From Actinomycetota bacterium (GTDB lineage Bacteria; Actinomycetota; Acidimicrobiia; Acidimicrobiales; Ilumatobacteraceae), in the NCBI GenBank assembly GCA_016871395.1, contig VFYV01000001.1:1-64000 (forward strand): a stretch of 64,000 bases of DNA, written 5' to 3'. A program made the translations under genes and the position numbers. Positions 1 to 64,000 of the stretch are shown in pieces. The notes beneath the pieces are model-generated. The model worked only from the letters and a program-made list of their open reading frames with translations, made no database searches and was not told the origin of the DNA. Position 1 is the stretch's first letter, and each line of letters begins with the position of its first letter.

Positions 1-130
1 CAGGACGGCGACACGACGTCGCTCGACAGGACGGCGACACGACGTCGCTCGACAGGACGGCGACACGACGTCGCTCGACAGGACGGCGACACGACGTCGC
101 TCGACAGGACGGCGACACGACGTCGCTTAA
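1..130. repeat. 26-bp tandem repeat, five units
   Basis: Five head-to-tail 26-base units start at 1, 27, 53, 79 and 105. The first four are identical and the fifth differs only near its end (TTAA in place of TCGA). Each unit contains a small hairpin, GCGAC-ACGAC-GTCGC. There are no spacers between units, so it is a minisatellite and not a CRISPR. The array touches the window edge and may be longer. The frame starting at base 1 stays open to about 214, so it could also be the end of a gene lying to the left, but 26 is not a multiple of three. Confidence 0.9.
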
Positions 131-321
131 CAGGGGCGGCGAATCGGGCGACCGTTCACGATCTCTCCTTTGACGGCGTTGCGAACAAGGTTCACGATTC
201 GATGAAACCACCCTGAGTGATCCCTTTCGCTGGGTCATTCGGACCATTACGACCCCAAGGTCACTTTGAGTGGTGGAAAAAACACGCAGAGTCCATCCGT
301 AGGCCCCCGATGCCGGTCTCC
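131..321. other. Intergenic stretch without a recognised gene
   Basis: Between the tandem repeat and the bcp promoter no convincing coding sequence or RNA gene is visible. The reading frame open across the repeat closes at about 214. No strong hairpin followed by a T-run is seen. Confidence 0.5.
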
Positions 322-327
322 TAGGGT
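322..327 (+). promoter_or_regulatory. -10 element of leaderless bcp promoter
   Basis: TAGGGT ends seven bases before ATG 335 and no Shine-Dalgarno sequence precedes that ATG. This spacing recurs at many operon heads in the window and supports ATG 335 over the upstream TTG and GTG codons. No clear -35 box is seen. Confidence 0.5.
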
Positions 328-334
328 GACGGTC

Positions 335-787
335 ATGTTGGTCCCCGGAGATCGAGCCCCGGCCCTCGATCTGTCCGATCAGAACGGGAGCGAGGTGTCG
401 CTGTCGGCGTGGGCAGGCCACCGCGTCTTCGTGTACTTCTACCCCAAGGCCGACACGCCGGGGTGCACACAGCAGGCATGTTTGTTGCGTGATCTGGCGA
501 CCAAAATCGGTGAGACGGTGATCATCGGGGTGAGTCCGGACGGAGTCGAGAAGCAGAAAAGGTTCGCCGACAAACACAACGTGAAGTTCGCGTTGCTGAG
601 CGACACCGAACACGTGGTGAGCGAGAGGTACGGCGTGTGGCAAAAGAAGAGTCTCTACGGTCGAACGTACATGGGGATCGTGCGTTCGGCGTTCTTGATC
701 GGGCCGACGGGGCGTATCGAGCAGGCGTGGTACAAGATCAGTCCGAAAGACACCCCGGCCCGTCTGTTGAAGGCCCTCGAATCGTGA
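335..787 (+). CDS. bcp: Peroxiredoxin, BCP/PrxQ type (thiol peroxidase)
   Basis: A cytosolic thiol peroxidase of about 150 residues that reduces hydrogen peroxide and organic hydroperoxides with thioredoxin-type electron donors. The thioredoxin fold carries the BCP signature ADTPGCTQQAC, with the peroxidatic cysteine at about residue 44 and a second cysteine five residues later, the usual atypical 2-Cys arrangement of PrxQ. The frame is open further upstream to TTG 266, but those extra residues look non-homologous, and the TAGGGT hexamer ending seven bases before ATG 335 fits a leaderless start. Its stop overlaps the GTG start of the fabZ-like gene by four bases, so the two are probably translated together. 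Confidence 0.9.
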   Translation: MLVPGDRAPALDLSDQNGSEVSLSAWAGHRVFVYFYPKADTPGCTQQACLLRDLATKIGETVIIGVSPDGVEKQKRFADKHNVKFALLSDTEHVVSERYGVWQKKSLYGRTYMGIVRSAFLIGPTGRIEQAWYKISPKDTPARLLKALES

Positions 788-1209
788 CGTTCCCGCGACC
801 CGAGGATCTGCTGGCGCACCGACCACCGTTCCTGTTCGTGGACGAGATTCTCCACCTCGAGCCAGGTGTCTCGGCGCGAGGTGTCTGGCGATTGACCGGT
901 GAGGAGTGGTTTTTCGCGGGTCACTTTCCGGGTCGTCCCACCTTGCCCGGCGTGTTGATGTGCGAGTCCATCGCGCAGGTGGGAGCCATCGCCGTGCTGG
1001 CCGACGAATCGGCGAACGGACGACTGCCGCTTTTCGGCGGTCTCGACGGTGCGCGTTTCAGACGTCAGGTCGTGCCCGGAGACGTGTTGACCGTCGAGGT
1101 CGAACTGGGTCGCCGTTCGGCCCGTGCCGGTAAAGGGACCGGGCGAGCTCTTCTGGGCGAGGACGTGGCGTGCGAATGCGACCTGATGTTCGTATTGGTC
1201 GACGCCTGA
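784..1209 (+). CDS. fabZ: 3-hydroxyacyl-ACP dehydratase, FabZ family
   Basis: A hot-dog-fold dehydratase of 141 residues, expected to dehydrate (3R)-hydroxyacyl-ACP to trans-2-enoyl-ACP in type II fatty-acid synthesis. The family pattern is clear: HRPPFLFVD near the N-terminus, the catalytic histidine in AGHFPGRPTLPG, and the acidic residue in CESIAQ. The GTG at 784 is chosen because it gives the normal FabZ length and a four-base GTGA overlap with bcp. Reading further upstream would overlap bcp extensively. It ends three bases from the convergent fabF, so the fatty-acid genes sit tail to tail. Confidence 0.88.
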   Translation: MTFPRPEDLLAHRPPFLFVDEILHLEPGVSARGVWRLTGEEWFFAGHFPGRPTLPGVLMCESIAQVGAIAVLADESANGRLPLFGGLDGARFRRQVVPGDVLTVEVELGRRSARAGKGTGRALLGEDVACECDLMFVLVDA

Positions 1210-1212
1210 GAG

Positions 1213-2388
1213 TCAGACCGGACCAATGATCAGGCTGCCGTTGTGGCCGCCGAATCCGAAGTTGTTCGACATGGCCGGCGCCGGCGCCCAAGGTCGGGCC
1301 GCTCCGATGACCACGTCGATGTCCATGTCGTCGTCGATGTGCACGGTGCCCGCGGTGGGGGGAATGGATCGATGCCGAATCGACAGCAGCACGGAGGCAG
1401 CTTCCAGTGCACCGGCGGCTCCGAGCGCGTGGCCCGTGACTCCCTTGATGCTGGTGACCGCTGGGCGACTCTCGGCGAACACCGCTCGCACTGCCATGGC
1501 CTCGGCCTCGTCGTTGCGGGGTGTGGACGTGCCATGGGCGTTGACGTAGGTGACGTCGGCGGGAGAAAGGCCGGCATCGTCGAGAGCCATGCGCATGCAG
1601 GCGATGGCTCCTGACCCGTCAGGTGAGGGTGCGGTGATGTGATGGGCGTCGGCGTTGCTGGCCGAGCCGAGGATCTCACCCAGAATCGGCACGCCCCGCG
1701 CCATCGCGTGCTCCCATTCCTCGAGAACGAAGATTCCGGCGCCCTCGCCCATGACGAAACCATCGCGCTCCTTGTCGAAGGGACGACTACAGCCGACCGA
1801 GGACAAGGCGGTCATGTTGCTGAATCCGGCCAAGGAGGACGGGGTCGCGGCGGCCTCACTACCCCCACTGATGATGGCGTCACAGCGGCCCATGGCGATC
1901 AGGCGGGACGCGTACCCCAGTGCGTGCGTGGCCGCGGCGCAGGCGGTGCAGATGGTCTCATTGGGGCCCCGAAGTCCGTATCTCATCGAGATGGCGGCTC
2001 CCGATGCGTTGGCCATCATCATGGGCACGAGGAACGGCGACACCCGTCGCTCGCCCTTCTCCAAGCGGATCTGCACTTGTTCCTCGAGCGTCTCGAGGCC
2101 CCCGATGCCGGTACCGAGTATCACTCCGAATCGGGCCGGATCGACGCCGACATCGCCAGCCTGGGCCAAGGCTTCGGTGGCGGCAGCCACGGCGAATTGC
2201 TCGACCCGATCGGCCCGACGAGCAACTTTGGGGTTCTCGAAAAACGGGCTCGGGTCCCAATCGTCGATCGTGACCCAGCGCCGTCCGGTCACGCCGGGAC
2301 CGTGAAGACCGGACCAGAAGGCGTCTTTACCGACGCCGCATGAGGAGACGACGCCAAGCCCGGTGACGGCGACACGGCGTCCGAGCAT
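1213..2388 (-). CDS. fabF: Beta-ketoacyl-ACP synthase II
   Basis: A condensing enzyme of 391 residues that extends acyl-ACP with malonyl-ACP. The thiolase-fold catalytic triad is visible: the nucleophilic cysteine at about residue 150 in TACAAATHALG, the first histidine in NAHGTSTPRND and the second in GHALGAAGALE, followed by the glycine-rich NNFGFGGHN near the C-terminus. Its ATG overlaps the acpP stop by one base (TGATG). It is the last gene of the leftward operon fabD-fabH-fabG-acpP-fabF. Confidence 0.95.
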   Translation of the reverse strand: MLGRRVAVTGLGVVSSCGVGKDAFWSGLHGPGVTGRRWVTIDDWDPSPFFENPKVARRADRVEQFAVAAATEALAQAGDVGVDPARFGVILGTGIGGLETLEEQVQIRLEKGERRVSPFLVPMMMANASGAAISMRYGLRGPNETICTACAAATHALGYASRLIAMGRCDAIISGGSEAAATPSSLAGFSNMTALSSVGCSRPFDKERDGFVMGEGAGIFVLEEWEHAMARGVPILGEILGSASNADAHHITAPSPDGSGAIACMRMALDDAGLSPADVTYVNAHGTSTPRNDEAEAMAVRAVFAESRPAVTSIKGVTGHALGAAGALEAASVLLSIRHRSIPPTAGTVHIDDDMDIDVVIGAARPWAPAPAMSNNFGFGGHNGSLIIGPV

Positions 2389-2627
2389 CAGCCGAGCTTT
2401 CCGACGATGAGATCGAAGGCTTGACCAACGGTCTTGATGCCCTCGACCTCCTTCTCGGGCACCTGCACGTCGAACTCCTCTTCGAGGGCCATCACCAACT
2501 CCACCAGGTCGAGACTGTCGGCCTCCAAATCGTCACCGAACGACGCGGTGGGGATCACCTTGTCGGCGTCGACACTCAACACGTCGACGGCACACTTCAC
2601 GAAGCGAGCGAAAAGTTCCTGATTCAT
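2388..2627 (-). CDS. acpP: Acyl carrier protein
   Basis: A small acidic carrier protein of 79 residues. The DSL motif in [11 protein letters not shown] places the phosphopantetheine attachment serine at about residue 38. The start at 2627 is preferred over an in-frame codon eight residues upstream because GGAGGA lies at 2634-2639 with good spacing, and the protein then begins MNQELFARF as ACPs do. It holds the growing acyl chain for FabH, FabF, FabG and FabZ. It has its own leader and a possible internal promoter, which fits the high ACP level cells need. Confidence 0.95.
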
Positions 2628-2633
2628 GGCTGA

Positions 2634-2639
2634 TCCTCC
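2634..2639 (-). promoter_or_regulatory. Shine-Dalgarno sequence of acpP
   Basis: On the minus strand GGAGGA precedes the acpP ATG by seven bases. It is one of the few strong ribosome binding sites in the window, where many other genes seem leaderless, and it decides the acpP start. Confidence 0.8.
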
Positions 2640-2711
2640 AGACCGCGCCACGCGGCGCAGACCAACTGTAAGCGGTGAGGGGACGGTCGACGAAGTTTCT
2701 CGACCGCGAGG
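2640..2711 (-). promoter_or_regulatory. fabG-acpP spacer with possible internal promoter
   Basis: The spacer between fabG and acpP holds TACAGT at 2665-2670 on the minus strand, a good -10 candidate without an obvious -35. A short inverted repeat, GCGCC-GCGT-GGCGC, lies between it and the Shine-Dalgarno sequence. Together they suggest that acpP and fabF can be transcribed separately from the upstream fab genes. Confidence 0.4.
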
Positions 2712-3416
2712 TCAGTGTCCCATACCCAGGCCGCCATCGACCGGAAGCACCGCCCCGGTGATGTAGCCCGCCTCCGGTGACGCCAAAAATGCGATGGCCG
2801 CGGCGATCTCGTCACCGGAAGCGATTCGCGCCATGGGCACTGCCGCGGACAATTCGGCCAGCCGCTCGGGACCGAGTGCAGCGGTCATTTCGGTCTCCAC
2901 TGGTCCGGGGGCGACGACGTTCACCGTGATCGCACGGCTGGCGAACTCGCGGGCCAACGATCGGGCCAGACCGACGAGGCCCGCCTTCGATGCCGCGTAG
3001 TTGGCCTGACCGGCCGATCCCATCAAACCAACCACCGATCCCACGAAGATGATGCGTCCGTTTCGCGCGCGGATCATCCCTCTCGACGCCCGTTTGGCCA
3101 CGCGAAAAGCCGCCGTGAGGTTGGCCTCGAGCACGTCGGAGAAAGACTCCTCGGACATCTTCAACAACAAGCCGTCGCGCGTGACACCGGCGTTCGAGAT
3201 CACAACCTCGACGGGACCCAGGGATTCCTCCACGGTGGCGAACGCCGCATCGACCGACTCGCTCGACCGGACGTCGCACGGAACCGCCAGCAAACCTTCT
3301 GGCGGAGGTGACGTGTTGTAGGTGACGGCGACCCGATCGCCGGCCTGGGCGAAACGGCGGGCGGTGGCCAGTCCGATGCCCGTGGATCCTCCCGTGATCA
3401 AAACCACGCGACTCAT
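2712..3416 (-). CDS. fabG: 3-oxoacyl-ACP reductase
   Basis: A short-chain dehydrogenase of 234 residues that reduces 3-ketoacyl-ACP with NADPH. The Rossmann glycine motif GGSTGIG lies at about residues 9-15, NAG follows in the middle of the fold, and the catalytic YAASK tyrosine/lysine pair lies at about residue 140. Its ATG overlaps the fabH stop by four bases (ATGA). Its place between fabH and acpP supports a role in fatty-acid synthesis over a general SDR role. Confidence 0.92.
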   Translation of the reverse strand: MSRVVLITGGSTGIGLATARRFAQAGDRVAVTYNTSPPPEGLLAVPCDVRSSESVDAAFATVEESLGPVEVVISNAGVTRDGLLLKMSEESFSDVLEANLTAAFRVAKRASRGMIRARNGRIIFVGSVVGLMGSAGQANYAASKAGLVGLARSLAREFASRAITVNVVAPGPVETEMTAALGPERLAELSAAVPMARIASGDEIAAAIAFLASPEAGYITGAVLPVDGGLGMGH

Positions 3417-4366
3417 GTGCTTCCTCCCCAGCGCAGAACGGCGCTACCCGCGGTCATTCCGGCGCCGAAGCCGACCAGCAACACCAGATCTCCCGCGTGT
3501 ACACGACCCGCGTCCAGGGCGTCGACGAGAGCGAGAGGAATGGAGGCCGAGGATGTGTTGCCCGTGTAGCGCAGCACCGTCGCGGCCCGTTCCATGGGAA
3601 TTCCGAGGCGCTCGCACGCCGCCTCGATGATGCGAATGTTCGCCTGATGAGGGACGACCAAAGAGATGTTCTCGGCGGAAACACCGGCGGCAGTCAGGGA
3701 CTTCTGTGCCGAATCGACCATGATGCGAACAGCACGGCGAAAGACCTCCTTGCCTTCCATGTGGATGTGACCGCCGATGTCGGAATACAGGAGCTCCTCG
3801 GCTGAGCCGTCGGAATCGATATCCCACGCCAGAAGTTGCCCGGGACCATCGCAGGCCTCGAGAACCACCGCACCGGAGCCGTCGGCGAAGAGCACGGCGG
3901 TGTTTCGATCGGTCCAGTCGGTGATCCGCGACAAGGTGTCGGTGCCGATGACGAGCACCTTGCGAGCCCCGATGGCTATCAGGCCGTGGGCCACCGTGAG
4001 TGCGTAGACGAAGCCCGAGCAGGCGGCGTTGACGTCGAAGGCTCCGCACGTCAATGCGAGGGCGTTCTGCACGCGGGCCGACGTGGCCGGAACGGTGCGG
4101 TCGGGGGTGGTGGTCGAGAGCACGAGGGCGTCGATTTCGCTCGGATCGACTCCCGACTTGGCCAAGGCTCGACGCGCGCTCTCGATGCTGAGTTCGGCGG
4201 TAGATCCACCAACGCGCCGCTCAGCGATTCCACTGCGCTCTTTGATCCATTCGTCGGAGGTGTCGAGCGTGCGAGCGAGATCGGCGTTCGTCACCACCTT
4301 GGAGGGTAGGGCACTGCCCCAACCGGTGATGGTGGCTCCACGGGCTCCCGGTGAGGTGGCGGGCAC
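3413..4366 (-). CDS. fabH: Beta-ketoacyl-ACP synthase III
   Basis: The initiating condensing enzyme, 317 residues, which joins an acyl-CoA primer to malonyl-ACP. The FabH triad is present: cysteine at about residue 116 in NAACSGFVYAL, histidine in VVPHQANIRI and asparagine in YTGNTSSAS. The start is GTG at 4366, one base after the fabD stop. The N-terminal ITGWGSALP strand matches the family, so no extension is needed. Confidence 0.94.
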   Translation of the reverse strand: MPATSPGARGATITGWGSALPSKVVTNADLARTLDTSDEWIKERSGIAERRVGGSTAELSIESARRALAKSGVDPSEIDALVLSTTTPDRTVPATSARVQNALALTCGAFDVNAACSGFVYALTVAHGLIAIGARKVLVIGTDTLSRITDWTDRNTAVLFADGSGAVVLEACDGPGQLLAWDIDSDGSAEELLYSDIGGHIHMEGKEVFRRAVRIMVDSAQKSLTAAGVSAENISLVVPHQANIRIIEAACERLGIPMERAATVLRYTGNTSSASIPLALVDALDAGRVHAGDLVLLVGFGAGMTAGSAVLRWGGST

Positions 4367-4367
4367 G

Positions 4368-5543
4368 TCAGTGTGTCCTCAGCCAAGCGATGGGCTGACG
4401 CGGGGAGACGCGTTCTCCGTCCACGGCGATGAAAGCTTGAAGGACGCCGGCGAAAGCCGAACGAACCGCCGCGTTGCCCACCGAGCCGATCACCGTTCCG
4501 ATCTCGGTGCGGTCACCGGGAACCAGATCGACGCGCGCAGTGAAGACGCCCGCGGCAGGGCTCACGACCAGGCGCTCGACGGCGAAGAGATGCTCGCCCT
4601 CCAAGACCGCCGCAGTGGTGGGTGACGACGCGTTGACCCATTCGATGAACTTGTCGAGATCGTCCGGGGTGGCGATGGATATGGTGCGAGCACCCCCGAT
4701 GGTGCGTTTGGCCATGCCGGTGAGAACTCCGCCGGGACCGAGTTCGGCGAAGCTGGTCACGCCCAACTCCGACAAGGTCACCAAACATTGACGCCAGCGA
4801 ACGGGACTGCACAATTGGGCCGACAGCAGACTCGCCCACTCGTCGCCGTGATCGTGGGCGACGGCGTCGACGTTCGAGATCACCGGGACGTCGGTGTCGC
4901 GCGGTCTGGCGGCCGCGATGGCCTGTCGCAATCGATCGCGGGCGGGGGTCATGAACGGCGTGTGGAACGCCCCGGACACCGGGAGTGACATCGCCTTTTT
5001 CGCCCCCAACTCCTTGGCGATCGCGGCGGCCTTGGCGACTCCGTCGGGTGACCCGGCGATGACGATCTGGCCGGGGGCGTTGAAGTTGGCGACCCACACG
5101 TCGGCGTCGGCGCGACGGCACGCAACTTCGACGAGTTCGTCGTCGAGTCCGAGGATGGCCGACATGGTTCCCGGGTTTGTCTGGCCCGCCTCGTGCATCG
5201 CATCGGCGCGCTCACAAACGAGACGCACACCATCGTCGAAGCCGAGTGCTCCGGTGGCCGTGAGGGCCGTGTACTCGCCCAGACTGTGGCCCGCGCAGAA
5301 ACTCGGTTCGACACCGAGTCGCTCGACGGCATCGAGAACCATGAGACTGGACACGAAAGTGGTCAATTGCGCGTTGCGGGTGTCCTTCAACTCGTTGGCG
5401 TCGGCGTCGAGGAGCAAACGGGCCACGTCCCGGCCGGCCACCTCGCTGGCCTCGGCGACCAACTCCCACGATTCATGGTCGACCCATGGTCGACCCATGC
5501 CGGGGCGCTGGGATCCCTGGCCGGGAAAGGTGAACGCGAGCAC
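4368..5543 (-). CDS. fabD: Malonyl-CoA:ACP transacylase with extra C-terminal biotinyl/lipoyl-like domain
   Basis: Residues 1 to about 305 are a standard FabD: FPGQGSQ near the N-terminus, the nucleophilic serine in GHSLGEYTAL, and a histidine in GAFHTPFM. It loads malonyl groups onto ACP. About 85 further residues follow that are absent from usual FabD proteins of about 310 residues. They have the repeating pattern of a biotinyl/lipoyl domain (SPAAGVFTARV, then a second half with AFAGVLQAF and VDGERVSP), but the central turn that normally carries the modified MKM lysine is missing. The GTG at 5543 is chosen because TACATT lies seven bases upstream and longer readings run antisense through a tRNA. 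It is the first gene of the fab operon. Confidence 0.88.
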   Translation of the reverse strand: MLAFTFPGQGSQRPGMGRPWVDHESWELVAEASEVAGRDVARLLLDADANELKDTRNAQLTTFVSSLMVLDAVERLGVEPSFCAGHSLGEYTALTATGALGFDDGVRLVCERADAMHEAGQTNPGTMSAILGLDDELVEVACRRADADVWVANFNAPGQIVIAGSPDGVAKAAAIAKELGAKKAMSLPVSGAFHTPFMTPARDRLRQAIAAARPRDTDVPVISNVDAVAHDHGDEWASLLSAQLCSPVRWRQCLVTLSELGVTSFAELGPGGVLTGMAKRTIGGARTISIATPDDLDKFIEWVNASSPTTAAVLEGEHLFAVERLVVSPAAGVFTARVDLVPGDRTEIGTVIGSVGNAAVRSAFAGVLQAFIAVDGERVSPRQPIAWLRTH

Positions 5544-5550
5544 GCCGAAG

Positions 5551-5556
5551 AATGTA
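5551..5556 (-). promoter_or_regulatory. -10 element of the fab operon
   Basis: TACATT on the minus strand ends seven bases before the fabD GTG, the leaderless spacing seen across the window. No recognisable -35 is present. This would be the main promoter for fabD to fabF. Confidence 0.5.
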
Positions 5557-5647
5557 GACCCTCCTCGACCGCCGACGGTGCGTCGGCTGACGGGCCTCGG
5601 TGTCGTTCGGGTGGAGCGATGGGGCAGTCGGGTAGCGTGTCGCTCAG

Positions 5648-5720
5648 GCCCCGGTAGCCCAACGGCAGAGGCAGCGGCTTCAAACTCCGTACGGTGTGGG
5701 TTCGAATCCCACCCGGGGCA
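5648..5720 (+). tRNA. Atypical class I tRNA, anticodon read as CAA
   Basis: A 73-base cloverleaf. The acceptor stem is GCCCCGG with CCGGGGC, the discriminator is A, and CCA is not encoded. The T arm is perfect (GTGGG-TTCGAAT-CCCAC). The D arm has only three clear pairs. The anticodon arm is GCGGC-TTCAAAC-TCCGT, which has a C-T mismatch next to the loop and gives anticodon CAA (leucine UUG). Leucine tRNAs normally have a long variable arm, but this one has only five bases there (ACGGT). Shifting the loop by one base to obtain TCA leaves a much worse stem. It could be a tRNA of unusual identity or a decayed gene. Confidence 0.7.
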
Positions 5721-5788
5721 CTCCTCGATGCCGTTTCGTCGGGTCGGGCCAAGGTTGCAGACGTCGAGATGATCGTCCACTCGTTCCC

Positions 5789-5794
5789 TACAAT
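5789..5794 (+). promoter_or_regulatory. -10 element of leaderless coiled-coil gene
   Basis: TACAAT ends six bases before ATG 5801. It is one of the best -10 matches in the window and favours ATG 5801 over the GTG three bases earlier. Confidence 0.55.
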
Positions 5795-5800
5795 GGGGTG

Positions 5801-6085
5801 ATGGGTCGTCGCCTCGTCGAGCGTCGTCTTCGTGACATCGGAGGCAGGCTTCGCTCCTTGCGCGCGTCATTGGCCATCGCCGACGAGCAGGTGGCCCACC
5901 TCAGCGAGGAAGCCGACGACATGGGATTGCGGGCGCTGGTCTCTGAGACCCCGGGGGCCGATCTCGAGTATCGCGAGGCTCGGCGCCATGCCGACGCGAT
6001 GCAACGCCATCGGGATTCGGTTCGCGAGGCGATTGCCGAACTCGAGGCGCGCCAGGACCAACTACTCGAGCAACTGCGGCTCTGA
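5801..6085 (+). CDS. Small conserved coiled-coil protein
   Basis: A charged protein of 94 residues with no cysteine and no membrane segment, predicted to be almost entirely helical. Arginine- and glutamate-rich stretches (residues 1-35 and 50-94) suggest an antiparallel coiled coil, with the loop around ETPGADLEYREA. From memory, a similar small protein lies near the ANTAR regulator in other actinobacteria, but its function is not known to me. ATG 5801 has TACAAT six bases upstream. It precedes pdtaR on the same strand with a 72-base gap. Confidence 0.75.
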   Translation: MGRRLVERRLRDIGGRLRSLRASLAIADEQVAHLSEEADDMGLRALVSETPGADLEYREARRHADAMQRHRDSVREAIAELEARQDQLLEQLRL

Positions 6086-6157
6086 GAGGGTCGAGCCTCG
6101 CAGTCGAGTGAGGCGTTTACCTTCGTCGGAAGCGAGGTTTGGTGGTTGAATGATGCG

Positions 6158-6736
6158 GTGAGCGTTCGCGTCGTCATCGCCGAAGACGAGGCCATCATCC
6201 GCCTCGACTTGAAAGAAACCCTCGAGGAGGAGGGCTATTCGGTGATCGGGGAGACCGGACGCGGCGATCAGGCCCTCGACCTCGTGCGCGATCTGCGTCC
6301 CGATCTGGCGATTCTCGACGTCAAAATGCCGGGCATGGATGGTCTCGAAGTGGCCAAAGTGATCGGAGACGAACGTATCTGCGGTGTCCTCGTTCTGACC
6401 GCCTTCAGTCAGCGCGAGATCATCGAGCAGGCCCGAGATGCCGGTGCGCTCGCGTACTTGGTGAAGCCATTCCAAAAGAGTGACCTGATTCCGGCCATCG
6501 AGGTGGCCATCGGCCGGTTCCGCGAATTGCAAGCCCTCTCCGGTCACGTCGACGCTCTCGGGGAGCAGTTGGAGGCCCGCAAGTTGATCGACCGGGCCAA
6601 GGGCCGGCTCATCGACGAGTTCGCAATGAAAGAGCAGGACGCGTTCTCGTTCATCCAGCGCACCGCCATGAAGGAGCGTTCCAAGATGCGCGAGGTTGCC
6701 GAGCGGATCTTGTCCGGGGAACTCCGCCCCACGTGA
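6158..6736 (+). CDS. pdtaR: Response regulator with RNA-binding ANTAR domain (PdtaR type)
   Basis: A receiver domain fused to an ANTAR antiterminator domain, about 192 residues. The receiver has the acidic pair in IAEDEA, the phosphoacceptor aspartate at about residue 54 in AILDVKMPG, and a lysine in LVKPF. The C-terminal third (LIDRAKGRLIDEFAMKEQDAF and onward) is the three-helix ANTAR fold that binds paired hairpins in mRNA. In mycobacteria PdtaR is phosphorylated by PdtaS; no such kinase is next to it here. GTG 6158 is taken as the start, with TTG 6146 as an alternative adding four residues. Confidence 0.88.
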   Translation: MSVRVVIAEDEAIIRLDLKETLEEEGYSVIGETGRGDQALDLVRDLRPDLAILDVKMPGMDGLEVAKVIGDERICGVLVLTAFSQREIIEQARDAGALAYLVKPFQKSDLIPAIEVAIGRFRELQALSGHVDALGEQLEARKLIDRAKGRLIDEFAMKEQDAFSFIQRTAMKERSKMREVAERILSGELRPT

Positions 6737-6772
6737 TCCCCGGGGGCGAACACCCCGAGCGTCACGCCGTCG

Positions 6773-6785
6773 TGCGATGATCGCA
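6773..6785 (+). promoter_or_regulatory. 13-bp palindrome at the polA start
   Basis: TGCGATGATCGCA is a perfect palindrome with a single central base, ending two bases before the polA ATG. It also contains GATGAT, which sits six bases before the ATG in the usual leaderless -10 position. It may be a promoter with an overlapping operator, but this is inference from position alone. Confidence 0.3.
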
Positions 6786-6787
6786 AC

Positions 6788-9487
6788 ATGACCGAAGAAG
6801 ATCGGACCTTGCTCGTCCTCGACGGGAACTCGCTCACCTACCGTGCTTTTTTCGGTATCCCGTCGGACATGGTCACCGCATCAGGACAAGTGACCAACGC
6901 GGTGTTCGGTTTCACGTCGATGTTGCTGACCGTGCTGAAGGATCGCCGTCCCGACGGCGTGGTCGTGGCATTCGATCGGCCCGAGCCCACATTCCGACAC
7001 CGGGCCGAACCGTCGTACAAGGCGCAGCGCGAGGAGACCCCCGACACCCTTCGTCAACAGTTGGGCATCGTCAAAGAGGTTCTCTCGGTGTTGGGGATCA
7101 CGTCCATCGAGTGCAGCGGGTTCGAGGCCGACGACATCATCGCCACGGTGGCCGACCAAGCGGTGGAGGGTGGCTTTCGGGTCATCATCGTCACGGGTGA
7201 TCGGGACAGTTATCAGTTGATCCGCGATCCCGGGGTGCGGGTTCTGTACAACAAGCGGGGCGTCACCGATTACGCCCTGTACGACGAGGCAGGCATCCTC
7301 GAAAAGACCGGCGTGCGCCCCGACCAGTATCCGGCGTATGCGGCACTTCGCGGAGACCCGAGCGACAACCTGCCTGGAGTTCCCGGTGTGGGCGAGAAGA
7401 CCGCGGCCAAGTTGATCGCACGATACGAGAGTCTCGATGGCGTCTTCGCCAACGTCGGCGAGCAAACGCCCAAACTTCAGGCGGCGTTGCGTGAGAACGA
7501 GACGCGGGTGCGCAAGAACCTGGATCTCATGGTTTTGCGTCGCGATGCCCCCATCGACGTCGATCTCGCCCGGGTCGACGTCTCGCCCGACATGGCGCGG
7601 GTGGACGAACTGTTCCGGGCCCTCGAGTTCCGTACGATGAGCCAGCGCCTACAGGAGGTTCTCGCCCTCCTCGGAAAGGATGGGTCGACCCCCTTCGATC
7701 CTCTTCCCGCGGATTCCACGCCGTCGAGTACTCGACGACAGGTTCTGACGGCTCGGGTGGTGGGTCTCTCGATCGGCGAACGACTCCGACGTTTACGCGC
7801 CGCATCGGAGGTGGCGATCGCTGGTCGATGGAGCGGTCCGCCGGGGCGATCGGAGCTGATCGGTTTGGCGGTGACCCTCGATGTCGACCAGGGAGAGGTC
7901 GCGTGGCTGGACGTGAGCGATCTCGAGGATCGTGGCGTCCGAGAGTGGTTGTCATCGGCGATTTTCGTGGGGCACGATGCCAAGAACCTCATGCGATCTC
8001 TGCTCGAACGGGGCATCGACATGAAGAACCTCCGACTCGACTCCACGATCGCCGCGTATCTGATCGACCCGGCCAAGAGCGATTACACGGTCCCCGATCT
8101 GCTGTCGCGGTACACGAATTTCGATTTCGGTCCCGACGCGACCGACCGGGGAGAGCTCGATCTCGACGGAACCGCACTGACCGATGCGGCGCAGACGGGC
8201 CGGAACGCGTTGGCGATCGCACACTTGGTCGAGCCTTTACGACGCTCGTTGGAGTCCCAATCGCTCACCTCTCTGCACGAGGACATCGAGAACCCCCTGG
8301 TGCGGGTTTTGGCTCGCATGGAACACGTCGGTATCGCCGTCGACCGGACGGCTCTTTCGGTCATCGCCGAGCGCCTGTCGCTCGAAACCCGGGAGTTGGG
8401 CGAAACCCTGCAACGCATTGCCGGTAGTGCCTTCAACCCGAACTCGCCGTCCCAACTCGGGCGCATCCTTTTCGACGAGAAGGGACTGACGCCACCGAAG
8501 AAGACCAAGACCGGGTACTCCACCGATGCGGCCACGCTCGAGAAGCTGCGCGACGACTGGCCCGAATTCATCGACCCTCTCCTGCGATTCCGAGAGGTCG
8601 ACAAATTGCGTGGCACGTACGGGGAAGGGCTCCTGGTCGAGGTGGCCCCCGACGGTCGCATACACGCATCGTTCAACCAGACCGTCGCGCGCACCGGGCG
8701 ACTGTCGAGCGATCGTCCCAATCTGCACAACATCCCGGTGCGCACCGATGAAGGACGGGTGTTTCGCACTGCGTTCGTCCCGAATCCCGACCGGCGCCTC
8801 CTGGTCGCGGACTACAACCAGATCGAATTGCGGTGCATCGCGCATTTGGCCGACGACCCCGGATTGATCTCGGCGTTTCGTGAAGGGCGCGACGTTCACA
8901 ATGCCACCGCGGCGCGGGTGTTCGGGGTGGACATGGACGATGTCACGCACGAACAACGCTCGCGAGCCAAGATGGTCTCGTACGGGCTCGCGTACGGCAT
9001 GGAGGCCTACGGTCTCGGTCAACGCCTGGGCATTGCGACCGGAGAAGCGGCCGGCATTCTCGAGGCATATTTCGCCGCCTTTCCGAACGTTCAGGCGTAC
9101 ATGGATCGAACGGTTGCCGAGGCCAAGAAGCGGGGCTACACGCTCACCATGTTCGGACGACGTCGTCGAATTCCCGAGCTCGAGAGTTCCAACTTCCGAG
9201 TCCGACAAATGGGTGAACGACAGGCGATGAATGCGGGTATTCAGGGTTTGGCCGCCGACATCTTCAAGATCGCTCTCATCGGGATCGATCGGACCCTCGA
9301 GCGGGAGGACCTGGCCTCACGTTTGGTCCTGCAGGTTCACGACGAGGTCATCGTCGAGGCCCCCGAGGCCGAAGTCGACCGCGTTCAAGAGTTGGTACTC
9401 GACATCATGCAGAACGCGGTCGAATTGAAGGTTCCTCTGGCGGTCAACTCGGCCTGGGGTCGGTCCTGGGCCGACGCAAAGGGATGA
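6788..9487 (+). CDS. polA: DNA polymerase I
   Basis: An 899-residue DNA repair and Okazaki-fragment polymerase. Residues 1 to about 290 are the 5'-3' exonuclease (FEADDIIAT, VTGDRDSYQL, GDPSDNLPGVPGVGEKTA). Residues about 310-500 have the fold of the 3'-5' exonuclease, but the catalytic DxE acidic residues are not seen, as in other actinobacterial Pol I proteins, so proofreading is probably absent. The C-terminal polymerase shows motif A (VADYNQIELR), motif B (RSRAKMVSYGLAYGM) and motif C (LQVHDEV). The following methyltransferase starts inside its stop codon (ATGA overlap). Confidence 0.96.
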   Translation: MTEEDRTLLVLDGNSLTYRAFFGIPSDMVTASGQVTNAVFGFTSMLLTVLKDRRPDGVVVAFDRPEPTFRHRAEPSYKAQREETPDTLRQQLGIVKEVLSVLGITSIECSGFEADDIIATVADQAVEGGFRVIIVTGDRDSYQLIRDPGVRVLYNKRGVTDYALYDEAGILEKTGVRPDQYPAYAALRGDPSDNLPGVPGVGEKTAAKLIARYESLDGVFANVGEQTPKLQAALRENETRVRKNLDLMVLRRDAPIDVDLARVDVSPDMARVDELFRALEFRTMSQRLQEVLALLGKDGSTPFDPLPADSTPSSTRRQVLTARVVGLSIGERLRRLRAASEVAIAGRWSGPPGRSELIGLAVTLDVDQGEVAWLDVSDLEDRGVREWLSSAIFVGHDAKNLMRSLLERGIDMKNLRLDSTIAAYLIDPAKSDYTVPDLLSRYTNFDFGPDATDRGELDLDGTALTDAAQTGRNALAIAHLVEPLRRSLESQSLTSLHEDIENPLVRVLARMEHVGIAVDRTALSVIAERLSLETRELGETLQRIAGSAFNPNSPSQLGRILFDEKGLTPPKKTKTGYSTDAATLEKLRDDWPEFIDPLLRFREVDKLRGTYGEGLLVEVAPDGRIHASFNQTVARTGRLSSDRPNLHNIPVRTDEGRVFRTAFVPNPDRRLLVADYNQIELRCIAHLADDPGLISAFREGRDVHNATAARVFGVDMDDVTHEQRSRAKMVSYGLAYGMEAYGLGQRLGIATGEAAGILEAYFAAFPNVQAYMDRTVAEAKKRGYTLTMFGRRRRIPELESSNFRVRQMGERQAMNAGIQGLAADIFKIALIGIDRTLEREDLASRLVLQVHDEVIVEAPEAEVDRVQELVLDIMQNAVELKVPLAVNSAWGRSWADAKG

Positions 9488-10230
9488 GTCCGGTCCCGTC
9501 ACCCGAGAGTGGTGACGCTCATTGGTTCGAGGCTTTGGCGCGTCACATGGGTGCGGCCTATCTGCGCTATTCGTTCACCATGGGCACCACGCAGGAGTGC
9601 GATCACGTGGTGGAGGCGCTCGGGCTCGTCCCCGGTATGCGTGTGCTCGATGTCGGATGTGGCCCCGGTCGTCACTCACGCGAACTCGCGCGTCGCGGGA
9701 TCCACTGTCATGGAATCGACATCAGCGAGGACTTCATCGAGGTGGCCCGAACCGACGCGCCCGAGGGTGCGCTGTTCGAACGTCGGGACGCCCGAGACCT
9801 GGCCTCGGCCACGCATCTGCACGGTTCCTTCGATGCGGCGATCTGCTTGTGTCAAGGTGCCTTCGGCATGCACGTCGACGATCGGCAGGATCACGACGTG
9901 ATCGCCGGAATCGCGGCCTGTTTGCGGTCGCAGGGCCGTCTGGCCCTGACCGCTTTCAATGCGTTTTTCGTGGTGAAACACCACCAGGAGGCCATTTTCG
10001 ATCCGGCCACGGGAGTGTCAGTGGAGAACACCGTCGTACGAAACACCGCGGGGGAAGGCAAGGACGTTCGACTCTGGACGGGCTGCTACACCCCCCGCGA
10101 ACTGCGCCTGCTGCTGGCCGCCGAGGGCTTGGTGGTGGACCGAATCTCCTCGGTCGAACCGGGCGCCTACGGAGACGGCGAACCCTCGCTCGACAGCCCG
10201 GAGTACTTGGTCGTCGCGAGGCGGGTCTGA
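9484..10230 (+). CDS. Class I SAM-dependent methyltransferase
   Basis: A soluble protein of 248 residues with the SAM-binding motif I VLDVGCGPGRHSRELA at about residues 57-72, a motif II acidic residue in GIDIS, and the post-motif region AAICLCQGAFG. The substrate cannot be read from the sequence. It overlaps the polA stop by four bases and so is probably co-translated, although a link to DNA repair is not implied. rpsA follows after a longer gap. Confidence 0.85.
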   Translation: MSPVPSPESGDAHWFEALARHMGAAYLRYSFTMGTTQECDHVVEALGLVPGMRVLDVGCGPGRHSRELARRGIHCHGIDISEDFIEVARTDAPEGALFERRDARDLASATHLHGSFDAAICLCQGAFGMHVDDRQDHDVIAGIAACLRSQGRLALTAFNAFFVVKHHQEAIFDPATGVSVENTVVRNTAGEGKDVRLWTGCYTPRELRLLLAAEGLVVDRISSVEPGAYGDGEPSLDSPEYLVVARRV

Positions 10231-10378
10231 GCGGGCCCCGGCCCCGGGGGAATTGCTGGCGGGGGCTGGTAACTTTGTCAGGCTCATCGGGTTCGTCCGC
10301 AGAGCGTCTCATCCACCTTCGAAAGCGATCAGTCCCTTGTCCGACACCTTGACCCCCGCCTCGTCCGAATTCGCTCCC

Positions 10379-11641
10379 ATGGGAACGGTCGACGAAGACG
10401 GTAACTACACCCCCCGCAAGATCACCGAGAACGACCTGGCGGGCACGTTCGCCGATGCCATCGAAGGCACGATGACCAAACTCGCTGACGGTGAAGTCGT
10501 GCGCGGCACCGTGGTCAAGATCGACAAGGACGAGGTTCTCGTCGACATCGGATACAAGAGCGAGGGCGTCATCCCCAGTCGCGAGTTGAGCATCCGAAAC
10601 GATGTCGACCCGGGCGAGATCGTCGGATTGGGCGAAGAGGTCGAGGTACTGGTCCTCACGATGGAGGATAAGGAGGGTCGTCTGATCCTCTCCAAGAAGC
10701 GTGCGCAGTACGAACGCGCGTGGGGCAACATCGAGAAGAAGAAGGAAGCCAACGAGATGGTCGAAGGTCTGGTGATCGAGGTCGTCAAAGGCGGACTCAT
10801 CGTCGACATCGGCTTGCGCGGATTCCTTCCGGCCTCCTTGGTCGAATTGCGTCGCGTGCGCGACCTGCAGCCCTACGTGGGCAAGGTGTTACAGGCCAAG
10901 ATCATCGAGCTCGACAAGAATCGCAACAACGTCGTGCTTTCGCGTCGGGCGTTCCTCGAGGAGACCCAGAAGGAGGCCCGCGACGGTTTCCTCACCAATC
11001 TCAAGGTGGGCGACGTTCGCGAGGGGGTCGTGTCCAGCGTGGTGGCTTTCGGTGCCTTCGTGGATCTCGGGGGCATGGATGGACTGATTCACGTGAGCGA
11101 GTTGTCGTGGAATCACGTGGACAACCCGAGTTCGGAGGTCAAGGTCGGCGATCGCGTGACGGTCAAGGTGCTCGACATCGACTACGAACGCGAGCGAATC
11201 AGCCTGTCGCGGAAGCAGACTCAAAAGGACCCGTGGGAAGTGTTCGCCACCGGCCACGAGGTGGGTCAGTTGGTCTACGGGCGCGTCACCAAGCTGGTGC
11301 CTTTCGGTGGGTTCGTTCAGGTCGGCGAGGGCATCGAGGGACTGGTGCACATCAGCGAGATGAGCACGCAACACGTCGAGACGCCCGAGCAGGTGGTGGC
11401 GCCCGGCGAGGAACTGTGGGTCAAGATCATCGATCTGGACCGCGCTCGCCGACGAATCAGCTTGTCGATCAAGCAGGCCGCCGAGGGTGGCGAGTTGGCC
11501 GAGGAGTACCGCAAACACTTCGAGGTGGACGAGCACGGCAACTGGACCGCGGGTTCCGATGACGCGTCGCGTGAAGCCACCTGGGCCGAGTATTACGGTG
11601 AGGGCGACGAGACCGGCGCCCCAGCCGCTCCGGAAGCCTGA
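10379..11641 (+). CDS. rpsA: 30S ribosomal protein S1
   Basis: Four S1 OB-fold repeats in about 420 residues, at roughly residues 35-105, 120-185, 205-275 and 290-360, closely following the mycobacterial S1 pattern (SKKRAQYERAWG, GLRGFLPASLVE, GAFVDLGGMDGLIHVSE). It binds mRNA on the 30S subunit. Many mRNAs here look leaderless, which makes the actinobacterial four-domain form notable. The acidic C-terminal tail is typical. The start is uncertain: ATG 10379 is used, but TTG 10337 is in frame and neither has a Shine-Dalgarno sequence. A long leader (10231-10378) leaves room for autoregulation. Confidence 0.93.
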   Translation: MGTVDEDGNYTPRKITENDLAGTFADAIEGTMTKLADGEVVRGTVVKIDKDEVLVDIGYKSEGVIPSRELSIRNDVDPGEIVGLGEEVEVLVLTMEDKEGRLILSKKRAQYERAWGNIEKKKEANEMVEGLVIEVVKGGLIVDIGLRGFLPASLVELRRVRDLQPYVGKVLQAKIIELDKNRNNVVLSRRAFLEETQKEARDGFLTNLKVGDVREGVVSSVVAFGAFVDLGGMDGLIHVSELSWNHVDNPSSEVKVGDRVTVKVLDIDYERERISLSRKQTQKDPWEVFATGHEVGQLVYGRVTKLVPFGGFVQVGEGIEGLVHISEMSTQHVETPEQVVAPGEELWVKIIDLDRARRRISLSIKQAAEGGELAEEYRKHFEVDEHGNWTAGSDDASREATWAEYYGEGDETGAPAAPEA

Positions 11642-11656
11642 GCCGGACTCACCTGA

Positions 11657-12292
11657 TCAATCGGCGTCGTCGATGCGCACGACGCCCATGCGAATCGCCT
11701 TGATGACGGCTTCAGTTCGATCGCGTGCGTCCAGTTTGGCGTAGATGGACGCGAGATGATTCTTCACCGTCTTCTGGCTGATGAACAGTCGCCCGGCAAC
11801 CTCAGGGGTCGAGCACCCCTCGGCCACCACTCGTAGCACCTCCAACTCGCGGTCAGAGAGTTCGTGATCGGGCGTGACCTCCAGAGCCTTCAACATCGCC
11901 TCGGCCACCGGTGCCGACAACGTGACGTCGCCCCCGAGAATCTGGCGCATCAATGTGACGACCTCGTCGATGGACGATGACTTGTCGACATAGCCGACCG
12001 CTCCGGCATTGATCGCCTCCCGAATGGTGCGACTGTCGGTGTGCATCGACAAAACCAGGACGCGTCGACGAGCATCGGCGCGCATGATCGATCGAGTGGC
12101 CGATACTCCGTCGCCACCAGGCATCGAGACGTCCATCAGAATCAGATCGGGTCGGTGCTGGAGTGCCAAAGCGACGGCCGATGGGCCGTCACCGGCTTCG
12201 GCGACGATCTCGAATCCGGCGGCCTCGAGATTTCGTCGGAGTGCCTCGCGAAGCAACTGATGGTCGTCGACCAGGAGGATGCGTTCGCTCAT
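11657..12292 (-). CDS. NarL/LuxR-family response regulator
   Basis: Receiver domain (residues 1 to about 120, acidic pair in LVDDHQ, phosphoacceptor aspartate in LILMDVSMPGG, lysine in YVDKSS) followed by a LuxR-type helix-turn-helix (ELSDRELEVLRVVAEG and SQKTVKNHLASIYAKL), 211 residues. It should bind DNA as a dimer when phosphorylated by the kinase encoded just upstream, whose stop overlaps this ATG by four bases. The start at 12292 removes a non-homologous upstream stretch. The targets are unknown. It converges on rpsA with a 15-base gap. Confidence 0.9.
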   Translation of the reverse strand: MSERILLVDDHQLLREALRRNLEAAGFEIVAEAGDGPSAVALALQHRPDLILMDVSMPGGDGVSATRSIMRADARRRVLVLSMHTDSRTIREAINAGAVGYVDKSSSIDEVVTLMRQILGGDVTLSAPVAEAMLKALEVTPDHELSDRELEVLRVVAEGCSTPEVAGRLFISQKTVKNHLASIYAKLDARDRTEAVIKAIRMGVVRIDDAD

Positions 12293-13524
12293 GGCGCGCT
12301 CCGAGTCTCGACGGGCAAGGCGATGGTGATCACCGTGCCGGGCACACCCGGCGTGATCTCGAGGGCGGCGCCGATCCACGCGGCACGCTCGCGCATTCCG
12401 AACAAACCATGACCAACGCTCGTGGGATCGAATCCACGACCGTCGTCGGTCACTCGGATGATGACGGTGTTCTCCGTCTCGCGGACCTCGACGAGAATGT
12501 TGCGGGCTCCGGAGTGTCGCTCGGCATTCAGAAGAGCCTCGCGAACCATCAGATGAAGTTCGATGGCCGAGCCGTCGGTCCGGAGAGCTTCGAGGGTTCC
12601 CGACGACGTGAGGTCGTGCTCGAGGGTGACCGTGATGCCCGAGCGGCCCATCAGGCGTTCGACGAGGGCCACGATCGACGCACGATCGATGGAGCGGCCG
12701 TCGTCGTCCGTGCGCAGGTCGTCCAACAACTCGCGTATCTCGGTGACGGTCTCACCCAGATGTGCACGCACGCGGGCGATGGCGACACGATCCTGCTCAC
12801 CGAGCCCGCGGGCGATGTCATCCAATTCGAAACCGATGGCCGCGAGCGAGCCGGACACCCGATCGTGCAACTCACGGGCCACCCGGGACCGCTCGTCGTG
12901 GGCCGCGCGGTCGGCGAGGCGGGAGAAGATTCGAGCGTTGTCGAGAGCCAGTGCTAGGGCGTCGGCCACCCCGACGATCGCCTCGGTCTCGGCAACCAAG
13001 GGTTGGTGACCGGTCGACCACTCGCCGGCGAGGAGACCCAGGACGTCGCCGCGCGCGCGAAGAACGTGGTACACCCCGTGATCGGCGTCGGACCACAGTT
13101 GATCGCCGGTCAAGGTGAGGGGGCGATCACTTGCGACACAACGCAACACGGGGGAGTCGACCGGTACGAAGGCGCCGTCCACCACGGAATCGGGACCGGC
13201 CGCGATACTCCACCGATCGTTGGCGCGGTCGTACAAGGCCACGATGATCGTGTCGGCCTTGACGACTCGTCGCGCCTGCTCGACACCGCGTTGGATCACT
13301 TCATCGACGTCGAGACTGGAGGACAAGGTGACTGCCATCTTCTGCAGAGCGAGCAAAAGTTCGTTGGCTCGGGCCAGTTGGTCGATCTGAGCCATCGGGT
13401 CGTCGGTGCGAACGGCTCGGCGCCGCTCCACGAGGGGCCACGACATCTCGCCGGTCGAATCTTGGACCGGGATGGGGCGCAAAGCGGGGTGGTTCGGGGA
13501 CCGGCGGCGACGACGATCGGGCAC
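12289..13524 (-). CDS. Soluble GAF-domain sensor histidine kinase (NarL-type partner)
   Basis: 411 residues without membrane segments. A GAF sensor domain spans about residues 55-200. It is followed by a HisKA_3 dimerisation helix with the phosphorylated histidine in VARELHDRVSGSL, then a GHKL ATPase domain with the N-box ALLNAERHSGA, DDGRGFDP and GHGLFGMRERA. It presumably senses an intracellular or diffusible signal through the GAF domain, as DevS-type kinases do, although the ligand is unknown. It forms a two-gene operon with the response regulator. The first 40 residues are low complexity, so a downstream start is possible. Confidence 0.88.
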   Translation of the reverse strand: MPDRRRRRSPNHPALRPIPVQDSTGEMSWPLVERRRAVRTDDPMAQIDQLARANELLLALQKMAVTLSSSLDVDEVIQRGVEQARRVVKADTIIVALYDRANDRWSIAAGPDSVVDGAFVPVDSPVLRCVASDRPLTLTGDQLWSDADHGVYHVLRARGDVLGLLAGEWSTGHQPLVAETEAIVGVADALALALDNARIFSRLADRAAHDERSRVARELHDRVSGSLAAIGFELDDIARGLGEQDRVAIARVRAHLGETVTEIRELLDDLRTDDDGRSIDRASIVALVERLMGRSGITVTLEHDLTSSGTLEALRTDGSAIELHLMVREALLNAERHSGARNILVEVRETENTVIIRVTDDGRGFDPTSVGHGLFGMRERAAWIGAALEITPGVPGTVITIALPVETRSAP

Positions 13525-13553
13525 AGGGGCAGAGTACCGGTCGCACCTCGGCC

Positions 13554-13559
13554 TAGCGT
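13554..13559 (+). promoter_or_regulatory. -10 element of leaderless coaE promoter
   Basis: TAGCGT ends six bases before the coaE ATG at 13566, with no ribosome binding site between. Confidence 0.45.
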
Positions 13560-13565
13560 GTCGCC

Positions 13566-14204
13566 ATGATCTTGGTGGGCCTCACCGGCGGTATCGGCTC
13601 GGGTAAGTCCACGGTGTCGGCGAGACTCGCCGCGCGTGGTGCCGTCGTCCTCGATGCTGACGCCATCACGCGCGACGTTCAGTTGCCGGGCTCACCGGTG
13701 TTGGTCCAACTGGCCGAACGATTCGGCCCCGGGGTGCTGGCGACTGATGGCTCACTCGAGCGCCAGGCCTTGGCCACTATCGTCTTCGCGGATCCCGAGG
13801 CTTTGAAAGCGTTGAATGCGATCGTCCACCCGGCCGTCGGGCGTGAAATGAATCGACGCTTGATCGAGCAACGTGCGACGACCAATGTCGTGATTCTCGA
13901 CATTCCGCTACTCACCGAAAACCCGCGTGAGGGTTTGCAAGGACGAATCGTGGTCGACGTGCCGGTGGAGACGCAGGTCGAGCGTCTGGTGAAGTATCGG
14001 GGGTTCGATGAGGCCGACGCTCGCGCCCGCATCGGGCGCCAAGCCTCGCGCGACGAGCGTTTGGCCACGGCCGACTTCGTGGTCGACAACAACGGTGCGC
14101 CCGAGGACCTCGAACCGCAGATCGACCGTCTGTGGGAATGGCTGACGTCCCTGCCCCAACTCCCGGAGGACTACGAGCCCGTCGCGCCGAAACCGCAGAC
14201 CTGA
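13566..14204 (+). CDS. coaE: Dephospho-CoA kinase
   Basis: A P-loop kinase of 212 residues that carries out the last step of coenzyme A synthesis, phosphorylating the ribose 3'-hydroxyl of dephospho-CoA. The Walker A motif GGIGSGKST lies at about residues 8-16, followed by the family motif DADAITRDVQLPGSP, the lid region around NRRLIEQ and the DIPLLTE strand. The length is typical of the short, single-domain form, whereas mycobacterial CoaE has an extra C-terminal domain. It lies upstream of uvrB, as in other actinobacteria. Confidence 0.93.
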   Translation: MILVGLTGGIGSGKSTVSARLAARGAVVLDADAITRDVQLPGSPVLVQLAERFGPGVLATDGSLERQALATIVFADPEALKALNAIVHPAVGREMNRRLIEQRATTNVVILDIPLLTENPREGLQGRIVVDVPVETQVERLVKYRGFDEADARARIGRQASRDERLATADFVVDNNGAPEDLEPQIDRLWEWLTSLPQLPEDYEPVAPKPQT

Positions 14205-14244
14205 AATCGAAGAACACATGTTCGTGGTGAGGCTCCTCAGGGTC

Positions 14245-14250
14245 TAGAAT
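14245..14250 (+). promoter_or_regulatory. -10 element of leaderless uvrB promoter
   Basis: TAGAAT ends exactly six bases before GTG 14257. It supports the GTG start and a leaderless uvrB transcript. No LexA-box-like palindrome is evident around it. Confidence 0.5.
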
Positions 14251-14256
14251 TCGTCG

Positions 14257-16308
<2,052 letters not shown>

Positions 16309-16329
16309 GAGTGACGAAGACCCTCTGAG

Positions 16330-16335
16330 TAGCCT
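16330..16335 (+). promoter_or_regulatory. -10 element of leaderless uvrA promoter
   Basis: TAGCCT ends six bases before ATG 16342 and three before the alternative GTG 16339, so the spacing rule favours ATG 16342. Confidence 0.4.
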
Positions 16336-16341
16336 CGAGTG

Positions 16342-19188
16342 ATGTCCGATCGTCTGACTGTTCGTGGTGCCCGTGAGCACAATCTGAAGAACATCAACGT
16401 GGATCTTCCTCGGGACAAGATGATCGTCTTCACCGGTCTCTCGGGAAGCGGAAAATCGTCCCTCGCCTTCGACACCATTTATGCCGAAGGACAGCGCCGC
16501 TACGTGGAGTCGCTGAGTGCCTATGCACGTCAATTCCTGGGTCAGATGGACAAGCCGGACGTCGACGTGATCGAGGGCCTCTCACCGGCCATTTCGATCG
16601 ACCAGAAGTCCGGCAGTCGCAACCCTCGCTCGACGGTGGGGACCATCACCGAGGTGTACGACTATTTGCGCCTGCTCTATGCGCGAATCGGGCAGCAACA
16701 TTGCCCCGCCGATGGCACGCGATTGGCCCGCCAGACGCCGCAGCAGATCGTCGATCGGGTGCTCGGGTTGGCCGAGGGAACCCGGTTCCAGGTACTGGCC
16801 CCGGTGGTTCGGGCTCGCAAAGGCGAATACGAGACCCTGCTCAACGACCTGGCCGGTCAGGGCTTCGTACGCGCCCGTGTCGACGGTGAGGTGGTCGACA
16901 TCGTCGAATTCCTGAAGCGTGACACGAAATTGGCGCGTTACGAGCAACACTCGATCGACGTGGTCGTGGATCGTTTGGTACGCAAAGACGGCATCGACCG
17001 GCGCCTGACCGACAGCCTCGAGACGGCCCTGCGTCTGGCCGAGGGGGTGGCCACCGTCGAGATCGTCGGCGACAAGGGGGCCGAGACCGAGAGTTTGACC
17101 TTCAGCCAGCACCTGGCGTGTCCGGTGTGCGGGCTCTCCTTCGAGGAACCAGCGCCGCGCAACTTCTCCTTCAATTCACCGTTCGGCGCCTGCGAGACGT
17201 GCGACGGGTTGGGGACCACGTTCGAGGTGGATCCCGAGTTGGTCATCCCCGATCCGGATCTCGCGCTCAGCCAAGGGGCCATCGCGCCGTGGCGAAGCGC
17301 CACCACCGGTTTCTTCCAACGCATCCTGGAGTCCGTCGCGACGGATCATGGAATCGACATGAACAAGCCGTGGGGAAAACTCCCGGCCAAATCGCAGAAG
17401 ATCGTGCTGAACGGTTTGCCGGGCAACATCACCGTGAAATTCAAGAACCGCTACGGGCGGGCACGACAGTTCAACACCACGTTCGAAGGAGTGATCCCCT
17501 GGATCAAACGTCGTCACGAGGGCGCCGAAAGCGACTGGAGCCGCGAGCAATACGAGGGCTACATGCGACTCGTACCATGTCTCGCCTGTGGGGGGATGCG
17601 TTTGAAGCCCAGCACCCTGGCGGTGACGATCGATGACAAGAACATCTCTGAAGTGTGCGAGATGTCGATCGCCGAGTCGGCGGCCTTCCTCGTCGGTCTC
17701 CAGCTGTCGGATCGCGATCGCTTGATCGCCGAGCGGGTGGTGAAGGAGATCAACGCACGCCTCGGTTTTCTGCTGGACGTGGGCCTCGACTATCTGACCC
17801 TGGCGCGATCGGCCGGCACGTTGGCCGGTGGTGAGGCGCAACGAATTCGGTTGGCCAGCCAGATCGGGTCGGGCTTGGTGGGCACGCTGTACGTGCTCGA
17901 TGAACCGTCGATCGGCTTGCACCAGCGCGACAATCGCCGACTGATCGACACCCTTATTCGATTACGTGATCTGGGGAACACGGTCTTGATCGTCGAGCAC
18001 GACGAGGAGACCATCAAGGAAAGTGACTGGATCGTCGACATCGGTCCGGGGGCGGGCGAACACGGTGGTGAGGTCGTGTACAGCGGGCCCGTGAAGGGCA
18101 TCGGGAAGGTGAAGGAGTCGGTCACGGGTCAATACCTCTCGGGTAAGAAATCGATCTCGGTTCCCGAAAAACGCCGTTCTCCGGGCAAGGAGTGGCTGGA
18201 GATCGTGGGAGCGCGGGAACACAACCTGAGGGACGTGACGGCACGCATCCCTTTGGGCTGCTTCGTGGCGGTGACCGGAGTATCGGGAAGCGGCAAAAGC
18301 ACCCTGGTTCGCGACATCCTGCTTCCGGTTCTGATGCAACAGATCTACAACTCCAAGGATCCTGCCGGTCGGCACAAGCGAGTCAACGGCACCCAGTTCC
18401 TCGACAAGGTCATCGACATGGATCAGTCGCCGATCGGTCGGACCCCTCGTTCGAACCCGGCGACGTACACCGGTGTGTTCGACAACATTCGCAAGTTGTT
18501 CGCCACCACCGCTGAGGCCAAGGTTCGTGGATACATGCCCGGACGCTTCTCTTTCAACGTCCAGGGGGGCCGATGCGAGGCGTGTTCGGGTGACGGCACC
18601 ATCAAGATCGAGATGCACTTTCTCCCCGATGTGTACGTCCCCTGCGAGGTGTGCAAGGGCGCCCGTTACAACCGCGACACCCTCGACATTCAATTCAAGG
18701 GCAAGAACATCTCCGAGGTCCTCGACATGCCGATTTCCGAGGCGGTGGATTTCTTCGCCAACCAGCCGGCCATCGCTCGTCACATGCAGACGTTGGTCGA
18801 CGTCGGCCTCGGCTACGTGCGCCTCGGACAGCCGGCGCCCACGCTGTCCGGAGGAGAGGCGCAACGAGTGAAATTGGCGACCGAGTTGGCCAAGCGCAGT
18901 ACCGGACACACGATTTATCTGTTGGATGAACCGACCACGGGTCTGCACTTCGAGGACGTGGGGCGTTTGCTCACGGTGCTCTCGCGACTGGTCGATCAAG
19001 GCAACACCGTGCTCGTCATCGAGCACAACCTCGATGTGATCAAGACCGCCGACTGGCTGCTCGATCTCGGGCCCGAGGGCGGTAGCGGGGGCGGCTCCAT
19101 CATCGCCGAGGGGCCACCCGAGGAGGTCGCGCGCTCGACGTTCAGCCACACGGGTCGATTCCTGGCCCCGCTTTTGTCCAAGGGCTGA
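16342..19188 (+). CDS. uvrA: Excinuclease ABC subunit A
   Basis: A 948-residue damage-recognition ATPase with two ABC modules. The first Walker A is [10 protein letters not shown] at about residue 31 and the second is [10 protein letters not shown] at about residue 640. Zinc-finger cysteine pairs ([31 protein letters not shown]) and two [16 protein letters not shown] signatures are present. It loads UvrB onto DNA lesions. The start is set to ATG 16342 on promoter spacing; GTG 16339 adds one residue. uvrC begins five bases after its stop. Confidence 0.97.
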
Positions 19189-19193
19189 ACGTC

Positions 19194-21077
19194 GTGGTGG
19201 CGCGTCCCGACCCCGGATCGATCCCCGAGCAACCGGGTTCGTACCAATTCAAGGACGAGTTGGGGCGAGTGATCTACGTCGGAAAGGCATCGAATCTTCG
19301 TCAACGACTGAGCAACTATTTCCAGGATCCGGCGCACTTGCATCCGAGGACCGCTCAGATGGTGGCGACGGCGACCGCCGTGGAGTGGGTGTCGGTTCGC
19401 AACGAGGTCGAGGCCCTGATCCTCGAGTATTCGCTCATCAAACAACACCGGCCGCGGTTCAACGTTCGTCTGCGTGACGACAAGAGTTACCCGTTCCTCG
19501 CTGTGACGATGGACGAGCAATGGCCCCGAGCAGTCGTCATGAGGGGGGCGAAGAAGCGGGGCATTCGTTATTTCGGACCGTACCCACACGCCTACGCGAT
19601 CCGCGAGACCCTCGACCTTCTCCTGCGCACGTTTCCGGTACGAACGTGCAGCGCCGGGAAATTCGGTCAGCACCAGCGACTTGGTCGCCCGTGCCTGCTG
19701 TTCCACATCGAGAAATGCAGCGGTCCGTGCGTCGCAGAGGTGGACGCCGATCGCTACGCGTCGATGGTCGAAGAGTTGTGTGCCTTCCTGGACGGCGACA
19801 CCGATGAGATCGTCCGGCGTCTGCAGACGGACATGGACGCGGCGTCCAAGGCCCTGGAGTTCGAGCGAGCGGCCCGGTTGCGGGATCGGTTGTCCGCGGT
19901 GGCCAAAGCGATCGAGAAGCAGCAGATCGTCGGGGAGCGGTCCGAGGACATCGACGTGATCGGCGTCGCGCAAGACGAGTTGGAGGCCGCGGTTCAGGTC
20001 TTCTTCGTGCGCAAGGGGCGAGTGGTCGGCCGCAAGGGCTTCATCATGGACAAGGTCGAGCAACTCGGAAACGAGGGGTTGATGGACCGCATTGTGGAGG
20101 GTCTGTACGGCGAGGATCCTCCGCTGGGTGTTCCGAAGATGATCCTGGTCGCGGTTCGGCCAGCGTCGGCGGTAACGCTGGAGGATTGGCTGTCGACCGA
20201 ACGTGGCAGTCGTGTCGAGATACGGGTGCCCGCCCGCGGCGACAAGCGGGACCTGTTGGAAATGGTCGACCGGAACGCCCGAGAGGATTTTCACCGGCAT
20301 CGTCTGAGGAGATCGAGCGATCACAACAGCCGAAGTCGCGCCCTGAGCGAGTTGCAGGATTTGTTGGGTCTGCCCGAGGCGCCTCTGCGCATCGAATGCT
20401 ACGACATGGCCCATTTGCAAGGAACTGATTACGTCGGGTCGATGGTGGTACTGGAGGACGGGCTTCCCGCCAAACGCGAGTATCGGCGATTCCGCGTGAA
20501 AGAGGTGCCGGGAAACGATGACTTCGCGGCGATGGAAGAGGTGCTCACCCGTCGATTGAAGGCGTATCTGGACGAGCGGGACGAGGCACTGGTCGTCGAG
20601 TCCGACGAGGCTCGTCGACGGCCGCGCAAGTTCGCGTATCCGCCGCAGTTGCTCTTGGTCGACGGCGGCAAAGGCCAATTGGCGGTGGCGGAGCGTGTGG
20701 TTCGGTCCCTCGGTCTCGAGTCAGAGATCCCGGTTGCCTCGTTGGCGAAACGATTCGAGGAGGTGTTCGTCCCCGGTCGACCGGAGCCCGTGGACGTGCC
20801 CCGGGGAAGCGAAGCTTTGTTCATGCTGCAACGCATCCGGGACGAGGCGCACCGATTCGCGAACACCTTCCATCGTGAAGTGCGGGCGAAACGTATGGTC
20901 GCCAGCGCTCTCGACGGCATCGACGGTCTGGGTGAGGCTCGCAAGCAGAAGTTGATCAAGACGTTCGGTGGGGTCAACGCGGTGAAAAGGGCCTCGCTGG
21001 AGGAACTCTCGGCGCTTTCGTGGTTGCCCGAGGCCGTCGCCCGCGCGATACACGCGAAATTCAACCCTGGTTCGTGA
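19194..21077 (+). CDS. uvrC: Excinuclease ABC subunit C
   Basis: A 627-residue dual nuclease that cuts both sides of the lesion bound by UvrB. The N-terminal GIY-YIG domain (PGSYQFKDELGRVIYVGKA) makes the 3' cut. A UVR motif that meets UvrB lies at about residues 200-235. The RNase-H-like domain that makes the 5' cut begins near IECYDMAHLQGTDYVGSMV and includes LLLVDGGKGQL. A helix-hairpin-helix pair closes the protein (GLGEARKQKLIKTFGG). The start is GTG 19194, directly after uvrA. Confidence 0.96.
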   Translation: MVARPDPGSIPEQPGSYQFKDELGRVIYVGKASNLRQRLSNYFQDPAHLHPRTAQMVATATAVEWVSVRNEVEALILEYSLIKQHRPRFNVRLRDDKSYPFLAVTMDEQWPRAVVMRGAKKRGIRYFGPYPHAYAIRETLDLLLRTFPVRTCSAGKFGQHQRLGRPCLLFHIEKCSGPCVAEVDADRYASMVEELCAFLDGDTDEIVRRLQTDMDAASKALEFERAARLRDRLSAVAKAIEKQQIVGERSEDIDVIGVAQDELEAAVQVFFVRKGRVVGRKGFIMDKVEQLGNEGLMDRIVEGLYGEDPPLGVPKMILVAVRPASAVTLEDWLSTERGSRVEIRVPARGDKRDLLEMVDRNAREDFHRHRLRRSSDHNSRSRALSELQDLLGLPEAPLRIECYDMAHLQGTDYVGSMVVLEDGLPAKREYRRFRVKEVPGNDDFAAMEEVLTRRLKAYLDERDEALVVESDEARRRPRKFAYPPQLLLVDGGKGQLAVAERVVRSLGLESEIPVASLAKRFEEVFVPGRPEPVDVPRGSEALFMLQRIRDEAHRFANTFHREVRAKRMVASALDGIDGLGEARKQKLIKTFGGVNAVKRASLEELSALSWLPEAVARAIHAKFNPGS

Positions 21078-21098
21078 CGTCGGACCAGGGGACCGGAA

Positions 21099-22019
21099 TC
21101 ACGCGAACCGAGGTAGCACATTCTCGGCGAAACGCTGGTACATCTCGCGGCGAGCTTCGGGTGTCGACCCGAGCGTGAAATCGGGAATGATCACCTCGTC
21201 GAATCCGGCGTCGATGTAGCCCTCGATTCGCTCGCCGATCCGGTCGAGGCTGCCGATGACCGCCCGATCGACGGGCGCGGTGCGGGCCAACCGCTCGGCC
21301 TTGCCCGGATCATCGACGACGAAGAACATTGCCTGTACCGAACAACGAATCGTTCGGGGATCACGACCGATCCTCTCGCAGGCGTGGTGCAGAACCGCGA
21401 TGCGCTCGGACGCCGTCTCCGGTGTCCCCCAGGTGTTCCATTCGTGAGCGTGGCGAGCGGTGATGGCGGTCATGCGCGGGCCGCCCGTTCCGACCAGGAT
21501 CGGAAGTGGGGTTTGAACGGGTTTGGGTTCGCACGGGGCATCGTCGAGGTGAAAATGACGACCGTGCACCGTCGTGCGCTGCGTGTTCAGAAGACGTGCG
21601 ATGATGCCGATGGCCTCCTCGAATCGGTCGACACGCTCGGCGGGTTCGAGCATGTCGACCCCGTACGCTCGGTGCTCGTTCACCTGCCAACCGGCGCCGA
21701 TGCCGAGGATCAGTCGGCCCGCCGAGATCTGATCGATCGACGCCGCACTGTTGGCGAGGATCGCCGGATGACGAAAAGTCGTCGGTGAGACGAGCGAGCC
21801 GATGCGGAGTCGCGTCGTGATGGCGGCGATGGCCGCGATCATGGACCAACACTCGTTCACCTGGCCTGCGACGGTGGTGCCGTCCTCGGTGTTGGGCATG
21901 AAGTGATCGGCGTACCAGATGCCGTGCCACGGGCCGGCGTCGGCTTCCGTGGCCAGGGTGCGCACCTCCGACCAGTCCCGTTGGGGTGACGGCCACACCG
22001 AGAATCGTATGTTGCGCAC
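21099..22019 (-). CDS. LLM-class F420-dependent oxidoreductase
   Basis: A 306-residue bacterial-luciferase-like TIM barrel. Characteristic segments are WYADHFMPN, the strand IGSLVSPTTFRHPAILAN, GRLILGIGAGWQ and PILVGTGGPRM. Actinobacterial members use deazaflavin F420 or FMN to oxidise or reduce small organic molecules; which one and the substrate are not known here. The start is GTG 22019 with TAACCT six bases upstream, so it is probably leaderless. It diverges from a methyltransferase gene with only 33 bases between the two starts. Confidence 0.85.
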   Translation of the reverse strand: MRNIRFSVWPSPQRDWSEVRTLATEADAGPWHGIWYADHFMPNTEDGTTVAGQVNECWSMIAAIAAITTRLRIGSLVSPTTFRHPAILANSAASIDQISAGRLILGIGAGWQVNEHRAYGVDMLEPAERVDRFEEAIGIIARLLNTQRTTVHGRHFHLDDAPCEPKPVQTPLPILVGTGGPRMTAITARHAHEWNTWGTPETASERIAVLHHACERIGRDPRTIRCSVQAMFFVVDDPGKAERLARTAPVDRAVIGSLDRIGERIEGYIDAGFDEVIIPDFTLGSTPEARREMYQRFAENVLPRFA

Positions 22020-22052
22020 GCGGGAAGGTTAGCGAGCACCTAGCCTCACCTC
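22020..22052. promoter_or_regulatory. 33-bp divergent leaderless promoter pair
   Basis: The whole space between two divergent start codons holds TAACCT (minus strand, 22026-22031, six bases from GTG 22019) and TAGCCT (plus strand, 22041-22046, six bases from GTG 22053). Any -35 contact for each would have to lie in or next to the other gene's first codons. Confidence 0.45.
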
Positions 22053-22796
22053 GTGTCCGATGGCTCAGGCGCTCCCGAGGATCTCTGGGAGGCCAATGCG
22101 AAGTGGTGGATCGATTCTTTCACCGATGGAGTCGACGCGGAGTACGAAGAGCAGATCCTGCCCCTCGCAGCCGAGGAGATGGCCGGTGCGACCCGGCTGT
22201 TGGACATCGGGTGCGGCGAAGGACAAGTGGCGCGTCTGGCCAAGCGGATCGGTACCGAGTTGGTCGTTGGCATCGATCCGACGTGGAATCAGATCCAAAT
22301 CGCGTCGAGTCGCGCGGGAGGGATCCACGTGGCCCGAGCCGGAGCCGACGGCTTACCCTTCGGCGACGAGACATTCGATGTGGTGGTCGCATGTCTGGTC
22401 TTCGAGCACATCAGGGAGGTCGACCGGGCCATCACCGAGGTGGCTCGGGTGCTGCGTCGAGGCGGAAGGTTCTGTCTCTTCCTCAATCATCCCTTGCTCC
22501 AGACGCCCGGTAGTGGCTGGATCGACGATCGAGTTCTCGAACCACCGGAGCAGTACTGGAGGATCGGCCCCTACCTCGTGGAGGAGGAGTCGATCGAGGA
22601 GGTGGAAAAAGACATTTTCATTCCGTTCATCCACCGGCCCCTCAGCCGCTACCTGAACGCTCTGATCGCCAACGGACTGCTCTTGCATCGCATCAGCGAG
22701 CCGGCACCCCCGGCCGGTTTTTTGGCTCGAGCCGCCGAGTACGAGGCGGCGTCCACGATCCCGCGCTTGTTGTATCTACGTACGGTGAGGGTCTGA
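22053..22796 (+). CDS. Class I SAM-dependent methyltransferase
   Basis: A 247-residue methyltransferase with motif I LLDIGCGEGQVARLA at about residues 49-63, the acidic motif II in VVGIDPT, FDVVVACLVFEHI, and the ALxxxGR-like VLRRGGRFCLFLNHP. This pattern belongs to the UbiE/Coq5-like Methyltransf_11 group. The substrate is unknown. GTG 22053 fits TAGCCT six bases upstream. An LLM-family gene follows 12 bases later and then rapZ. Confidence 0.82.
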   Translation: MSDGSGAPEDLWEANAKWWIDSFTDGVDAEYEEQILPLAAEEMAGATRLLDIGCGEGQVARLAKRIGTELVVGIDPTWNQIQIASSRAGGIHVARAGADGLPFGDETFDVVVACLVFEHIREVDRAITEVARVLRRGGRFCLFLNHPLLQTPGSGWIDDRVLEPPEQYWRIGPYLVEEESIEEVEKDIFIPFIHRPLSRYLNALIANGLLLHRISEPAPPAGFLARAAEYEAASTIPRLLYLRTVRV

Positions 22797-22808
22797 GAGG
22801 TCGCCGAA

Positions 22809-23564
22809 TTGACGAAGGTCGGAGTGCAGTTCCAGACCCATGATGTGGAGCCGGCGCGCTTCGTGTCGGTCGCCCGCGAGGCGGCCGAGCTCGGAGTCGA
22901 TGGAGTCTTTCTGTGGGATCACATGATCCCGTTCGTCGGTTCGCCCGACGATTCGGCCTGGGAGACGTGGAGCCTTTTGGGAGCCATGGCTGGCGCTACA
23001 CCGGCACTCGGCGTGGACCTGGGTGTCTTGGTGTCGCCACTCTCGTTTCGACATCCCCAGATTCTGGCTCGTAGCGCCGCCACGGTGGCGCGCCTCGCGG
23101 ATCGTCGATTCGTGTTGGGAGTTGGGGCGGGTGGCTTCGTCCACGACGATCGCCTTTTCGACGATCAGCGATCGCTGGCCCAACGCATGTCCGAGTTCGG
23201 TCGTCGTCTGGCGACGCTTCGCGAGGTCGTCGACGATCAGAACCGTCGTCATGGCGTCGACATCAGGATTTGGGTCGGGGGAGATGGGCCGAACGTCACG
23301 ATTCCCTTGGCGGCGCGTTGGGCCGATGGTTGGAGTGGTTTTGCTCCCTACGAACGTTGGCGGACCCGAAAGGAACTGTTGGAGGCCCACGAGACACGGC
23401 CCGCCTTGGAGATCAGTGTTCTGTTGACCCCGCGCGACGCGTCGTCCGACGACGAGATCTGGCGGGCGTCGGGAGCCGACTGGCTGATCCGGAGTCTTCG
23501 TCCCGACGGGCTGGGCGGTTTCGATCTCGATCCCATACGGCATCTCGTCGCTGCTGCTCGCTAG
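22809..23564 (+). CDS. LLM-class flavin/F420 oxidoreductase
   Basis: A 251-residue luciferase-like protein, shorter than the usual 300-350. It has FLWDHMIPF, LGVLVSPLSFRHPQILARSA and RRFVLGVGAGGF, while the C-terminal part of the barrel (WVGGDGPN onward) is compact. The likely start is TTG 22809 with an AGAGG sequence eight bases upstream. Cofactor and substrate are not determined. It lies between a methyltransferase and rapZ, and its stop codon TAG forms part of the putative rapZ -10 box. Confidence 0.8.
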   Translation: MTKVGVQFQTHDVEPARFVSVAREAAELGVDGVFLWDHMIPFVGSPDDSAWETWSLLGAMAGATPALGVDLGVLVSPLSFRHPQILARSAATVARLADRRFVLGVGAGGFVHDDRLFDDQRSLAQRMSEFGRRLATLREVVDDQNRRHGVDIRIWVGGDGPNVTIPLAARWADGWSGFAPYERWRTRKELLEAHETRPALEISVLLTPRDASSDDEIWRASGADWLIRSLRPDGLGGFDLDPIRHLVAAAR

Positions 23565-23567
23565 TTT
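23562..23567 (+). promoter_or_regulatory. -10 element of leaderless rapZ promoter
   Basis: TAGTTT ends six bases before ATG 23574. Its first three bases are the stop codon of the preceding gene. Confidence 0.4.
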
Positions 23568-23573
23568 CTGCTC

Positions 23574-24416
23574 ATGGCCGACGTTCTCGTGATCACCGGG
23601 CTTTCGGGGGCCGGACGTTCGGCCACCGCCGCCGTTTTGGAGGATCTCGGCTGGTACGTGGTCGACAACCTGCCGACTTCTCTCGTGGACACCATCGTCG
23701 AGTTGGCCAGTGCTCCTGGATCGGGCATCGAGCGTCTCGCCCTCGTCGCGGGTCGTCAACATCTCGAACTGATGCCCAAGGTCGCCCGTATGCGCGTCGA
23801 GGGGCATCGGGTCCGCGTGGTGTACCTGGACGCATCCACCCGCGAGTTGGTGAAACGTTACGAGGCGTCGCGTCGCCGTCATCCTTTGTCGAGCGAGGCC
23901 GACGGTCTCGTGGAGTCGATCGAGATGGAGCGGGACCTGTTGGAGCCTATGAAGGTCGATTGCGACCTCGTGATCGACACGACCGAGTTGAACACGAATC
24001 AGCTCAAAACGAAGTTGCTCGGTCTGTTCGATGACGTGCGCGAACACCTCCAGATCACCGTCGAGTCCTTCGGCTTCAAGCACGGACTTCCGCTCGACGC
24101 CGACATCGTTCTCGACGCCCGCTTCCTGCCCAATCCTCATTGGGACGAGAAGTTGCGTCCGCAGTCGGGCCTCGACGGGTCGGTGCGGGACTTCGTTCTC
24201 GGACAAGCCGAGGCCGAGGTCTTCGTGACCAAACTCGTGGATCTGCTGGGGACGATCGTCCCGTTGTACGCGGCCGAGGGTAAGAGCTATCTGACGATCG
24301 CCGTCGGGTGTACCGGCGGACGACATCGATCAGTGGTCATCGCCAACGAGGTCGCCGAGCGGATGAGAACCTCGGGCCAGCCGGTTCGTGTGGGGCATCG
24401 GGACATCGATCGCTGA
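23574..24416 (+). CDS. rapZ: RapZ/YvcJ-family nucleotide-binding protein
   Basis: 280 residues with a P-loop GLSGAGRSA at about residues 9-17, in which arginine replaces the usual Walker lysine, as I recall for other actinobacterial members. EDLGWYVVDNLP follows. The C-terminal domain ends in the family signature VGCTGGRHRSVVIANEVA. Enterobacterial RapZ is an RNA adaptor for RNase E that responds to glucosamine-6-phosphate; the actinobacterial role is not settled. Usually yvcK and whiA come next, but here gap follows directly. Confidence 0.9.
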   Translation: MADVLVITGLSGAGRSATAAVLEDLGWYVVDNLPTSLVDTIVELASAPGSGIERLALVAGRQHLELMPKVARMRVEGHRVRVVYLDASTRELVKRYEASRRRHPLSSEADGLVESIEMERDLLEPMKVDCDLVIDTTELNTNQLKTKLLGLFDDVREHLQITVESFGFKHGLPLDADIVLDARFLPNPHWDEKLRPQSGLDGSVRDFVLGQAEAEVFVTKLVDLLGTIVPLYAAEGKSYLTIAVGCTGGRHRSVVIANEVAERMRTSGQPVRVGHRDIDR

Positions 24417-24480
24417 GTCACGGTCATGTTGCCGAGGGCATCACGACCTGCGAGAAACGGTTCGGTGGGTCTTTTGCGAC

Positions 24481-24524
24481 TAGTTTTGAGAGGCGTCGCC
24501 TGCCGATGGCGACCATGGAAAGGA
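24481..24524 (+). promoter_or_regulatory. gap promoter candidate and Shine-Dalgarno
   Basis: TAGTTT at 24481-24486 is a -10 candidate that would give a leader of about 37 bases. AAAGGA at 24519-24524 is a good ribosome binding site five bases before ATG 24530. It selects that ATG among four closely spaced in-frame ATGs (24506, 24515, 24524, 24530). No clear -35 is seen. Confidence 0.5.
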
Positions 24525-24529
24525 TGATC

Positions 24530-25561
24530 ATGAGCCCCTCTCGGACCGTTCGCGTCGGAATCAACGGCTTCGGACGAATCGGGCGAAACTTCTTTCGAGC
24601 GGTTCGCCAGCGTGCAGCGAAGATCGAGATCGTGGCGGTCAACGACCTCGGCTCTCTCGACACGATGGTGCATCTGCTGAAGTACGACTCGGTCTTGGGG
24701 AAGATGGCCGGCACCGTGAAGGCCGTCAAGAACGGCATCAGTGTCGACGGCCAGGTTCTTCGCGTGTTGAGCGAACGGGATCCCAAGGCGCTCCCATGGG
24801 GAGAGCTCGGTGTCGACGTGGTGATCGAGAGCACCGGCATCTTCACCAAGCGCGATACAGCCGCCTATCACCTCGAGGGTGGTGCTCCCCTGGTGATCGT
24901 GTCGGCACCGTGCGACAACGCCGACGCCACCTTCGTGTACGGGGTCAACCACAAGGATTTCGATTTCAAGAATCACAAGGTGATCTCCAATGCCAGCTGC
25001 ACCACCAATTGCTTCGTTCCGTTGGTGAAGGTTCTCGACGACGAATTCGGCGTCGAGCAAGGCTTGATGCAGACCGTTCACGCGTACACCGGCGATCAGA
25101 TGCTCGTGGACGGTCCGCACAAAGATCTACGGCGGGCCCGAGGTGCGGCCATCAACATCGTCCCCACCAGCACCGGAGCAGCCCGGGCGACGAGCCTCGT
25201 TCTGGCCAGCATGAGGGGCAAACTTGACGGAACCTCGTTGCGGGTTCCGATCCCGACGGGCTCCATCGTCGACTTCACGGCGAATCTCGAGAAATCGGCC
25301 TCCGTCGAGCAGATCAATGCCGCGTTCAAGAAGGCGGCCTCGGGACCGTTGAAGGGGATCTTGGCCTACACCGAGGACCCCATCGTTTCGAGTGACATCG
25401 TCGGTGACCCGCACAGCAGTGTTTTCGACGCGGGTCTGACCGCGAGCATGGGCAAGATGGTCAAGGTGCTGGCGTGGTACGACAACGAGTGGGGTTACAG
25501 CAACCGGCTCGTGGACACCACGTTGTACGCCGGATCCAAGGTTCCCGCCAAGCGTCGCTGA
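24530..25561 (+). CDS. gap: Glyceraldehyde-3-phosphate dehydrogenase
   Basis: A 343-residue glycolytic enzyme that oxidises glyceraldehyde 3-phosphate with NAD and phosphate. The N-terminal Rossmann motif is GINGFGRIGRNFFRA. The catalytic cysteine is in SNASCTTNC and the histidine in QTVHAYTGDQ. WYDNEWGYSNR near the C-terminus is also typical. The start is chosen from the Shine-Dalgarno sequence. pgk begins four bases after the stop and tpiA overlaps pgk, so the three form one operon for lower glycolysis. Confidence 0.96.
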   Translation: MSPSRTVRVGINGFGRIGRNFFRAVRQRAAKIEIVAVNDLGSLDTMVHLLKYDSVLGKMAGTVKAVKNGISVDGQVLRVLSERDPKALPWGELGVDVVIESTGIFTKRDTAAYHLEGGAPLVIVSAPCDNADATFVYGVNHKDFDFKNHKVISNASCTTNCFVPLVKVLDDEFGVEQGLMQTVHAYTGDQMLVDGPHKDLRRARGAAINIVPTSTGAARATSLVLASMRGKLDGTSLRVPIPTGSIVDFTANLEKSASVEQINAAFKKAASGPLKGILAYTEDPIVSSDIVGDPHSSVFDAGLTASMGKMVKVLAWYDNEWGYSNRLVDTTLYAGSKVPAKRR

Positions 25562-25565
25562 ACCG

Positions 25566-26690
25566 ATGATCGATGGTATTCCCACGCTCGAGGATTTGGG
25601 CGACGTCGCCGGCAAGCGGGTGCTTGTTCGTACGGACTTCAACGTTCCGATGGAGACGACCGCGGACGGCGGTCGACGTATCACCGACGACTTCCGGGTT
25701 CGTGCGGCGTTGCCGACGATCGAGTGGTTGACAGAACGTGGGGCGACTGTCGTGTGCGCCAGCCACTTGGGCCGTCCCAAGGGCAAGCCGGAAGAGAAGT
25801 ACTCCTTGGCTCCGGTTCGCGATCTGTTGGAGACCCTCGCCCCCGGCGTGGAACTGTTGGAGAACCTGCGTTTCGATGCCGGCGAGGAGGGCAACGACCC
25901 TGACTTCGTCGCCCGTCTCGTGGAGGGGGTCGACATCTACGTCGACGATGCGTTCGGGGCGGCCCATCGGGCTCATGCCTCGATCGTGGGTCCGCCTCGA
26001 ACCCTTCCCTCCGCCATGGGGCGGCTCCTCGAGCGCGAGGTGGACGTGTTGTCCAATCTGCGCAAGAACCCGCGACATCCTTTCGTCGCGGTGTTGGGTG
26101 GATCCAAGATCTCCGACAAGTTGGGGGTAGTCGAGGCCCTGCTCGAGTCGGTTGATGCGCTCGTGATCGGTGGGGCCATGTGTTTCACGTTCCTGGCGGC
26201 GCAAGGCCACCCCATCGGCGATTCCCTGTTTGAATCCGATCAGGTGGACACGTGCAAGCGTTTGCTACAGCGGGGCAAGGACATCCACCTTCCCGAGGAC
26301 ATCGTCGGTCTGGACGCCGATGGCAACTACTCGACCTATGGACGACGTCTGCCTCCGGGCGCCAAGGGCTTCGACATCGGCCCCGGGTCGGCGGCGGCGT
26401 TCAGCGACATCATCATGGAGGCCCGCACCGTCTTCTGGAACGGCCCGATGGGCATGTTCGAGGACGAACGTTTCGCCAAGGGCACCCGAACGGTGGCCCA
26501 GGCCATGGCCGACACCAAAGCCTTCACGGTCGTCGGTGGCGGCGACTCGGCCGCCGCGTTGGCGCAGTTCGGGCTCGAGGACGAGGTCGACCACGTGTCC
26601 ACCGGTGGTGGTGCGTCGTTGGAGTTGTTGGAGCTCGGGGACCTTCCGGGCCTGAAAGCGTTGAGAGAGGCCCCCAATGCCCGTGTCTAG
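25566..26690 (+). CDS. pgk: Phosphoglycerate kinase
   Basis: A two-domain kinase of 374 residues, slightly shorter than the usual 390-400, which transfers phosphate from 1,3-bisphosphoglycerate to ADP. The family segments are VLVRTDFNVPM, ASHLGRPKGKPE, the hinge region LGGSKISDKLGV, FWNGPMGMFE and VVGGGDSAAAL. The shortening seems spread over several loops, and no active-site block is missing. The end overlaps the tpiA start by 14 bases, indicating translational coupling. Confidence 0.95.
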   Translation: MIDGIPTLEDLGDVAGKRVLVRTDFNVPMETTADGGRRITDDFRVRAALPTIEWLTERGATVVCASHLGRPKGKPEEKYSLAPVRDLLETLAPGVELLENLRFDAGEEGNDPDFVARLVEGVDIYVDDAFGAAHRAHASIVGPPRTLPSAMGRLLEREVDVLSNLRKNPRHPFVAVLGGSKISDKLGVVEALLESVDALVIGGAMCFTFLAAQGHPIGDSLFESDQVDTCKRLLQRGKDIHLPEDIVGLDADGNYSTYGRRLPPGAKGFDIGPGSAAAFSDIIMEARTVFWNGPMGMFEDERFAKGTRTVAQAMADTKAFTVVGGGDSAAALAQFGLEDEVDHVSTGGGASLELLELGDLPGLKALREAPNARV

Positions 26691-27459
26691 TCGTCGCCCC
26701 CTGATCAGTGGCAACTGGAAGATGAACCTCAATCACTATGACGCCATCCAGTTGGTTCAGAAGTTGGGTTATCTCGTCACCAAGGACGATGTCGAACGGG
26801 TCGACGTTTCCCTGCATCCGCCGTTCACCGACATCCGAACCGTGCAGACCACCATCGAGAGTGATCGGCTTCCGTTCTTCCTCGGGGCACAGAACTGTCA
26901 CTCCGACGATTCAGGTGCGTTCACCGGGGAGGTGTCACCGGCGTTCCTGGCCAAGTTGAACGTCCGGTACGTGATCTGCGGTCACAGCGAACGACGACAG
27001 ATCTTCGGCGAGACCGACGCCTTCGTGGCGGCCAAGGTGGCCACGGTCGTCAAACACAAGATGACACCCATCGTGTGCGTGGGGGAGACTCGCGAACAAC
27101 GCGAGAGCGGACAGGCTCTCGAGATCGTGCGCGCGCAGCTGCTCGCTTCGCTGGAGGGCCGTCTCGACACCCAGTTCGGGGACATCGTGGTGGCCTACGA
27201 ACCCATCTGGGCCATCGGCACGGGTCTCACCGCCACGGCCGCCGACGCCCAGGAGGTGTGCGCTCACATTCGTCGGACCGTCACCGAAGCCTGGGGTGGG
27301 GACGCGGCCAACGCCGTGCGGGTGCAATATGGCGGATCGGTGAAGGCCGGCAACGTGGCCGAATTGATGGCCCAGCCCGACATCGACGGTGCCCTGGTCG
27401 GGGGTGCGAGCCTCGACGCCGACGAGTTCGCGCGGATCGTGCAGTATCCCACGGTGTGA
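26677..27459 (+). CDS. tpiA: Triosephosphate isomerase
   Basis: A 260-residue TIM barrel interconverting dihydroxyacetone phosphate and glyceraldehyde 3-phosphate. The active site is complete: lysine in GNWKMN, histidine in CGHSERRQ, glutamate in VAYEPIWAIGTG, and the phosphate-binding loop VQYGGSVKAGN. In most actinobacteria secG follows directly, but here a five-gene ABC importer lies between. Confidence 0.96.
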   Translation: MPVSSRRPLISGNWKMNLNHYDAIQLVQKLGYLVTKDDVERVDVSLHPPFTDIRTVQTTIESDRLPFFLGAQNCHSDDSGAFTGEVSPAFLAKLNVRYVICGHSERRQIFGETDAFVAAKVATVVKHKMTPIVCVGETREQRESGQALEIVRAQLLASLEGRLDTQFGDIVVAYEPIWAIGTGLTATAADAQEVCAHIRRTVTEAWGGDAANAVRVQYGGSVKAGNVAELMAQPDIDGALVGGASLDADEFARIVQYPTV

Positions 27460-27487
27460 CGTTCGTCGGGCCTCGCGACGTCCGACA

Positions 27488-27493
27488 TATGCT
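27488..27493 (+). promoter_or_regulatory. -10 element of leaderless dppC promoter
   Basis: TATGCT ends seven bases before ATG 27501. It suggests that the importer operon has its own promoter and does not depend on read-through from tpiA. Confidence 0.45.
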
Positions 27494-27500
27494 CTAGCCG

Positions 27501-28493
27501 ATGTCCGATTCGGCCAACGCTCCGGAACCCCCCGTCCCGTCTGTCGGTGCCCTTTCTTCGGAGGGCTTGTCCCCGTTCCGAATGGGCCTGGCCCGGGTGA
27601 AGCAGAACCGTGCGGCCAAGGCGGCCTTCTGGGTCGTCTCGTTCTACGTCTTCGTGGCGGTCTTCGCTCCGGTGCTGGTGCGAATCCTCAACATCGATCC
27701 CTATGCCCTCGATCGCGAGGCCATCAACGACTTCGGATTACCGGCTGGCCAATTGGGCGGTATCTCGTGGGATCACCCGTTCGGCGTCGAGCCGGGAACC
27801 GGTCGTGACATCCTCGGACGCCTCATGTACGGAGCGCGCATCTCGTTGCTCGTGGGCGCGATCGGCACACTGCTCACCACCGTGGTGGGAGTGACCCTGG
27901 GCATCGTGGCCGGCCTGCGGCGGGGATTCGTCGACGCATTGATCGGACGTCTCGGAGACGTGACCCTGGCCTTCCCGTCGTTGTTGTTGATCATCGCGCT
28001 GGCCAACCCGATGACCCAACGGCTCGAGTCGTGGGGGGTGCCGGCCGGTAACACCGCGAGGATCACGTACATCATGGCGGTGCTCACCTTGTTCGGATGG
28101 GTGTACATGGCGCGTCTCGTGCGGGGACAGGTCCTGTCGCTGCGGGAACGCGAGTTCGTGGAGGCCGCTCGTTCGTTCGGTGCCGGCACCGGCCATCTGG
28201 TCTTCAAGCAGTTGCTCCCCAACCTGTGGCCGCAGATCATCGTCTTCGTGTCGTTGAGCCTGCCCGGATACGTGGCCCTCGAGGCCACCCTGTCGTTTCT
28301 CGGGGTCGGCCTGCTGGCCCCGGCCGCGTCGTGGGGGATCATGCTCGGGGACTCGGTTCGTTATTACCGAGCCGCCCCGACCTACCTCTTCATCCCCGGG
28401 GTGACCCTGATGGTCCTGGTTCTGGCGTTCAACCTGCTCGGGGACGGTCTGCGCGATGCCTTCGACCCCCGAAGCGACCGTCAACAGCTCTGA
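27501..28493 (+). CDS. Peptide/nickel-type ABC transporter permease (DppC-like)
   Basis: 330 residues with an N-terminal cytoplasmic tail, a first membrane segment at about residues 40-60, a periplasmic-side loop, and five further segments in the BPD_transp_1 domain. The EAA loop that meets the ATPases reads EAARSFGAGTGHLVFKQLL. It would form the membrane channel with the DppB-like permease. The operon order is unusual in that this permease precedes the binding protein gene. Confidence 0.9.
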   Translation: MSDSANAPEPPVPSVGALSSEGLSPFRMGLARVKQNRAAKAAFWVVSFYVFVAVFAPVLVRILNIDPYALDREAINDFGLPAGQLGGISWDHPFGVEPGTGRDILGRLMYGARISLLVGAIGTLLTTVVGVTLGIVAGLRRGFVDALIGRLGDVTLAFPSLLLIIALANPMTQRLESWGVPAGNTARITYIMAVLTLFGWVYMARLVRGQVLSLREREFVEAARSFGAGTGHLVFKQLLPNLWPQIIVFVSLSLPGYVALEATLSFLGVGLLAPAASWGIMLGDSVRYYRAAPTYLFIPGVTLMVLVLAFNLLGDGLRDAFDPRSDRQQL

Positions 28494-28515
28494 CGAGGGT
28501 TCCTGATCGGGGCGA

Positions 28516-28530
28516 TACAACATCGTTGTA
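28516..28530 (+). promoter_or_regulatory. Perfect palindrome upstream of the binding-protein gene
   Basis: TACAACATCGTTGTA has two six-base arms around three bases and lies about 50 bases before the dppA-like ATG. TAGCGT follows at its right edge and could be a -10, in which case the palindrome would be a repressor site. The regulator is not identified. Confidence 0.4.
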
Positions 28531-28579
28531 GCGTACGAGGCGTCAACGTCCGACATTCGTTGGCGAAAGGGTAGGGACA

Positions 28580-30349
28580 ATGAAAGTGCGAAGCAAAGTT
28601 CTCGCCATCGTGGCCCTGGTGGGTCTCGTGGCGGGCGCCTGCGGCGGCTCCGGTGACGGAGTACAAAGCGGCGAGGAGTCCGGTGGTCTGTCGGCCACCT
28701 TGGACGGAGTCAAGGACGGTGGCACCTTGTACGTGCTCACGAGCGCGGAGGGTGCGTCTACCCTGGACCCGCAGCGCGTGTACACCGGCGCCGAGCTGGG
28801 CGCGTGGGGTTCCACGTTCGCCCGCACGTTGACCTCGTACAAGCCGGTGGCCGGCAAGGACGGCACCTCACTGGTGGCCGACATGGCCACCGACCTCGGC
28901 ACCGCATCCGATGATCTCACCACCTGGTCGTTCACCCTTCGTGACGGCATCACGTGGGAAGACGGATCGGAAGTGACCTGCGCCGACGTCGCGTACGGTG
29001 TGTCGCGCACCTTCGGGTCCGAAGTCACCGCGTTCGACGGCCCGCAGTACGCCGTCAGCTACCTCGACATTCCCGCGGGCGACTACGACACCGATAGTGC
29101 CTACCCGGGCCCGTGGTTGGCCACCGAGGAAGAGCAGGCTCTCTTCGACGAGGCCGTTAGCTGCGATGGCAAGACGATCACCTTCAATCTGAAGGTTCCG
29201 GTCGCCGACTTCAACTTCACCGTCAGTTTGTTGGCGTTCGCCCCGGTTCCCGAGGCCCAGGACACCGCCGATCAGTACGGTCTCAAGCCGTTCTCGAACG
29301 GTCCCTTCAAGGTGGAGACCTACGAGGAGGGCAAGGAGTTGGTACTCGTGCGCAACGAGAACTGGAACGCCGAGTCCGACGAGGTGCGTGCGCCCAAGGT
29401 CGACAAGATCGTCTGGCAGTTCGGTCTCGATGAGACCGTCATCGACGAGCGCATGCTCGCCGATTCGGGTGATGACAAGAACGCCATCGTGTACGGCGGC
29501 ATCCTGCCCGTGAACCTCCAGACCGTGTTCGGCGACGAGTCGCTGAAGGACCGTCGCACCGACGGTTTCGACGGATTCGTGACCTACACGATGCTCAACA
29601 TCAAGACCGTCTCGTGCCTCGAGGTGCGTCAGGCGATCTGGTTGGCCCTCGACCGCGAGGCTCTGCGCACCGCGGCGGGCGGACCCTTCACCGGTGAGTT
29701 CGCCCAGAGCTTTGTCGCACCGTTGTTGACGACCGACTATGCACCGGCGAAGTTGCTCGACGGGACGAAAGGCGATGGCACCCCGAACACGAAGGCCGCC
29801 ATCGCCAAGATGAACGAAGCGAAGGAGAAGTGCCCCGAGGTGTACGCCAAGGCCACCGAGGACGGCCTGCGCTTCGACCATCCCGACACGGACACCTGGA
29901 AGAAGTACATGGCGATCTGGATCGACACGCTTGGTGCCGCCGGCATCAAGATCAACGACAATCCGATAGAGCAATCCAAGTACTACGCCACCATCAACGG
30001 TGATCAGGGTGACCTGATGTCCGCCGGATGGGCCGCGGACTGGGCCAATGCCTCGACCGTATTGCCCGAACTGTTCGGAAAGGGGGGCGGGTTCAACTAC
30101 CACAACAACGAGGAGGATCCGGCCTTCGCCGAGTTCCAGACCAAGGCGGAAGAAGCCAAGATGGAGACCGACCGTGCGGCGCAAGCCAAGCTGTGGAAGG
30201 AACTGAACCAGTACGTGATCGATCAGGTGTGGTCGATCCCCGGATCGGCGTCCAAGGCGCAGAACATCGTGGGCTCGAACGTGCGTGGTGCCTACCAGTG
30301 GCTCCCGTTCGGTTGGTACAACCTCGGTGACCTCGGCCTGGCCGGCTGA
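28580..30349 (+). CDS. Solute-binding lipoprotein, family 5 (DppA/OppA-like)
   Basis: 589 residues. The N-terminus is a lipoprotein signal peptide (KSKV-like basic start, hydrophobic stretch, lipobox VAGAC with the lipidated cysteine at about residue 21), then a small glycine/serine linker. The SBP_bac_5 fold follows. It captures oligopeptides or similar solutes outside the membrane and delivers them to the permeases. The ligand specificity cannot be read, and nickel or opine binding is also possible in this family. A long leader with a palindrome precedes it, and a strong stem-loop follows it. Confidence 0.92.
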   Translation: MKVRSKVLAIVALVGLVAGACGGSGDGVQSGEESGGLSATLDGVKDGGTLYVLTSAEGASTLDPQRVYTGAELGAWGSTFARTLTSYKPVAGKDGTSLVADMATDLGTASDDLTTWSFTLRDGITWEDGSEVTCADVAYGVSRTFGSEVTAFDGPQYAVSYLDIPAGDYDTDSAYPGPWLATEEEQALFDEAVSCDGKTITFNLKVPVADFNFTVSLLAFAPVPEAQDTADQYGLKPFSNGPFKVETYEEGKELVLVRNENWNAESDEVRAPKVDKIVWQFGLDETVIDERMLADSGDDKNAIVYGGILPVNLQTVFGDESLKDRRTDGFDGFVTYTMLNIKTVSCLEVRQAIWLALDREALRTAAGGPFTGEFAQSFVAPLLTTDYAPAKLLDGTKGDGTPNTKAAIAKMNEAKEKCPEVYAKATEDGLRFDHPDTDTWKKYMAIWIDTLGAAGIKINDNPIEQSKYYATINGDQGDLMSAGWAADWANASTVLPELFGKGGGFNYHNNEEDPAFAEFQTKAEEAKMETDRAAQAKLWKELNQYVIDQVWSIPGSASKAQNIVGSNVRGAYQWLPFGWYNLGDLGLAG

Positions 30350-30369
30350 CATCGGGAAATGACTCGCCA

Positions 30370-30400
30370 GGTGGGTGGTCGCGCGGTGCGACCACCCACC
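30370..30400 (+). other. 13-bp stem-loop between binding-protein and permease genes
   Basis: Arms of 13 perfectly paired bases (30370-30382 and 30388-30400, beginning GGTGGGTGG) enclose a five-base loop. No T-run follows, so it is not a classic terminator. Inside the operon it could protect the upstream mRNA from 3' decay or partly stop transcription, giving more binding protein than permease, as is common in such operons. Confidence 0.75.
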
Positions 30401-30422
30401 AGCGCGTCGCGGGCGTCATGAG

Positions 30423-31412
30423 ATGATCTTTTTCGTTCTTCGTCGTTCCTTCTTCGCGATCGTTCTGTTGCTGATCGTCAGCGCCTTCACTTTCGTCATC
30501 TTCTCCGCGCTCCCGTCGGACCCGGCGGCTCTCACCTGCGGCAAGAACTGCCGTCCCGAGGTGATCGAGTCCAACCGCGAGCGTCTTGGCTACGACAGGC
30601 CGTTGGTCGAGCAGTACGGCGCGTACATGAAGGGCATCTTCGCCGGCCGTACGTACGGCGAGGAGGGCTCCTCGATTCACTGCTCGGCGCCGTCTCTCGG
30701 ATATTCCTACGACCGTCACGAGTGCGTCACCACGCTGATCGCATCCACCCTGCCCGTGACGGCGTCCATCGCCCTGGGGGCCTTCGTCCTGTGGATGGTC
30801 ATCGGGGTCGGTTTGGGCACCCTCGCCGCGCTCAAACGGGGCCGATGGCAGGACCGGGTGGCCACCGCGTTCAGCGTGATCGGTGTGAGCCTCCCGACGT
30901 TCTTCCTTGGTTTGATCTTCATCATGGTCTTCGTGATCTGGACGGGCTTACTCCCGTTCCCGCGCTACACCGGTCTCACCGAAAACCCCGTCGAATGGTT
31001 CATGTCCTTGCTGTTGCCGTGGTTCGTGCTGGCGATCATCTCGGCGGCGACGTACGTGCGCATGACCCGTAACGGGATACTCGAGGTGATGAACGAGGAG
31101 TTCGTGCGACTCGGTATCGCCAAGGGTCTACCGCGACGACGTTTGATCGTCACCTACGTTCTGCGCGCGGCGCTCGTGCCCATCGTGACCATCGCCGGTC
31201 TCGACTTCGCCTTCCTGCTGGGTGGTGCGCTCGTGACCGAGAGCATCTTCAACCTGCCGGGTCTCGGCAAGCTGACCTTGGCCGCCGTGATCAACTCCGA
31301 TCTACCGATCCTGGTGGCGACCACCATGGTGTCGGCCGTCTTCATCGTGGTGGCCAACACCGTCGTGGACATCCTGTACGGCTATCTCGACCCTCGAGTG
31401 AGGGTGAAGTGA
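30423..31412 (+). CDS. Peptide/nickel-type ABC transporter permease (DppB-like)
   Basis: 329 residues with six predicted membrane segments, starting with MIFFVLRRSFFAIVLLLIV. The external loop between segments 1 and 2 is rich in cysteines (TCGKNC, HCSAPS, HECV), more than usual, and may hold disulfides. The DppB-type C-terminal signature GGALVTESIFNLPGLG is present. ATG 30423 is used because the codons upstream lie in the stem-loop region and encode no membrane segment. The next gene overlaps it by four bases. Confidence 0.9.
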   Translation: MIFFVLRRSFFAIVLLLIVSAFTFVIFSALPSDPAALTCGKNCRPEVIESNRERLGYDRPLVEQYGAYMKGIFAGRTYGEEGSSIHCSAPSLGYSYDRHECVTTLIASTLPVTASIALGAFVLWMVIGVGLGTLAALKRGRWQDRVATAFSVIGVSLPTFFLGLIFIMVFVIWTGLLPFPRYTGLTENPVEWFMSLLLPWFVLAIISAATYVRMTRNGILEVMNEEFVRLGIAKGLPRRRLIVTYVLRAALVPIVTIAGLDFAFLLGGALVTESIFNLPGLGKLTLAAVINSDLPILVATTMVSAVFIVVANTVVDILYGYLDPRVRVK

Positions 31413-32419
31413 CGCTGTTGTCCGTGCGCGACCTGCGCGTCACCTTCGGCACCGCGGACGGCGACGTCCATGCGGTGAAGGGGGTGTCCTTCGACGTGTC
31501 CCCGGGCGAGACCGTGGCCATCGTCGGCGAGAGCGGTTCGGGCAAGTCGGTCACGGCCAACTCGCTCCTGCGGCTGAACTTCGGTGCCGACGTGCGCACC
31601 AGTGGGCAGGTGCTGCTGGAGGGTCGCGACATCCTCGCCATGAGCGACGAAGAAGTGCGTCATGTGCGCGGGCGCGAGGTGGCGATGATCTTCCAGGATC
31701 CACTCACCGCCTTGAACCCCTTCTACTCCGTGGGTCGACAGATCGGTGAGGCGTACGCGGTTCATCACCCGGAAGCGTCCAAGAAGGAACTTCGCGAGAT
31801 CGCTCTGGACTCCCTCCACAAGGTGGGAATCCCGGAGCCCGGCAAGCGCATCGATCAACATCCCCACGAGTTCTCCGGAGGCATGCGGCAGAGAATCGTG
31901 ATCGCCATCGCCTTGGTCAACAGCCCAAAGATCCTCATCGCCGACGAGCCGACCACCGCCCTCGACGTCACCGTGCAGGCGCAGATCCTCGAACTGATCG
32001 CGGCGATGCAGGCGGAGCACGGTTCGGCGGTGATCCTGATCACCCACGACCTGGGCGTGGTTGCCGAGATCACCGAGCGGGTGATGGTGATGTACGCGGG
32101 TCGGGTGGTGGAGTCGGCCGCGGTGGCCGACGCATTCGTCACGCCGACCCACCCGTACACGCGTGGACTGCTGAAGTCGGTCAAGAGCCTCGACTCCGTT
32201 CGTCATGAGCGCCTGGAATCGATCCCGGGAATTCCCCCGTCCCTGATCAATCTTCCGTCGGGCTGTCCGTTCCACCCTCGATGCGCGCACGCGGACTCGT
32301 TGGCCGGGCGTTGCTCAACCGAGGTTCCAGAGCTACGTCGGGTCGGACCGGGTTCGTCGGCGTGTCATCTCCCCGACGAGCGCCTCCTGAATTTGCTCGG
32401 AGGTGCCCATGAGCGGTGA
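31409..32419 (+). CDS. ABC transporter ATPase (DppD-like)
   Basis: 336 residues. Walker A GESGSGKSVT, Q-loop FQDPLTALNP, signature FSGGMRQR, Walker B ILIADEPTTALDV and the H-loop in LITHDLGVV are all intact, so it should hydrolyse ATP. The C-terminal oligo_HPY domain with CPFHPRC is typical of peptide-transporter ATPases and may bind an iron-sulfur cluster. The start is GTG 31409, overlapping the permease stop. Confidence 0.92.
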   Translation: MTLLSVRDLRVTFGTADGDVHAVKGVSFDVSPGETVAIVGESGSGKSVTANSLLRLNFGADVRTSGQVLLEGRDILAMSDEEVRHVRGREVAMIFQDPLTALNPFYSVGRQIGEAYAVHHPEASKKELREIALDSLHKVGIPEPGKRIDQHPHEFSGGMRQRIVIAIALVNSPKILIADEPTTALDVTVQAQILELIAAMQAEHGSAVILITHDLGVVAEITERVMVMYAGRVVESAAVADAFVTPTHPYTRGLLKSVKSLDSVRHERLESIPGIPPSLINLPSGCPFHPRCAHADSLAGRCSTEVPELRRVGPGSSACHLPDERLLNLLGGAHER

Positions 32420-33401
32420 GGTCGTTCTCGAGGCCCGGTCGTTGGTGAAATGGTTCCCGACCGGATCGTCGAAGTTGTTGAATCGCCCCACCGACATGTT
32501 GCAGGCCGTCGACGGTGTCTCATTCAGCCTGGACCGGGGGACGACACTGGCCGTGGTGGGTGAGTCCGGCTGCGGTAAGTCCACCCTCGGTCGCCTTCTG
32601 GCCCGTCTCATCGAGCCGACGTCGGGATCGGTGATCCTCGACGGAACCGACGTCACCGCCGCGTCCTCCAAGGAGTTGTTGGCGTTGCGTCGCGACATCC
32701 AGGTGGTGTTTCAGGACCCCTACGCGTGCCTCAACCCGCGACACAGCATCGGCCAGAGCATCGGAACTCCCATTCGTATCCAGAAGACCCTGTCCCGGGC
32801 GGGGGAGAAGGAACGGGTGCGCGAGCTGATGGGTCTCGTGGGATTGAACCCCGAGCACTACAACCGGTTCCCGCACGAGTTCTCCGGCGGTCAACGACAG
32901 CGCGCCGGAATCGCGCGAGCGTTGGCGCTCAGCCCCAAGGTGATCGTCGCCGACGAGCCGGTGTCGGCCCTCGACGTGTCGATCCAGGCCCAGATCCTCA
33001 ACCTGATGGAGGATCTGCAGCGACAGCTGGGGCTCTCGTACGTGTTCATCGCGCACGATCTGTCGGTGGTGCGTCACATCGCCGATCGGGTGGCCGTGAT
33101 GTACCTCGGCAAGATCGTGGAAATCGGGGATCCGGAGTCGGTGTACGACACGACCGCCCATCCGTACAGCCGTGCGTTGTTGTCGGCGGTGCCCGTGGCC
33201 GATCCCCGAAACGCCAGCCGACGTACCCGCATCGTGCTCACCGGGGACGTTCCGAGCCCGGTCGATCCGCCGTCCGGGTGCCGCTTTCGCACCCGTTGCC
33301 CCAAGGCCGAGGCCCGTTGTGCGACCGAGGAACCCCTGTTGGTGGACGCGCCGGGGCGTCGGGCCGGCGAGCACCTGGTGGCCTGCCATTTCCCCGACTG
33401 A
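32409..33401 (+). CDS. ABC transporter ATPase (DppF-like)
   Basis: 330 residues, the second ATPase of the importer. Walker A GESGCGKSTLG, Q-loop FQDPYACLNP, signature FSGGQRQRAG, Walker B VIVADEPVSALDV and an H-loop in FIAHDLSVV are intact. The C-terminus carries the oligo_HPY pattern with RCPKAEARC. ATG 32409 is preferred, with GTG 32403 as an alternative. It overlaps the preceding ATPase gene by 11 bases. secG follows after 20 bases. Confidence 0.92.
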   Translation: MSGEVVLEARSLVKWFPTGSSKLLNRPTDMLQAVDGVSFSLDRGTTLAVVGESGCGKSTLGRLLARLIEPTSGSVILDGTDVTAASSKELLALRRDIQVVFQDPYACLNPRHSIGQSIGTPIRIQKTLSRAGEKERVRELMGLVGLNPEHYNRFPHEFSGGQRQRAGIARALALSPKVIVADEPVSALDVSIQAQILNLMEDLQRQLGLSYVFIAHDLSVVRHIADRVAVMYLGKIVEIGDPESVYDTTAHPYSRALLSAVPVADPRNASRRTRIVLTGDVPSPVDPPSGCRFRTRCPKAEARCATEEPLLVDAPGRRAGEHLVACHFPD

Positions 33402-33421
33402 CCCCGTTAGCCTCGAGAGTC

Positions 33422-33661
33422 GTGCGGGACCTGCTGATGTACTTCATGGTGGTGGTCAACGTCGTATCGACCATCGGGATGGTCGCCGGCATCTTGATGC
33501 ACAGCGGTAAAGGTGGAGGACTTTCCGACATGTTCGGAGGGGGTAGCAGTGCCGGTATCGGTTCGGCGGCGGCCGAGCGCAACCTGAACCGCATCACATT
33601 CGTGGTCACGCTCGTGTGGGTGGTGTCGATTCTGAGTCTTGGCTTCTTGCTGGTTCGGTGA
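33422..33661 (+). CDS. secG: Preprotein translocase subunit SecG
   Basis: 79 residues with two membrane segments (about 4-24 and 57-77) joined by the conserved loop HSGKGGGLSDMFGGG. It is the small auxiliary subunit of the SecYEG protein-export channel. The start is GTG 33422, with TAGCCT eight bases upstream. In other actinobacteria it directly follows tpiA; here the ABC importer separates them. Confidence 0.9.
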   Translation: MRDLLMYFMVVVNVVSTIGMVAGILMHSGKGGGLSDMFGGGSSAGIGSAAAERNLNRITFVVTLVWVVSILSLGFLLVR

Positions 33662-33694
33662 TCGGGTCGACCGCCGGTATCTTTGCAGTCCCAC

Positions 33695-33781
33695 GTCGAA
33701 GTGGCGGAACAGGCAGACGCGCTAGCTTGAGGGGCTAGTGATCGTAAGATCGTGAGGGTTCAAGTCCCTCCTTCGACACCA
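33695..33781 (+). tRNA. tRNA-Leu (anticodon GAG)
   Basis: A class II cloverleaf. The acceptor is GTCGAAG with CTTCGAC, the anticodon arm CTAGC-TTGAGGG-GCTAG gives anticodon GAG, the long variable arm is formed by GATC-GTAA-GATC, and the T arm is GAGGG-TTCAAGT-CCCTC. The discriminator is A and CCA is encoded (33779-33781). TATCTT at 33680-33685 is a possible -10. Confidence 0.95.
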
Positions 33782-33795
33782 CCACCGCATCGGCG

Positions 33796-33814
33796 CAAAA
33801 ACGGTCCGTTTTTG
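33796..33814 (+). terminator. Terminator after tRNA-Leu
   Basis: CAAAAACGG and CCGTTTTTG are perfect inverted arms around a single T. The T-run in the right arm serves the rightward tRNA transcript, and the A-run would serve as a T-run for leftward transcripts, so it may also act from the other side. It lies 15 bases after the tRNA and six before the end of the convergent methyltransferase gene. Confidence 0.7.
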
Positions 33815-33819
33815 TCGAG

Positions 33820-34431
33820 TCACTTGGTCGCTACGCCGCGATACAGGAAGCCCATCACCTTGGGTCCGGCCATGTAGTCGGCGGAGTACGTGTCGATGGT
33901 CAGACCACTGGCGCGCACGAGGGCGGGGATGTCACGATCGAGATGACAGCCTCCGAACAGGCGGCCATGAAGGCCGTTGAGCCGACGTTGACGCCGGGCC
34001 ACGACGGGATCGGGGGAGCGACCATGATCGACGAAGTGGAGTCGCCCACCCCACCGCAACACGCGACGGATCTCGCTGAGGGCCCGTTCGACGTCGGGGA
34101 TCGTGCACAGGGTCATGGTGGACACCACGTGGTCGACGGATTCGTCGGCCAGTTCCAACCGTGCTCCGTCCAGCCCGACGTACTCGACCGACATTCCTCT
34201 CGCCCGAAGGCGTCGATCGGCGATACCCCGCACACTGGTCGCGGGATCCACGGCGTAGAGATGTCGGACCGTGTTCGGTAGGAACGCAACGTTGGCTCCG
34301 GCACCGAATCCGACCTCGAGAACTCGTCCGTCGATTTCGGCCACTTGCGTGCGTCGGATCTCGCGGAAATCTGCGGTGTCGAGGACACGGTCGATCAATC
34401 GAGGGAGAACCCAGTCGGTGTAGACGCCCAT
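33820..34431 (-). CDS. Class I SAM-dependent methyltransferase
   Basis: 203 residues. Motif I is VLEVGFGAGANVAFLP at about residues 41-56, then LYAVDPA, a region VDHVVSTMTLCTIPD, and VLRWGGRLHFVDHG. This belongs to the Methyltransf_11 group, like several proteins annotated as phospholipid or quinone methylases, though the substrate is unknown. The start is ATG 34431, two bases after the thrH stop, so the two form an operon. Confidence 0.85.
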   Translation of the reverse strand: MGVYTDWVLPRLIDRVLDTADFREIRRTQVAEIDGRVLEVGFGAGANVAFLPNTVRHLYAVDPATSVRGIADRRLRARGMSVEYVGLDGARLELADESVDHVVSTMTLCTIPDVERALSEIRRVLRWGGRLHFVDHGRSPDPVVARRQRRLNGLHGRLFGGCHLDRDIPALVRASGLTIDTYSADYMAGPKVMGFLYRGVATK

Positions 34432-34433
34432 GG

Positions 34434-35063
34434 TCAGTCGTATTCGAGCGCGCTCATCAGGTTCTCGAACAAGTCGTCGTAGGTGTCGAGCGCCGGGAAC
34501 TGAGGGAATTCGGCGATCACGTTGTCCGGTGCGAGAAACAGAAAGCCGGCATGTGCGGCACCGAGCATCGCGGTGTCGTTGTACGAGTCGCCGGCGGCCA
34601 CCACCCGCAGGTTGAGCGATCGGAACGCCTCGACCGCTCGCTGTTTTTGGTTGGCCTGGCGCAACTCGAAGTCCACGATGCGATCGTTGGAGACGATCAG
34701 ACGATGGCACAAGATGGTCGGGAAATTCAACTTGCGCATGAGCGGGCGGGCGAACTGTTCGAAGGTGTCGGACAGAAAGATCAACTGAGCTCGTGATCGC
34801 AGGGCCGCGACGAAGTCGACCGCCCCGGGGAGCGGATCGAGACCGGCGATGACATCTTCGATGAGGGACATGGTGAGCCCCTCGCGGTCGAGGATGTCGA
34901 TGCGGTAGCGCATCAACTTGTCGTAGTCAGGCTCGTCTCGCGTGGTCCGACGCAGTTCTGGAAGCCCCGTGCGTTCGGCGACTGCGATCCAGATTTCGGG
35001 CACGACGACCCCCTCGAGGTCGAGACAAACGAGGCTCTGGCTGGGTCGCTGGGCGATGCTCAC
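34434..35063 (-). CDS. thrH: ThrH-type phosphoserine phosphatase / homoserine phosphotransferase
   Basis: 209 residues, HAD superfamily. It starts its core with CLDLEGVVVPEIWIAVAE, in which the nucleophile and acid/base aspartate pair is D-L-E, the distinctive form of ThrH. It continues through IFLSDTFEQFA, the ANQKQR lysine region and AAGDSYNDTAML, closely following Pseudomonas ThrH. That enzyme removes phosphate from phosphoserine and can pass it to homoserine, linking serine and threonine synthesis. The start is GTG 35063. It is co-transcribed with the methyltransferase. Confidence 0.88.
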   Translation of the reverse strand: MSIAQRPSQSLVCLDLEGVVVPEIWIAVAERTGLPELRRTTRDEPDYDKLMRYRIDILDREGLTMSLIEDVIAGLDPLPGAVDFVAALRSRAQLIFLSDTFEQFARPLMRKLNFPTILCHRLIVSNDRIVDFELRQANQKQRAVEAFRSLNLRVVAAGDSYNDTAMLGAAHAGFLFLAPDNVIAEFPQFPALDTYDDLFENLMSALEYD

Positions 35064-35093
35064 CCGGACATTCTGGCATTCGGCGCCGGAGCG

Positions 35094-36095
35094 TCAGTGA
35101 ACCTCGGCGCGCAGACGGTCCTGAAACCAGGCCACCGCGATCTCGTGTTTCGGACTCAGCGGACCTCCACGATAGGTGCCCGAATCGAGCCCTCGTTGCA
35201 CTTGCTCGCACATGGCCTGGTCCTCGTCGAGAACGACGTTGGACATCGAAACCATGGCCTCGATGTCGGCTTGGGTCGCCGACTCCGAGTAGTAGTCGTA
35301 GACGACGTGGGTGCGATCTCTCCCCACCGGAATGATCCGCTCGACGTTCATGCCATCGGCATAGATGTTGAGGGCCAGATTCGGATAGCGGAAGAGCCAG
35401 GCACCTCCCGACGGTGACCCTTCGGTGGTGTCACAGGTGTGATGGCAATAGCCGGGCTCGGGCACCGAGACCCGGTAGGTGCGCATGTCGAGGGCCCGGG
35501 TGAGGGAGGGGTGGATCAGTTGCACGTGGTAGCCCTCGAGATAGTTGTCCACGTACGTCTTCCAGTTGCACTCCAGAGTCCGCACCATGCGGCGCACGAA
35601 GCGGAAGCGGTCGACGGGGAAGCGACCCACGATCTCGGTAAGGCCGCCAAGATCACTGAACAGGTCGGTCTCACCCCGACGAATACGCACAAAAACCATT
35701 CCACACCAGGTTGCGACATCGACGGGGGTGAGGATCCGTTGTTCGGGACACAGCTCCGTGGACTCTCCGAAATCCCGGGCCGACACCAGATCGCCTCTCC
35801 AATTGAAGGCCCACCCATGGTATCGACACACCAAATTGCCGGTGACACCCGAACCGGGCCACAGGATCGGCCCGGCGCGATGCGGACACACGTTGAGGAA
35901 ACCCACCAAGTCACCACCCGGTCGGCGCGCGACCAGCACCGGAAAATCGGCGATATCCGCGGCGACGTAGGAGCCATCGGACGCGACTTCGGTCTCGGAG
36001 CAGAACATCAGCCATTGATCGGACCACACGGAGACCCGTTCACGTTGGTACCAGTCGGCGTCACGGTACAGGCGGGGGTCGAGGGCGATCGCCAC
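35094..36095 (-). CDS. Rieske non-heme iron oxygenase, catalytic subunit
   Basis: 333 residues. The N-terminal Rieske domain has the cluster ligands CPHRAG and CRYHGW. The C-terminal catalytic domain carries a mononuclear iron site with histidines in NYLEGYHVQLIHPSL. Such oxygenases hydroxylate aromatic rings, steroids or quaternary amines and need a reductase, which is not in this window. It is one base from the acyl-CoA dehydrogenase gene and lies in the leftward operon that starts at 38001. Confidence 0.9.
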   Translation of the reverse strand: MAIALDPRLYRDADWYQRERVSVWSDQWLMFCSETEVASDGSYVAADIADFPVLVARRPGGDLVGFLNVCPHRAGPILWPGSGVTGNLVCRYHGWAFNWRGDLVSARDFGESTELCPEQRILTPVDVATWCGMVFVRIRRGETDLFSDLGGLTEIVGRFPVDRFRFVRRMVRTLECNWKTYVDNYLEGYHVQLIHPSLTRALDMRTYRVSVPEPGYCHHTCDTTEGSPSGGAWLFRYPNLALNIYADGMNVERIIPVGRDRTHVVYDYYSESATQADIEAMVSMSNVVLDEDQAMCEQVQRGLDSGTYRGGPLSPKHEIAVAWFQDRLRAEVH

Positions 36096-36096
36096 G

Positions 36097-37245
36097 TCAG
36101 AGACCCAGGTCCTTGGCGATGATGCTCTTCATGACCTCGGTCGTTCCCCCGTAGATGGTGGTGATCCGAGCGTCAGCGTAGGCGCGCGCGATGGGATACT
36201 CCCGCATGTATCCGTACCCTCCGAACAACTGCAGACATTTGTCGGCAACCCGCTTCAACAGTTCGGTGCACCAGTACTTGGCCGCCGCGGCTTCGGCCGC
36301 CGAGAGTCGCGAGGCGTTGAGGGCGAGGATGCAAGCGTCGACGTAGGCCTGAGCGACCTCGACCGCGGTTCTCTGCTCGGCCAGAACGAATTTGGTGTTC
36401 TGGAACGCTCCGATGGTGGTGCCGAACGCCTTGCGCTCCTTCACGTACTCGAGGGTCCAACCCACACACGCGCGTGCCGAGGCCAAGCTTGCCACGGCAA
36501 TCGACAGTCGTTCTTGGGCCAAGTTGGAGGTCAGATAGTGGAAGGCGCGGCCCTCGTCGCCGAGAAGATTCGCGACGGGCACCTCGACGTCGTTGAAGAA
36601 CAATTCGGACGTGTCGGCACTCGTTTGACCGATCTTGTCGAGATTTCGTCCCCGCTCGAAGCCCGGCATCCCTCGCTCGACCACCAGCAGGGACATGCCG
36701 GTGTGACGCTGTGTGGGGTCGGTCTTGGCCGCCACGATGACGAGGTCGCTGTTGATTCCGTTGGTGATGAAGGTCTTGGATCCGTTGAGGATGTACCGGT
36801 CGCCGTCCCGGCGCGCGGTGGTGGTGATACTGGCCAGGTCGCTTCCGGTGCCCGGCTCGGTCATGGCGATGGCGGTGATGAGTTCCCCCGACGCGATACC
36901 GGGTAGCCAACGAGTCTTCTGCTCGGCGTTGCAGATGTCGGTGAAGTACGGGGTGGTGATGTCGTTGTGCAAGGTGATGCCGTTTCCGGCACCGCCGATT
37001 CCGGCCAAGGCCAACTCTTCGCCGATGACGGCGTTGAATCGAAAGTCGCTACTTCCACCGCCGCCGTACTGCTCCGGCACGGCCATTCCGAGAAATCCAC
37101 TGGCTCCAGCTTTGGTGTAGAGGTCGCGGGGGGCGATTCCCTCCTCCTCCCACCGGAGGTAATCGGGGGCTATCTCTTTCGAAACGAAGGATCGAAAGCT
37201 CTCGGCGAACGCCAGATGATCGTCGTCGTACAGGGAGCGCTCCAT
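36097..37245 (-). CDS. Acyl-CoA dehydrogenase
   Basis: 382 residues with the complete FAD fold: the N-terminal helical domain, the middle beta domain with AMTEPGTGSDLASI and LNGSKTFITNG, and the C-terminal helical domain ending in LFGGYGYMREYPIAR and GGTTEVMKSIIAK. The catalytic glutamate is likely in the GGTTEVMKS segment. It introduces a double bond between C2 and C3 of an acyl-CoA. It is the middle gene of the SDR, ACAD, Rieske operon. Confidence 0.93.
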   Translation of the reverse strand: MERSLYDDDHLAFAESFRSFVSKEIAPDYLRWEEEGIAPRDLYTKAGASGFLGMAVPEQYGGGGSSDFRFNAVIGEELALAGIGGAGNGITLHNDITTPYFTDICNAEQKTRWLPGIASGELITAIAMTEPGTGSDLASITTTARRDGDRYILNGSKTFITNGINSDLVIVAAKTDPTQRHTGMSLLVVERGMPGFERGRNLDKIGQTSADTSELFFNDVEVPVANLLGDEGRAFHYLTSNLAQERLSIAVASLASARACVGWTLEYVKERKAFGTTIGAFQNTKFVLAEQRTAVEVAQAYVDACILALNASRLSAAEAAAAKYWCTELLKRVADKCLQLFGGYGYMREYPIARAYADARITTIYGGTTEVMKSIIAKDLGL

Positions 37246-37260
37246 GCCCCCATTCTGCCG

Positions 37261-38001
37261 TCAGACCCAGCCTCCGGCATAGGCGACGAACTGCCCGGTC
37301 GTGAAACGACTCGTTCCATCGAGGAAGGCCATGCAGAAGGACGAGAATTCGTCCATTGTTCCCAATCGGCGCATCGGTACTTGCGACTCGATCTTGGCCC
37401 GTACCCCCGGATCGGTGGCTCCCGATGCTTTCAGGAAGGCCGGAAAGTCCATGAAGTTCGTGCCCACCGCGTTGACCTGGACACCGGTGCGGGCCACCTC
37501 GTCGGCCACGTTCTTGACCAACATCGTGGCGGCGGCGCGGACCGAGGAATAGAGCGGGGCGCCCGGCGTGGGACGGGCACCCGAGGCGCTGGTGATCACC
37601 AGGATCTGGCCCGACTCCCGGGCCGTCATCACCGGCACGACCGATCGCAAGAAGTTGTACGGAGCCTCGACGCACCCAGCGAAAACCTGACGCAGCTGTT
37701 CGAGGCTCGAATGAACGAATCGACCGGTGACGATCTGTCCCGAAAACATGACAGCGGAGTCGAGACGACCGAACGCATCGATCGCTGCTCCCACCAGAGC
37801 GTCGGCGTCGGCAACGGAGTTCAGGTCGCTGTGTCCGGCGCAGGAGACGACCCGCGAACCCATCGACTCGAGCCGGGCGACGAGTTCGGTGTCGGGTTCA
37901 CCCACAACGAGGTCGAAACCTCGCTCGGCGAAGCGTTCGGCCAAGTTCGGCCCCACGTAGTAGCGCGTGTCGCAGACGAGAGCGACGGGCCGAGCGGTCA
38001 C
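37261..38001 (-). CDS. SDR-family protein with degenerate cofactor site
   Basis: 246 residues with the SDR fold. The usual TGxxxGxG motif is replaced by DTRYYVGPNLAE, and the catalytic YxxxK is replaced by YSSVRAA, where lysine is arginine. It may have lost dehydrogenase activity or use another cofactor mode. NVADEVARTGVQVNAVGTN and the late FVAYAGGWV still match the family. GTG 38001 is chosen because a full promoter (TTGACA, 17 bases, TACTGT) ends seven bases before it. It heads the operon with the acyl-CoA dehydrogenase and Rieske genes. Confidence 0.8.
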   Translation of the reverse strand: MTARPVALVCDTRYYVGPNLAERFAERGFDLVVGEPDTELVARLESMGSRVVSCAGHSDLNSVADADALVGAAIDAFGRLDSAVMFSGQIVTGRFVHSSLEQLRQVFAGCVEAPYNFLRSVVPVMTARESGQILVITSASGARPTPGAPLYSSVRAAATMLVKNVADEVARTGVQVNAVGTNFMDFPAFLKASGATDPGVRAKIESQVPMRRLGTMDEFSSFCMAFLDGTSRFTTGQFVAYAGGWV

Positions 38002-38005
38002 CTGG

Positions 38006-38037
38006 CTGACAGTAGGTAGTGACAGCACTATTGTCAA
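38006..38037. promoter_or_regulatory. Face-to-face overlapping promoters in an imperfect palindrome
   Basis: Minus strand: -35 TTGACA (38032-38037), 17-base spacer, -10 TACTGT (38009-38014), then seven bases to GTG 38001. Plus strand: -35 CTGACA (38006-38011), 17-base spacer, -10 TATTGT (38029-38034), reading towards the sulfatase. Each -10 overlaps the other's -35, and the outer ten bases at each end (CTGACAGTAG and TTGACAATAG) are inverted copies. Confidence 0.65.
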
Positions 38038-38055
38038 CAACGCGGTCGAGGGGCG

Positions 38056-40329
38056 ATGGGGGAATCGATGGTCGAGAAGTTTCAAGGTCGTATAGGTCGA
38101 ACCTATGCCGAATCGGAACCGTGGTGGCCGTCTCATCCCCATCCAGGCGAGGCGGCACCCAACATCATCATCATCTTGTTCGATGACATGGGGTTCTCAC
38201 ATCTCGGATGCTTCGGATCGACGCTGTCGACCCCGAGTATCGACTCCTTGGCGGCCGAGGGTCTTCGGTTCACGAACTTCCACGTGACACCTCTGTGCTC
38301 GCCGACCCGGGCGGCATTGTTGACGGGTCGCAACCACCATGCCGTCGGGATGCGGTCCGTCTCGAACTTCAACAGCGGGTTTCCCCACATGCGCGGACAC
38401 ATCGCCAACGACGCGACCACGATCGCCGAGATCCTTCGAGGGGCCGGTTACGCCACCTTCGCGTTGGGGAAATGGCATCTTTGTCCGATGGCCGATGCCT
38501 CCGCGGCGGGACCATTCGATCAATGGCCGTTACAGCGTGGTTTCGATCGTTTTTACGGATTCCTCGACGGAGAGACCGATCAGTTTCACCCCGAGTTGGT
38601 GTATGACAACCATTGGATCGATCCTCCGGCTGGACCGGACGAGGGATACCACCTGTCCGAAGACCTCGTCGACAAGGGCATCGAGTTCATGCACGACTCG
38701 GTGAGCCTTCGTCCGGATCGACCGTTCTTCATGTACCTAGCCTTCGGAGCCACGCACGCGCCCCATCAGGCGCCGGAGCGATACCTCCGCAAACACCGCG
38801 GAGCCTTCGACGAGGGTTGGGACGTTTTTCGCGATCGGTGGTTCGCACGTCAGAAGGAACTCGGCGTCATTCCCGTCGACACCGTTCTCGCACCGCGCAA
38901 TCCCGGCGTGGAGGCCTGGAATGACCTGTCCGAGAATCAAAGACGTTTGGCGTGTCGCCTGCAAGAGGCCTACGCGGCGTTTCTGGAGCACACCGACGAT
39001 CAGATCGGGCGTTTGATGGAGTCGTTGAAGAATCTGGGTGTCGACGACAACACCGTGATCTTCCTGATGTCCGACAACGGCGCCTCACAGGAGGGCGGTC
39101 CGTTCGGGGTCCTGCACGAGATGAAGTTCTTCAACATGATCCTCGAGACTCCCGACGAGGCGATCGCCCGCATCGACGAGATCGGAGGGCCCCACTCGCA
39201 CAGCAACTACCCGTGGGGCTGGTCGCAAGCGGGGAACACCCCCTTCAAGTGGTACAAGCAGAACACACACGAGGGCGGTGTTCACGTCCCGTGCATCGTG
39301 CGTTGGCCCAAGGGCATTCCGACCGGCGGAGAACTCCGCGATCAATTCCATCACGTCAACGACATCGTGCCGACGATCCTCGAAATCACCGGTGTCCCGG
39401 CTCCACCGACGTATCACGGGCTTGAAGTCATGCCGATCAGTGGAGTCTCCATGAAGTACGCGATGGACGACCGGTCAGCATCGACGCGCAAGAAGATCCA
39501 GTACTACGAAATGGGCGGACATCGGGGGATTCACGTGGACGGCTGGAAAGCCGTGACCCGACACGAGCCCGGGAAGTCGTTCGATGATGACGTGTGGGAG
39601 TTGTACCACGTCGACGTGGATCGATCGGAGACCAATGACCTGGCGTCGCATGAGCCGGAACGTCTCGGCGAATTGATCGCGTTGTGGTGGGAGGAAGCCG
39701 AGCGCGAGGGCGTTCTGCCCCTCGACGATCGTGGTCTCGAGTTGTTCGGAGCCCGATTCGCGGATCGCTCGGTGCACCCCACCTCGCGGACCTACGTGTA
39801 CCGTCCGCCGATGGCGCCCATGCCGGCTCAGGCGGCGGCGTCGCTGGGCGGACGGAGTTGGGATTTGGATGCGTTCGTGCGCGTCGCGCACGGTCAAGGT
39901 GGTGTGATCTACGCCTCGGGAACGGAGAACTCCGGATTCAGTTTCTACGTGGACGCCGGTCGCCTCGTCTTCGACTACAACATTTTCGGAGAGCATCACG
40001 TTTTGACGTCGTCGCGGGTTCTCCCCACCGTTGATTCCGTGGTGTCGGTGCGGTTCCGGCGGACCGGCAAGACCGCCGAGGTTCTCCTGCTGATCGACGG
40101 CTCCGATGGGGGATCGATGCACCTTCCCTTCGTGATGCGTACGATGTCGAGCGTTGGACCGAGCGTGGCCTACGACCACGGTTCCCCGGTGGCGGCGGGC
40201 TACGCGCACCGTCGCGACGGGTACCCTTTCGAAGGGGTTCTCGATCGGGTCGAGATTCGATTGGTGGCCCCGAACACCCCGACCGACACCTCCGAGGCCG
40301 AGAGACGTCAGACGATGGGGCGCCAGTAG
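38056..40329 (+). CDS. Type I sulfatase (arylsulfatase family)
   Basis: 757 residues, alkaline-phosphatase superfamily. The first metal-binding aspartates are in IIILFDDMGFSH. The formylglycine signature is LCSPTRAALLTGR, with the cysteine that is converted to formylglycine. GKWHLC and SDNGAS carry further active-site residues. After about residue 560 a C-terminal beta-rich domain of about 180 residues is found, as in other large actinobacterial arylsulfatases. No signal peptide is seen, so it is probably cytosolic. It needs a formylglycine-generating enzyme, which is not in the window. ATG 38068 is an alternative start. Its end overlaps the convergent cupin gene by 22 bases. Confidence 0.92.
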   Translation: MGESMVEKFQGRIGRTYAESEPWWPSHPHPGEAAPNIIIILFDDMGFSHLGCFGSTLSTPSIDSLAAEGLRFTNFHVTPLCSPTRAALLTGRNHHAVGMRSVSNFNSGFPHMRGHIANDATTIAEILRGAGYATFALGKWHLCPMADASAAGPFDQWPLQRGFDRFYGFLDGETDQFHPELVYDNHWIDPPAGPDEGYHLSEDLVDKGIEFMHDSVSLRPDRPFFMYLAFGATHAPHQAPERYLRKHRGAFDEGWDVFRDRWFARQKELGVIPVDTVLAPRNPGVEAWNDLSENQRRLACRLQEAYAAFLEHTDDQIGRLMESLKNLGVDDNTVIFLMSDNGASQEGGPFGVLHEMKFFNMILETPDEAIARIDEIGGPHSHSNYPWGWSQAGNTPFKWYKQNTHEGGVHVPCIVRWPKGIPTGGELRDQFHHVNDIVPTILEITGVPAPPTYHGLEVMPISGVSMKYAMDDRSASTRKKIQYYEMGGHRGIHVDGWKAVTRHEPGKSFDDDVWELYHVDVDRSETNDLASHEPERLGELIALWWEEAEREGVLPLDDRGLELFGARFADRSVHPTSRTYVYRPPMAPMPAQAAASLGGRSWDLDAFVRVAHGQGGVIYASGTENSGFSFYVDAGRLVFDYNIFGEHHVLTSSRVLPTVDSVVSVRFRRTGKTAEVLLLIDGSDGGSMHLPFVMRTMSSVGPSVAYDHGSPVAAGYAHRRDGYPFEGVLDRVEIRLVAPNTPTDTSEAERRQTMGRQ

Positions 40330-41402
40330 CCCGGGTCCTGGGAGGCATCGAGGATGATGCGCAGGAGCGTCGTGACCGATCGGGCGGTGATCTCGGCCCG
40401 ATGCTCGGATCGCAGGCTGAGAGTGGTGCCCTCTGCAAGGTCGCGGCGCGTGCCGTCGACGTTCACTACAGCCGAACCGGAGACGACGAAGAGCAAGCGG
40501 GGATGGTTGGCGCCGACCGACTCGAGGGTCAAAGTGGAGTCGGGTTCGATTCTCACGAGGTCCACATCGGCCAACCCCGCGGTGGCTCCCCGAATGCCGG
40601 TCTCGGAGCGTTCGACCCCGAGACTCAGGCTGGTCCACGAGCGATTCGATGCGTCGTGACGCACGAAAGCCTGGCCGTGCCAACGTCGATCGGGATTCAC
40701 CCCGTTGGGCAACTTCAACGTGCGTTCGACGGTGGTCATGTGCTCGGCGGGGTAGCCGATCTCGACCACTTCCATGCCGTCAGAGTTCTCCAACACGCGA
40801 TGGCGAATCCCCGGTGGCTGGGTGACACAGTCGCCGGCCTGTAGGACGAAGGGGTCTCCTTGGTCCTCGTAGACGACTTTCACCCACCCGCGACGGCAAA
40901 AGATCAGTTGAAAGAGAACATCATGATGGTGGACGTAGTCCGGAACCGGGCCCGCTGCACGGACACGAATGTGGGAGGCGATCACGGCGCCGCCGAGACG
41001 CGAGGGCACCAGGTCCCGGTATTCCATATCCGCCCGCCCGAGGTGCCAGGCGCCGACGGCGTCACCGTCCCCCACAGTGGTTTCCTCACGAATCATGGGG
41101 ACGACGAGGCAGGGAGGCGCTGTCATCCTGATCACGATTCCGTCGGGTCCCTCGACGTCACCGTCATCGGGCCGGGAATCGTCGGAGGGGTGGCGTTCGA
41201 TGACGAGACGAGCCCCGGTCGGCGTTCCGATGTGGAGGTCGACGAGGGTGCCGTCCCTCTCCAGACGGGCCTCCCGGGGGGAATCGGCCGGTTGGATTCG
41301 TCGCAACTCGAAGCCACCGACGGTTCGGAGGAATTCGACCGCATCGGCGATCGACGTCACCGGGATCGACACCGACGTCGATGAAGCGTTCGGTGCGGGC
41401 AC
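40308..41402 (-). CDS. Bicupin protein with N-terminal glyoxalase-like region
   Basis: 364 residues. Residues 1 to about 85 resemble a VOC/glyoxalase half (ADAVEFLRTVGGFELRRI). A first cupin barrel at about 130-240 has metal-binding histidines in PDYVHHHDVLFQL and PGIRHRVLE, and a second, less conserved cupin at about 270-355 ends in GTTLSLRSEHRAEI. It may be a dioxygenase or a sensor; the function is not known. GTG 41402 has TACAGT six bases upstream, so it is probably leaderless. It is divergent from the hydrolase gene. Confidence 0.7.
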   Translation of the reverse strand: MPAPNASSTSVSIPVTSIADAVEFLRTVGGFELRRIQPADSPREARLERDGTLVDLHIGTPTGARLVIERHPSDDSRPDDGDVEGPDGIVIRMTAPPCLVVPMIREETTVGDGDAVGAWHLGRADMEYRDLVPSRLGGAVIASHIRVRAAGPVPDYVHHHDVLFQLIFCRRGWVKVVYEDQGDPFVLQAGDCVTQPPGIRHRVLENSDGMEVVEIGYPAEHMTTVERTLKLPNGVNPDRRWHGQAFVRHDASNRSWTSLSLGVERSETGIRGATAGLADVDLVRIEPDSTLTLESVGANHPRLLFVVSGSAVVNVDGTRRDLAEGTTLSLRSEHRAEITARSVTTLLRIILDASQDPGYWRPIV

Positions 41403-41408
41403 GGTCGT

Positions 41409-41414
41409 ACTGTA
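41409..41414 (-). promoter_or_regulatory. -10 element of leaderless cupin gene
   Basis: TACAGT on the minus strand ends six bases before GTG 41402. No clear -35 is present. Confidence 0.45.
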
Positions 41415-41452
41415 GTGAGCGTGTGCTCCGGGGCCCTTGTCGAGTTCTGCTG

Positions 41453-42256
41453 ATGACGGTCGGCGTCTACTCGGGTCGGGGTTTCCCCATTCATTATGAG
41501 GTCGTCGGTGAGGGACCGCGACTCTTGTTTCTCAACGGATCGGGTTCCAGCATCGAGGCAGCTCGACCGCTGATCGACGCATTGGCCCGCTTCAACACCG
41601 TTCTCGTGCATGATCAACGCGGTCTCGGACTCACCGCCGTCCCCGACGGACCGTACGAGATGTCCGACTACGCCCACGATGCGCTCGGCCTCCTCGAGCA
41701 CGCCGGTTGGGTCAGGACCGCCATTCTCGGCATCAGCTTCGGAGGCATGGTGGCCTTGGAGTTCGCCGTGACCAATCCGAAACTGGTCGAGCGTCTCTGT
41801 CTGTTGTGCACCAGTGCCGGGGGCGCCGGCGGTTCGTCGTATCCACTCCATCAACTGGCAGCGGCTTCCGACGAAGAGCGTGCTCGTCGTTACCCGACGC
41901 TCGTCGACACGCGTTTCGACGAGCCGTGGTTGAACACACATCCCGAGGATCGAGCCTTGCTCACGCCGCGCCCGGCTCCCACGGGGCGAGCCGCCCTCGG
42001 CCACCTCTGGCAGATGGACGCGCGGAGCCGCCACGACGTCTGGGATCGGTTGGACCGAATCGACGCGCCGACCTTCGTGGGTAGCGGGATGTTCGATGGA
42101 ATCGCACCACCGGCGAATGGTCGGGCGATTGCCGAGAGGATTTCCGGATCGGAACACGAGACGTACCACGGAGGGCACATGTTTCTCTTTCAGGATCGCC
42201 GGGCCCTGGCCGACGTTCGTGCCTTCCTGTCCAGACCGCAGGAGGAGTCAGAATGA
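41453..42256 (+). CDS. Alpha/beta-fold hydrolase
   Basis: 267 residues. The oxyanion segment is LFLNGSGSSIEA, the nucleophilic serine is in ILGISFGGMVAL at about residue 98, and the catalytic histidine is in YHGGHMFLFQD near the C-terminus; the acid is probably in GMFDGIAPP. Substrates could be an ester, lactone or ring-cleavage product, which fits the surrounding oxidative genes. ATG 41453 is the first start with family similarity. The following SDR gene overlaps its stop by four bases. Confidence 0.85.
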   Translation: MTVGVYSGRGFPIHYEVVGEGPRLLFLNGSGSSIEAARPLIDALARFNTVLVHDQRGLGLTAVPDGPYEMSDYAHDALGLLEHAGWVRTAILGISFGGMVALEFAVTNPKLVERLCLLCTSAGGAGGSSYPLHQLAAASDEERARRYPTLVDTRFDEPWLNTHPEDRALLTPRPAPTGRAALGHLWQMDARSRHDVWDRLDRIDAPTFVGSGMFDGIAPPANGRAIAERISGSEHETYHGGHMFLFQDRRALADVRAFLSRPQEESE

Positions 42257-43176
42257 TCATGCGATTCGACGAAAAGGTCGTCATCGTCACCGGTGCCGGA
42301 CGCAATCTGGGGCGCGAGTACGCCCTCGAGTTCGCCGCTCGGGGTGCGAGCGTGGTGGTGAACGATCTGGGGGTCGGAATATCCGATACCGACGGATCGG
42401 CCGACGCTCCGGCGACGAATCCGGCTGACGACGTCGTGGACAAGATCCGGTCCATCGGCGCGAATGCGGTGGCCAATCATGACGACATCGCCTCTCCGGC
42501 GGGCGGGCGGGCGATCGTGAACGCCGCCCTCGACGCGTTCGGGCGAGTGGATGTGGTGGTGAACAATGCGGGTCAAGTTCGGATGGCACCGTTCGAGGAT
42601 TTCCCGGAGGAGAGCATCGATACGTTGATCGACACCCAGTTACGGGGCACATTGAACGTCAGTCGTCCGGCGTGGAAGTGGATGAAGGACAATGGTGGGG
42701 GTCGAATCGTCAACGTCTCGTCAGGCGCGGCTTTCGGCGGGGTGCCCAACGGGAGTGTCTACGCGATGGCGAAGATGGGCGTGATCGGGCTGACACGGGG
42801 TATGGCCAGTGAGGGCGCGCCCCACGGGATTCACGTGAATGTCGTCGTCCCGTACGCCAAGACTCGACCGGGGACTGCCTTTGGTCCGATCCCGTGGTCG
42901 GAGAAGTTGGGGCAATGGCTCGATCCACGATTGGTGGCTCCGCTGGTGGTATTTCTGAGCCATCATGACTGTGAAATGAACGGTGAGACGATCAGCGTGG
43001 GAGCCGGATGGGCCGGGGGTGTGCACATGGAGTTGAGTGACGGCTTCTCGGATCGCGACGCGACGGTCGAGGATCTGGCAGCCAACGTCGACCGGCTGAT
43101 GTCGCTCGAACGAAGTCCGTTGACGGCCACATCCTCGAAGGCGGTCCGCTTGCTCATGGCGGGGTTTCGCCCATGA
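42253..43176 (+). CDS. SDR-family (3R)-hydroxyacyl-CoA dehydrogenase-like
   Basis: 307 residues, resembling the dehydrogenase part of peroxisomal multifunctional enzyme 2 (17-beta-HSD type 4). The cofactor motif is TGAGRNLGREYAL at about residue 14, VVVNDLG follows the second strand, NNAG is present, and the catalytic pair is YAMAK. This type oxidises 3-hydroxyacyl-CoA or hydroxysteroids with NAD. It overlaps both neighbours by four bases, so hydrolase, SDR and LLM genes form one operon. Confidence 0.87.
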   Translation: MIMRFDEKVVIVTGAGRNLGREYALEFAARGASVVVNDLGVGISDTDGSADAPATNPADDVVDKIRSIGANAVANHDDIASPAGGRAIVNAALDAFGRVDVVVNNAGQVRMAPFEDFPEESIDTLIDTQLRGTLNVSRPAWKWMKDNGGGRIVNVSSGAAFGGVPNGSVYAMAKMGVIGLTRGMASEGAPHGIHVNVVVPYAKTRPGTAFGPIPWSEKLGQWLDPRLVAPLVVFLSHHDCEMNGETISVGAGWAGGVHMELSDGFSDRDATVEDLAANVDRLMSLERSPLTATSSKAVRLLMAGFRP

Positions 43177-44261
43177 CCGCGCCGCGTCTCCAGCTGAACG
43201 AACTCGGGTTCTACACCCTGCCCGGTGCCCCGAGGTCGCCTCGTGATTTGATTCGGGAGGTGGGTGACGCCGAGGAACTGGGTTTGGGGGCGTGTTTCAT
43301 CTCGGAGCGTTTCAACATCAAGGAGGCCGTCACCCTCTCCGGAGCCGTCGGAGCGGTCAGCACGAATCTGGGTATTGCGACGGCGGCGACCAATCACAAC
43401 ACGCGGCACCCGTTGGTGACCGCTTCGTACGCGACAACCATGCATCGCTTGACCGGCGGTCGATTCACCTTGGGGATCGGCCGCGGTGTCGGTCCGCTGT
43501 ATCGCGCCTATGGATTGCCCATGGTCACCACGGCACAGATGGAGGACTTCGCCGGGATCATGCGACGACTGTTCCGCGGCGAGGTGATCATCGGTCACGA
43601 CGGACCCATCGGCAAGTACCCGGTGCTCGCACTGGATCCGACTTTCGAGGAGAACATCCCTCTGGGAATCACCGCATTCGGCCCTCGCACCCTCGAGTTG
43701 GCGGGACGGGCTTTCGACTGCGTCATCTTGCACACCTTCTTCACCGACGAGACGACCCGGCGATGCGTCGGGGCCGTGAAGCAGGCGGCCGAGCAGGCTG
43801 GTCGGGATCCCGACTCGGTTCGGGTCTGGTCATGCTTCGCCACCATCGGCGATCACCTCACGGAGGATGTTCGCTTGAAAAAGACGGTCGGGCGCCTCGC
43901 CACGTATCTGCAGGGCTACGGCGACCTGATGGTGGAGACGAACCGCTGGGATCCCGAGGTATTGCGCCGCTTTCGTGACGACGACTTCGTCAAGGGATTT
44001 CGTGGCGCGCTCGACAACACGGCCACCACCGCCGAGTTGGAACACGTGTCGACTCTGATACCGGCGCAGTGGTTGGCCCCAGCGGCCACCGGCTCACCCG
44101 AACGTTGTGTTTCGGCGATCCGAGGACAATTCGACCTCGGTGTGGACGGCGTGATCCTGCACGGAGCCAGTCCGTGCGACCTGGCGCCCATCGTGGAGGA
44201 GTATCGCCGATCCCGTCCGTCCGGTGTCTTCGATCATCGGCGTGCCAACCCCGGTCTGTGA
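43173..44261 (+). CDS. LLM-class F420-dependent oxidoreductase
   Basis: 362 residues of luciferase-like barrel with CFISERFNIKEAVTLSGA, IATAATNHNTRHPLV, RFTLGIGRGVG and PLGITAFGPRTL. F420 is the likely cofactor in this lineage, but FMN is possible. Located between an SDR and a P450 in an apparent catabolic operon, it may carry out a monooxygenase or ketone-reduction step. Its stop codon forms the left edge of a long inverted repeat. Confidence 0.86.
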   Translation: MTAPRLQLNELGFYTLPGAPRSPRDLIREVGDAEELGLGACFISERFNIKEAVTLSGAVGAVSTNLGIATAATNHNTRHPLVTASYATTMHRLTGGRFTLGIGRGVGPLYRAYGLPMVTTAQMEDFAGIMRRLFRGEVIIGHDGPIGKYPVLALDPTFEENIPLGITAFGPRTLELAGRAFDCVILHTFFTDETTRRCVGAVKQAAEQAGRDPDSVRVWSCFATIGDHLTEDVRLKKTVGRLATYLQGYGDLMVETNRWDPEVLRRFRDDDFVKGFRGALDNTATTAELEHVSTLIPAQWLAPAATGSPERCVSAIRGQFDLGVDGVILHGASPCDLAPIVEEYRRSRPSGVFDHRRANPGL

Positions 44262-44285
44262 GACAGAGCGACTGCTACTGTCTCA
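44259..44285 (+). promoter_or_regulatory. 8-bp-arm inverted repeat over the P450 promoter
   Basis: TGAGACAG and CTGTCTCA are perfect inverted arms 11 bases apart. The right arm overlaps TACTGT (44276-44281), a likely -10, so this looks like a repressor operator. GGGAGG at 44287-44292 is the P450 Shine-Dalgarno. It could instead be a weak terminator, but no T-run follows. Confidence 0.6.
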
Positions 44286-44297
44286 CGGGAGGCGGAA

Positions 44298-45509
44298 ATG
44301 GGCGATTCACTCGAGATCATCGACTGGGCGACGGATTATGACATCTTCAATCCCGAGTACGTGAACGATCCTTTCCGGATCTGGGACACCCTCCGAGAGA
44401 CCTGCCCGATCGCTCACAGCGATCGCTGGGGTGGGTCGTGGCTCCCCACGCGCTACGAGGATGTGACCGCGATCGCGCGTGACATCGAGACGTTTCCGTC
44501 GGGTGGAGGCATCGCGGTGATTCCGCCGTTCACCGGCTCACCGGGATCGAATCCGCCGATGCCCCTTCCTTATGGTGTGCCACCCATCTCGTCCGATCCA
44601 CCGCTGCACACCTGGACGCGGCGGCTGATCCTGCCGTGGATGTCGCCGCAGAAATCGTTGTCCTACGAGCCGATGACGCAGGCGCTGTGCAACCGCCTCA
44701 TCGACGGTTTCATCGACCAGGGACGGGCCGATCTGGCGGCTGACTACGCGCAACAGATTCCGGTTCGAGTCATCGCCCACATCCTCGGTGTTCCCGCCGA
44801 GATGAGTGACACCTTCACCGGCTGGGTGCGCGACGTCCTCGAGTTCGCCTTCGATGCCCAACGACGCCAACGGGGAACCCAGGGGGTCATCGAGTTCTTC
44901 ATCAGCGCTCTCGCCGAGCGTCGCGAGAATCCCGGCGACGATCTGATCTCCGAACTGCTCCACACCGAGATCGACGGTCAGCCGATCGAAGAGCCGATCA
45001 TCATCGGTATGTGCTCGCTGATGCTCATCGCCGGAGTCGACACCACGTGGTCGGCGATCGGCTCGTCCATTTGGCACCTCGCTACCCACCCGCAGGATCG
45101 TCGACGTCTCGTGTCCGAGCCCGAATTGATGTCGACCGCGATCGAGGAGTTCCTGCGGGCCTATTCTCCGGTCACCATGGCCCGACGACTGATGGAAGAT
45201 GTCGAGTACCGGGGCTGTCCGATGAAGGCGGGTGAGCGGGTCCTCATGAACTTTCCCGGAGCCAATCGCGACCCGGCGGTGTTCGAGAATCCCGACGCGG
45301 TCGTCTTGGACCGTTCGATCAATCGCCACGTGGCCTTCGGAGCGGGGATACACCGCTGTGCCGGCTCTAATCTCGCCCGCATGGAGCTTCGCGTCGCGAT
45401 CGAATCTTGGTTGGCGCGTATTCCCGAGTTCGACTTGGTGGATCCGGAGGCCGTCACGTGGGCCGGCGGACAGGTTCGGGGACCACGCAGCGCAATGGTC
45501 GCTTTTTGA
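44298..45509 (+). CDS. Cytochrome P450
   Basis: 403 residues, soluble bacterial class. The I-helix oxygen-binding motif is LMLIAGVDTTWSA. The K-helix contains the ExxR-type segment EEFLRAYSP. The heme loop is FGAGIHRCAGSNLAR, with the cysteine ligand at about residue 350. It needs ferredoxin and reductase partners that are not in the window. The start at ATG 44298 has a strong Shine-Dalgarno, unlike most genes here. Its position next to the SDR, LLM and carboxylase genes suggests hydroxylation of the cluster's hydrophobic substrate. Confidence 0.93.
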   Translation: MGDSLEIIDWATDYDIFNPEYVNDPFRIWDTLRETCPIAHSDRWGGSWLPTRYEDVTAIARDIETFPSGGGIAVIPPFTGSPGSNPPMPLPYGVPPISSDPPLHTWTRRLILPWMSPQKSLSYEPMTQALCNRLIDGFIDQGRADLAADYAQQIPVRVIAHILGVPAEMSDTFTGWVRDVLEFAFDAQRRQRGTQGVIEFFISALAERRENPGDDLISELLHTEIDGQPIEEPIIIGMCSLMLIAGVDTTWSAIGSSIWHLATHPQDRRRLVSEPELMSTAIEEFLRAYSPVTMARRLMEDVEYRGCPMKAGERVLMNFPGANRDPAVFENPDAVVLDRSINRHVAFGAGIHRCAGSNLARMELRVAIESWLARIPEFDLVDPEAVTWAGGQVRGPRSAMVAF

Positions 45510-45511
45510 CC

Positions 45512-47323
45512 ATGTCGGCTCGTGCGCTGCCGGCGCCGATGCTCGGCACCGTTCTGACGGTCGCCGACGTCGGGACCGTCGTCGGTGCTGGTCGGCCGGT
45601 GGTGGTGCTGGAGTCGATGAAGATGCAACACGACGTGATCTGCGGGTGCGCGGTGACGGTCGTCGAGGTTTTGGTCGCCCCCGGCGACACGGTGAAAGAG
45701 GGTCAATCACTGGTCATGATCGAGGAAGTGGCCCAATCCGAGACCGCACCCGATGTCGCGCCGGAGACTTCGCAACGCCTCGATCTGGAGGAGGTCGTCG
45801 CGCGTCGTCGCCTCGGCTCGGATCAGGCTCGCGCCGAGACAACCACTCGACGACATGCAGGTGGTCGTCGCACCGCCCGGGAGAACGTCGCTGATCTGAT
45901 CGATCCCGGATCGTTGGTGGAATACGGTCCACTCGTTCTGGCGGCCCAACGGCGTCGTCGTTCGCTCGATGACCTCATCGCGCGCACCCAGTCCGACGGC
46001 CTCGTGGCTGGTCTCGCCTCGGTCAACGGCGACACGTTCGACGGACGGGCCTCTCGGGTCGCGGTGATGTCCTACGACTACGCCGTCATGGCGGGCACAC
46101 AAGGACAACAGAACCATCGCAAGAAGGACCGAATGTTCGACGTGGTCGAGCGATTGGGTGTGCCGCTGATCTTTTTCGCCGAGGGGGGTGGCGGTCGTCC
46201 CGGCGACACCGATGGTCTCGGGGTGTCGGGTCTCGATTGTTGGGCGTTCCACGATTTCGCCCGGCTCTCGGGAAGGGTTCCCCTGATCGGAATCACCGGC
46301 GGTTACTGCTTTGCCGGAAACGCCGCGATTCTCGGCTGTTGTGACGTCGTCATCGCGTGCGAGGGCTCCAACATCGGTATGGGCGGTCCGGCGATGATCG
46401 AGGGTGGGGGTCTGGGGGTACACCGCCCCGAGGAGATCGGACCGCTCGCGGTTCAAACGGCCAACGGCGTGGTCGATCTGGTGGCCCGCGATGATGCGGA
46501 CGCTGTTCGCTTGGCGAAGAAGTACCTCTCCTACTTCCAGGGTCGCATCACGCACGTCGACTTCGACGATCAAAGTCTCCTTCGCCACCTCGTGCCCGAA
46601 AATCGGGTGAAGTCCTACGACGTTCGTGTCGTGATCGAGGGTCTTTTCGACCGTGACAGTGTGCTCGAACTCCGGTCCGCGTTCGGGATCGGCATGGTCA
46701 CCGCCTTGGCCCGTGTCGACGGGCGTCCGGTGGGTGTCATCGCGAACAATCCACGACATCTCGGTGGGGCGATCGACAGTGATGGTGCCGACAAGGCGGC
46801 CCGCTTCTTGCAATTGTGCGACGCCCACGGACTGCCGGTGATCACCCTGGTGGATACCCCCGGCATGATGGTGGGCCCGGACGTCGAAGCCACGGCCCTG
46901 GTTCGTCATTGCAGCCGTCTCTTCGTCATCGGTGTGAACATCGAGGTGCCGATGATCACGGTCGTGCTTCGGAAAAGTTACGGACTGGGGGCGCAGGCGA
47001 TGATGGGTGGATCGACCAAAGCCCCGCTGGCCTGTGTGGCGTGGCCCACCGGCGAGTTCGGAGGGATGGGTCTGGAAGGCGCCGTGAGGCTGGGGTACCG
47101 TCGCGAATTGGAGGCGATCGACGACCCGGTCGAGCGGGAAGCGACCTACCAAGCCATGGTTGCCCGCATGTACGACCACGGTAAAGCACTGTCGGTTGCG
47201 GGACATTTCGAGATCGACGATGTCATCGATCCCGCCGAAACTCGCGCGTGGCTGCGAGCCATCTTGGACTCGGCGCCGACATCCGATCGCACGACGCGCC
47301 GACGAATCGTCGACACGTGGTGA
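45512..47323 (+). CDS. Acyl-CoA carboxyltransferase with N-terminal biotinyl domain
   Basis: 603 residues. Residues 5-75 are a biotinyl domain with the biotinylation motif ESMKMQ. A linker of about 50 residues is followed by both halves of a propionyl-CoA-type carboxyltransferase (GGGGRPGDTDG and ITGGYCFAGNAAIL in the N-half; VDTPGMMVGPDVE and KSYGLGAQAMMGG in the C-half). Biotin carrier before the carboxyltransferase is not the usual arrangement, where the biotinyl domain sits with the biotin carboxylase. No biotin carboxylase gene is in the window. ATG 45512 is two bases after the P450 stop. It may carboxylate or decarboxylate an acyl-CoA. Confidence 0.85.
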   Translation: MSARALPAPMLGTVLTVADVGTVVGAGRPVVVLESMKMQHDVICGCAVTVVEVLVAPGDTVKEGQSLVMIEEVAQSETAPDVAPETSQRLDLEEVVARRRLGSDQARAETTTRRHAGGRRTARENVADLIDPGSLVEYGPLVLAAQRRRRSLDDLIARTQSDGLVAGLASVNGDTFDGRASRVAVMSYDYAVMAGTQGQQNHRKKDRMFDVVERLGVPLIFFAEGGGGRPGDTDGLGVSGLDCWAFHDFARLSGRVPLIGITGGYCFAGNAAILGCCDVVIACEGSNIGMGGPAMIEGGGLGVHRPEEIGPLAVQTANGVVDLVARDDADAVRLAKKYLSYFQGRITHVDFDDQSLLRHLVPENRVKSYDVRVVIEGLFDRDSVLELRSAFGIGMVTALARVDGRPVGVIANNPRHLGGAIDSDGADKAARFLQLCDAHGLPVITLVDTPGMMVGPDVEATALVRHCSRLFVIGVNIEVPMITVVLRKSYGLGAQAMMGGSTKAPLACVAWPTGEFGGMGLEGAVRLGYRRELEAIDDPVEREATYQAMVARMYDHGKALSVAGHFEIDDVIDPAETRAWLRAILDSAPTSDRTTRRRIVDTW

Positions 47324-48511
47324 TCAAACCGGACGCGGGGTGTTCAACCCGGTGACGTTGTCGAGCAGGATGCGCCGTTGGTCCTCGTCGGAGAAGGCCT
47401 TCAACTCGGGCAGGTAGTTCAGCGGATCGGGCATACCCTCGATGTGGGGCCAGTCCGATCCGAACAACACTCGGTCGGTGCCCATGATTCGGGCCACCTC
47501 GTGAACGTCGTCCTCCCAGAAGGGGTTGATCCACCAGTTGTTGCGCAGGGTCTCCACGGGATCCTCGGCGAAGTATCCGGGCATCTTCTTGGCCGTCGAG
47601 GTCAGTTTGTCGCAGGCATCACCGAGGAAGCTCGAACCGTTCTCGACCGACGCCATGCGGACGTTGGGGAAACGGTCGAAGAGCCTCTCGAAGATCGATG
47701 TGATGATGAAATCCTGGGCGGCACGTTCGATGGCGAAACTCTTGATGGATGGCTTCCAGCCACCTCCCGAGAATTGGGCGGAGAACGCGTCGTTGGCATA
47801 GCCGTTCGAGCTGTACCCGCTGTCTCCGGCGTGGATGACCGTGGTGATGCCCGCTTCGTTCACGCGGGCCCAGAACGGGTCGTACATGACGTCGAACGGG
47901 GAGCGTTGTCCGTTCTCGGTGGTGGGAGCCGCCGGTCGCAACACGATGACACGGGCGCCCCGTCCGATCGCCCACTCCACCTCCTGGCAGGCCCATTCGA
48001 CGGAGGCCAGGGAGATGTAGGGCCCGGCGAAGATCCGACCGGCGTGGTCGAAACCCCAATCCTCTTGAAGCCAACGGTTGAAAGCGGTGAACATGATGCC
48101 CACCCCAACAGGGTCGTGTTTCAGCAACTCCTCGTACAGCATGCCCAGGGTGGGGAAGAGCCAGATCTTGGACACGCCCTGGCGATCCATCGTGGTGAGT
48201 CGAGCTTCACGGTCCCGGTACTCGGGGCGAATGGCTTCGCGCACCGAGAGGAACTCCAGCGGATGCTTCTTGTCGGGATTACCGCGGAAGTAGTCGTGCA
48301 TGGCTCCGGCCGGGGCGATGGGGTCGAACGTGGGGTTGGTCACGACACGACTGACCCGGCCACCGACCACTTGGTACTTGCGACCGTCGATCTCGGCCCA
48401 CTGGACGCACCGCGGACCGTCCTTGGGGGACAGGTGACGGGTGAATGCGTCGAGGGCTTCGTAATAGTGATTGTCGCAATCGAACGGCACATAACCGAGT
48501 TCGGAGACCAT
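47324..48511 (-). CDS. Metal-dependent amidohydrolase/decarboxylase (ACMSD-like)
   Basis: 395 residues, amidohydrolase-2 TIM barrel. The N-terminal metal site is FDCDNHYYE in place of the usual DxHxH, the middle histidine is in TTVIHAGDSGY, and the late aspartate is in LFGSDWPHIEG. Relatives are decarboxylases of aromatic or enol acids and hydrolases, often found in degradation clusters of aromatic or steroid compounds. ATG 48511 is chosen because family similarity starts there. It ends one base from the convergent carboxyltransferase gene. Confidence 0.85.
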   Translation of the reverse strand: MVSELGYVPFDCDNHYYEALDAFTRHLSPKDGPRCVQWAEIDGRKYQVVGGRVSRVVTNPTFDPIAPAGAMHDYFRGNPDKKHPLEFLSVREAIRPEYRDREARLTTMDRQGVSKIWLFPTLGMLYEELLKHDPVGVGIMFTAFNRWLQEDWGFDHAGRIFAGPYISLASVEWACQEVEWAIGRGARVIVLRPAAPTTENGQRSPFDVMYDPFWARVNEAGITTVIHAGDSGYSSNGYANDAFSAQFSGGGWKPSIKSFAIERAAQDFIITSIFERLFDRFPNVRMASVENGSSFLGDACDKLTSTAKKMPGYFAEDPVETLRNNWWINPFWEDDVHEVARIMGTDRVLFGSDWPHIEGMPDPLNYLPELKAFSDEDQRRILLDNVTGLNTPRPV

Positions 48512-48944
48512 GGCCGCATCGTACGGTCCGGCGGGTGTCGGGTGGCAACACGACGAGCGACGAACGGGTCGTTCGTGACTCCCGTCTCGGCCGACAGGGC
48601 CCGGGATCGGGACCCGTGAACGACGACCGCGCGTCGCGATCACGTGATCGTCCCCCGTCGACAACCTCGATCGGCACCCGGTGAGCGCCCTCGAGTCATC
48701 GCTGGTCGACGCCCCGGGTTTCAACCGATGCGCGATTCGCACCCGGGGGCCTGATCGGGCAGGGCACCATCGCCCACCCGACGTTGGATCACGGTGACCT
48801 CGTTGGTGGTCGTCGGCCAGCCCATCGGTTCGTGGAAGGCGCGAGAGGTTCTCCACGACGGGATGCGGGGCAACCGCGCCCGGGCCATGATGTCGGTGCC
48901 CGCAACTCGTTTTCGGCTCAGTCCCTCTTCGGGTTCGTCGTCGC
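48512..48944. other. 433-base gap with no firm gene
   Basis: Between the amidohydrolase start and the end of the molybdenum hydroxylase operon no solid gene is seen. On the minus strand a frame is open from inside the preceding gene to 48721. The part after ATG 48888 would encode about 55 residues (starting MARARLPRI) without a ribosome binding site or leaderless -10. It may be a small protein or a remnant. The other half shows nothing. Confidence 0.4.
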
Positions 48945-51221
48945 TCAGAGACAGATGTCGTAAGGACGCACGGGCACCCGAGGTAATTCGCGTCCGACCG
49001 CGTTGCGAATGGCGTTGGCGATGGCCGGTGTGACCGAGATGCACGGGGGCTCACCGACGCCCTTGGCGCCCAGGGGCGACTTCGGTTCGTGCTCCTCGAT
49101 CAAGACCATGTCGACCGTCGGGGCATCGAGGAACGTGGGTAGTAAGTAGTCGGTGAAACTCGGATTTTTCACTTTTCCGTCGGTGACGATGATCTCTTCC
49201 ATGACGGCCAAACCGAGACCCTGAGCGATTCCGCCTTCCACCTGCCCCTGCACCGAGAGGGGATTGAGCACGCGACCGACGTCTTGGGCGGTGGCGATCT
49301 GCACGACCTTGACCAGACCAAGGTCCGGATCGACGTCGACCACCGCACGGTGGGCGACGAAGGCGAAGGCGACGTGACAATTTCCGTGCCCGTCCTCGTC
49401 GAGGTCCTCGGTTGCCGGGTGGCGGTATTCGACCGTGTGGTCGATGTCGTACTTTCCGACGACCTCGGTGACCGGAATGGTGGTTCCGGTCAGGGAATCC
49501 ACGATGTTCGTACCCTCGATCTGTAGTTCGCCACGCACGAGCCCGCGATCGTTGGCCACCCGATCGAGAAGCTCGTCACGCACGGCACGGCACGCCGCGT
49601 CGACGGCACCGCCGCTCATCCATGTTTGGCGACTGGCCGACGTCGACCCTGCCGAGCCCACTTGGGTGTCGATCGGATCCAAAAAGACGTCGTCCACGCC
49701 GAGAACCGTGCGGGCGATCTGTTGCGCCAGCATCACGAAACCTTGCCCCACCTCGGCGGTGGCGAACTTCACGTGGACGGCCCCGTCGGCGATCCGGCAT
49801 CGCGCGGTCGAGTAATCGTCGAATCCCTCCGAGTACATCAGATTCTTGATGCTCACACCCCAGCCGACGCCACGTCGGATGTTGGACGCGCGGGCGGTGA
49901 GACCCGTACCACCGGGGACCGCCAACTCGTGGGCGTCGTCGCGCAATGGCTCCGGGAGGGGAATTCGATCGGTCTCGGTGATGCAGCGAGTCACCGGTGC
50001 CACGCTGTCGACGATCTGGCCGGTGATCAAACGGTCGCCGGTCTCCATGGCGTTGCGCAGTCGTATCTCGACCGGTGACATACCGGTCGCGGCGGCCAAC
50101 TTGTCCATTTGACTCTCGTGAGCGAAACAGGCCTGCACGACACCGAATCCGCGCATCGCGCCACACGGGGGATTGTTGGTGCGCAAGGCCCACCCGTCGA
50201 TGGTGGCATTGTCACATTTGTACGGACCCTGAGCGTGAGTGACGGCGTTGATCAACACCGCGGGAGAGGTACTGCAATACGCTCCGCCGTCGAAGACCAT
50301 CCGAGATTCGATCCGCAGTATGCGTCCGGTCGCATCGGCGTGATGTCGCATCCAGATCGTGGCCGGATGGCGGTGTACATGTCCGTAGAAACTCTCCTCA
50401 CGGCTGTACGCGATACGCACGGGACGCCCGGTGCGCAAGGCCAACAGGCAGGTGTGCACCTGAAGACTGATGTCCTCGCGGGCACCGAAGGCGCCACCGA
50501 CTCCGCCCAAAACGAGACGTACCTTGTCCGACGGCATGTCGAGGCAGGCCGCGATCTGCTTGCGGTCCTCGTGGAGCCACTGCGTCGCGACGTACAACTC
50601 GACTCCATCGCCGTCACTGTCGGGCACCGCCAACGCCGCCTCGAGGCCGAGGAACGCCTGATCCTGCATTCCGATCTCGTACGTGCCCTCGACCTGGATC
50701 TCCCCGATGACGCTTTGGTCACCGGTGAGAATCCGCTGATGGCGGAACACGTTTCCCTGCGGATGGATGGGCGGAGCAGTGCCATCGATGCAGCGCTCGG
50801 CATCGATGACCGGATCGAGCACCTCGTAGGTCACCCGTATCGCGGCCAACGCTCGGCGACAGGTCTCGGGATGATCGGCGGCCACGGCCAGTATCGGCTC
50901 TCCGAGATAGCGAACGGTGTCACCCACTCGTGCGAAGACCGGTTGGTCCTGCATGATCAGGCCGTAGTTGGGTTCGCCGGGAATGTCCTCGGCGGTCACG
51001 ATGCATTCGACGCCCGGGATGCTCCAGGCCGCGGTCACGTCGATGCTCACGAGACGTGCGTGCGGGTGCGGACTGCGCAGGGTGGCACCCCACAGCATGT
51101 TCTCGGCCCACATGTCGCTCGAGAAAGCGAAACCTCCCTGCACTTTGGCGACGCCATCGGGACGATTCGCATTCGCGCCCAGGGCGCCGAATCGGGTCTC
51201 GACCCCGGCGGTCAGCGTCAT
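48945..51221 (-). CDS. Xanthine dehydrogenase-family molybdopterin subunit
   Basis: 758 residues, the molybdenum catalytic subunit of a three-subunit hydroxylase. The MoCo-binding segments are visible: ATQWLHEDRKQ, GGVGGAFGAREDIS, the arginine-containing CGAMRGFGVVQ, and the active-site glutamate in GAKGVGEPP near the end. It hydroxylates a heteroaromatic or aldehyde carbon with water. The substrate cannot be assigned. ATG 51221 overlaps the iron-sulfur subunit gene by four bases. Downstream lies a gap with no firm gene. Confidence 0.92.
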   Translation of the reverse strand: MTLTAGVETRFGALGANANRPDGVAKVQGGFAFSSDMWAENMLWGATLRSPHPHARLVSIDVTAAWSIPGVECIVTAEDIPGEPNYGLIMQDQPVFARVGDTVRYLGEPILAVAADHPETCRRALAAIRVTYEVLDPVIDAERCIDGTAPPIHPQGNVFRHQRILTGDQSVIGEIQVEGTYEIGMQDQAFLGLEAALAVPDSDGDGVELYVATQWLHEDRKQIAACLDMPSDKVRLVLGGVGGAFGAREDISLQVHTCLLALRTGRPVRIAYSREESFYGHVHRHPATIWMRHHADATGRILRIESRMVFDGGAYCSTSPAVLINAVTHAQGPYKCDNATIDGWALRTNNPPCGAMRGFGVVQACFAHESQMDKLAAATGMSPVEIRLRNAMETGDRLITGQIVDSVAPVTRCITETDRIPLPEPLRDDAHELAVPGGTGLTARASNIRRGVGWGVSIKNLMYSEGFDDYSTARCRIADGAVHVKFATAEVGQGFVMLAQQIARTVLGVDDVFLDPIDTQVGSAGSTSASRQTWMSGGAVDAACRAVRDELLDRVANDRGLVRGELQIEGTNIVDSLTGTTIPVTEVVGKYDIDHTVEYRHPATEDLDEDGHGNCHVAFAFVAHRAVVDVDPDLGLVKVVQIATAQDVGRVLNPLSVQGQVEGGIAQGLGLAVMEEIIVTDGKVKNPSFTDYLLPTFLDAPTVDMVLIEEHEPKSPLGAKGVGEPPCISVTPAIANAIRNAVGRELPRVPVRPYDICL

Positions 51222-51724
51222 GCGACGCCACCCGGTGCACGGTCGCGAACGACGACCTTGACGGCCTCCAAGATCCGGCCGTAACCCGTGCAACGGCAGA
51301 TGTTGCCGGACAGGGCCTCCTTGATCTCCTCGTCGTCGGGATGCGGGTTCCGATCGAGAAGGTGGTGCACGGCCACGATGAAACCTGGTGTGCAGAACCC
51401 GCACTGGACGCCACCGGCGTCGAGGAATGCTTGCTGAACGTCAGAGAGCCGACCGTCCTCACCGAGGCTCTCGACCGTCAAGATCCGGGATTCGGTTGCT
51501 GAAGCGGCCATCACCAGACACGAACACACCGCACGATCATCCATGATGACCGTGCAACTCCCGCACTCGCCCTGTTCACAGGCCCCCTTGGCGCCGGGCA
51601 GGCCCAGCCGCTCGCGCAGGACGTACAAAAGGCTTTCGCCGACCCACGCATCGTTCACCTCGCGGTCAGAACCGTTGACGTTGAGTCGGTACGACTCGTT
51701 CAAAGAATCGGAGGAGACGGTCAC
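51218..51724 (-). CDS. Xanthine dehydrogenase-family 2Fe-2S subunit
   Basis: 168 residues with two [2Fe-2S] clusters. The plant-ferredoxin type is bound by CEQGECGSC and a later cysteine in AVCSC. The helical-domain type is bound by CGFCTPG and CRCTGYG. It passes electrons from the molybdenum centre to the FAD subunit. GTG 51724 overlaps the FAD subunit gene by four bases; longer readings upstream show no similarity. Confidence 0.94.
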   Translation of the reverse strand: MTVSSDSLNESYRLNVNGSDREVNDAWVGESLLYVLRERLGLPGAKGACEQGECGSCTVIMDDRAVCSCLVMAASATESRILTVESLGEDGRLSDVQQAFLDAGGVQCGFCTPGFIVAVHHLLDRNPHPDDEEIKEALSGNICRCTGYGRILEAVKVVVRDRAPGGVA

Positions 51725-52569
51725 GCGGCCGACCTTTCGAGTAGCCGACGGGCGAGCACGGACACCGCGTGTCGCCGATAGTCCGCAGTCGATCGGTGGT
51801 CGGAGATCGGGCTCGTCTCGCTGGCCGCCCGTCGACCGAATTCCTCGGTGGTTTCGCGGGAGACCCGGAACGAGCCGCGCAGGTCGACCCGAGTGGACAA
51901 CCACGCTTCGGTTTGTGTGGCGCGAATGATCGTCGGAGCAACCGCGCCGAGGGCCAAGGCGACGTGCCCTCGATCGGCATCGTGGACGAGACACGCCGAA
52001 GCCGTGGAGATCACCATGGCGTTGCGGGTGCCGACCTTGGCGTATCCCTGCCATCCGTTGATGACGGGCACGGTGACGGAATGAACGAATTCCCCGGGTC
52101 GCAGCGCGTTTCTCTTGACGCCGGTCATGAAGTCGCTCAGATGGACGTCTCGAGAGTGATCACGGTGTCGGACATGGATGACCCCGTCGAGCGCACCGAG
52201 CACCGGGAGGATGTCGCCGGCGGGGGAGCAGGTGCCCAGGTTCCCCCCGATGGTCCCCGTGGCTCGAATCTGGGGTGAGCCGACCGTTCGGGCGGCTTGG
52301 GCGAGTGCGGGTACCAGTTCGGCGAGTTCGCCCGTCTCCATGTCGGCGTAGGGCACGGCCGCACCGATGGTCACCGTGCCGAGGCGGGTGTGGTGTTCCC
52401 AGTGTCGCAATTCCTCGAGAGCCCCGATGGGAACGACCGTGCCGGGGCGCCGACCGTGCAGGTTGATCTCCACCATCATGTCGGTTCCCCCCGCCAACAC
52501 CGACACCTCGGGGGTATCAGCGAGCAACTCGAGCAGGTGGTCGACGGAGCGCGGTCGCACAACGGGCAC
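51721..52569 (-). CDS. Xanthine dehydrogenase-family FAD subunit
   Basis: 282 residues, FAD-binding domain of the CO-dehydrogenase-flavoprotein type. The FAD pyrophosphate loop is LAGGTDMMVEI near residue 26, and a second FAD contact is ATGTIGGNLGTCSPAGD. It is the first gene of the operon (FAD, then iron-sulfur, then molybdenum subunit). GTG 52569 has TAACCT six bases upstream, so the mRNA is probably leaderless and controlled by the box shared with the operon at 60291. Confidence 0.92.
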   Translation of the reverse strand: MPVVRPRSVDHLLELLADTPEVSVLAGGTDMMVEINLHGRRPGTVVPIGALEELRHWEHHTRLGTVTIGAAVPYADMETGELAELVPALAQAARTVGSPQIRATGTIGGNLGTCSPAGDILPVLGALDGVIHVRHRDHSRDVHLSDFMTGVKRNALRPGEFVHSVTVPVINGWQGYAKVGTRNAMVISTASACLVHDADRGHVALALGAVAPTIIRATQTEAWLSTRVDLRGSFRVSRETTEEFGRRAASETSPISDHRSTADYRRHAVSVLARRLLERSAA

Positions 52570-52575
52570 AGGAGG

Positions 52576-52592
52576 AGGTTACAAATTGTCAA
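52576..52592 (-). promoter_or_regulatory. Leaderless promoter with shared TTGACA box (copy A)
   Basis: Minus strand: TTGACAATTTGTAACCT, six bases, then GTG 52569. The -10 is TAACCT. The TTGACA lies only five bases before the -10, so it cannot be its -35 and is better read as part of a regulator site. Copy B at 60298-60315 has the same layout with identical spacing. Confidence 0.6.
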
Positions 52593-52642
52593 GCGTTATC
52601 GATCCGTCTCCGGGGTGGGAAAGGGACGTAGCGTCGTGAACT

Positions 52643-53380
52643 ATGTCCCGATTCGGTCGCCCCCGTCAGGTCCCGCGCGACTTCTCCTTGGCCCTCCACG
52701 CCTTCACGGCGTCGGGGGTCTTGGTGGGCATGGCGGCGTTGGTGGCGGTCCTCGACGGCTCGGCGCGCCTGGCGATCATCTGGTTGCTGGTGGCCCAGGT
52801 AATCGATGGCATCGACGGTCCGTTGGCTCGACGCTTGCTCCCCGAAGAGGCGTCCACCCGTTTCGACGGATGCGTGCTCGATCTGGTGATCGATTTCGTG
52901 ACCTGCGTGCTGGTGCCGGCCGCCTTCCTGTGGCAGTTCGGCGTGGTGCCCAACGATCGCTACGGGATGTTGGTCGTGGCGATGATGCTGCTCAGCTCGT
53001 CGCTTTGGTTCAGTCGGACCGACCAACTGAGTGACGACGGTTGGTTCCGTGGCTTCCCGTCGGCGTGGAACATGGTGATCCCCACTCTGTGGCTCCTCGG
53101 TGGGTCGCAATGGTCCAGCAGTGTGGTGATCGTGGTGTTGTCGCTGCTCACCCTCACCAACATCGAGTTCGCGCACCCGGTCCGCGCGGCGACCGGGCGC
53201 CTATGGAACCTGGCGTCGATGACGGTTTGGATCTGGTCGGTGGTGGCCGGAGTCGCCACGAGCCCCGACCTGCCCGTCGGTGTCCGATGGGCGGTCCTCG
53301 TCGGACCGATGATGGTGGCGATCTCGGCGGTGTGGCACGCGGTCACCTCGGCGACCGATGAGGCCTACGCCGAGCATTGA
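52643..53380 (+). CDS. pcs: Phosphatidylcholine synthase (CDP-alcohol phosphatidyltransferase family)
   Basis: 245 residues with about seven to eight membrane segments. The CDP-alcohol motif runs DGIDGPLAR, then G and the aspartates in LDLVIDF. The segment HAFTASGV near the N-terminus and GFPSAWNMVIPTLW follow rhizobial Pcs, which joins choline to CDP-diacylglycerol in one step. Function is inferred from these similarities. TAGCGT lies eight bases before ATG 52643. It diverges from the molybdenum hydroxylase operon over a 73-base spacer. Confidence 0.8.
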   Translation: MSRFGRPRQVPRDFSLALHAFTASGVLVGMAALVAVLDGSARLAIIWLLVAQVIDGIDGPLARRLLPEEASTRFDGCVLDLVIDFVTCVLVPAAFLWQFGVVPNDRYGMLVVAMMLLSSSLWFSRTDQLSDDGWFRGFPSAWNMVIPTLWLLGGSQWSSSVVIVVLSLLTLTNIEFAHPVRAATGRLWNLASMTVWIWSVVAGVATSPDLPVGVRWAVLVGPMMVAISAVWHAVTSATDEAYAEH

Positions 53381-53410
53381 CCGTGCCCGTCGGGCCCCGA
53401 CTCGGGTAGG
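53381..53410. terminator. Weak convergent hairpin
   Basis: CCCGTCGG and CCGACTCGGG form an imperfect stem with a short bulge between the converging pcs and LLM genes. No T-run is present, so any terminator activity is uncertain. Confidence 0.25.
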
Positions 53411-54418
53411 TCAGGCGTTCGCATCCCAGCCGGCGAAGGCGTCGATCATCGACGTGACATCTCCGAGCGGGTAGAGGATCGGGCACGTGCAACCGTGGTC
53501 GATGTAATGCTTCACCTTGGCACGGGCCTCGGCGGGCGTGCCACTGGCCGTGAGCATGTTGACGATCTCGTCGGGCACCAGTTTGCTCGCCGCCTCCACC
53601 TGCTCGTGAGTGGCCGGCCACGTGAGAACGTTGCCGACGTCATCGAGCAACGACTGGGGAACGCCGGACGCTTTCATGATGTGAGGTTGCTGCCCCAGAT
53701 ACTGCGTCACCATGAGCCGGGCCATGTCGAGAGCGGTCTGGTGGTCCTCGTGAACGCTGCAGACCACCAACTGAGGACGATCGATGTCGTCCAATGAGCG
53801 ACCCGCTTTGCGCGCACCTTTTTCGAGTGCCTCCAAGGCTTGGTCGTTGTATCCCGGTGACACCAAGTAGTTGAGGACCGCTCCATCGGCGATCTCACCG
53901 GTCAACTCCATCATCTGCATCCCGGTCGCGCCGATGTAGATCGGCACATCCTTCGGAGCCCGCTCCTGGTACACGTAATCCAACTCGACTCCGTCGAGGT
54001 GCACGTATTCGCCGTCGAAAGTAACGGTCTCGTTGTTGAGAAGACCACGTACGACGGTCACGATCTCGCGCATCACCCGGAGCGGTCGACTGCGGTCGAT
54101 ACCGACCTTTCGAGCCAACGGATCCCACCAGGCACCGATCCCCAAGATGACGCGACCCGGGGCCAGATCGTCGAGGGTCGAGAAGGTGGCGGCCAACCGA
54201 GCGGGATTACGACTCCAGCAGTCGACGACTCCACTACCGATCTTGATGTGGTCGGTGACGCTGGCGAAAGCGGCCATGGGTACGGTCGCCTCGCGGACCA
54301 AACGACTCTCGGCCTGCCATACGGCGGCGAAACCCTTGCTCTCGGCGTACCGAGCAAACTCCATCCCTTCGCGTATTCGGTGAGCATCCTGTAGGTAGAT
54401 GGCAACGGGTTGGTTCAT
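53411..54418 (-). CDS. LLM-class oxidoreductase (Mer-like, F420)
   Basis: 335 residues of luciferase-like barrel related to methylenetetrahydromethanopterin reductase: [43 protein letters not shown] and [16 protein letters not shown]. The cofactor is probably F420. It is the last gene of the leftward carbamoylase/molybdenum-hydroxylase operon, 17 bases after the deaminase gene, and could reduce or oxidise an intermediate there. The true substrate is unknown. Confidence 0.84.
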
Positions 54419-54435
54419 GGTCGTGCTGTTCCTCT

Positions 54436-55458
54436 CTAAAGCTTGGCGAACAATCGCCGGGCAGCCTCGGCGGCCTTGGCGCGGACCTCGTCGATGTCGA
54501 CTCTCGTGGGCCGTCCGTCGACGAGCAATCGTTCACCATCGGCAGAGGTCACGTTGATCGCGCGGATACCGGGAGTGAAGGCGACGTGCCACGGGCTGTC
54601 CACGTGGTCGTAGTTCCACTCGACGACATCGCCACGGCACTCGGGGAAGAAGGAGAAGCCGTTTTCCAACCAGGACCAGACAGTCTCGGGACTTTGCGAG
54701 ACGTCATGGGCCCGCAGAGCCACGTAGGCGAGGCGCATCTCCTCCAACATGTCGGCACCGATTCCGTCGGTGCCGAGCACGATGTCGTTGGCCCGTTCGC
54801 CCGGCACGGCGTAGCCGACCCCGTTGTTCATGTTCGACCGCGGGTTGTGGGCGATCGTCCCTCTCAGCGGTCGATCGACGTCGACGCAGTGAACCAGTAA
54901 CCAATCGTCCGTGGCGAGCCCTTCGAGACGTCGAGCCGCGTCACGATCGTCGGGACCCTCGCCGACGTGGATGTGCACTCCCGTGCCGAGCTCGTCAGCC
55001 AGATCGCTCGCCGAGCGAAGAAGTTCGTCCGAGCAGGTGAACGCGGCGTGGACGCCCACCATCCCTCGACCTCCGGCGCGCAGGAAGCGCTCATTCTCTC
55101 GCAGTCCGCGCTGGCCGGCTTCACGGCCGTGGCGGTCGGTGACCCCGTAACAACAATTGACCCGCACTCCGACGCTGGTACACGCGGCCGAGATGATGTC
55201 GAGTGATCCGTCGATGAGGGATGGACTCTCGTGGTGGTCGATGATGCCGGTGGTCCCCGAGGCCAGAGCCTCCACGGCTCCGAGCAGGGCGGACCAATGC
55301 AGGGTGTCGGCATCGAGAGCCACGTCGAGGCGCCACCAGATTTGTTCGAGGATGTCGAGGAAGGTTCGTGGCTGTCTCGCCGGAGCGGGCATCCCGCGGG
55401 CCAAGGTCGAGTAGAGGTGGTGATGCGCACACACCAGACCCGGGGTCGTGGTGGTCAC
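54436..55458 (-). CDS. SsnA-like aminohydrolase, short N-terminus
   Basis: 340 residues similar to Escherichia coli SsnA, a metal-dependent aminohydrolase encoded beside the xdhD molybdenum hydroxylase there. Shared segments include [15 protein letters not shown] (metal HxH), [33 protein letters not shown] and [15 protein letters not shown]. coli SsnA has about 50 more N-terminal residues forming part of a beta sandwich; here the protein begins just before the HxH. The GTG start overlaps the upstream gene by four bases (GTGA). It probably deaminates or dehalogenates a ring substrate. Confidence 0.8.
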
Positions 55459-58046
55459 TCGTCATCTCCGTCCGGGCGCCGCATCGGAAGCCGATGTCGC
55501 CAGAAACCGTCGAACTGGCGCAGAGCCTCGGCGACTGCTCCGGCGGTGGGCACGAGTCCGATCTCTCCGACGCCCTTGATTCCGTACGGTGAATTCGGTT
55601 CGGGGGACTCGACGAGGATGACCTTGATCGGAGGCACGTCCTTGGCTCGCAGAATGCCGAGCGAGCGCAGCGTCGTGGCGGTGGGAAAGCCGGTCTCGGG
55701 ATCGGAGGGGAAGTCCTCGGTCAGGGCGTAGCCCAGCCCCATGTGCACACTGCCCTCGATCTGCCCCTCGCACAGGGACGGATTGACGGCGCGCCCGACG
55801 TCATGTGCCGCCACCACCTCCACGATGGCTCCACTCTCGCGGTCGATCGACACCAATTGCGCCGCGTAGCCGAAGGTGGAGTGAATGGTCGGGTTCTCGA
55901 CCTCGCCCAGCTTCTGGGTCCAGTCGATTCGATACTCGCCGTGGTAATCGATGCCGACACGACAACCGTCGGCGCGGGCCGCCTCGCACGCGGCTTTCAC
56001 CGCGCCGGCCCCCATCAATGTTCCACGTGAGCCGGTCGTTTGCCCGAACCCGAGTTCTCGGGTGGTGTCGACGATCACCCGAACGTCCTCGGGGTCGATT
56101 CCGAGTTCCTCGACGGCGACCTGCAGCGCGACCGTGTCGATGCCTTGGCCCATCTCGGTCCAACCATGTCGCACTTCGATGATGCCGTCGGCGCGGAAAT
56201 GGATCACCGCGCCGCTGACCTCCTTGAAGCCATTGCCGAGTCCGCTGTTCTTCAGACCCAGTCCCAACCCGACGGCGAGTCCCGCCTCTCGCGCCGCGTC
56301 GTAGTGCGGTTTGATCTCGTCGAGGCATCTCTCCGCTCCGAGACATCCGTCGTTCATGATCTGACCCGGCCCCCAAACCTGCCCGGGTCGGATGACGTTC
56401 CGCTTGCGGATGGTCCAACCGTCGATACCCACCCGATCGGCAAGGCGGTCGAGCACACCCTCCATCGCGAATTGCGCCTGATTCGCCCCGAAGCCGCGAA
56501 ACGCTCCACACACCGGATTGTTCGTGCGCGCCGCAATGGCCTCGACATCGATGTTGGCCACTCGGTACGGGCCACTGGCATGCCCGGCCATTCGCTCCAG
56601 AACCTTCATGCCGACACTGGCGTAGGCGCCACTGTCACCTACCGCGCGCACCCGAAGGGCGGTGAGGTGCCCCTCGGCGTCACACCCGGCGGTGTACTCC
56701 ATACGGATGGGGTGTCGCTTGGCGTGCACGAGGAAGGATTCCTCGCGCGACAACGTGCACTTCACCGGTCGATCGAGCAACCAGGCCGCCAAAGCGGTGT
56801 GGGCTTGGTTGCTCATGTCCTCCTTACCACCGAACGCGCCACCGTTGGTGACCAACTCGACCGTGACCCGCGAGTTGTCGATGCCGAGGACGCGCGCGAT
56901 GTCGTTGCGGTCGTCCCACACACCTTGACCGCCCGAATACACGTGCAGTGAACGCGCGTCGCCGGATCCATCGGGCACGGCGACGGTGCTCTCGGGTTCG
57001 AGGAAGGCGTGTTCGATCCGCTGGGTTTCGAAAGTTTCGCCAACCACGTGGGCGCTGGCGGCCAGGGCGGCATCGACGTCGCCACGGGCGTAGCGACTGA
57101 CGCTGAGCACGTTGTCCTCGGTGCCCCACACGGCGATTTCGGTGGACTCGATGGCGGCTCTGGCGTCGGTGATCGGGCGCTGTGGGAGGTAGTCGACCAG
57201 AACGAGTTCGGCGGCGGCCCGAGCCTCCCGTCGACTGTCGGCCACCACGACCGCGAGCACGTCGCCGGCATAACTCGTACGTCCCCCCACCGGGATCATG
57301 ACCGGCCAATCCTTGTGGATGAGTCCGACCTTCAACTCGGCCGGAACATCGGCAGCGGTGAGGACCGCCACCACGCCGGGGGACGACCGAGCCGCGGCGG
57401 TGTCGATGGCGACGATGTCGGCGCGGGTGTGAGCCGTGAGATGGAGGGCGGCGTGGAGCATCCCGGGGATACGAATGTCGTCGATGTACCCGCGATCGCC
57501 GAGCGCCAGATCCCGGGCCTCGTATTTCATCCCCGACGAACCGATACCCGTCGGTTGCTCGGCCACCATCGGTCGATTCAGCGCGACGGATTCGATGGCG
57601 TCGAGAACCTTGACGTATCCGGTGCAGCGGCAGAGATTGGCGCCGAGATGCCTGGCCATGTCGCTCTTGGTGAGTCGATCACCCTTCTTGTCGACCTGGC
57701 CCTTGGCCCGCATGATGATGCCCGGGATGCAGAATCCACATTGCAGTCCGCCACACGCGGCGAAGGCCTCGGCGTAACGATCGCGCTCGGCATCGTCGAC
57801 CCCCTCGAGTGTGACGATCGACTTACCCGCGACCTTCTCCAGCGACTGTTGACAGCTGACGACCGGTTTCCCGTCGATCATGACGGTGCAACAACCGCAC
57901 TGTCCCGACGGAGAGCAGCCGTCCTTCGGCGAGGTGATGTCGAGTTCTTCACGCAGGGCGGCCAGGAGGTGCGGGTGATCGCCTCTCACCTCGACATCGC
58001 GACCGTTGACTCGCAGTGACACGCGTCGAATCGACTCGATGGTCAT
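55455..58046 (-). CDS. Fused 2Fe-2S/molybdopterin hydroxylase (xanthine dehydrogenase family)
   Basis: 863 residues. Residues 1 to about 160 carry two [2Fe-2S] clusters (CSPSGQCGCC and CGFCIPG with CRCTGY), joined to a molybdenum catalytic domain (GGQGVWDDRND, GGAFGGKEDMS, CGAFRGFGANQ, active-site glutamate in KGVGEIG). No FAD domain is present, as in aldehyde oxidoreductases and E. coli XdhD, so electrons must leave through another protein. It is the third gene of the operon starting at 60291 and a second enzyme of the same family as the operon at 52569. Confidence 0.9.
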   Translation of the reverse strand: MTIESIRRVSLRVNGRDVEVRGDHPHLLAALREELDITSPKDGCSPSGQCGCCTVMIDGKPVVSCQQSLEKVAGKSIVTLEGVDDAERDRYAEAFAACGGLQCGFCIPGIIMRAKGQVDKKGDRLTKSDMARHLGANLCRCTGYVKVLDAIESVALNRPMVAEQPTGIGSSGMKYEARDLALGDRGYIDDIRIPGMLHAALHLTAHTRADIVAIDTAAARSSPGVVAVLTAADVPAELKVGLIHKDWPVMIPVGGRTSYAGDVLAVVVADSRREARAAAELVLVDYLPQRPITDARAAIESTEIAVWGTEDNVLSVSRYARGDVDAALAASAHVVGETFETQRIEHAFLEPESTVAVPDGSGDARSLHVYSGGQGVWDDRNDIARVLGIDNSRVTVELVTNGGAFGGKEDMSNQAHTALAAWLLDRPVKCTLSREESFLVHAKRHPIRMEYTAGCDAEGHLTALRVRAVGDSGAYASVGMKVLERMAGHASGPYRVANIDVEAIAARTNNPVCGAFRGFGANQAQFAMEGVLDRLADRVGIDGWTIRKRNVIRPGQVWGPGQIMNDGCLGAERCLDEIKPHYDAAREAGLAVGLGLGLKNSGLGNGFKEVSGAVIHFRADGIIEVRHGWTEMGQGIDTVALQVAVEELGIDPEDVRVIVDTTRELGFGQTTGSRGTLMGAGAVKAACEAARADGCRVGIDYHGEYRIDWTQKLGEVENPTIHSTFGYAAQLVSIDRESGAIVEVVAAHDVGRAVNPSLCEGQIEGSVHMGLGYALTEDFPSDPETGFPTATTLRSLGILRAKDVPPIKVILVESPEPNSPYGIKGVGEIGLVPTAGAVAEALRQFDGFWRHRLPMRRPDGDDE

Positions 58047-59011
58047 GAATCACTCTCCGCCGTGATGATCGCGCCCCGCTGTGACGTGATGCGGGTGTAG
58101 ACCTCGGGTCGCCGGTACTTCTCGAAATCGAACAAAGTGTCCTTGTAGCGCTTGCACCAGTCGAGGTCGCACGATGCCACGATCAACTCGTCCCCGTTGG
58201 TCAGGGCCTGGGCCACGATCTGACCGCTTGGGGCGATGATGCAGGATTCAGCGAGGGAGTCGACACCCTCCTCGACTCCGCCCTTGGCCACGCCCACCAC
58301 CCACGTTCCGTTCTGGTACGCGCCGGCTTGCATGACGAGGGCGTTGTGGAACCCTTGCAGAGTGTCCTGGCTGGGATCGGGAGCGTAGTGGATCGGCGTG
58401 TTGTAACCGCACAGGATCATCTCCACGCCCTGAAGGCCCATCTCGCGGTAGGACTCGGGCCAGCGACGGTCGTTGCAGGTCATCATTCCAACGAGTCCGC
58501 CGAAGGCCCGCCACACTCCGAAGCCTTCGGGACCGGGTTCGAAGTAGTAACGCTCGGCGTGTTGGAAAGGCCGGTTCGGTTCGTGTCCGGCATGTCCCGG
58601 AATGTGTACCTTGCGGTACTTGGCGACGATCGCGCCTTTGCGATCCACCAGGATCTGAGTGTTGTAACGGTGGCGGACTCCGTCCGCCTCGATCGGGGTC
58701 AGCTCGGCGTAGCCCAGAGAAAAACCGATGCCGAGGCGCTTGGCCTCGTCGAAGAGGGGTTGGGTGTGTGGTCCGGGCATCGATGTCTCGTACCAGTGGT
58801 CGGCTTCGGAGATGTCCTCGAGAAACCAGCGGGGGAAGAAGGTGGTGAGCGCCAATTCGGGAAAAACCACGAGGTCGCAGCCCCGCTTCGACGCCTCTCC
58901 CAGCAGACAGACCAGACGAGAAACCACCGAGGCACGATCGTCGGTCCGTTGCACCGGCCCCAGTTGTGCGGCTCCCACGACGATCGTGCGCGCGGTCGGA
59001 TTGGTGGTCAT
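58043..59011 (-). CDS. Nitrilase-superfamily N-carbamoyl-D-amino-acid hydrolase-like
   Basis: 322 residues closely following Agrobacterium D-carbamoylase. Catalytic glutamate in FPELALTTFFPRW, lysine in YRKVHIPGH, and cysteine in MTCNDRRWPE, with GYNTPIHY and MQAGAYQNGTW near the active-site entrance. Family enzymes hydrolyse N-carbamoyl-D-amino acids or related ureido compounds to ammonia, CO2 and an amine. ATG 59011 is used, since the residues before it are not conserved. It overlaps both neighbours by four bases. Confidence 0.87.
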   Translation of the reverse strand: MTTNPTARTIVVGAAQLGPVQRTDDRASVVSRLVCLLGEASKRGCDLVVFPELALTTFFPRWFLEDISEADHWYETSMPGPHTQPLFDEAKRLGIGFSLGYAELTPIEADGVRHRYNTQILVDRKGAIVAKYRKVHIPGHAGHEPNRPFQHAERYYFEPGPEGFGVWRAFGGLVGMMTCNDRRWPESYREMGLQGVEMILCGYNTPIHYAPDPSQDTLQGFHNALVMQAGAYQNGTWVVGVAKGGVEEGVDSLAESCIIAPSGQIVAQALTNGDELIVASCDLDWCKRYKDTLFDFEKYRRPEVYTRITSQRGAIITAESDS

Positions 59012-60291
59012 GGCCGTACCCCGCTCGGTTCTCGTTGGGCCAACTCCCACATGGAGTCGAGAAGAACGTTGGCTCCGGCCACGAGATCGACATCATCGGT
59101 GTGCTCGGCGGCGTTGTGGCTGATGCCGAGATGCGAGGGGACGAAGATCATCGCGCTCGGGCACACGCGAGCCAGCATCTGGGCGTCGTGTCCGGCTCCC
59201 GACGGCATCCGTTTCACGCTGTGTCCGTGATCGCCGGCGATCGTCGCCACCAGATCCACGACCTCGGGGTCGAAGACCACCGGTTCGAAGCGCGCCAGGC
59301 GTCGACTCTGGATCGTCACGGCCTCGCGCAGCGCAATGTCGTCGAGGAACTCCGAGATCCTCCGCTCGGCGCCGAGGAGGAGTTCCTCGTCGGTGTTTCG
59401 GACGTCGAGGGTGATTTTGGCGACCGCGGGCACGACGTTGACCAAGTTCGGGGAGAGGTCGATCTTGCCGACCGTGCACACCTGGTTGCCCCCCATCTCC
59501 GCCGCCAGTTCGCGCAAGAAGACCACGATCGACCCGGCCACGAAGGCCGGATCACGGCGCAGGTGCATCGGAGTCGTGCCGGCATGATTGCTCTGCCCGG
59601 TGATGGTGACCTCTTGCCAGGAAATACCCTGCACCCCATCGACCGCGCCGATGGTGACGCCCTCGGCCTCCAGCAACGGTCCCTGCTCGATGTGTAACTC
59701 GATGAACGCGTGTGGCACCGGACCGGGCACCGGCGCCGAACCGTTGTACCCGATCCGAGACAACTCGTCGCCGAGACGAGCCCCATCGATGGCCAGCGTG
59801 TCGAGGGCGGCTTCGATGCTCACACCGCCGACGTAGGCCAACGAACCCAGCATGTCGGGTTGGAAGCGAGCCCCCTCCTCGTTCGTGAAGACCGCGACGC
59901 TGAGCGGGCGCGAGGGAGTCAAACCGGCGGTCATCAACGTTTCGATGACCTCGAGTCCGGCGAGCACGCCGTAGTTACCGTCGTATCGACCGCCTGTTCT
60001 CACGGTGTCGATGTGGCTTCCGGTCATGACCGGCGTGCCGGGAGCGCATTCCCAGGTTCCAAAGATGTTCCCGATGGCGTCGACCTGGACCCGCAGGCCC
60101 AAATCGACCATCCACGACCGCACCACGTCGCGTCCGGCCCGGTCCTCGTCGGTGAGGGCCAGACGACACGAGCCACCCCCGGGGATCGGTGAGACCTCGC
60201 CCAGGTCATCGAGTCGGGCTCGAAGGCGAGCCGGATCGATACGTACCCCTCGGGCCGTCGGCCTCATGTTCTCGTTGACCTGCGGTGACAC
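59008..60291 (-). CDS. M20 amidohydrolase: N-carbamoyl-L-amino-acid hydrolase / allantoate amidohydrolase family
   Basis: 427 residues. The two-metal site is visible in TGSHIDTVRTGGRYDGNYG, the catalytic glutamate pair in FTNEEGARF, and the last ligand in SHNAAEHTDD. The lid domain with HAGTTPMHLRRD is also typical. Relatives hydrolyse N-carbamoyl-L-amino acids, allantoate or beta-ureidopropionate. As the first gene of a five-gene operon it has GTG 60291 with TAAACT six bases upstream. Together with the D-carbamoylase-like neighbour it suggests a ureido intermediate. Confidence 0.88.
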   Translation of the reverse strand: MSPQVNENMRPTARGVRIDPARLRARLDDLGEVSPIPGGGSCRLALTDEDRAGRDVVRSWMVDLGLRVQVDAIGNIFGTWECAPGTPVMTGSHIDTVRTGGRYDGNYGVLAGLEVIETLMTAGLTPSRPLSVAVFTNEEGARFQPDMLGSLAYVGGVSIEAALDTLAIDGARLGDELSRIGYNGSAPVPGPVPHAFIELHIEQGPLLEAEGVTIGAVDGVQGISWQEVTITGQSNHAGTTPMHLRRDPAFVAGSIVVFLRELAAEMGGNQVCTVGKIDLSPNLVNVVPAVAKITLDVRNTDEELLLGAERRISEFLDDIALREAVTIQSRRLARFEPVVFDPEVVDLVATIAGDHGHSVKRMPSGAGHDAQMLARVCPSAMIFVPSHLGISHNAAEHTDDVDLVAGANVLLDSMWELAQREPSGVRP

Positions 60292-60297
60292 GGGGGA

Positions 60298-60315
60298 AGT
60301 TTACATTTTGTCAAA
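60298..60315 (-). promoter_or_regulatory. Leaderless promoter with shared TTGACA box (copy B)
   Basis: Minus strand: TTTGACAAAATGTAAACT, six bases, then GTG 60291. The -10 is TAAACT. From TTGACA to GTG is 17 bases, exactly as in copy A at 52576-52592. The core TTTGACA-AAA-TGTAAAC is an imperfect inverted repeat. Confidence 0.6.
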
Positions 60316-60353
60316 GCCAGATGGGACATGGCCGACTCCCTTATCCTCGCGCC

Positions 60354-60380
60354 ATGGGCGGTCGGCGAGGTCTTCGGTGA
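60354..60380 (+). CDS. Possible eight-codon leader ORF coupled to the transporter
   Basis: ATG 60354 is preceded at exactly six bases by TATCCT (60342-60347), the leaderless pattern. It opens a reading of eight codons (MGGRRGLR) whose TGA at 60378-60380 overlaps the transporter GTG 60377 in a GTGA. It could feed ribosomes to the transporter gene by reinitiation. This rests only on spacing. Confidence 0.35.
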   Translation: MGGRRGLR

Positions 60381-61102
60381 CCGTCGCTGAGACCACGGCG
60401 CTCATTTTGTCGGTGTTCGTCGCCTCCACCACCCAAGTCACCGTCGGATTCGGGTTCGCCTTACTCGGCGTGCCCCTCATGGCCTTGACCTTGCCCACGC
60501 GGGAGGCCGTGGTGGTATCCACGGTCCTCGGTCTGGTCACCAGCTCGTTCCAAGCGTGGCATGGCCGCCGCGATGTCGAGCGAGCATTGGTCGTACGGAT
60601 GGTCGGTTCGGCCGCGGTCGGGCTACCTCTCGGTTGGTTCTTGTTCACCCGTGTCGACGAGGACGTTTTACGGATCCTGTTGGGGGTCAGCGTGATGGTG
60701 GCGGTCCTGTTGTTGGCCTCCAAGCGCGTGGCGACCGGCTCGCGACGTCTCGACGTCGTGTGCGGAGTTCTGAGTGGGGCTCTGGCCTCGTCGCTGTCCA
60801 CCAACGGGCCGCCACTGGTGTTCGCGTTGCAGGCCCGCGGTCTGCCCATGAGCGTGTTTCGTCCCACGATCAACACGGTCTTCACGGTGTCGGGAATCGT
60901 CGCCTTGTCGGGCTTCGTCATCAGCGACGACGTGACCGGTGACGCGTTGATCCACTCGTTGACGGCGATTCCGGTGCTCGTGATCGGAGCGCGTAGTGGT
61001 TTCATCCTGCGGGGGCGGGTCTCTGAGACCGGCGCCCGACAGTTGGCGCTGTTCTTGTTGGCTCTCGCCGGCTTGGCGGCGATCCTGAGCGCCGTGTGGT
61101 GA
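60377..61102 (+). CDS. TauE/SafE-family anion permease
   Basis: 241 residues with about seven to eight membrane segments and the family's repeated GxGx and PxxA patterns (QVTVGFGFALLGVPLMAL and GALASSLSTNGPPLVFAL). Members export or import sulfonates, sulfite and other small anions; here it diverges from the carbamoylase operon across an 85-base spacer and may carry a substrate or product of that pathway. GTG 60377 is the first start before the first membrane segment. Confidence 0.82.
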   Translation: MTVAETTALILSVFVASTTQVTVGFGFALLGVPLMALTLPTREAVVVSTVLGLVTSSFQAWHGRRDVERALVVRMVGSAAVGLPLGWFLFTRVDEDVLRILLGVSVMVAVLLLASKRVATGSRRLDVVCGVLSGALASSLSTNGPPLVFALQARGLPMSVFRPTINTVFTVSGIVALSGFVISDDVTGDALIHSLTAIPVLVIGARSGFILRGRVSETGARQLALFLLALAGLAAILSAVW

Positions 61103-61132
61103 GGGCCCCCGAAGCACTGGAGTTCGACGTCG

Positions 61133-61843
61133 TCAGCCGCCGAAGATGGTCAACCACTGCTCTTTCGTCACTGGCTTGAGAACGAAATTGTGCCGGCGCA
61201 CCGATTCCAACTCCTCGTGGGACTCGTTCGAATAACGATGACCGGGAAAGATCACCGTGGAGTCCGGAAAACTGTCGAGTCGACGCAGGCTCTCGAACAT
61301 GTCCTCGGGATTGCTGCCCGGCAAGTCGGTTCGGCCGCAACCGTCGAGAAACAAGGTGTCCCCGGACACCAAGCATCCGCCGACATGGAAACACTGGGAG
61401 CCCGGAGTGTGGCCCGGGGTGTGTATCAGGTCGATGGTCACGTCGCCAACGGTCACGGTGTCTTGCGATGAGTGCGCCACCAGATTCGCCTCGCTGACAC
61501 CGGTGGTTCGGGTCACCCACGGCATTTCGTGTTCATTCACATGAATCGGCACATCCACCTTCTCGAGCAATCGGGCGATCCCCTCTATCCGGTAGTTCAT
61601 CATGGAACCACCGATGTGATCGGGGTGGTAGTGCGACGCCAGCGCGCCGACCAGTTTCATGCCATCGGCTTCGATCAGGTCGACCAACTCGTCGACCCCG
61701 TATGCCGGGTCGACCACCACGCACTCCGATGTCGAGCGATCTCCGATCAGGTACACGAAGTTCACCATCTGACGCGCCAAGGGATCCCCAACGGCGAAGT
61801 CGCGGCCCGAGAGCAGTTGTCGGAAGTAGAGGCGATCGTCCAT
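61133..61843 (-). CDS. Metallo-beta-lactamase-fold hydrolase (glyoxalase II/ETHE1-like)
   Basis: 236 residues. The metal motif is SHYHPDHIGG, with further ligands in HTPGHTPGSQ, SGDTLFLDGCGRTDLPG and FPGHRYS. The GCGRTDLPG segment is shared with ETHE1-type persulfide dioxygenases and some glyoxalase II proteins, so either thiol-ester hydrolysis or sulfur oxidation is possible. ATG 61843 has TACTGT seven bases upstream. It is divergent from the ProA-like gene. Confidence 0.85.
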   Translation of the reverse strand: MDDRLYFRQLLSGRDFAVGDPLARQMVNFVYLIGDRSTSECVVVDPAYGVDELVDLIEADGMKLVGALASHYHPDHIGGSMMNYRIEGIARLLEKVDVPIHVNEHEMPWVTRTTGVSEANLVAHSSQDTVTVGDVTIDLIHTPGHTPGSQCFHVGGCLVSGDTLFLDGCGRTDLPGSNPEDMFESLRRLDSFPDSTVIFPGHRYSNESHEELESVRRHNFVLKPVTKEQWLTIFGG

Positions 61844-61850
61844 ATCGAAC

Positions 61851-61856
61851 ACAGTA
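61851..61856 (-). promoter_or_regulatory. -10 element of leaderless metallo-hydrolase gene
   Basis: TACTGT on the minus strand ends seven bases before ATG 61843, the same hexamer as at 38009 and 44276. Confidence 0.45.
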
Positions 61857-61900
61857 GACCCGAGTGCCGGGTCGAACGACGAGCCACGAAGGATCGCGTC

Positions 61901-61906
61901 TAATCT
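61901..61906 (+). promoter_or_regulatory. -10 element of leaderless proA-like gene
   Basis: TAATCT ends six bases before ATG 61913, with no ribosome binding site. Together with the minus-strand element at 61851 it makes a 69-base divergent promoter region. Confidence 0.5.
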
Positions 61907-61912
61907 AACCAC

Positions 61913-63406
61913 ATGACGAAGGAGAGTGAGTCGGTGGGCGCGACTCCAACGGGTGTGTTGACGGCGCTGGAGGCCGGGATGGTGATCCCGTTCGGTGGAC
62001 GACACTGGGTTCGCGTGGACGAGGGTTTGGCGCGAGCGTTCCGACCGGGCGACCGTCTGTTGGTGCTTCAAACCGATGGGACACTGATTCACGTGACGGC
62101 GGCGGTGGCCGCGTGCGTGGAGGAGTCCGTCACTCGGGCGCGAGAAGCGTTCGGAGCCATGCGGCACATCGACCAAAGCAAGGTGACCGATTTTTATCGT
62201 CTTTTTGCCGAGCGACTTCGCGATGAGTCGGTCTTCGCCCGGATCGCCCGCGCCAACGAGGCCGACGTTTCTGAGGCTCGCAGCAAGGGGCGAGCGGTCG
62301 GTCGATTGATGATCGATGAGAAGATGCGCCAGAGCATGATCGAGGGCCTGGAACTCTGGCGGCACACGGACAGTGTCGTCGGCGCGAGCCTCGAGCACGT
62401 CGATCACAGTGGATGGTACGTCGACGTCGTTCGGGCACCTTTGGGTGTCGTCGCCTTCGTTTTCGAGGGTCGCCCCAATGTTTTTGCCGATGCCACCGGA
62501 GTCCTGCGTGGAGGTAACTCGACCGTCATGCGGATCGGTAGTGATGCCCTCGGAACGGCTCGAGCGATCATGGAGCTCGCCGTTCGGCCCTCCTTGGCCG
62601 ACGCGGGACTTCCCTCGGGAGCGGTGGAGTTGATCGACGAAGCCGATCGTTCCGGCGGACACGCCTTGTTCAGTGACTCGCGGGTCTCGTTGGCCGTGGC
62701 TCGGGGGAGTGGTCCGGCGGTTGCGCAACTGGGTGCCGTGGCTCGTCAGTCGGGGGTTCCGGTCAGCCTCCACGGGACGGGCGGGGCGTGGATGATCGTG
62801 TGTGCTGACGCTCCCGATGGTCGCGTTCGAGATTGCGTGTCCGCATCGCTCGACAAGAAGGTCTGCAACACGGTGAATGTCATCGTTCTGGTCGGCCACG
62901 AAGATCGCATCCTGCGGGAGGTTCTGGGGGGAGTCATCGAGGCGGCACGAGGGCGTGACGCACCGGCTACGGTCCACCTTCTCGGCGATTCGGCACGGTC
63001 CAAGATCTCTTTGGTGCCGGGCGAAGTCGACGTGAGGCCAGGCGAAATCGTCGAATCATCGACCGAGTGGGAATGGGATGATTCGCCCGAGGTGTCGATC
63101 GTGATGGTCGACGAGGTCGACGAGGCGATCGATCTCTTCAACGACTACAGCCCGCGTTTCATCGTGAGTGCCCTCACGGGCAGCGAGGCCAAAAGGCGAG
63201 CAATCGTGGATCGCTGTGACGCCCCTTTCGTCGGGGACGGGTTCACGCGCTGGGTCGATGGACAGTACGCTCTGCGTCGCCCGGAACTCGGATTGTCGAA
63301 TTGGCAAGAGGGTCGCTTGTTCGCGCGGGGCGGAATCCTCTCCGGTGACGCGGTGTACAGCGTGCGCTATCACGCGTCGACACCCGACGCGACACAGCGC
63401 CGCTGA
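61913..63406 (+). CDS. ProA-like glutamate-5-semialdehyde dehydrogenase with N-terminal extension
   Basis: 497 residues, against about 417 for normal ProA. Residues about 80-497 match the ProA type of aldehyde dehydrogenase: VFEGRPNVFADATGVLRGGNSTVMRIG, the catalytic cysteine in DKKVCNTVNVIV, and the C-terminal GRLFARGGILSGDAVYSVRY. The first 75 residues are extra and include GVLTALEAGMVIPFGGRHWVRV-type segments of unknown role. Several conserved ProA positions differ (EGRPNV for the usual ARPNV context), so it may be a paralogue acting on another acyl phosphate. ATG 61913 has TAATCT six bases upstream. Confidence 0.75.
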   Translation: MTKESESVGATPTGVLTALEAGMVIPFGGRHWVRVDEGLARAFRPGDRLLVLQTDGTLIHVTAAVAACVEESVTRAREAFGAMRHIDQSKVTDFYRLFAERLRDESVFARIARANEADVSEARSKGRAVGRLMIDEKMRQSMIEGLELWRHTDSVVGASLEHVDHSGWYVDVVRAPLGVVAFVFEGRPNVFADATGVLRGGNSTVMRIGSDALGTARAIMELAVRPSLADAGLPSGAVELIDEADRSGGHALFSDSRVSLAVARGSGPAVAQLGAVARQSGVPVSLHGTGGAWMIVCADAPDGRVRDCVSASLDKKVCNTVNVIVLVGHEDRILREVLGGVIEAARGRDAPATVHLLGDSARSKISLVPGEVDVRPGEIVESSTEWEWDDSPEVSIVMVDEVDEAIDLFNDYSPRFIVSALTGSEAKRRAIVDRCDAPFVGDGFTRWVDGQYALRRPELGLSNWQEGRLFARGGILSGDAVYSVRYHASTPDATQRR

Positions 63407-63414
63407 GGCGCCGT

Positions 63415-64000
63415 TCAGTGACCCAGCACCAAGTCCAACAGGCGTTCGATGGACCGCGCCCGACGTCCGGTTCGTCGCTCCCGAGAGTCGGCCAGAGCGG
63501 CGAGTTTCGCCATGCCGTTCACGGCGAACCATCGGATGGGCTCGGGCTCCCAGCGGCGACCTTGGTGCCCGACCCATGGCAATCGGGTCAGATCCGACAC
63601 CCGCCCGGTGATGAGATCGGCCAAGGTTCGTCCGGCCAGGTTCGAGGTCGTGACTCCGTCGCCGACGTAACCTCCGGCGCTCGCCATTCCGGTGCGGGGG
63701 TCGAACGTGACCGCGCAACGCCAGTCCCGATGCGCCGCGAGGGGTCCGCCCCAATGGTGTGTGACTGCCACCTCGTCGAGAGCGGGGAACATCGCGCGTA
63801 GAGCGGTCGTGAGGTGACGCACCATGCCCTGGTTGGTGTCGAAAGCCGGATCGATGCGCGATCCGAAGTGATACGGAGCCCCGCGTCCCCCAAAAGCAAT
63901 TCGATCATCGGCGGTGCGCTGTCCGTAGACGATCATTTGACGCCCATCGTTGAACGTCGGTCGACTCGGTGAGATGAGGGGGTCCAAGAGCCGTTTTTCG
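63415..64000 (-). CDS. FAD-dependent amine/D-amino-acid oxidase, C-terminal part
   Basis: The gene runs off the right edge. The visible C-terminal 194 residues or so belong to the DAO/glycine-oxidase family: the FGGRGAPYHFGS segment, a HWGGPLAAHRDW substrate-side stretch, and the late FAD-binding GGYVGDGVTTSNLAGRTLADL. The N-terminal nucleotide-binding motif lies outside the window. It converges on the ProA-like gene with eight bases between. The substrate is probably an amine or D-amino acid, but this cannot be refined here. Confidence 0.82.
   Translation of the reverse strand, partial: EKRLLDPLISPSRPTFNDGRQMIVYGQRTADDRIAFGGRGAPYHFGSRIDPAFDTNQGMVRHLTTALRAMFPALDEVAVTHHWGGPLAAHRDWRCAVTFDPRTGMASAGGYVGDGVTTSNLAGRTLADLITGRVSDLTRLPWVGHQGRRWEPEPIRWFAVNGMAKLAALADSRERRTGRRARSIERLLDLVLGH

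Follow-up and report, generated by a model that had tools for sequence, protein, structure and literature searches.

A reductive route of urate breakdown was reported in 2025. It leads from urate through 2,8-dioxopurine, the dihydro form, ureidomethylhydantoin and 2,3-diureidopropionate to 2,3-diaminopropionate, and a fused molybdenum enzyme removes oxygen, a reductase breaks aromaticity and SsnA opens the ring (PMC12507026). The reductive uric acid genes of E. coli are xdhD-ygfM, ygfK, ssnA, hyuA, ygeW, ygeY and ygeX (PMC12507026). An F420 variant has already been proposed, for Chloroflexota only, in which SsnA lies beside a PF00296 enzyme suggested to be an F420-dependent yanthine reductase, apparently without an assay (PMC12507026). 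According to a commentary of the same year, the reductive urate route occurs only in obligate or facultative anaerobes; the commentary also asked if the route is of ancient origin or arose as a recent adaptation to the gut (PMC12990295). Among the matches listed from open-licence PMC texts, no paper described a reductive urate cluster in Acidimicrobiia.

The window analysed here (the whole stretch of 64,000 nucleotides from an uncultured member of the Acidimicrobiia) contains eight catabolic genes on the minus strand at positions 48945-60291, divided by one gene on the opposite strand (Table 1). Profile matches and coordinates confirmed that the genes named in the original prediction exist on the minus strand. 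Four gene starts were shortened by eye to the conserved part, and genes in the loci of relatives were located by tblastn.

Table 1 Features of the catabolic cluster in the window.
Feature	Position	Strand	Supporting match
PucD-like molybdopterin subunit, xanthine dehydrogenase	48945..51221	-	TIGR03196 839.6 bits (cut-off 783.65)
PucE-like [2Fe-2S] subunit	51218..51724	-	Pfam Fer2/Fer2_2; XdhC/PucE models below cut-off; start set by eye
PucC-like FAD subunit	51721..52569	-	Pfam FAD_binding_5 and CO_deh_flav_C; XdhB models below cut-off
CDP-alcohol phosphatidyltransferase-like gene	52643..53380	+	Pfam PF01066 23.1 bits (cut-off 22)
LLM-fold, Mer-like enzyme	53411..54418	-	Best NCBIfam models Mer, below cut-off
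Compact SsnA aminohydrolase	54436..55458	-	SsnA models best matches, below cut-off
Fused Fe-S/Mo hydroxylase (XDHf), XdhAC / Se-dependent XDH type	55455..58046	-	TIGR03311 820.9 bits (cut-off 830.45)
Nitrilase-superfamily D-carbamoylase	58043..59011	-	PDB 8i99 411 bits, E 2.7e-122
M20 carbamoylase	59008..60267 (or 60291)	-	TIGR01879 387 bits (cut-off 204)

The genes had been predicted to form two operons, and two runs are indeed present in the window. In many relatives, however, they constitute one gapless eight-gene operon: a 4-nt overlap between the LLM and PucC genes was found in 16 of the 37 loci holding both, or in 15 of 34 distinct loci after three same-contig repeats were dropped. In the clade of the window, the operon is divided by the inserted CDP-alcohol phosphatidyltransferase-like gene, which occupies the same gap in loci L041, L042, L044 and L046, has no room in the loci with the 4-nt overlap, and is not part of the pathway. 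Because the operon is continuous in relatives, co-expression of the eight genes is likely, and the expectation of one functional unit was borne out. The cluster is not a chance assembly, since its gene order is kept among relatives and XDHf is present in 42 of the 61 genomes searched. A TauE-type permease gene at ~60287-61102 (+) is kept nearby in several relatives; it lies on the opposite strand and was not counted as a cluster member.

We consider it about 70% probable that the cluster encodes a modified form of the reductive urate pathway that serves purine use. From homology and gene context, we infer the following substrates, reaction directions, electron donor and pairing of carbamoylases with ureido groups. 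PucCDE would oxidise xanthine to urate, which the fused XdhAC-type molybdenum enzyme would convert into 2,8-dioxopurine (yanthine) by taking off the C6 oxygen. With F420H2, the LLM enzyme would then reduce yanthine, abolishing its aromaticity, which is the task of YgfK/UacX, and SsnA would open the six-membered ring to give ureidomethylhydantoin. A dihydropyrimidinase encoded outside the cluster would convert the hydantoin into 2,3-diureidopropionate, which would lose its 2-ureido group to the D-carbamoylase and its 3-ureido group to the M20 enzyme, so that 2,3-diaminopropionate, CO2 and ammonia result. An 8-oxoguanine deaminase gene scoring over its cut-off and a guanine deaminase-like gene scoring below would supply urate and xanthine. 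One argument against the proposal is that a cell respiring O2 would not be expected to reduce urate. The link between SsnA and xdhD, on which the original prediction drew, proved meaningful. Of the systems described so far, the reductive urate pathway comes nearest to the cluster. The predicted order of hydroxylation followed by deamination was not supported and probably has the direction wrong, since this closest system reduces urate (PMC12507026).

PucCDE is predicted to convert xanthine to urate. All 13 extracted PucD sequences retain the residues that we take to be E802, R880 and E1261 of bovine xanthine dehydrogenase. XDHf lacks an FAD domain, and its score fell 9.6 bits short of the NCBIfam cut-off. 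Across 837 aligned columns, it shares 41.9% identity with Xdh from a plasmid cluster of Enterococcus faecalis, which identifies it as an XdhD/XdhAC-type enzyme; the same plasmid cluster carries ssnA, ygfK, hydA, ygeW, dpaL and a gene of the YgeY family. Because of its 24% identity and differing active-site residues, E. coli XdhD was rejected as a template, and E. faecalis Xdh was used instead. We predict that XDHf reduces urate to 2,8-dioxopurine. All 27 XDHf sequences have the classical E/R/E residues of xanthine hydroxylases, with D or N at the site of E606 of E. coli XdhD, the residue stressed by Li et al. These residues, a substrate that is unreadable from sequence and the low identity of SsnA (see below) would also suit the same enzyme types acting on another purine- or hydantoin-like ring, e.g. 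a 6-unsubstituted or modified purine hydroxylated by XDHf, with the LLM enzyme and SsnA acting on the product. However, E. faecalis Xdh has the same E/R/E residues and likewise lacks E606, PucCDE, the predicted source of urate, belongs to the operon in 15 of the 34 distinct loci, and genes fitting the end product of the urate route join some clusters (see below). We thus regard another ring as unlikely.

Regarding the distribution of the reductive urate genes, genome G029 has XDHf and the D-carbamoylase with no match for SsnA, LLM or YgfK, which counts against the urate reading. The cluster lacks XDHf as well as LLM in eight loci, and all eight genomes carry these two genes side by side elsewhere. 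As to a selenium dependence, E. coli yqeB had no match in the 80 named SsnA loci (E 1e-8).

SsnA is predicted to open the ring to ureidomethylhydantoin. The window protein is compact, with the N-terminal ~50 residues absent, and its AlphaFold model has a pLDDT of 95.5. The best-matching models were those of SsnA, with scores far under the curated NCBIfam cut-offs; the presumed catalytic residues are retained and the presumed metal-site residues are invariant. The window protein is only 32% identical to SsnA of E. coli and of E. faecalis over the matched parts. In locus L153, a compact SsnA and YgfK adjoin homologues of ygeW, yqeA and ygfM.

The LLM enzyme, to which no role had been assigned, is probably the reductase of the nearest system, specifically an F420H2-dependent 2,8-dioxopurine (yanthine) reductase replacing YgfK, as judged from its sequence, fold and partners. 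The F420-dependent methylenetetrahydromethanopterin reductase Mer was its best solved-structure match both by sequence and by fold, with 22-28% identity in structural alignments. Only F420 enzymes stood among its top 19 matches by structure and its top 10 by sequence, placing the protein closest to the F420 members, while its score was far below any NCBIfam cut-off. SsnA is present in 41 of the 61 genomes, of which 36 also have LLM, 5 have YgfK and none has both; the remaining 20 genomes have neither. By genus, the exclusion comprises 13 with LLM and 5 with YgfK of 18, and the two were swapped at least 5 times on the SsnA tree. The 80 named SsnA loci contained LLM in 57, YgfK in 8, both in 0 and neither in 15, the last class being judged from locus DNA only, with 8 of the 15 traced genome-wide and L124, L165, L169, L178, L180 and L182 left out of the tracing. 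One of these 15, L168, belongs to a YgfK genome, and its SsnA is that of G036. The 61-genome and 80-locus sets are not independent, as 12 of the loci share DNA with loci of the genomes and the overlap including L168 is at least 13 loci, and the co-occurrence counts partly reflect shared ancestry. For the LLM counts, a 48% match in G051 was dropped as a paralogue and two pieces of G018 were treated as one genome. A YgfK-like protein had no match in the genome of the window.

The same genome encodes F420 synthesis: on contig C11 (G000:C11), CofD scored 312.8 (cut-off 257.45) and CofE 253.5 (cut-off 180.65) with NCBIfam models. PF01933 alone was rejected as proof of CofD and F420 because the family control also matches in E. 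coli, and the NCBIfam check was added. Some LLM enzymes use FMN, and the superfamily includes FMN monooxygenases. RutA is an FMN/O2 monooxygenase that opens its ring oxidatively, and the window LLM enzyme might act similarly instead of as a reductase in a host that probably respires O2, given that the window carries genes of the P450 and Rieske oxygenase types. The uniformly F420-dependent nearest matches and the exchange of LLM with YgfK, a reductase, make such a monooxygenase very unlikely.

The original prediction noted that no ring-opening hydantoinase is seen. This is correct for the cluster, but the genome search that it suggested found a HyuA/dihydropyrimidinase-type enzyme elsewhere (G000:C22:13881-15317; TIGR02033 536.7, cut-off 393.25). 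This gene is located in a pyrimidine-type cluster, which counts against a role in urate breakdown, and in some relatives a hydantoinase gene lies near the cluster. HyuA is absent from 5 of the 41 SsnA genomes, including G025 and G026 (96% and 91% complete); in these counts, matches of 34-39% identity in G039, G044, G049 and G050 were excluded (38 of 42 genomes kept), and a 126-residue match at a contig edge in G020 was scored as present.

The nitrilase is clearly homologous to D-carbamoylases, PDB 8i99 being an N-carbamoyl-D-amino-acid hydrolase, and the earlier idea of a nitrogen-ring substrate yielding ureido acids cleaved by carbamoylases is upheld. Its best NCBIfam match, N-carbamoylputrescine amidase, scored 103 bits, far below the cut-off. 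We predict that it removes the 2-ureido group of 2,3-diureidopropionate and that the M20 carbamoylase removes the 3-ureido group. The M20 matches included the L-carbamoylase 3n5f and the beta-alanine synthase 1r3n, and its score with the YgeY model was 20.7 (cut-off 321). No protein in the cluster matched E. coli YgeW. Diaminopropionate ammonia-lyase (YgeX) had 0 matches in the genome of the window, which is 87% complete, and was found in 4 of the 61 genomes. A class III aminotransferase adjoins M20 in relatives (16 of 61 genomes) and is absent from the window's own genome. The scarcity of the lyase and of this aminotransferase counts against the urate reading. In L188, L156 and L185, however, the cluster also includes the lyase and a homologue of HyuA, which points towards the C3 diamine in which the urate route ends; L188 unites PucCED, M20, D-carbamoylase, XDHf, SsnA, LLM, the lyase and HyuA.

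Several top NCBIfam models for the M20 enzyme were allantoate amidohydrolases (NF006771 413.4, cut-off 399), as would suit ordinary oxidative purine breakdown from xanthine dehydrogenase via urate to allantoin, with M20 acting on allantoate. This scheme leaves SsnA, LLM/YgfK and the D-carbamoylase unexplained. Furthermore, searches with PF01014 and PF09349 detected uricase and OHCU decarboxylase in 0 of the 61 genomes (positive controls, 2 of 14 and 4 of 14, respectively), and the allantoate-type route was rejected as extremely improbable.

Tentatively, these features may be read together as a complete reductive purine route rebuilt for O2-exposed life, which in Acidimicrobiia would take the place of the uricase/allantoin route. 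YgfK, an Fe-S reductase that is presumably oxygen-sensitive, would have been swapped several times for an F420H2-dependent LLM enzyme, and YgeW and YgeY for hydantoinase-style carbamoylases. In the same lineage, a second LLM reductase (TIGR03842) seems to replace dihydropyrimidine dehydrogenase, and F420 may therefore drive both purine and pyrimidine breakdown. A widespread Acidimicrobiia version with cofactor and ureidase swaps bears on the restriction to anaerobes and on the question of an ancient or gut origin. The LLM enzyme thereby gains a testable function as a predicted F420-dependent purine reductase with defined partners.

Compared with known systems, the window shares with the E. coli reductive pathway an XdhAC/XdhD-family molybdenum enzyme, SsnA, a HyuA-type hydantoinase and two enzymes suited to cleave ureido groups; homologues of YgfK and of YgeX are encoded in sister clusters. 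It differs in that LLM replaces YgfK/UacX, the D-carbamoylase and the TIGR01879 M20 enzyme replace YgeW/UacY and YgeY, SsnA is compact, PucCDE lies within the operon, the hydantoinase is unlinked, YgeX was not found in the 87% complete genome, and hosts of this type are not known as anaerobes. Mer has the same fold as the LLM enzyme, whereas the genomic context and predicted purine substrate of the latter are different. As in hydantoinase/D-carbamoylase systems, the nitrilase is near solved D-carbamoylases and a dihydropyrimidinase is encoded in the genome, while the window enzyme belongs to a purine cluster and its predicted substrate is diureidopropionate. The Chloroflexota variant, as described, also combines SsnA with a PF00296 enzyme, and the present cluster places this combination in Acidimicrobiia.

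All genes named in the original prediction were found. In the order of transcription on the minus strand, they encode the M20 carbamoylase (M20), a nitrilase, the fused Fe-S/Mo hydroxylase (XDHf), an SsnA-like protein, and the LLM-fold Mer-like enzyme (LLM), followed by PucC-, PucE-, and PucD-like subunits of a predicted xanthine dehydrogenase, with the PucD-like subunit scoring above its NCBIfam cut-off (839.6 vs 783.65). The genome is a draft of 1.95 Mb (87% complete). Adjacent genes inside each run overlap or are at most 20 nt apart, and a plus-strand CDP-alcohol phosphatidyltransferase-like gene is located between the LLM and PucC-like genes. The LLM–PucC spacing was surveyed in the window and 106 loci, and the 37 with both genes showed a 4-nt overlap (16), opposite strands (8), a gap of 840-1242 nt (12), or another arrangement (1). 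After dropping three contig repeats, the overlap accounts for 15 of 34 loci. The CDP-alcohol gene fills the gap in L041, L042, L044, and L046 as it does in the window. Because of the overlap in relatives and this gene in the gap, the cluster is read as one operon that was split in the clade of the window; the two operons originally predicted are present as two runs in the window but form a single operon in many relatives.

Coordinates of the cluster and of features in compared loci.
Sequence	Feature	Coordinates	Strand
Window	Genes named in the original prediction	48945-60291	minus
Window	TauE/SafE-type permease	60287-61102	plus
L103 (G000:C22, own genome)	Pyrimidine-type cluster	7836-12887	
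L153	Hybrid cluster	222-11761	
L063	PLP proteins (PF00291)	6215-8948	

The TauE/SafE-type permease gene is divergent from M20, and its position is kept in several genera; it is possibly the pathway transporter, or a bystander. A four-gene Bmp-type nucleoside ABC transporter lies inside the cluster in L059, L062 (= L172), L064, L184, and L190, mostly accompanying YgfK and, in L190, LLM.

SsnA occurs in 41 of the 61 genomes (own and 60 relatives), which are exactly the 36 genomes with an LLM orthologue (72-100% identity; a 48% match in G051 was left out as a paralogue) plus the five with a YgfK-like protein. None has both, and the remaining 20 have neither. By genus, LLM and YgfK are found in 13 and 5 of 18, respectively; owing to shared ancestry, these counts are not independent of one another. 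One YgfK-like protein was checked and scored 418.5 bits against TIGR03315 (cut-off 835.3), covering the first 419 of 1012 positions with 4Fe-4S motifs. A scan of genome contigs with an SsnA alignment confirmed at least 593 relatives. The best 80 of these were kept as named loci, at least 13 of them from genomes already counted, and have LLM in 57, YgfK in 8, both in 0, and neither in 15 within the locus DNA examined. They are titled with the names of Actinomycetota taxa, as “bacterium” or “marine group bacterium”, or with a Candidatus name. A tree built from 87 SsnA rows (68 LLM, 11 YgfK, 7 unknown, and E. coli) requires at least five changes of the LLM/YgfK state, a soft figure since 32 of the 84 inner branches are weak. 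In 8 of the 15 loci with neither gene, the D-carbamoylase, SsnA, and PucC genes are consecutive, leaving no space for XDHf or LLM, and all eight genomes carry LLM at another site directly adjoining XDHf. XDHf and LLM relocate as a pair, as expected for consecutive pathway steps. LLM probably stands in for YgfK. Three cluster contigs (L117, L118, and L142) are titled as Bifidobacterium breve or Ferrithrix thermotolerans metagenome-assembled genomes; these labels seem wrong because their SsnA clusters with Ilumatobacteraceae-titled loci.

The window LLM is predicted to bind F420. Its top NCBIfam models (under their cut-offs) and its top structure match by sequence are Mer, PDB ranks 1-19 for its AlphaFold model (mean pLDDT 86.7) are all F420 enzymes, and CofD and CofE score above their cut-offs in the own genome. 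A separate pyrimidine-type cluster (L103, also L104-L108 and L110) encodes a beta-ureidopropionase, a dihydropyrimidinase, and a methylmalonate-semialdehyde-type dehydrogenase; seven of the eight loci examined also carry an LLM enzyme, and none gave a YgfK-like match. Three of its LLM proteins were tested and matched TIGR03842 (577-598 bits, cut-off 295); this enzyme may substitute for dihydropyrimidine dehydrogenase.

XDHf, found in 42 of the 61 genomes, is without a FAD domain and falls just under the cut-off of TIGR03311 (820.9 vs 830.45 bits). Its best match among plasmids is a “selenium-dependent xanthine dehydrogenase” of Enterococcus faecalis. The plasmid that encodes it carries xdh and selenium genes alongside ssnA, ygfK, hydA, dpaL, ygeW, carbamate kinase, a permease, and a hydrolase of the YgeY family. 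Collinsella aerofaciens has ssnA, ygfK, and xdh side by side; dpaL, YgeY, and ygeW follow ~10 kb further on, and the stretch displayed contains no hydA. XDHf shares 41.9% identity with the Enterococcus, 40.2% with the Collinsella, and 26.6% with the Cetobacterium enzyme, 24.0% with E. coli XdhD, and 34.2% with the window PucD. The residues equivalent to E802, R880, and E1261 of bovine XDH are conserved in 27 of 27 XDHf proteins and the E. faecalis enzyme, whereas E. coli XdhD has Q, Q, and E. This pattern speaks against treating XDHf as the counterpart of E. coli XdhD and in favour of treating it as that of the Enterococcus-type enzyme, a putative urate reductase. In G029 (90% complete), D-carbamoylase and XDHf are adjacent (L055) and SsnA, LLM, and YgfK gave zero matches; decay or another use of XDHf would explain this.

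The window SsnA begins at the metal-binding motif, about 50 E. coli residues being absent, and its frame is open at most one codon further upstream. The match likewise starts at this motif in 19 other extracted sequences; some frames extend upstream, and no SsnA-like N-terminus was found in the up to 70 upstream residues inspected. The histidines and the aspartate presumed to form the metal site do not vary, the SNMNN stretch hardly does, and the AlphaFold model (mean pLDDT 95.5) matches cytosine/isocytosine deaminase-type amidohydrolases.

The reductive urate pathway was reconstituted by Li et al. (2025; PMC12507026). In it, urate is reduced by XdhD-YgfM to 2,8-dioxopurine (yanthine), YgfK reduces yanthine, SsnA then yields ureidomethylhydantoin by ring opening, HyuA cleaves the hydantoin ring to give 2,3-diureidopropionate, and YgeX converts 2,3-diaminopropionate to pyruvate. 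Of the ureido groups of 2,3-diureidopropionate, one is at the alpha position (D if R-configured) and the other at the beta position, as in N-carbamoyl-beta-alanine. The nitrilase is homologous to D-carbamoylases (PDB 8i99, 411 bits), and the closest matches of M20 are amidases of the hydantoinase/carbamoylase family, L-carbamoylases, and beta-alanine synthase; we infer that the former would take the 2-ureido and the latter the 3-ureido group. The earlier statement that no hydantoinase is seen holds inside the cluster but not for the genome, in which a search found a dihydropyrimidinase-type enzyme (TIGR02033 536.7, cut-off 393.25) in the pyrimidine-type cluster. Its orthologue (64%) adjoins XDHf and the diaminopropionate ammonia-lyase in L060, and more distant HyuA homologues (34-47%) are found in L188, L156, and L185, as well as in L169 and L182, where they adjoin SsnA. 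At 53% identity or more, this hydantoinase occurs in 36 of the 41 genomes with SsnA and in 2 of the other 20; among the five SsnA genomes without it, completeness is 53-80% in three and 96% and 91% in the remaining two.

Diaminopropionate ammonia-lyase is found in 4 of 61 genomes, adjoining the cluster in three, and in 7 of the 80 named loci (best 80 of at least 593, both query forms counted); the L062 protein scored 323 against NF006058 (cut-off 276). No match was found in the own genome (87% complete), and a search there also gave no class III aminotransferase, which adjoins M20 in five genera and occurs in 16 of 61 genomes. The aminotransferase gene is on the other strand from M20 in L049, L050 (PRK07046, 638 bits, cut-off 425), L051, L052, and L054. 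One or two PLP proteins (PF00291) per locus recur near the cluster (L063, L153, L157, L158, L169, L170, L175, L182, L183, and L190) and are candidate users of 2,3-diaminopropionate; among the best 80 of at least 593 loci, nine have a cysK-like form (~510 aa) and three a threonine-dehydratase-like form (370 aa).

Uricase and OHCU decarboxylase were found in 0 of 61 genomes, with positive controls in 2 of 14 and 4 of 14, respectively. In the own genome, an 8-oxoguanine deaminase scores above its cut-off, and a gene resembling guanine deaminase falls short of it. Ilumatobacteraceae and other Acidimicrobiia are probably aerobes; they account for numerous titles among the best 80 SsnA loci, and the window holds P450 and Rieske oxygenase genes.

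L153 is a hybrid in which a compact SsnA and YgfK adjoin homologues of ygeW (35%), yqeA (47%), and ygfM (31%), together with the cysK-like PLP protein and a Mo hydroxylase (29% identical to XDHf) whose Fe-S subunit is separate; this locus connects the actinobacterial cluster form with that of E. coli. The window cluster shares signature enzymes with the reductive urate pathway and is predicted to work in the same way, but three parts of the E. coli form (YgfK, YgeW/YgeY, and YgeX) gave no match. YgfK and YgeX had no match genome-wide in the own genome and YgeW/YgeY none among the cluster proteins searched, and the cluster is therefore classed as a variant of the pathway rather than as belonging to the E. 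coli form. An F420 reductase had been put forward for Chloroflexota by Li et al. (PMC12507026); to their account, the present analysis adds an Acidimicrobiia version, the mutual exclusion of LLM and YgfK, the relocation of XDHf and LLM as a pair, the two carbamoylases, the compact form of SsnA, and a case for life under air.
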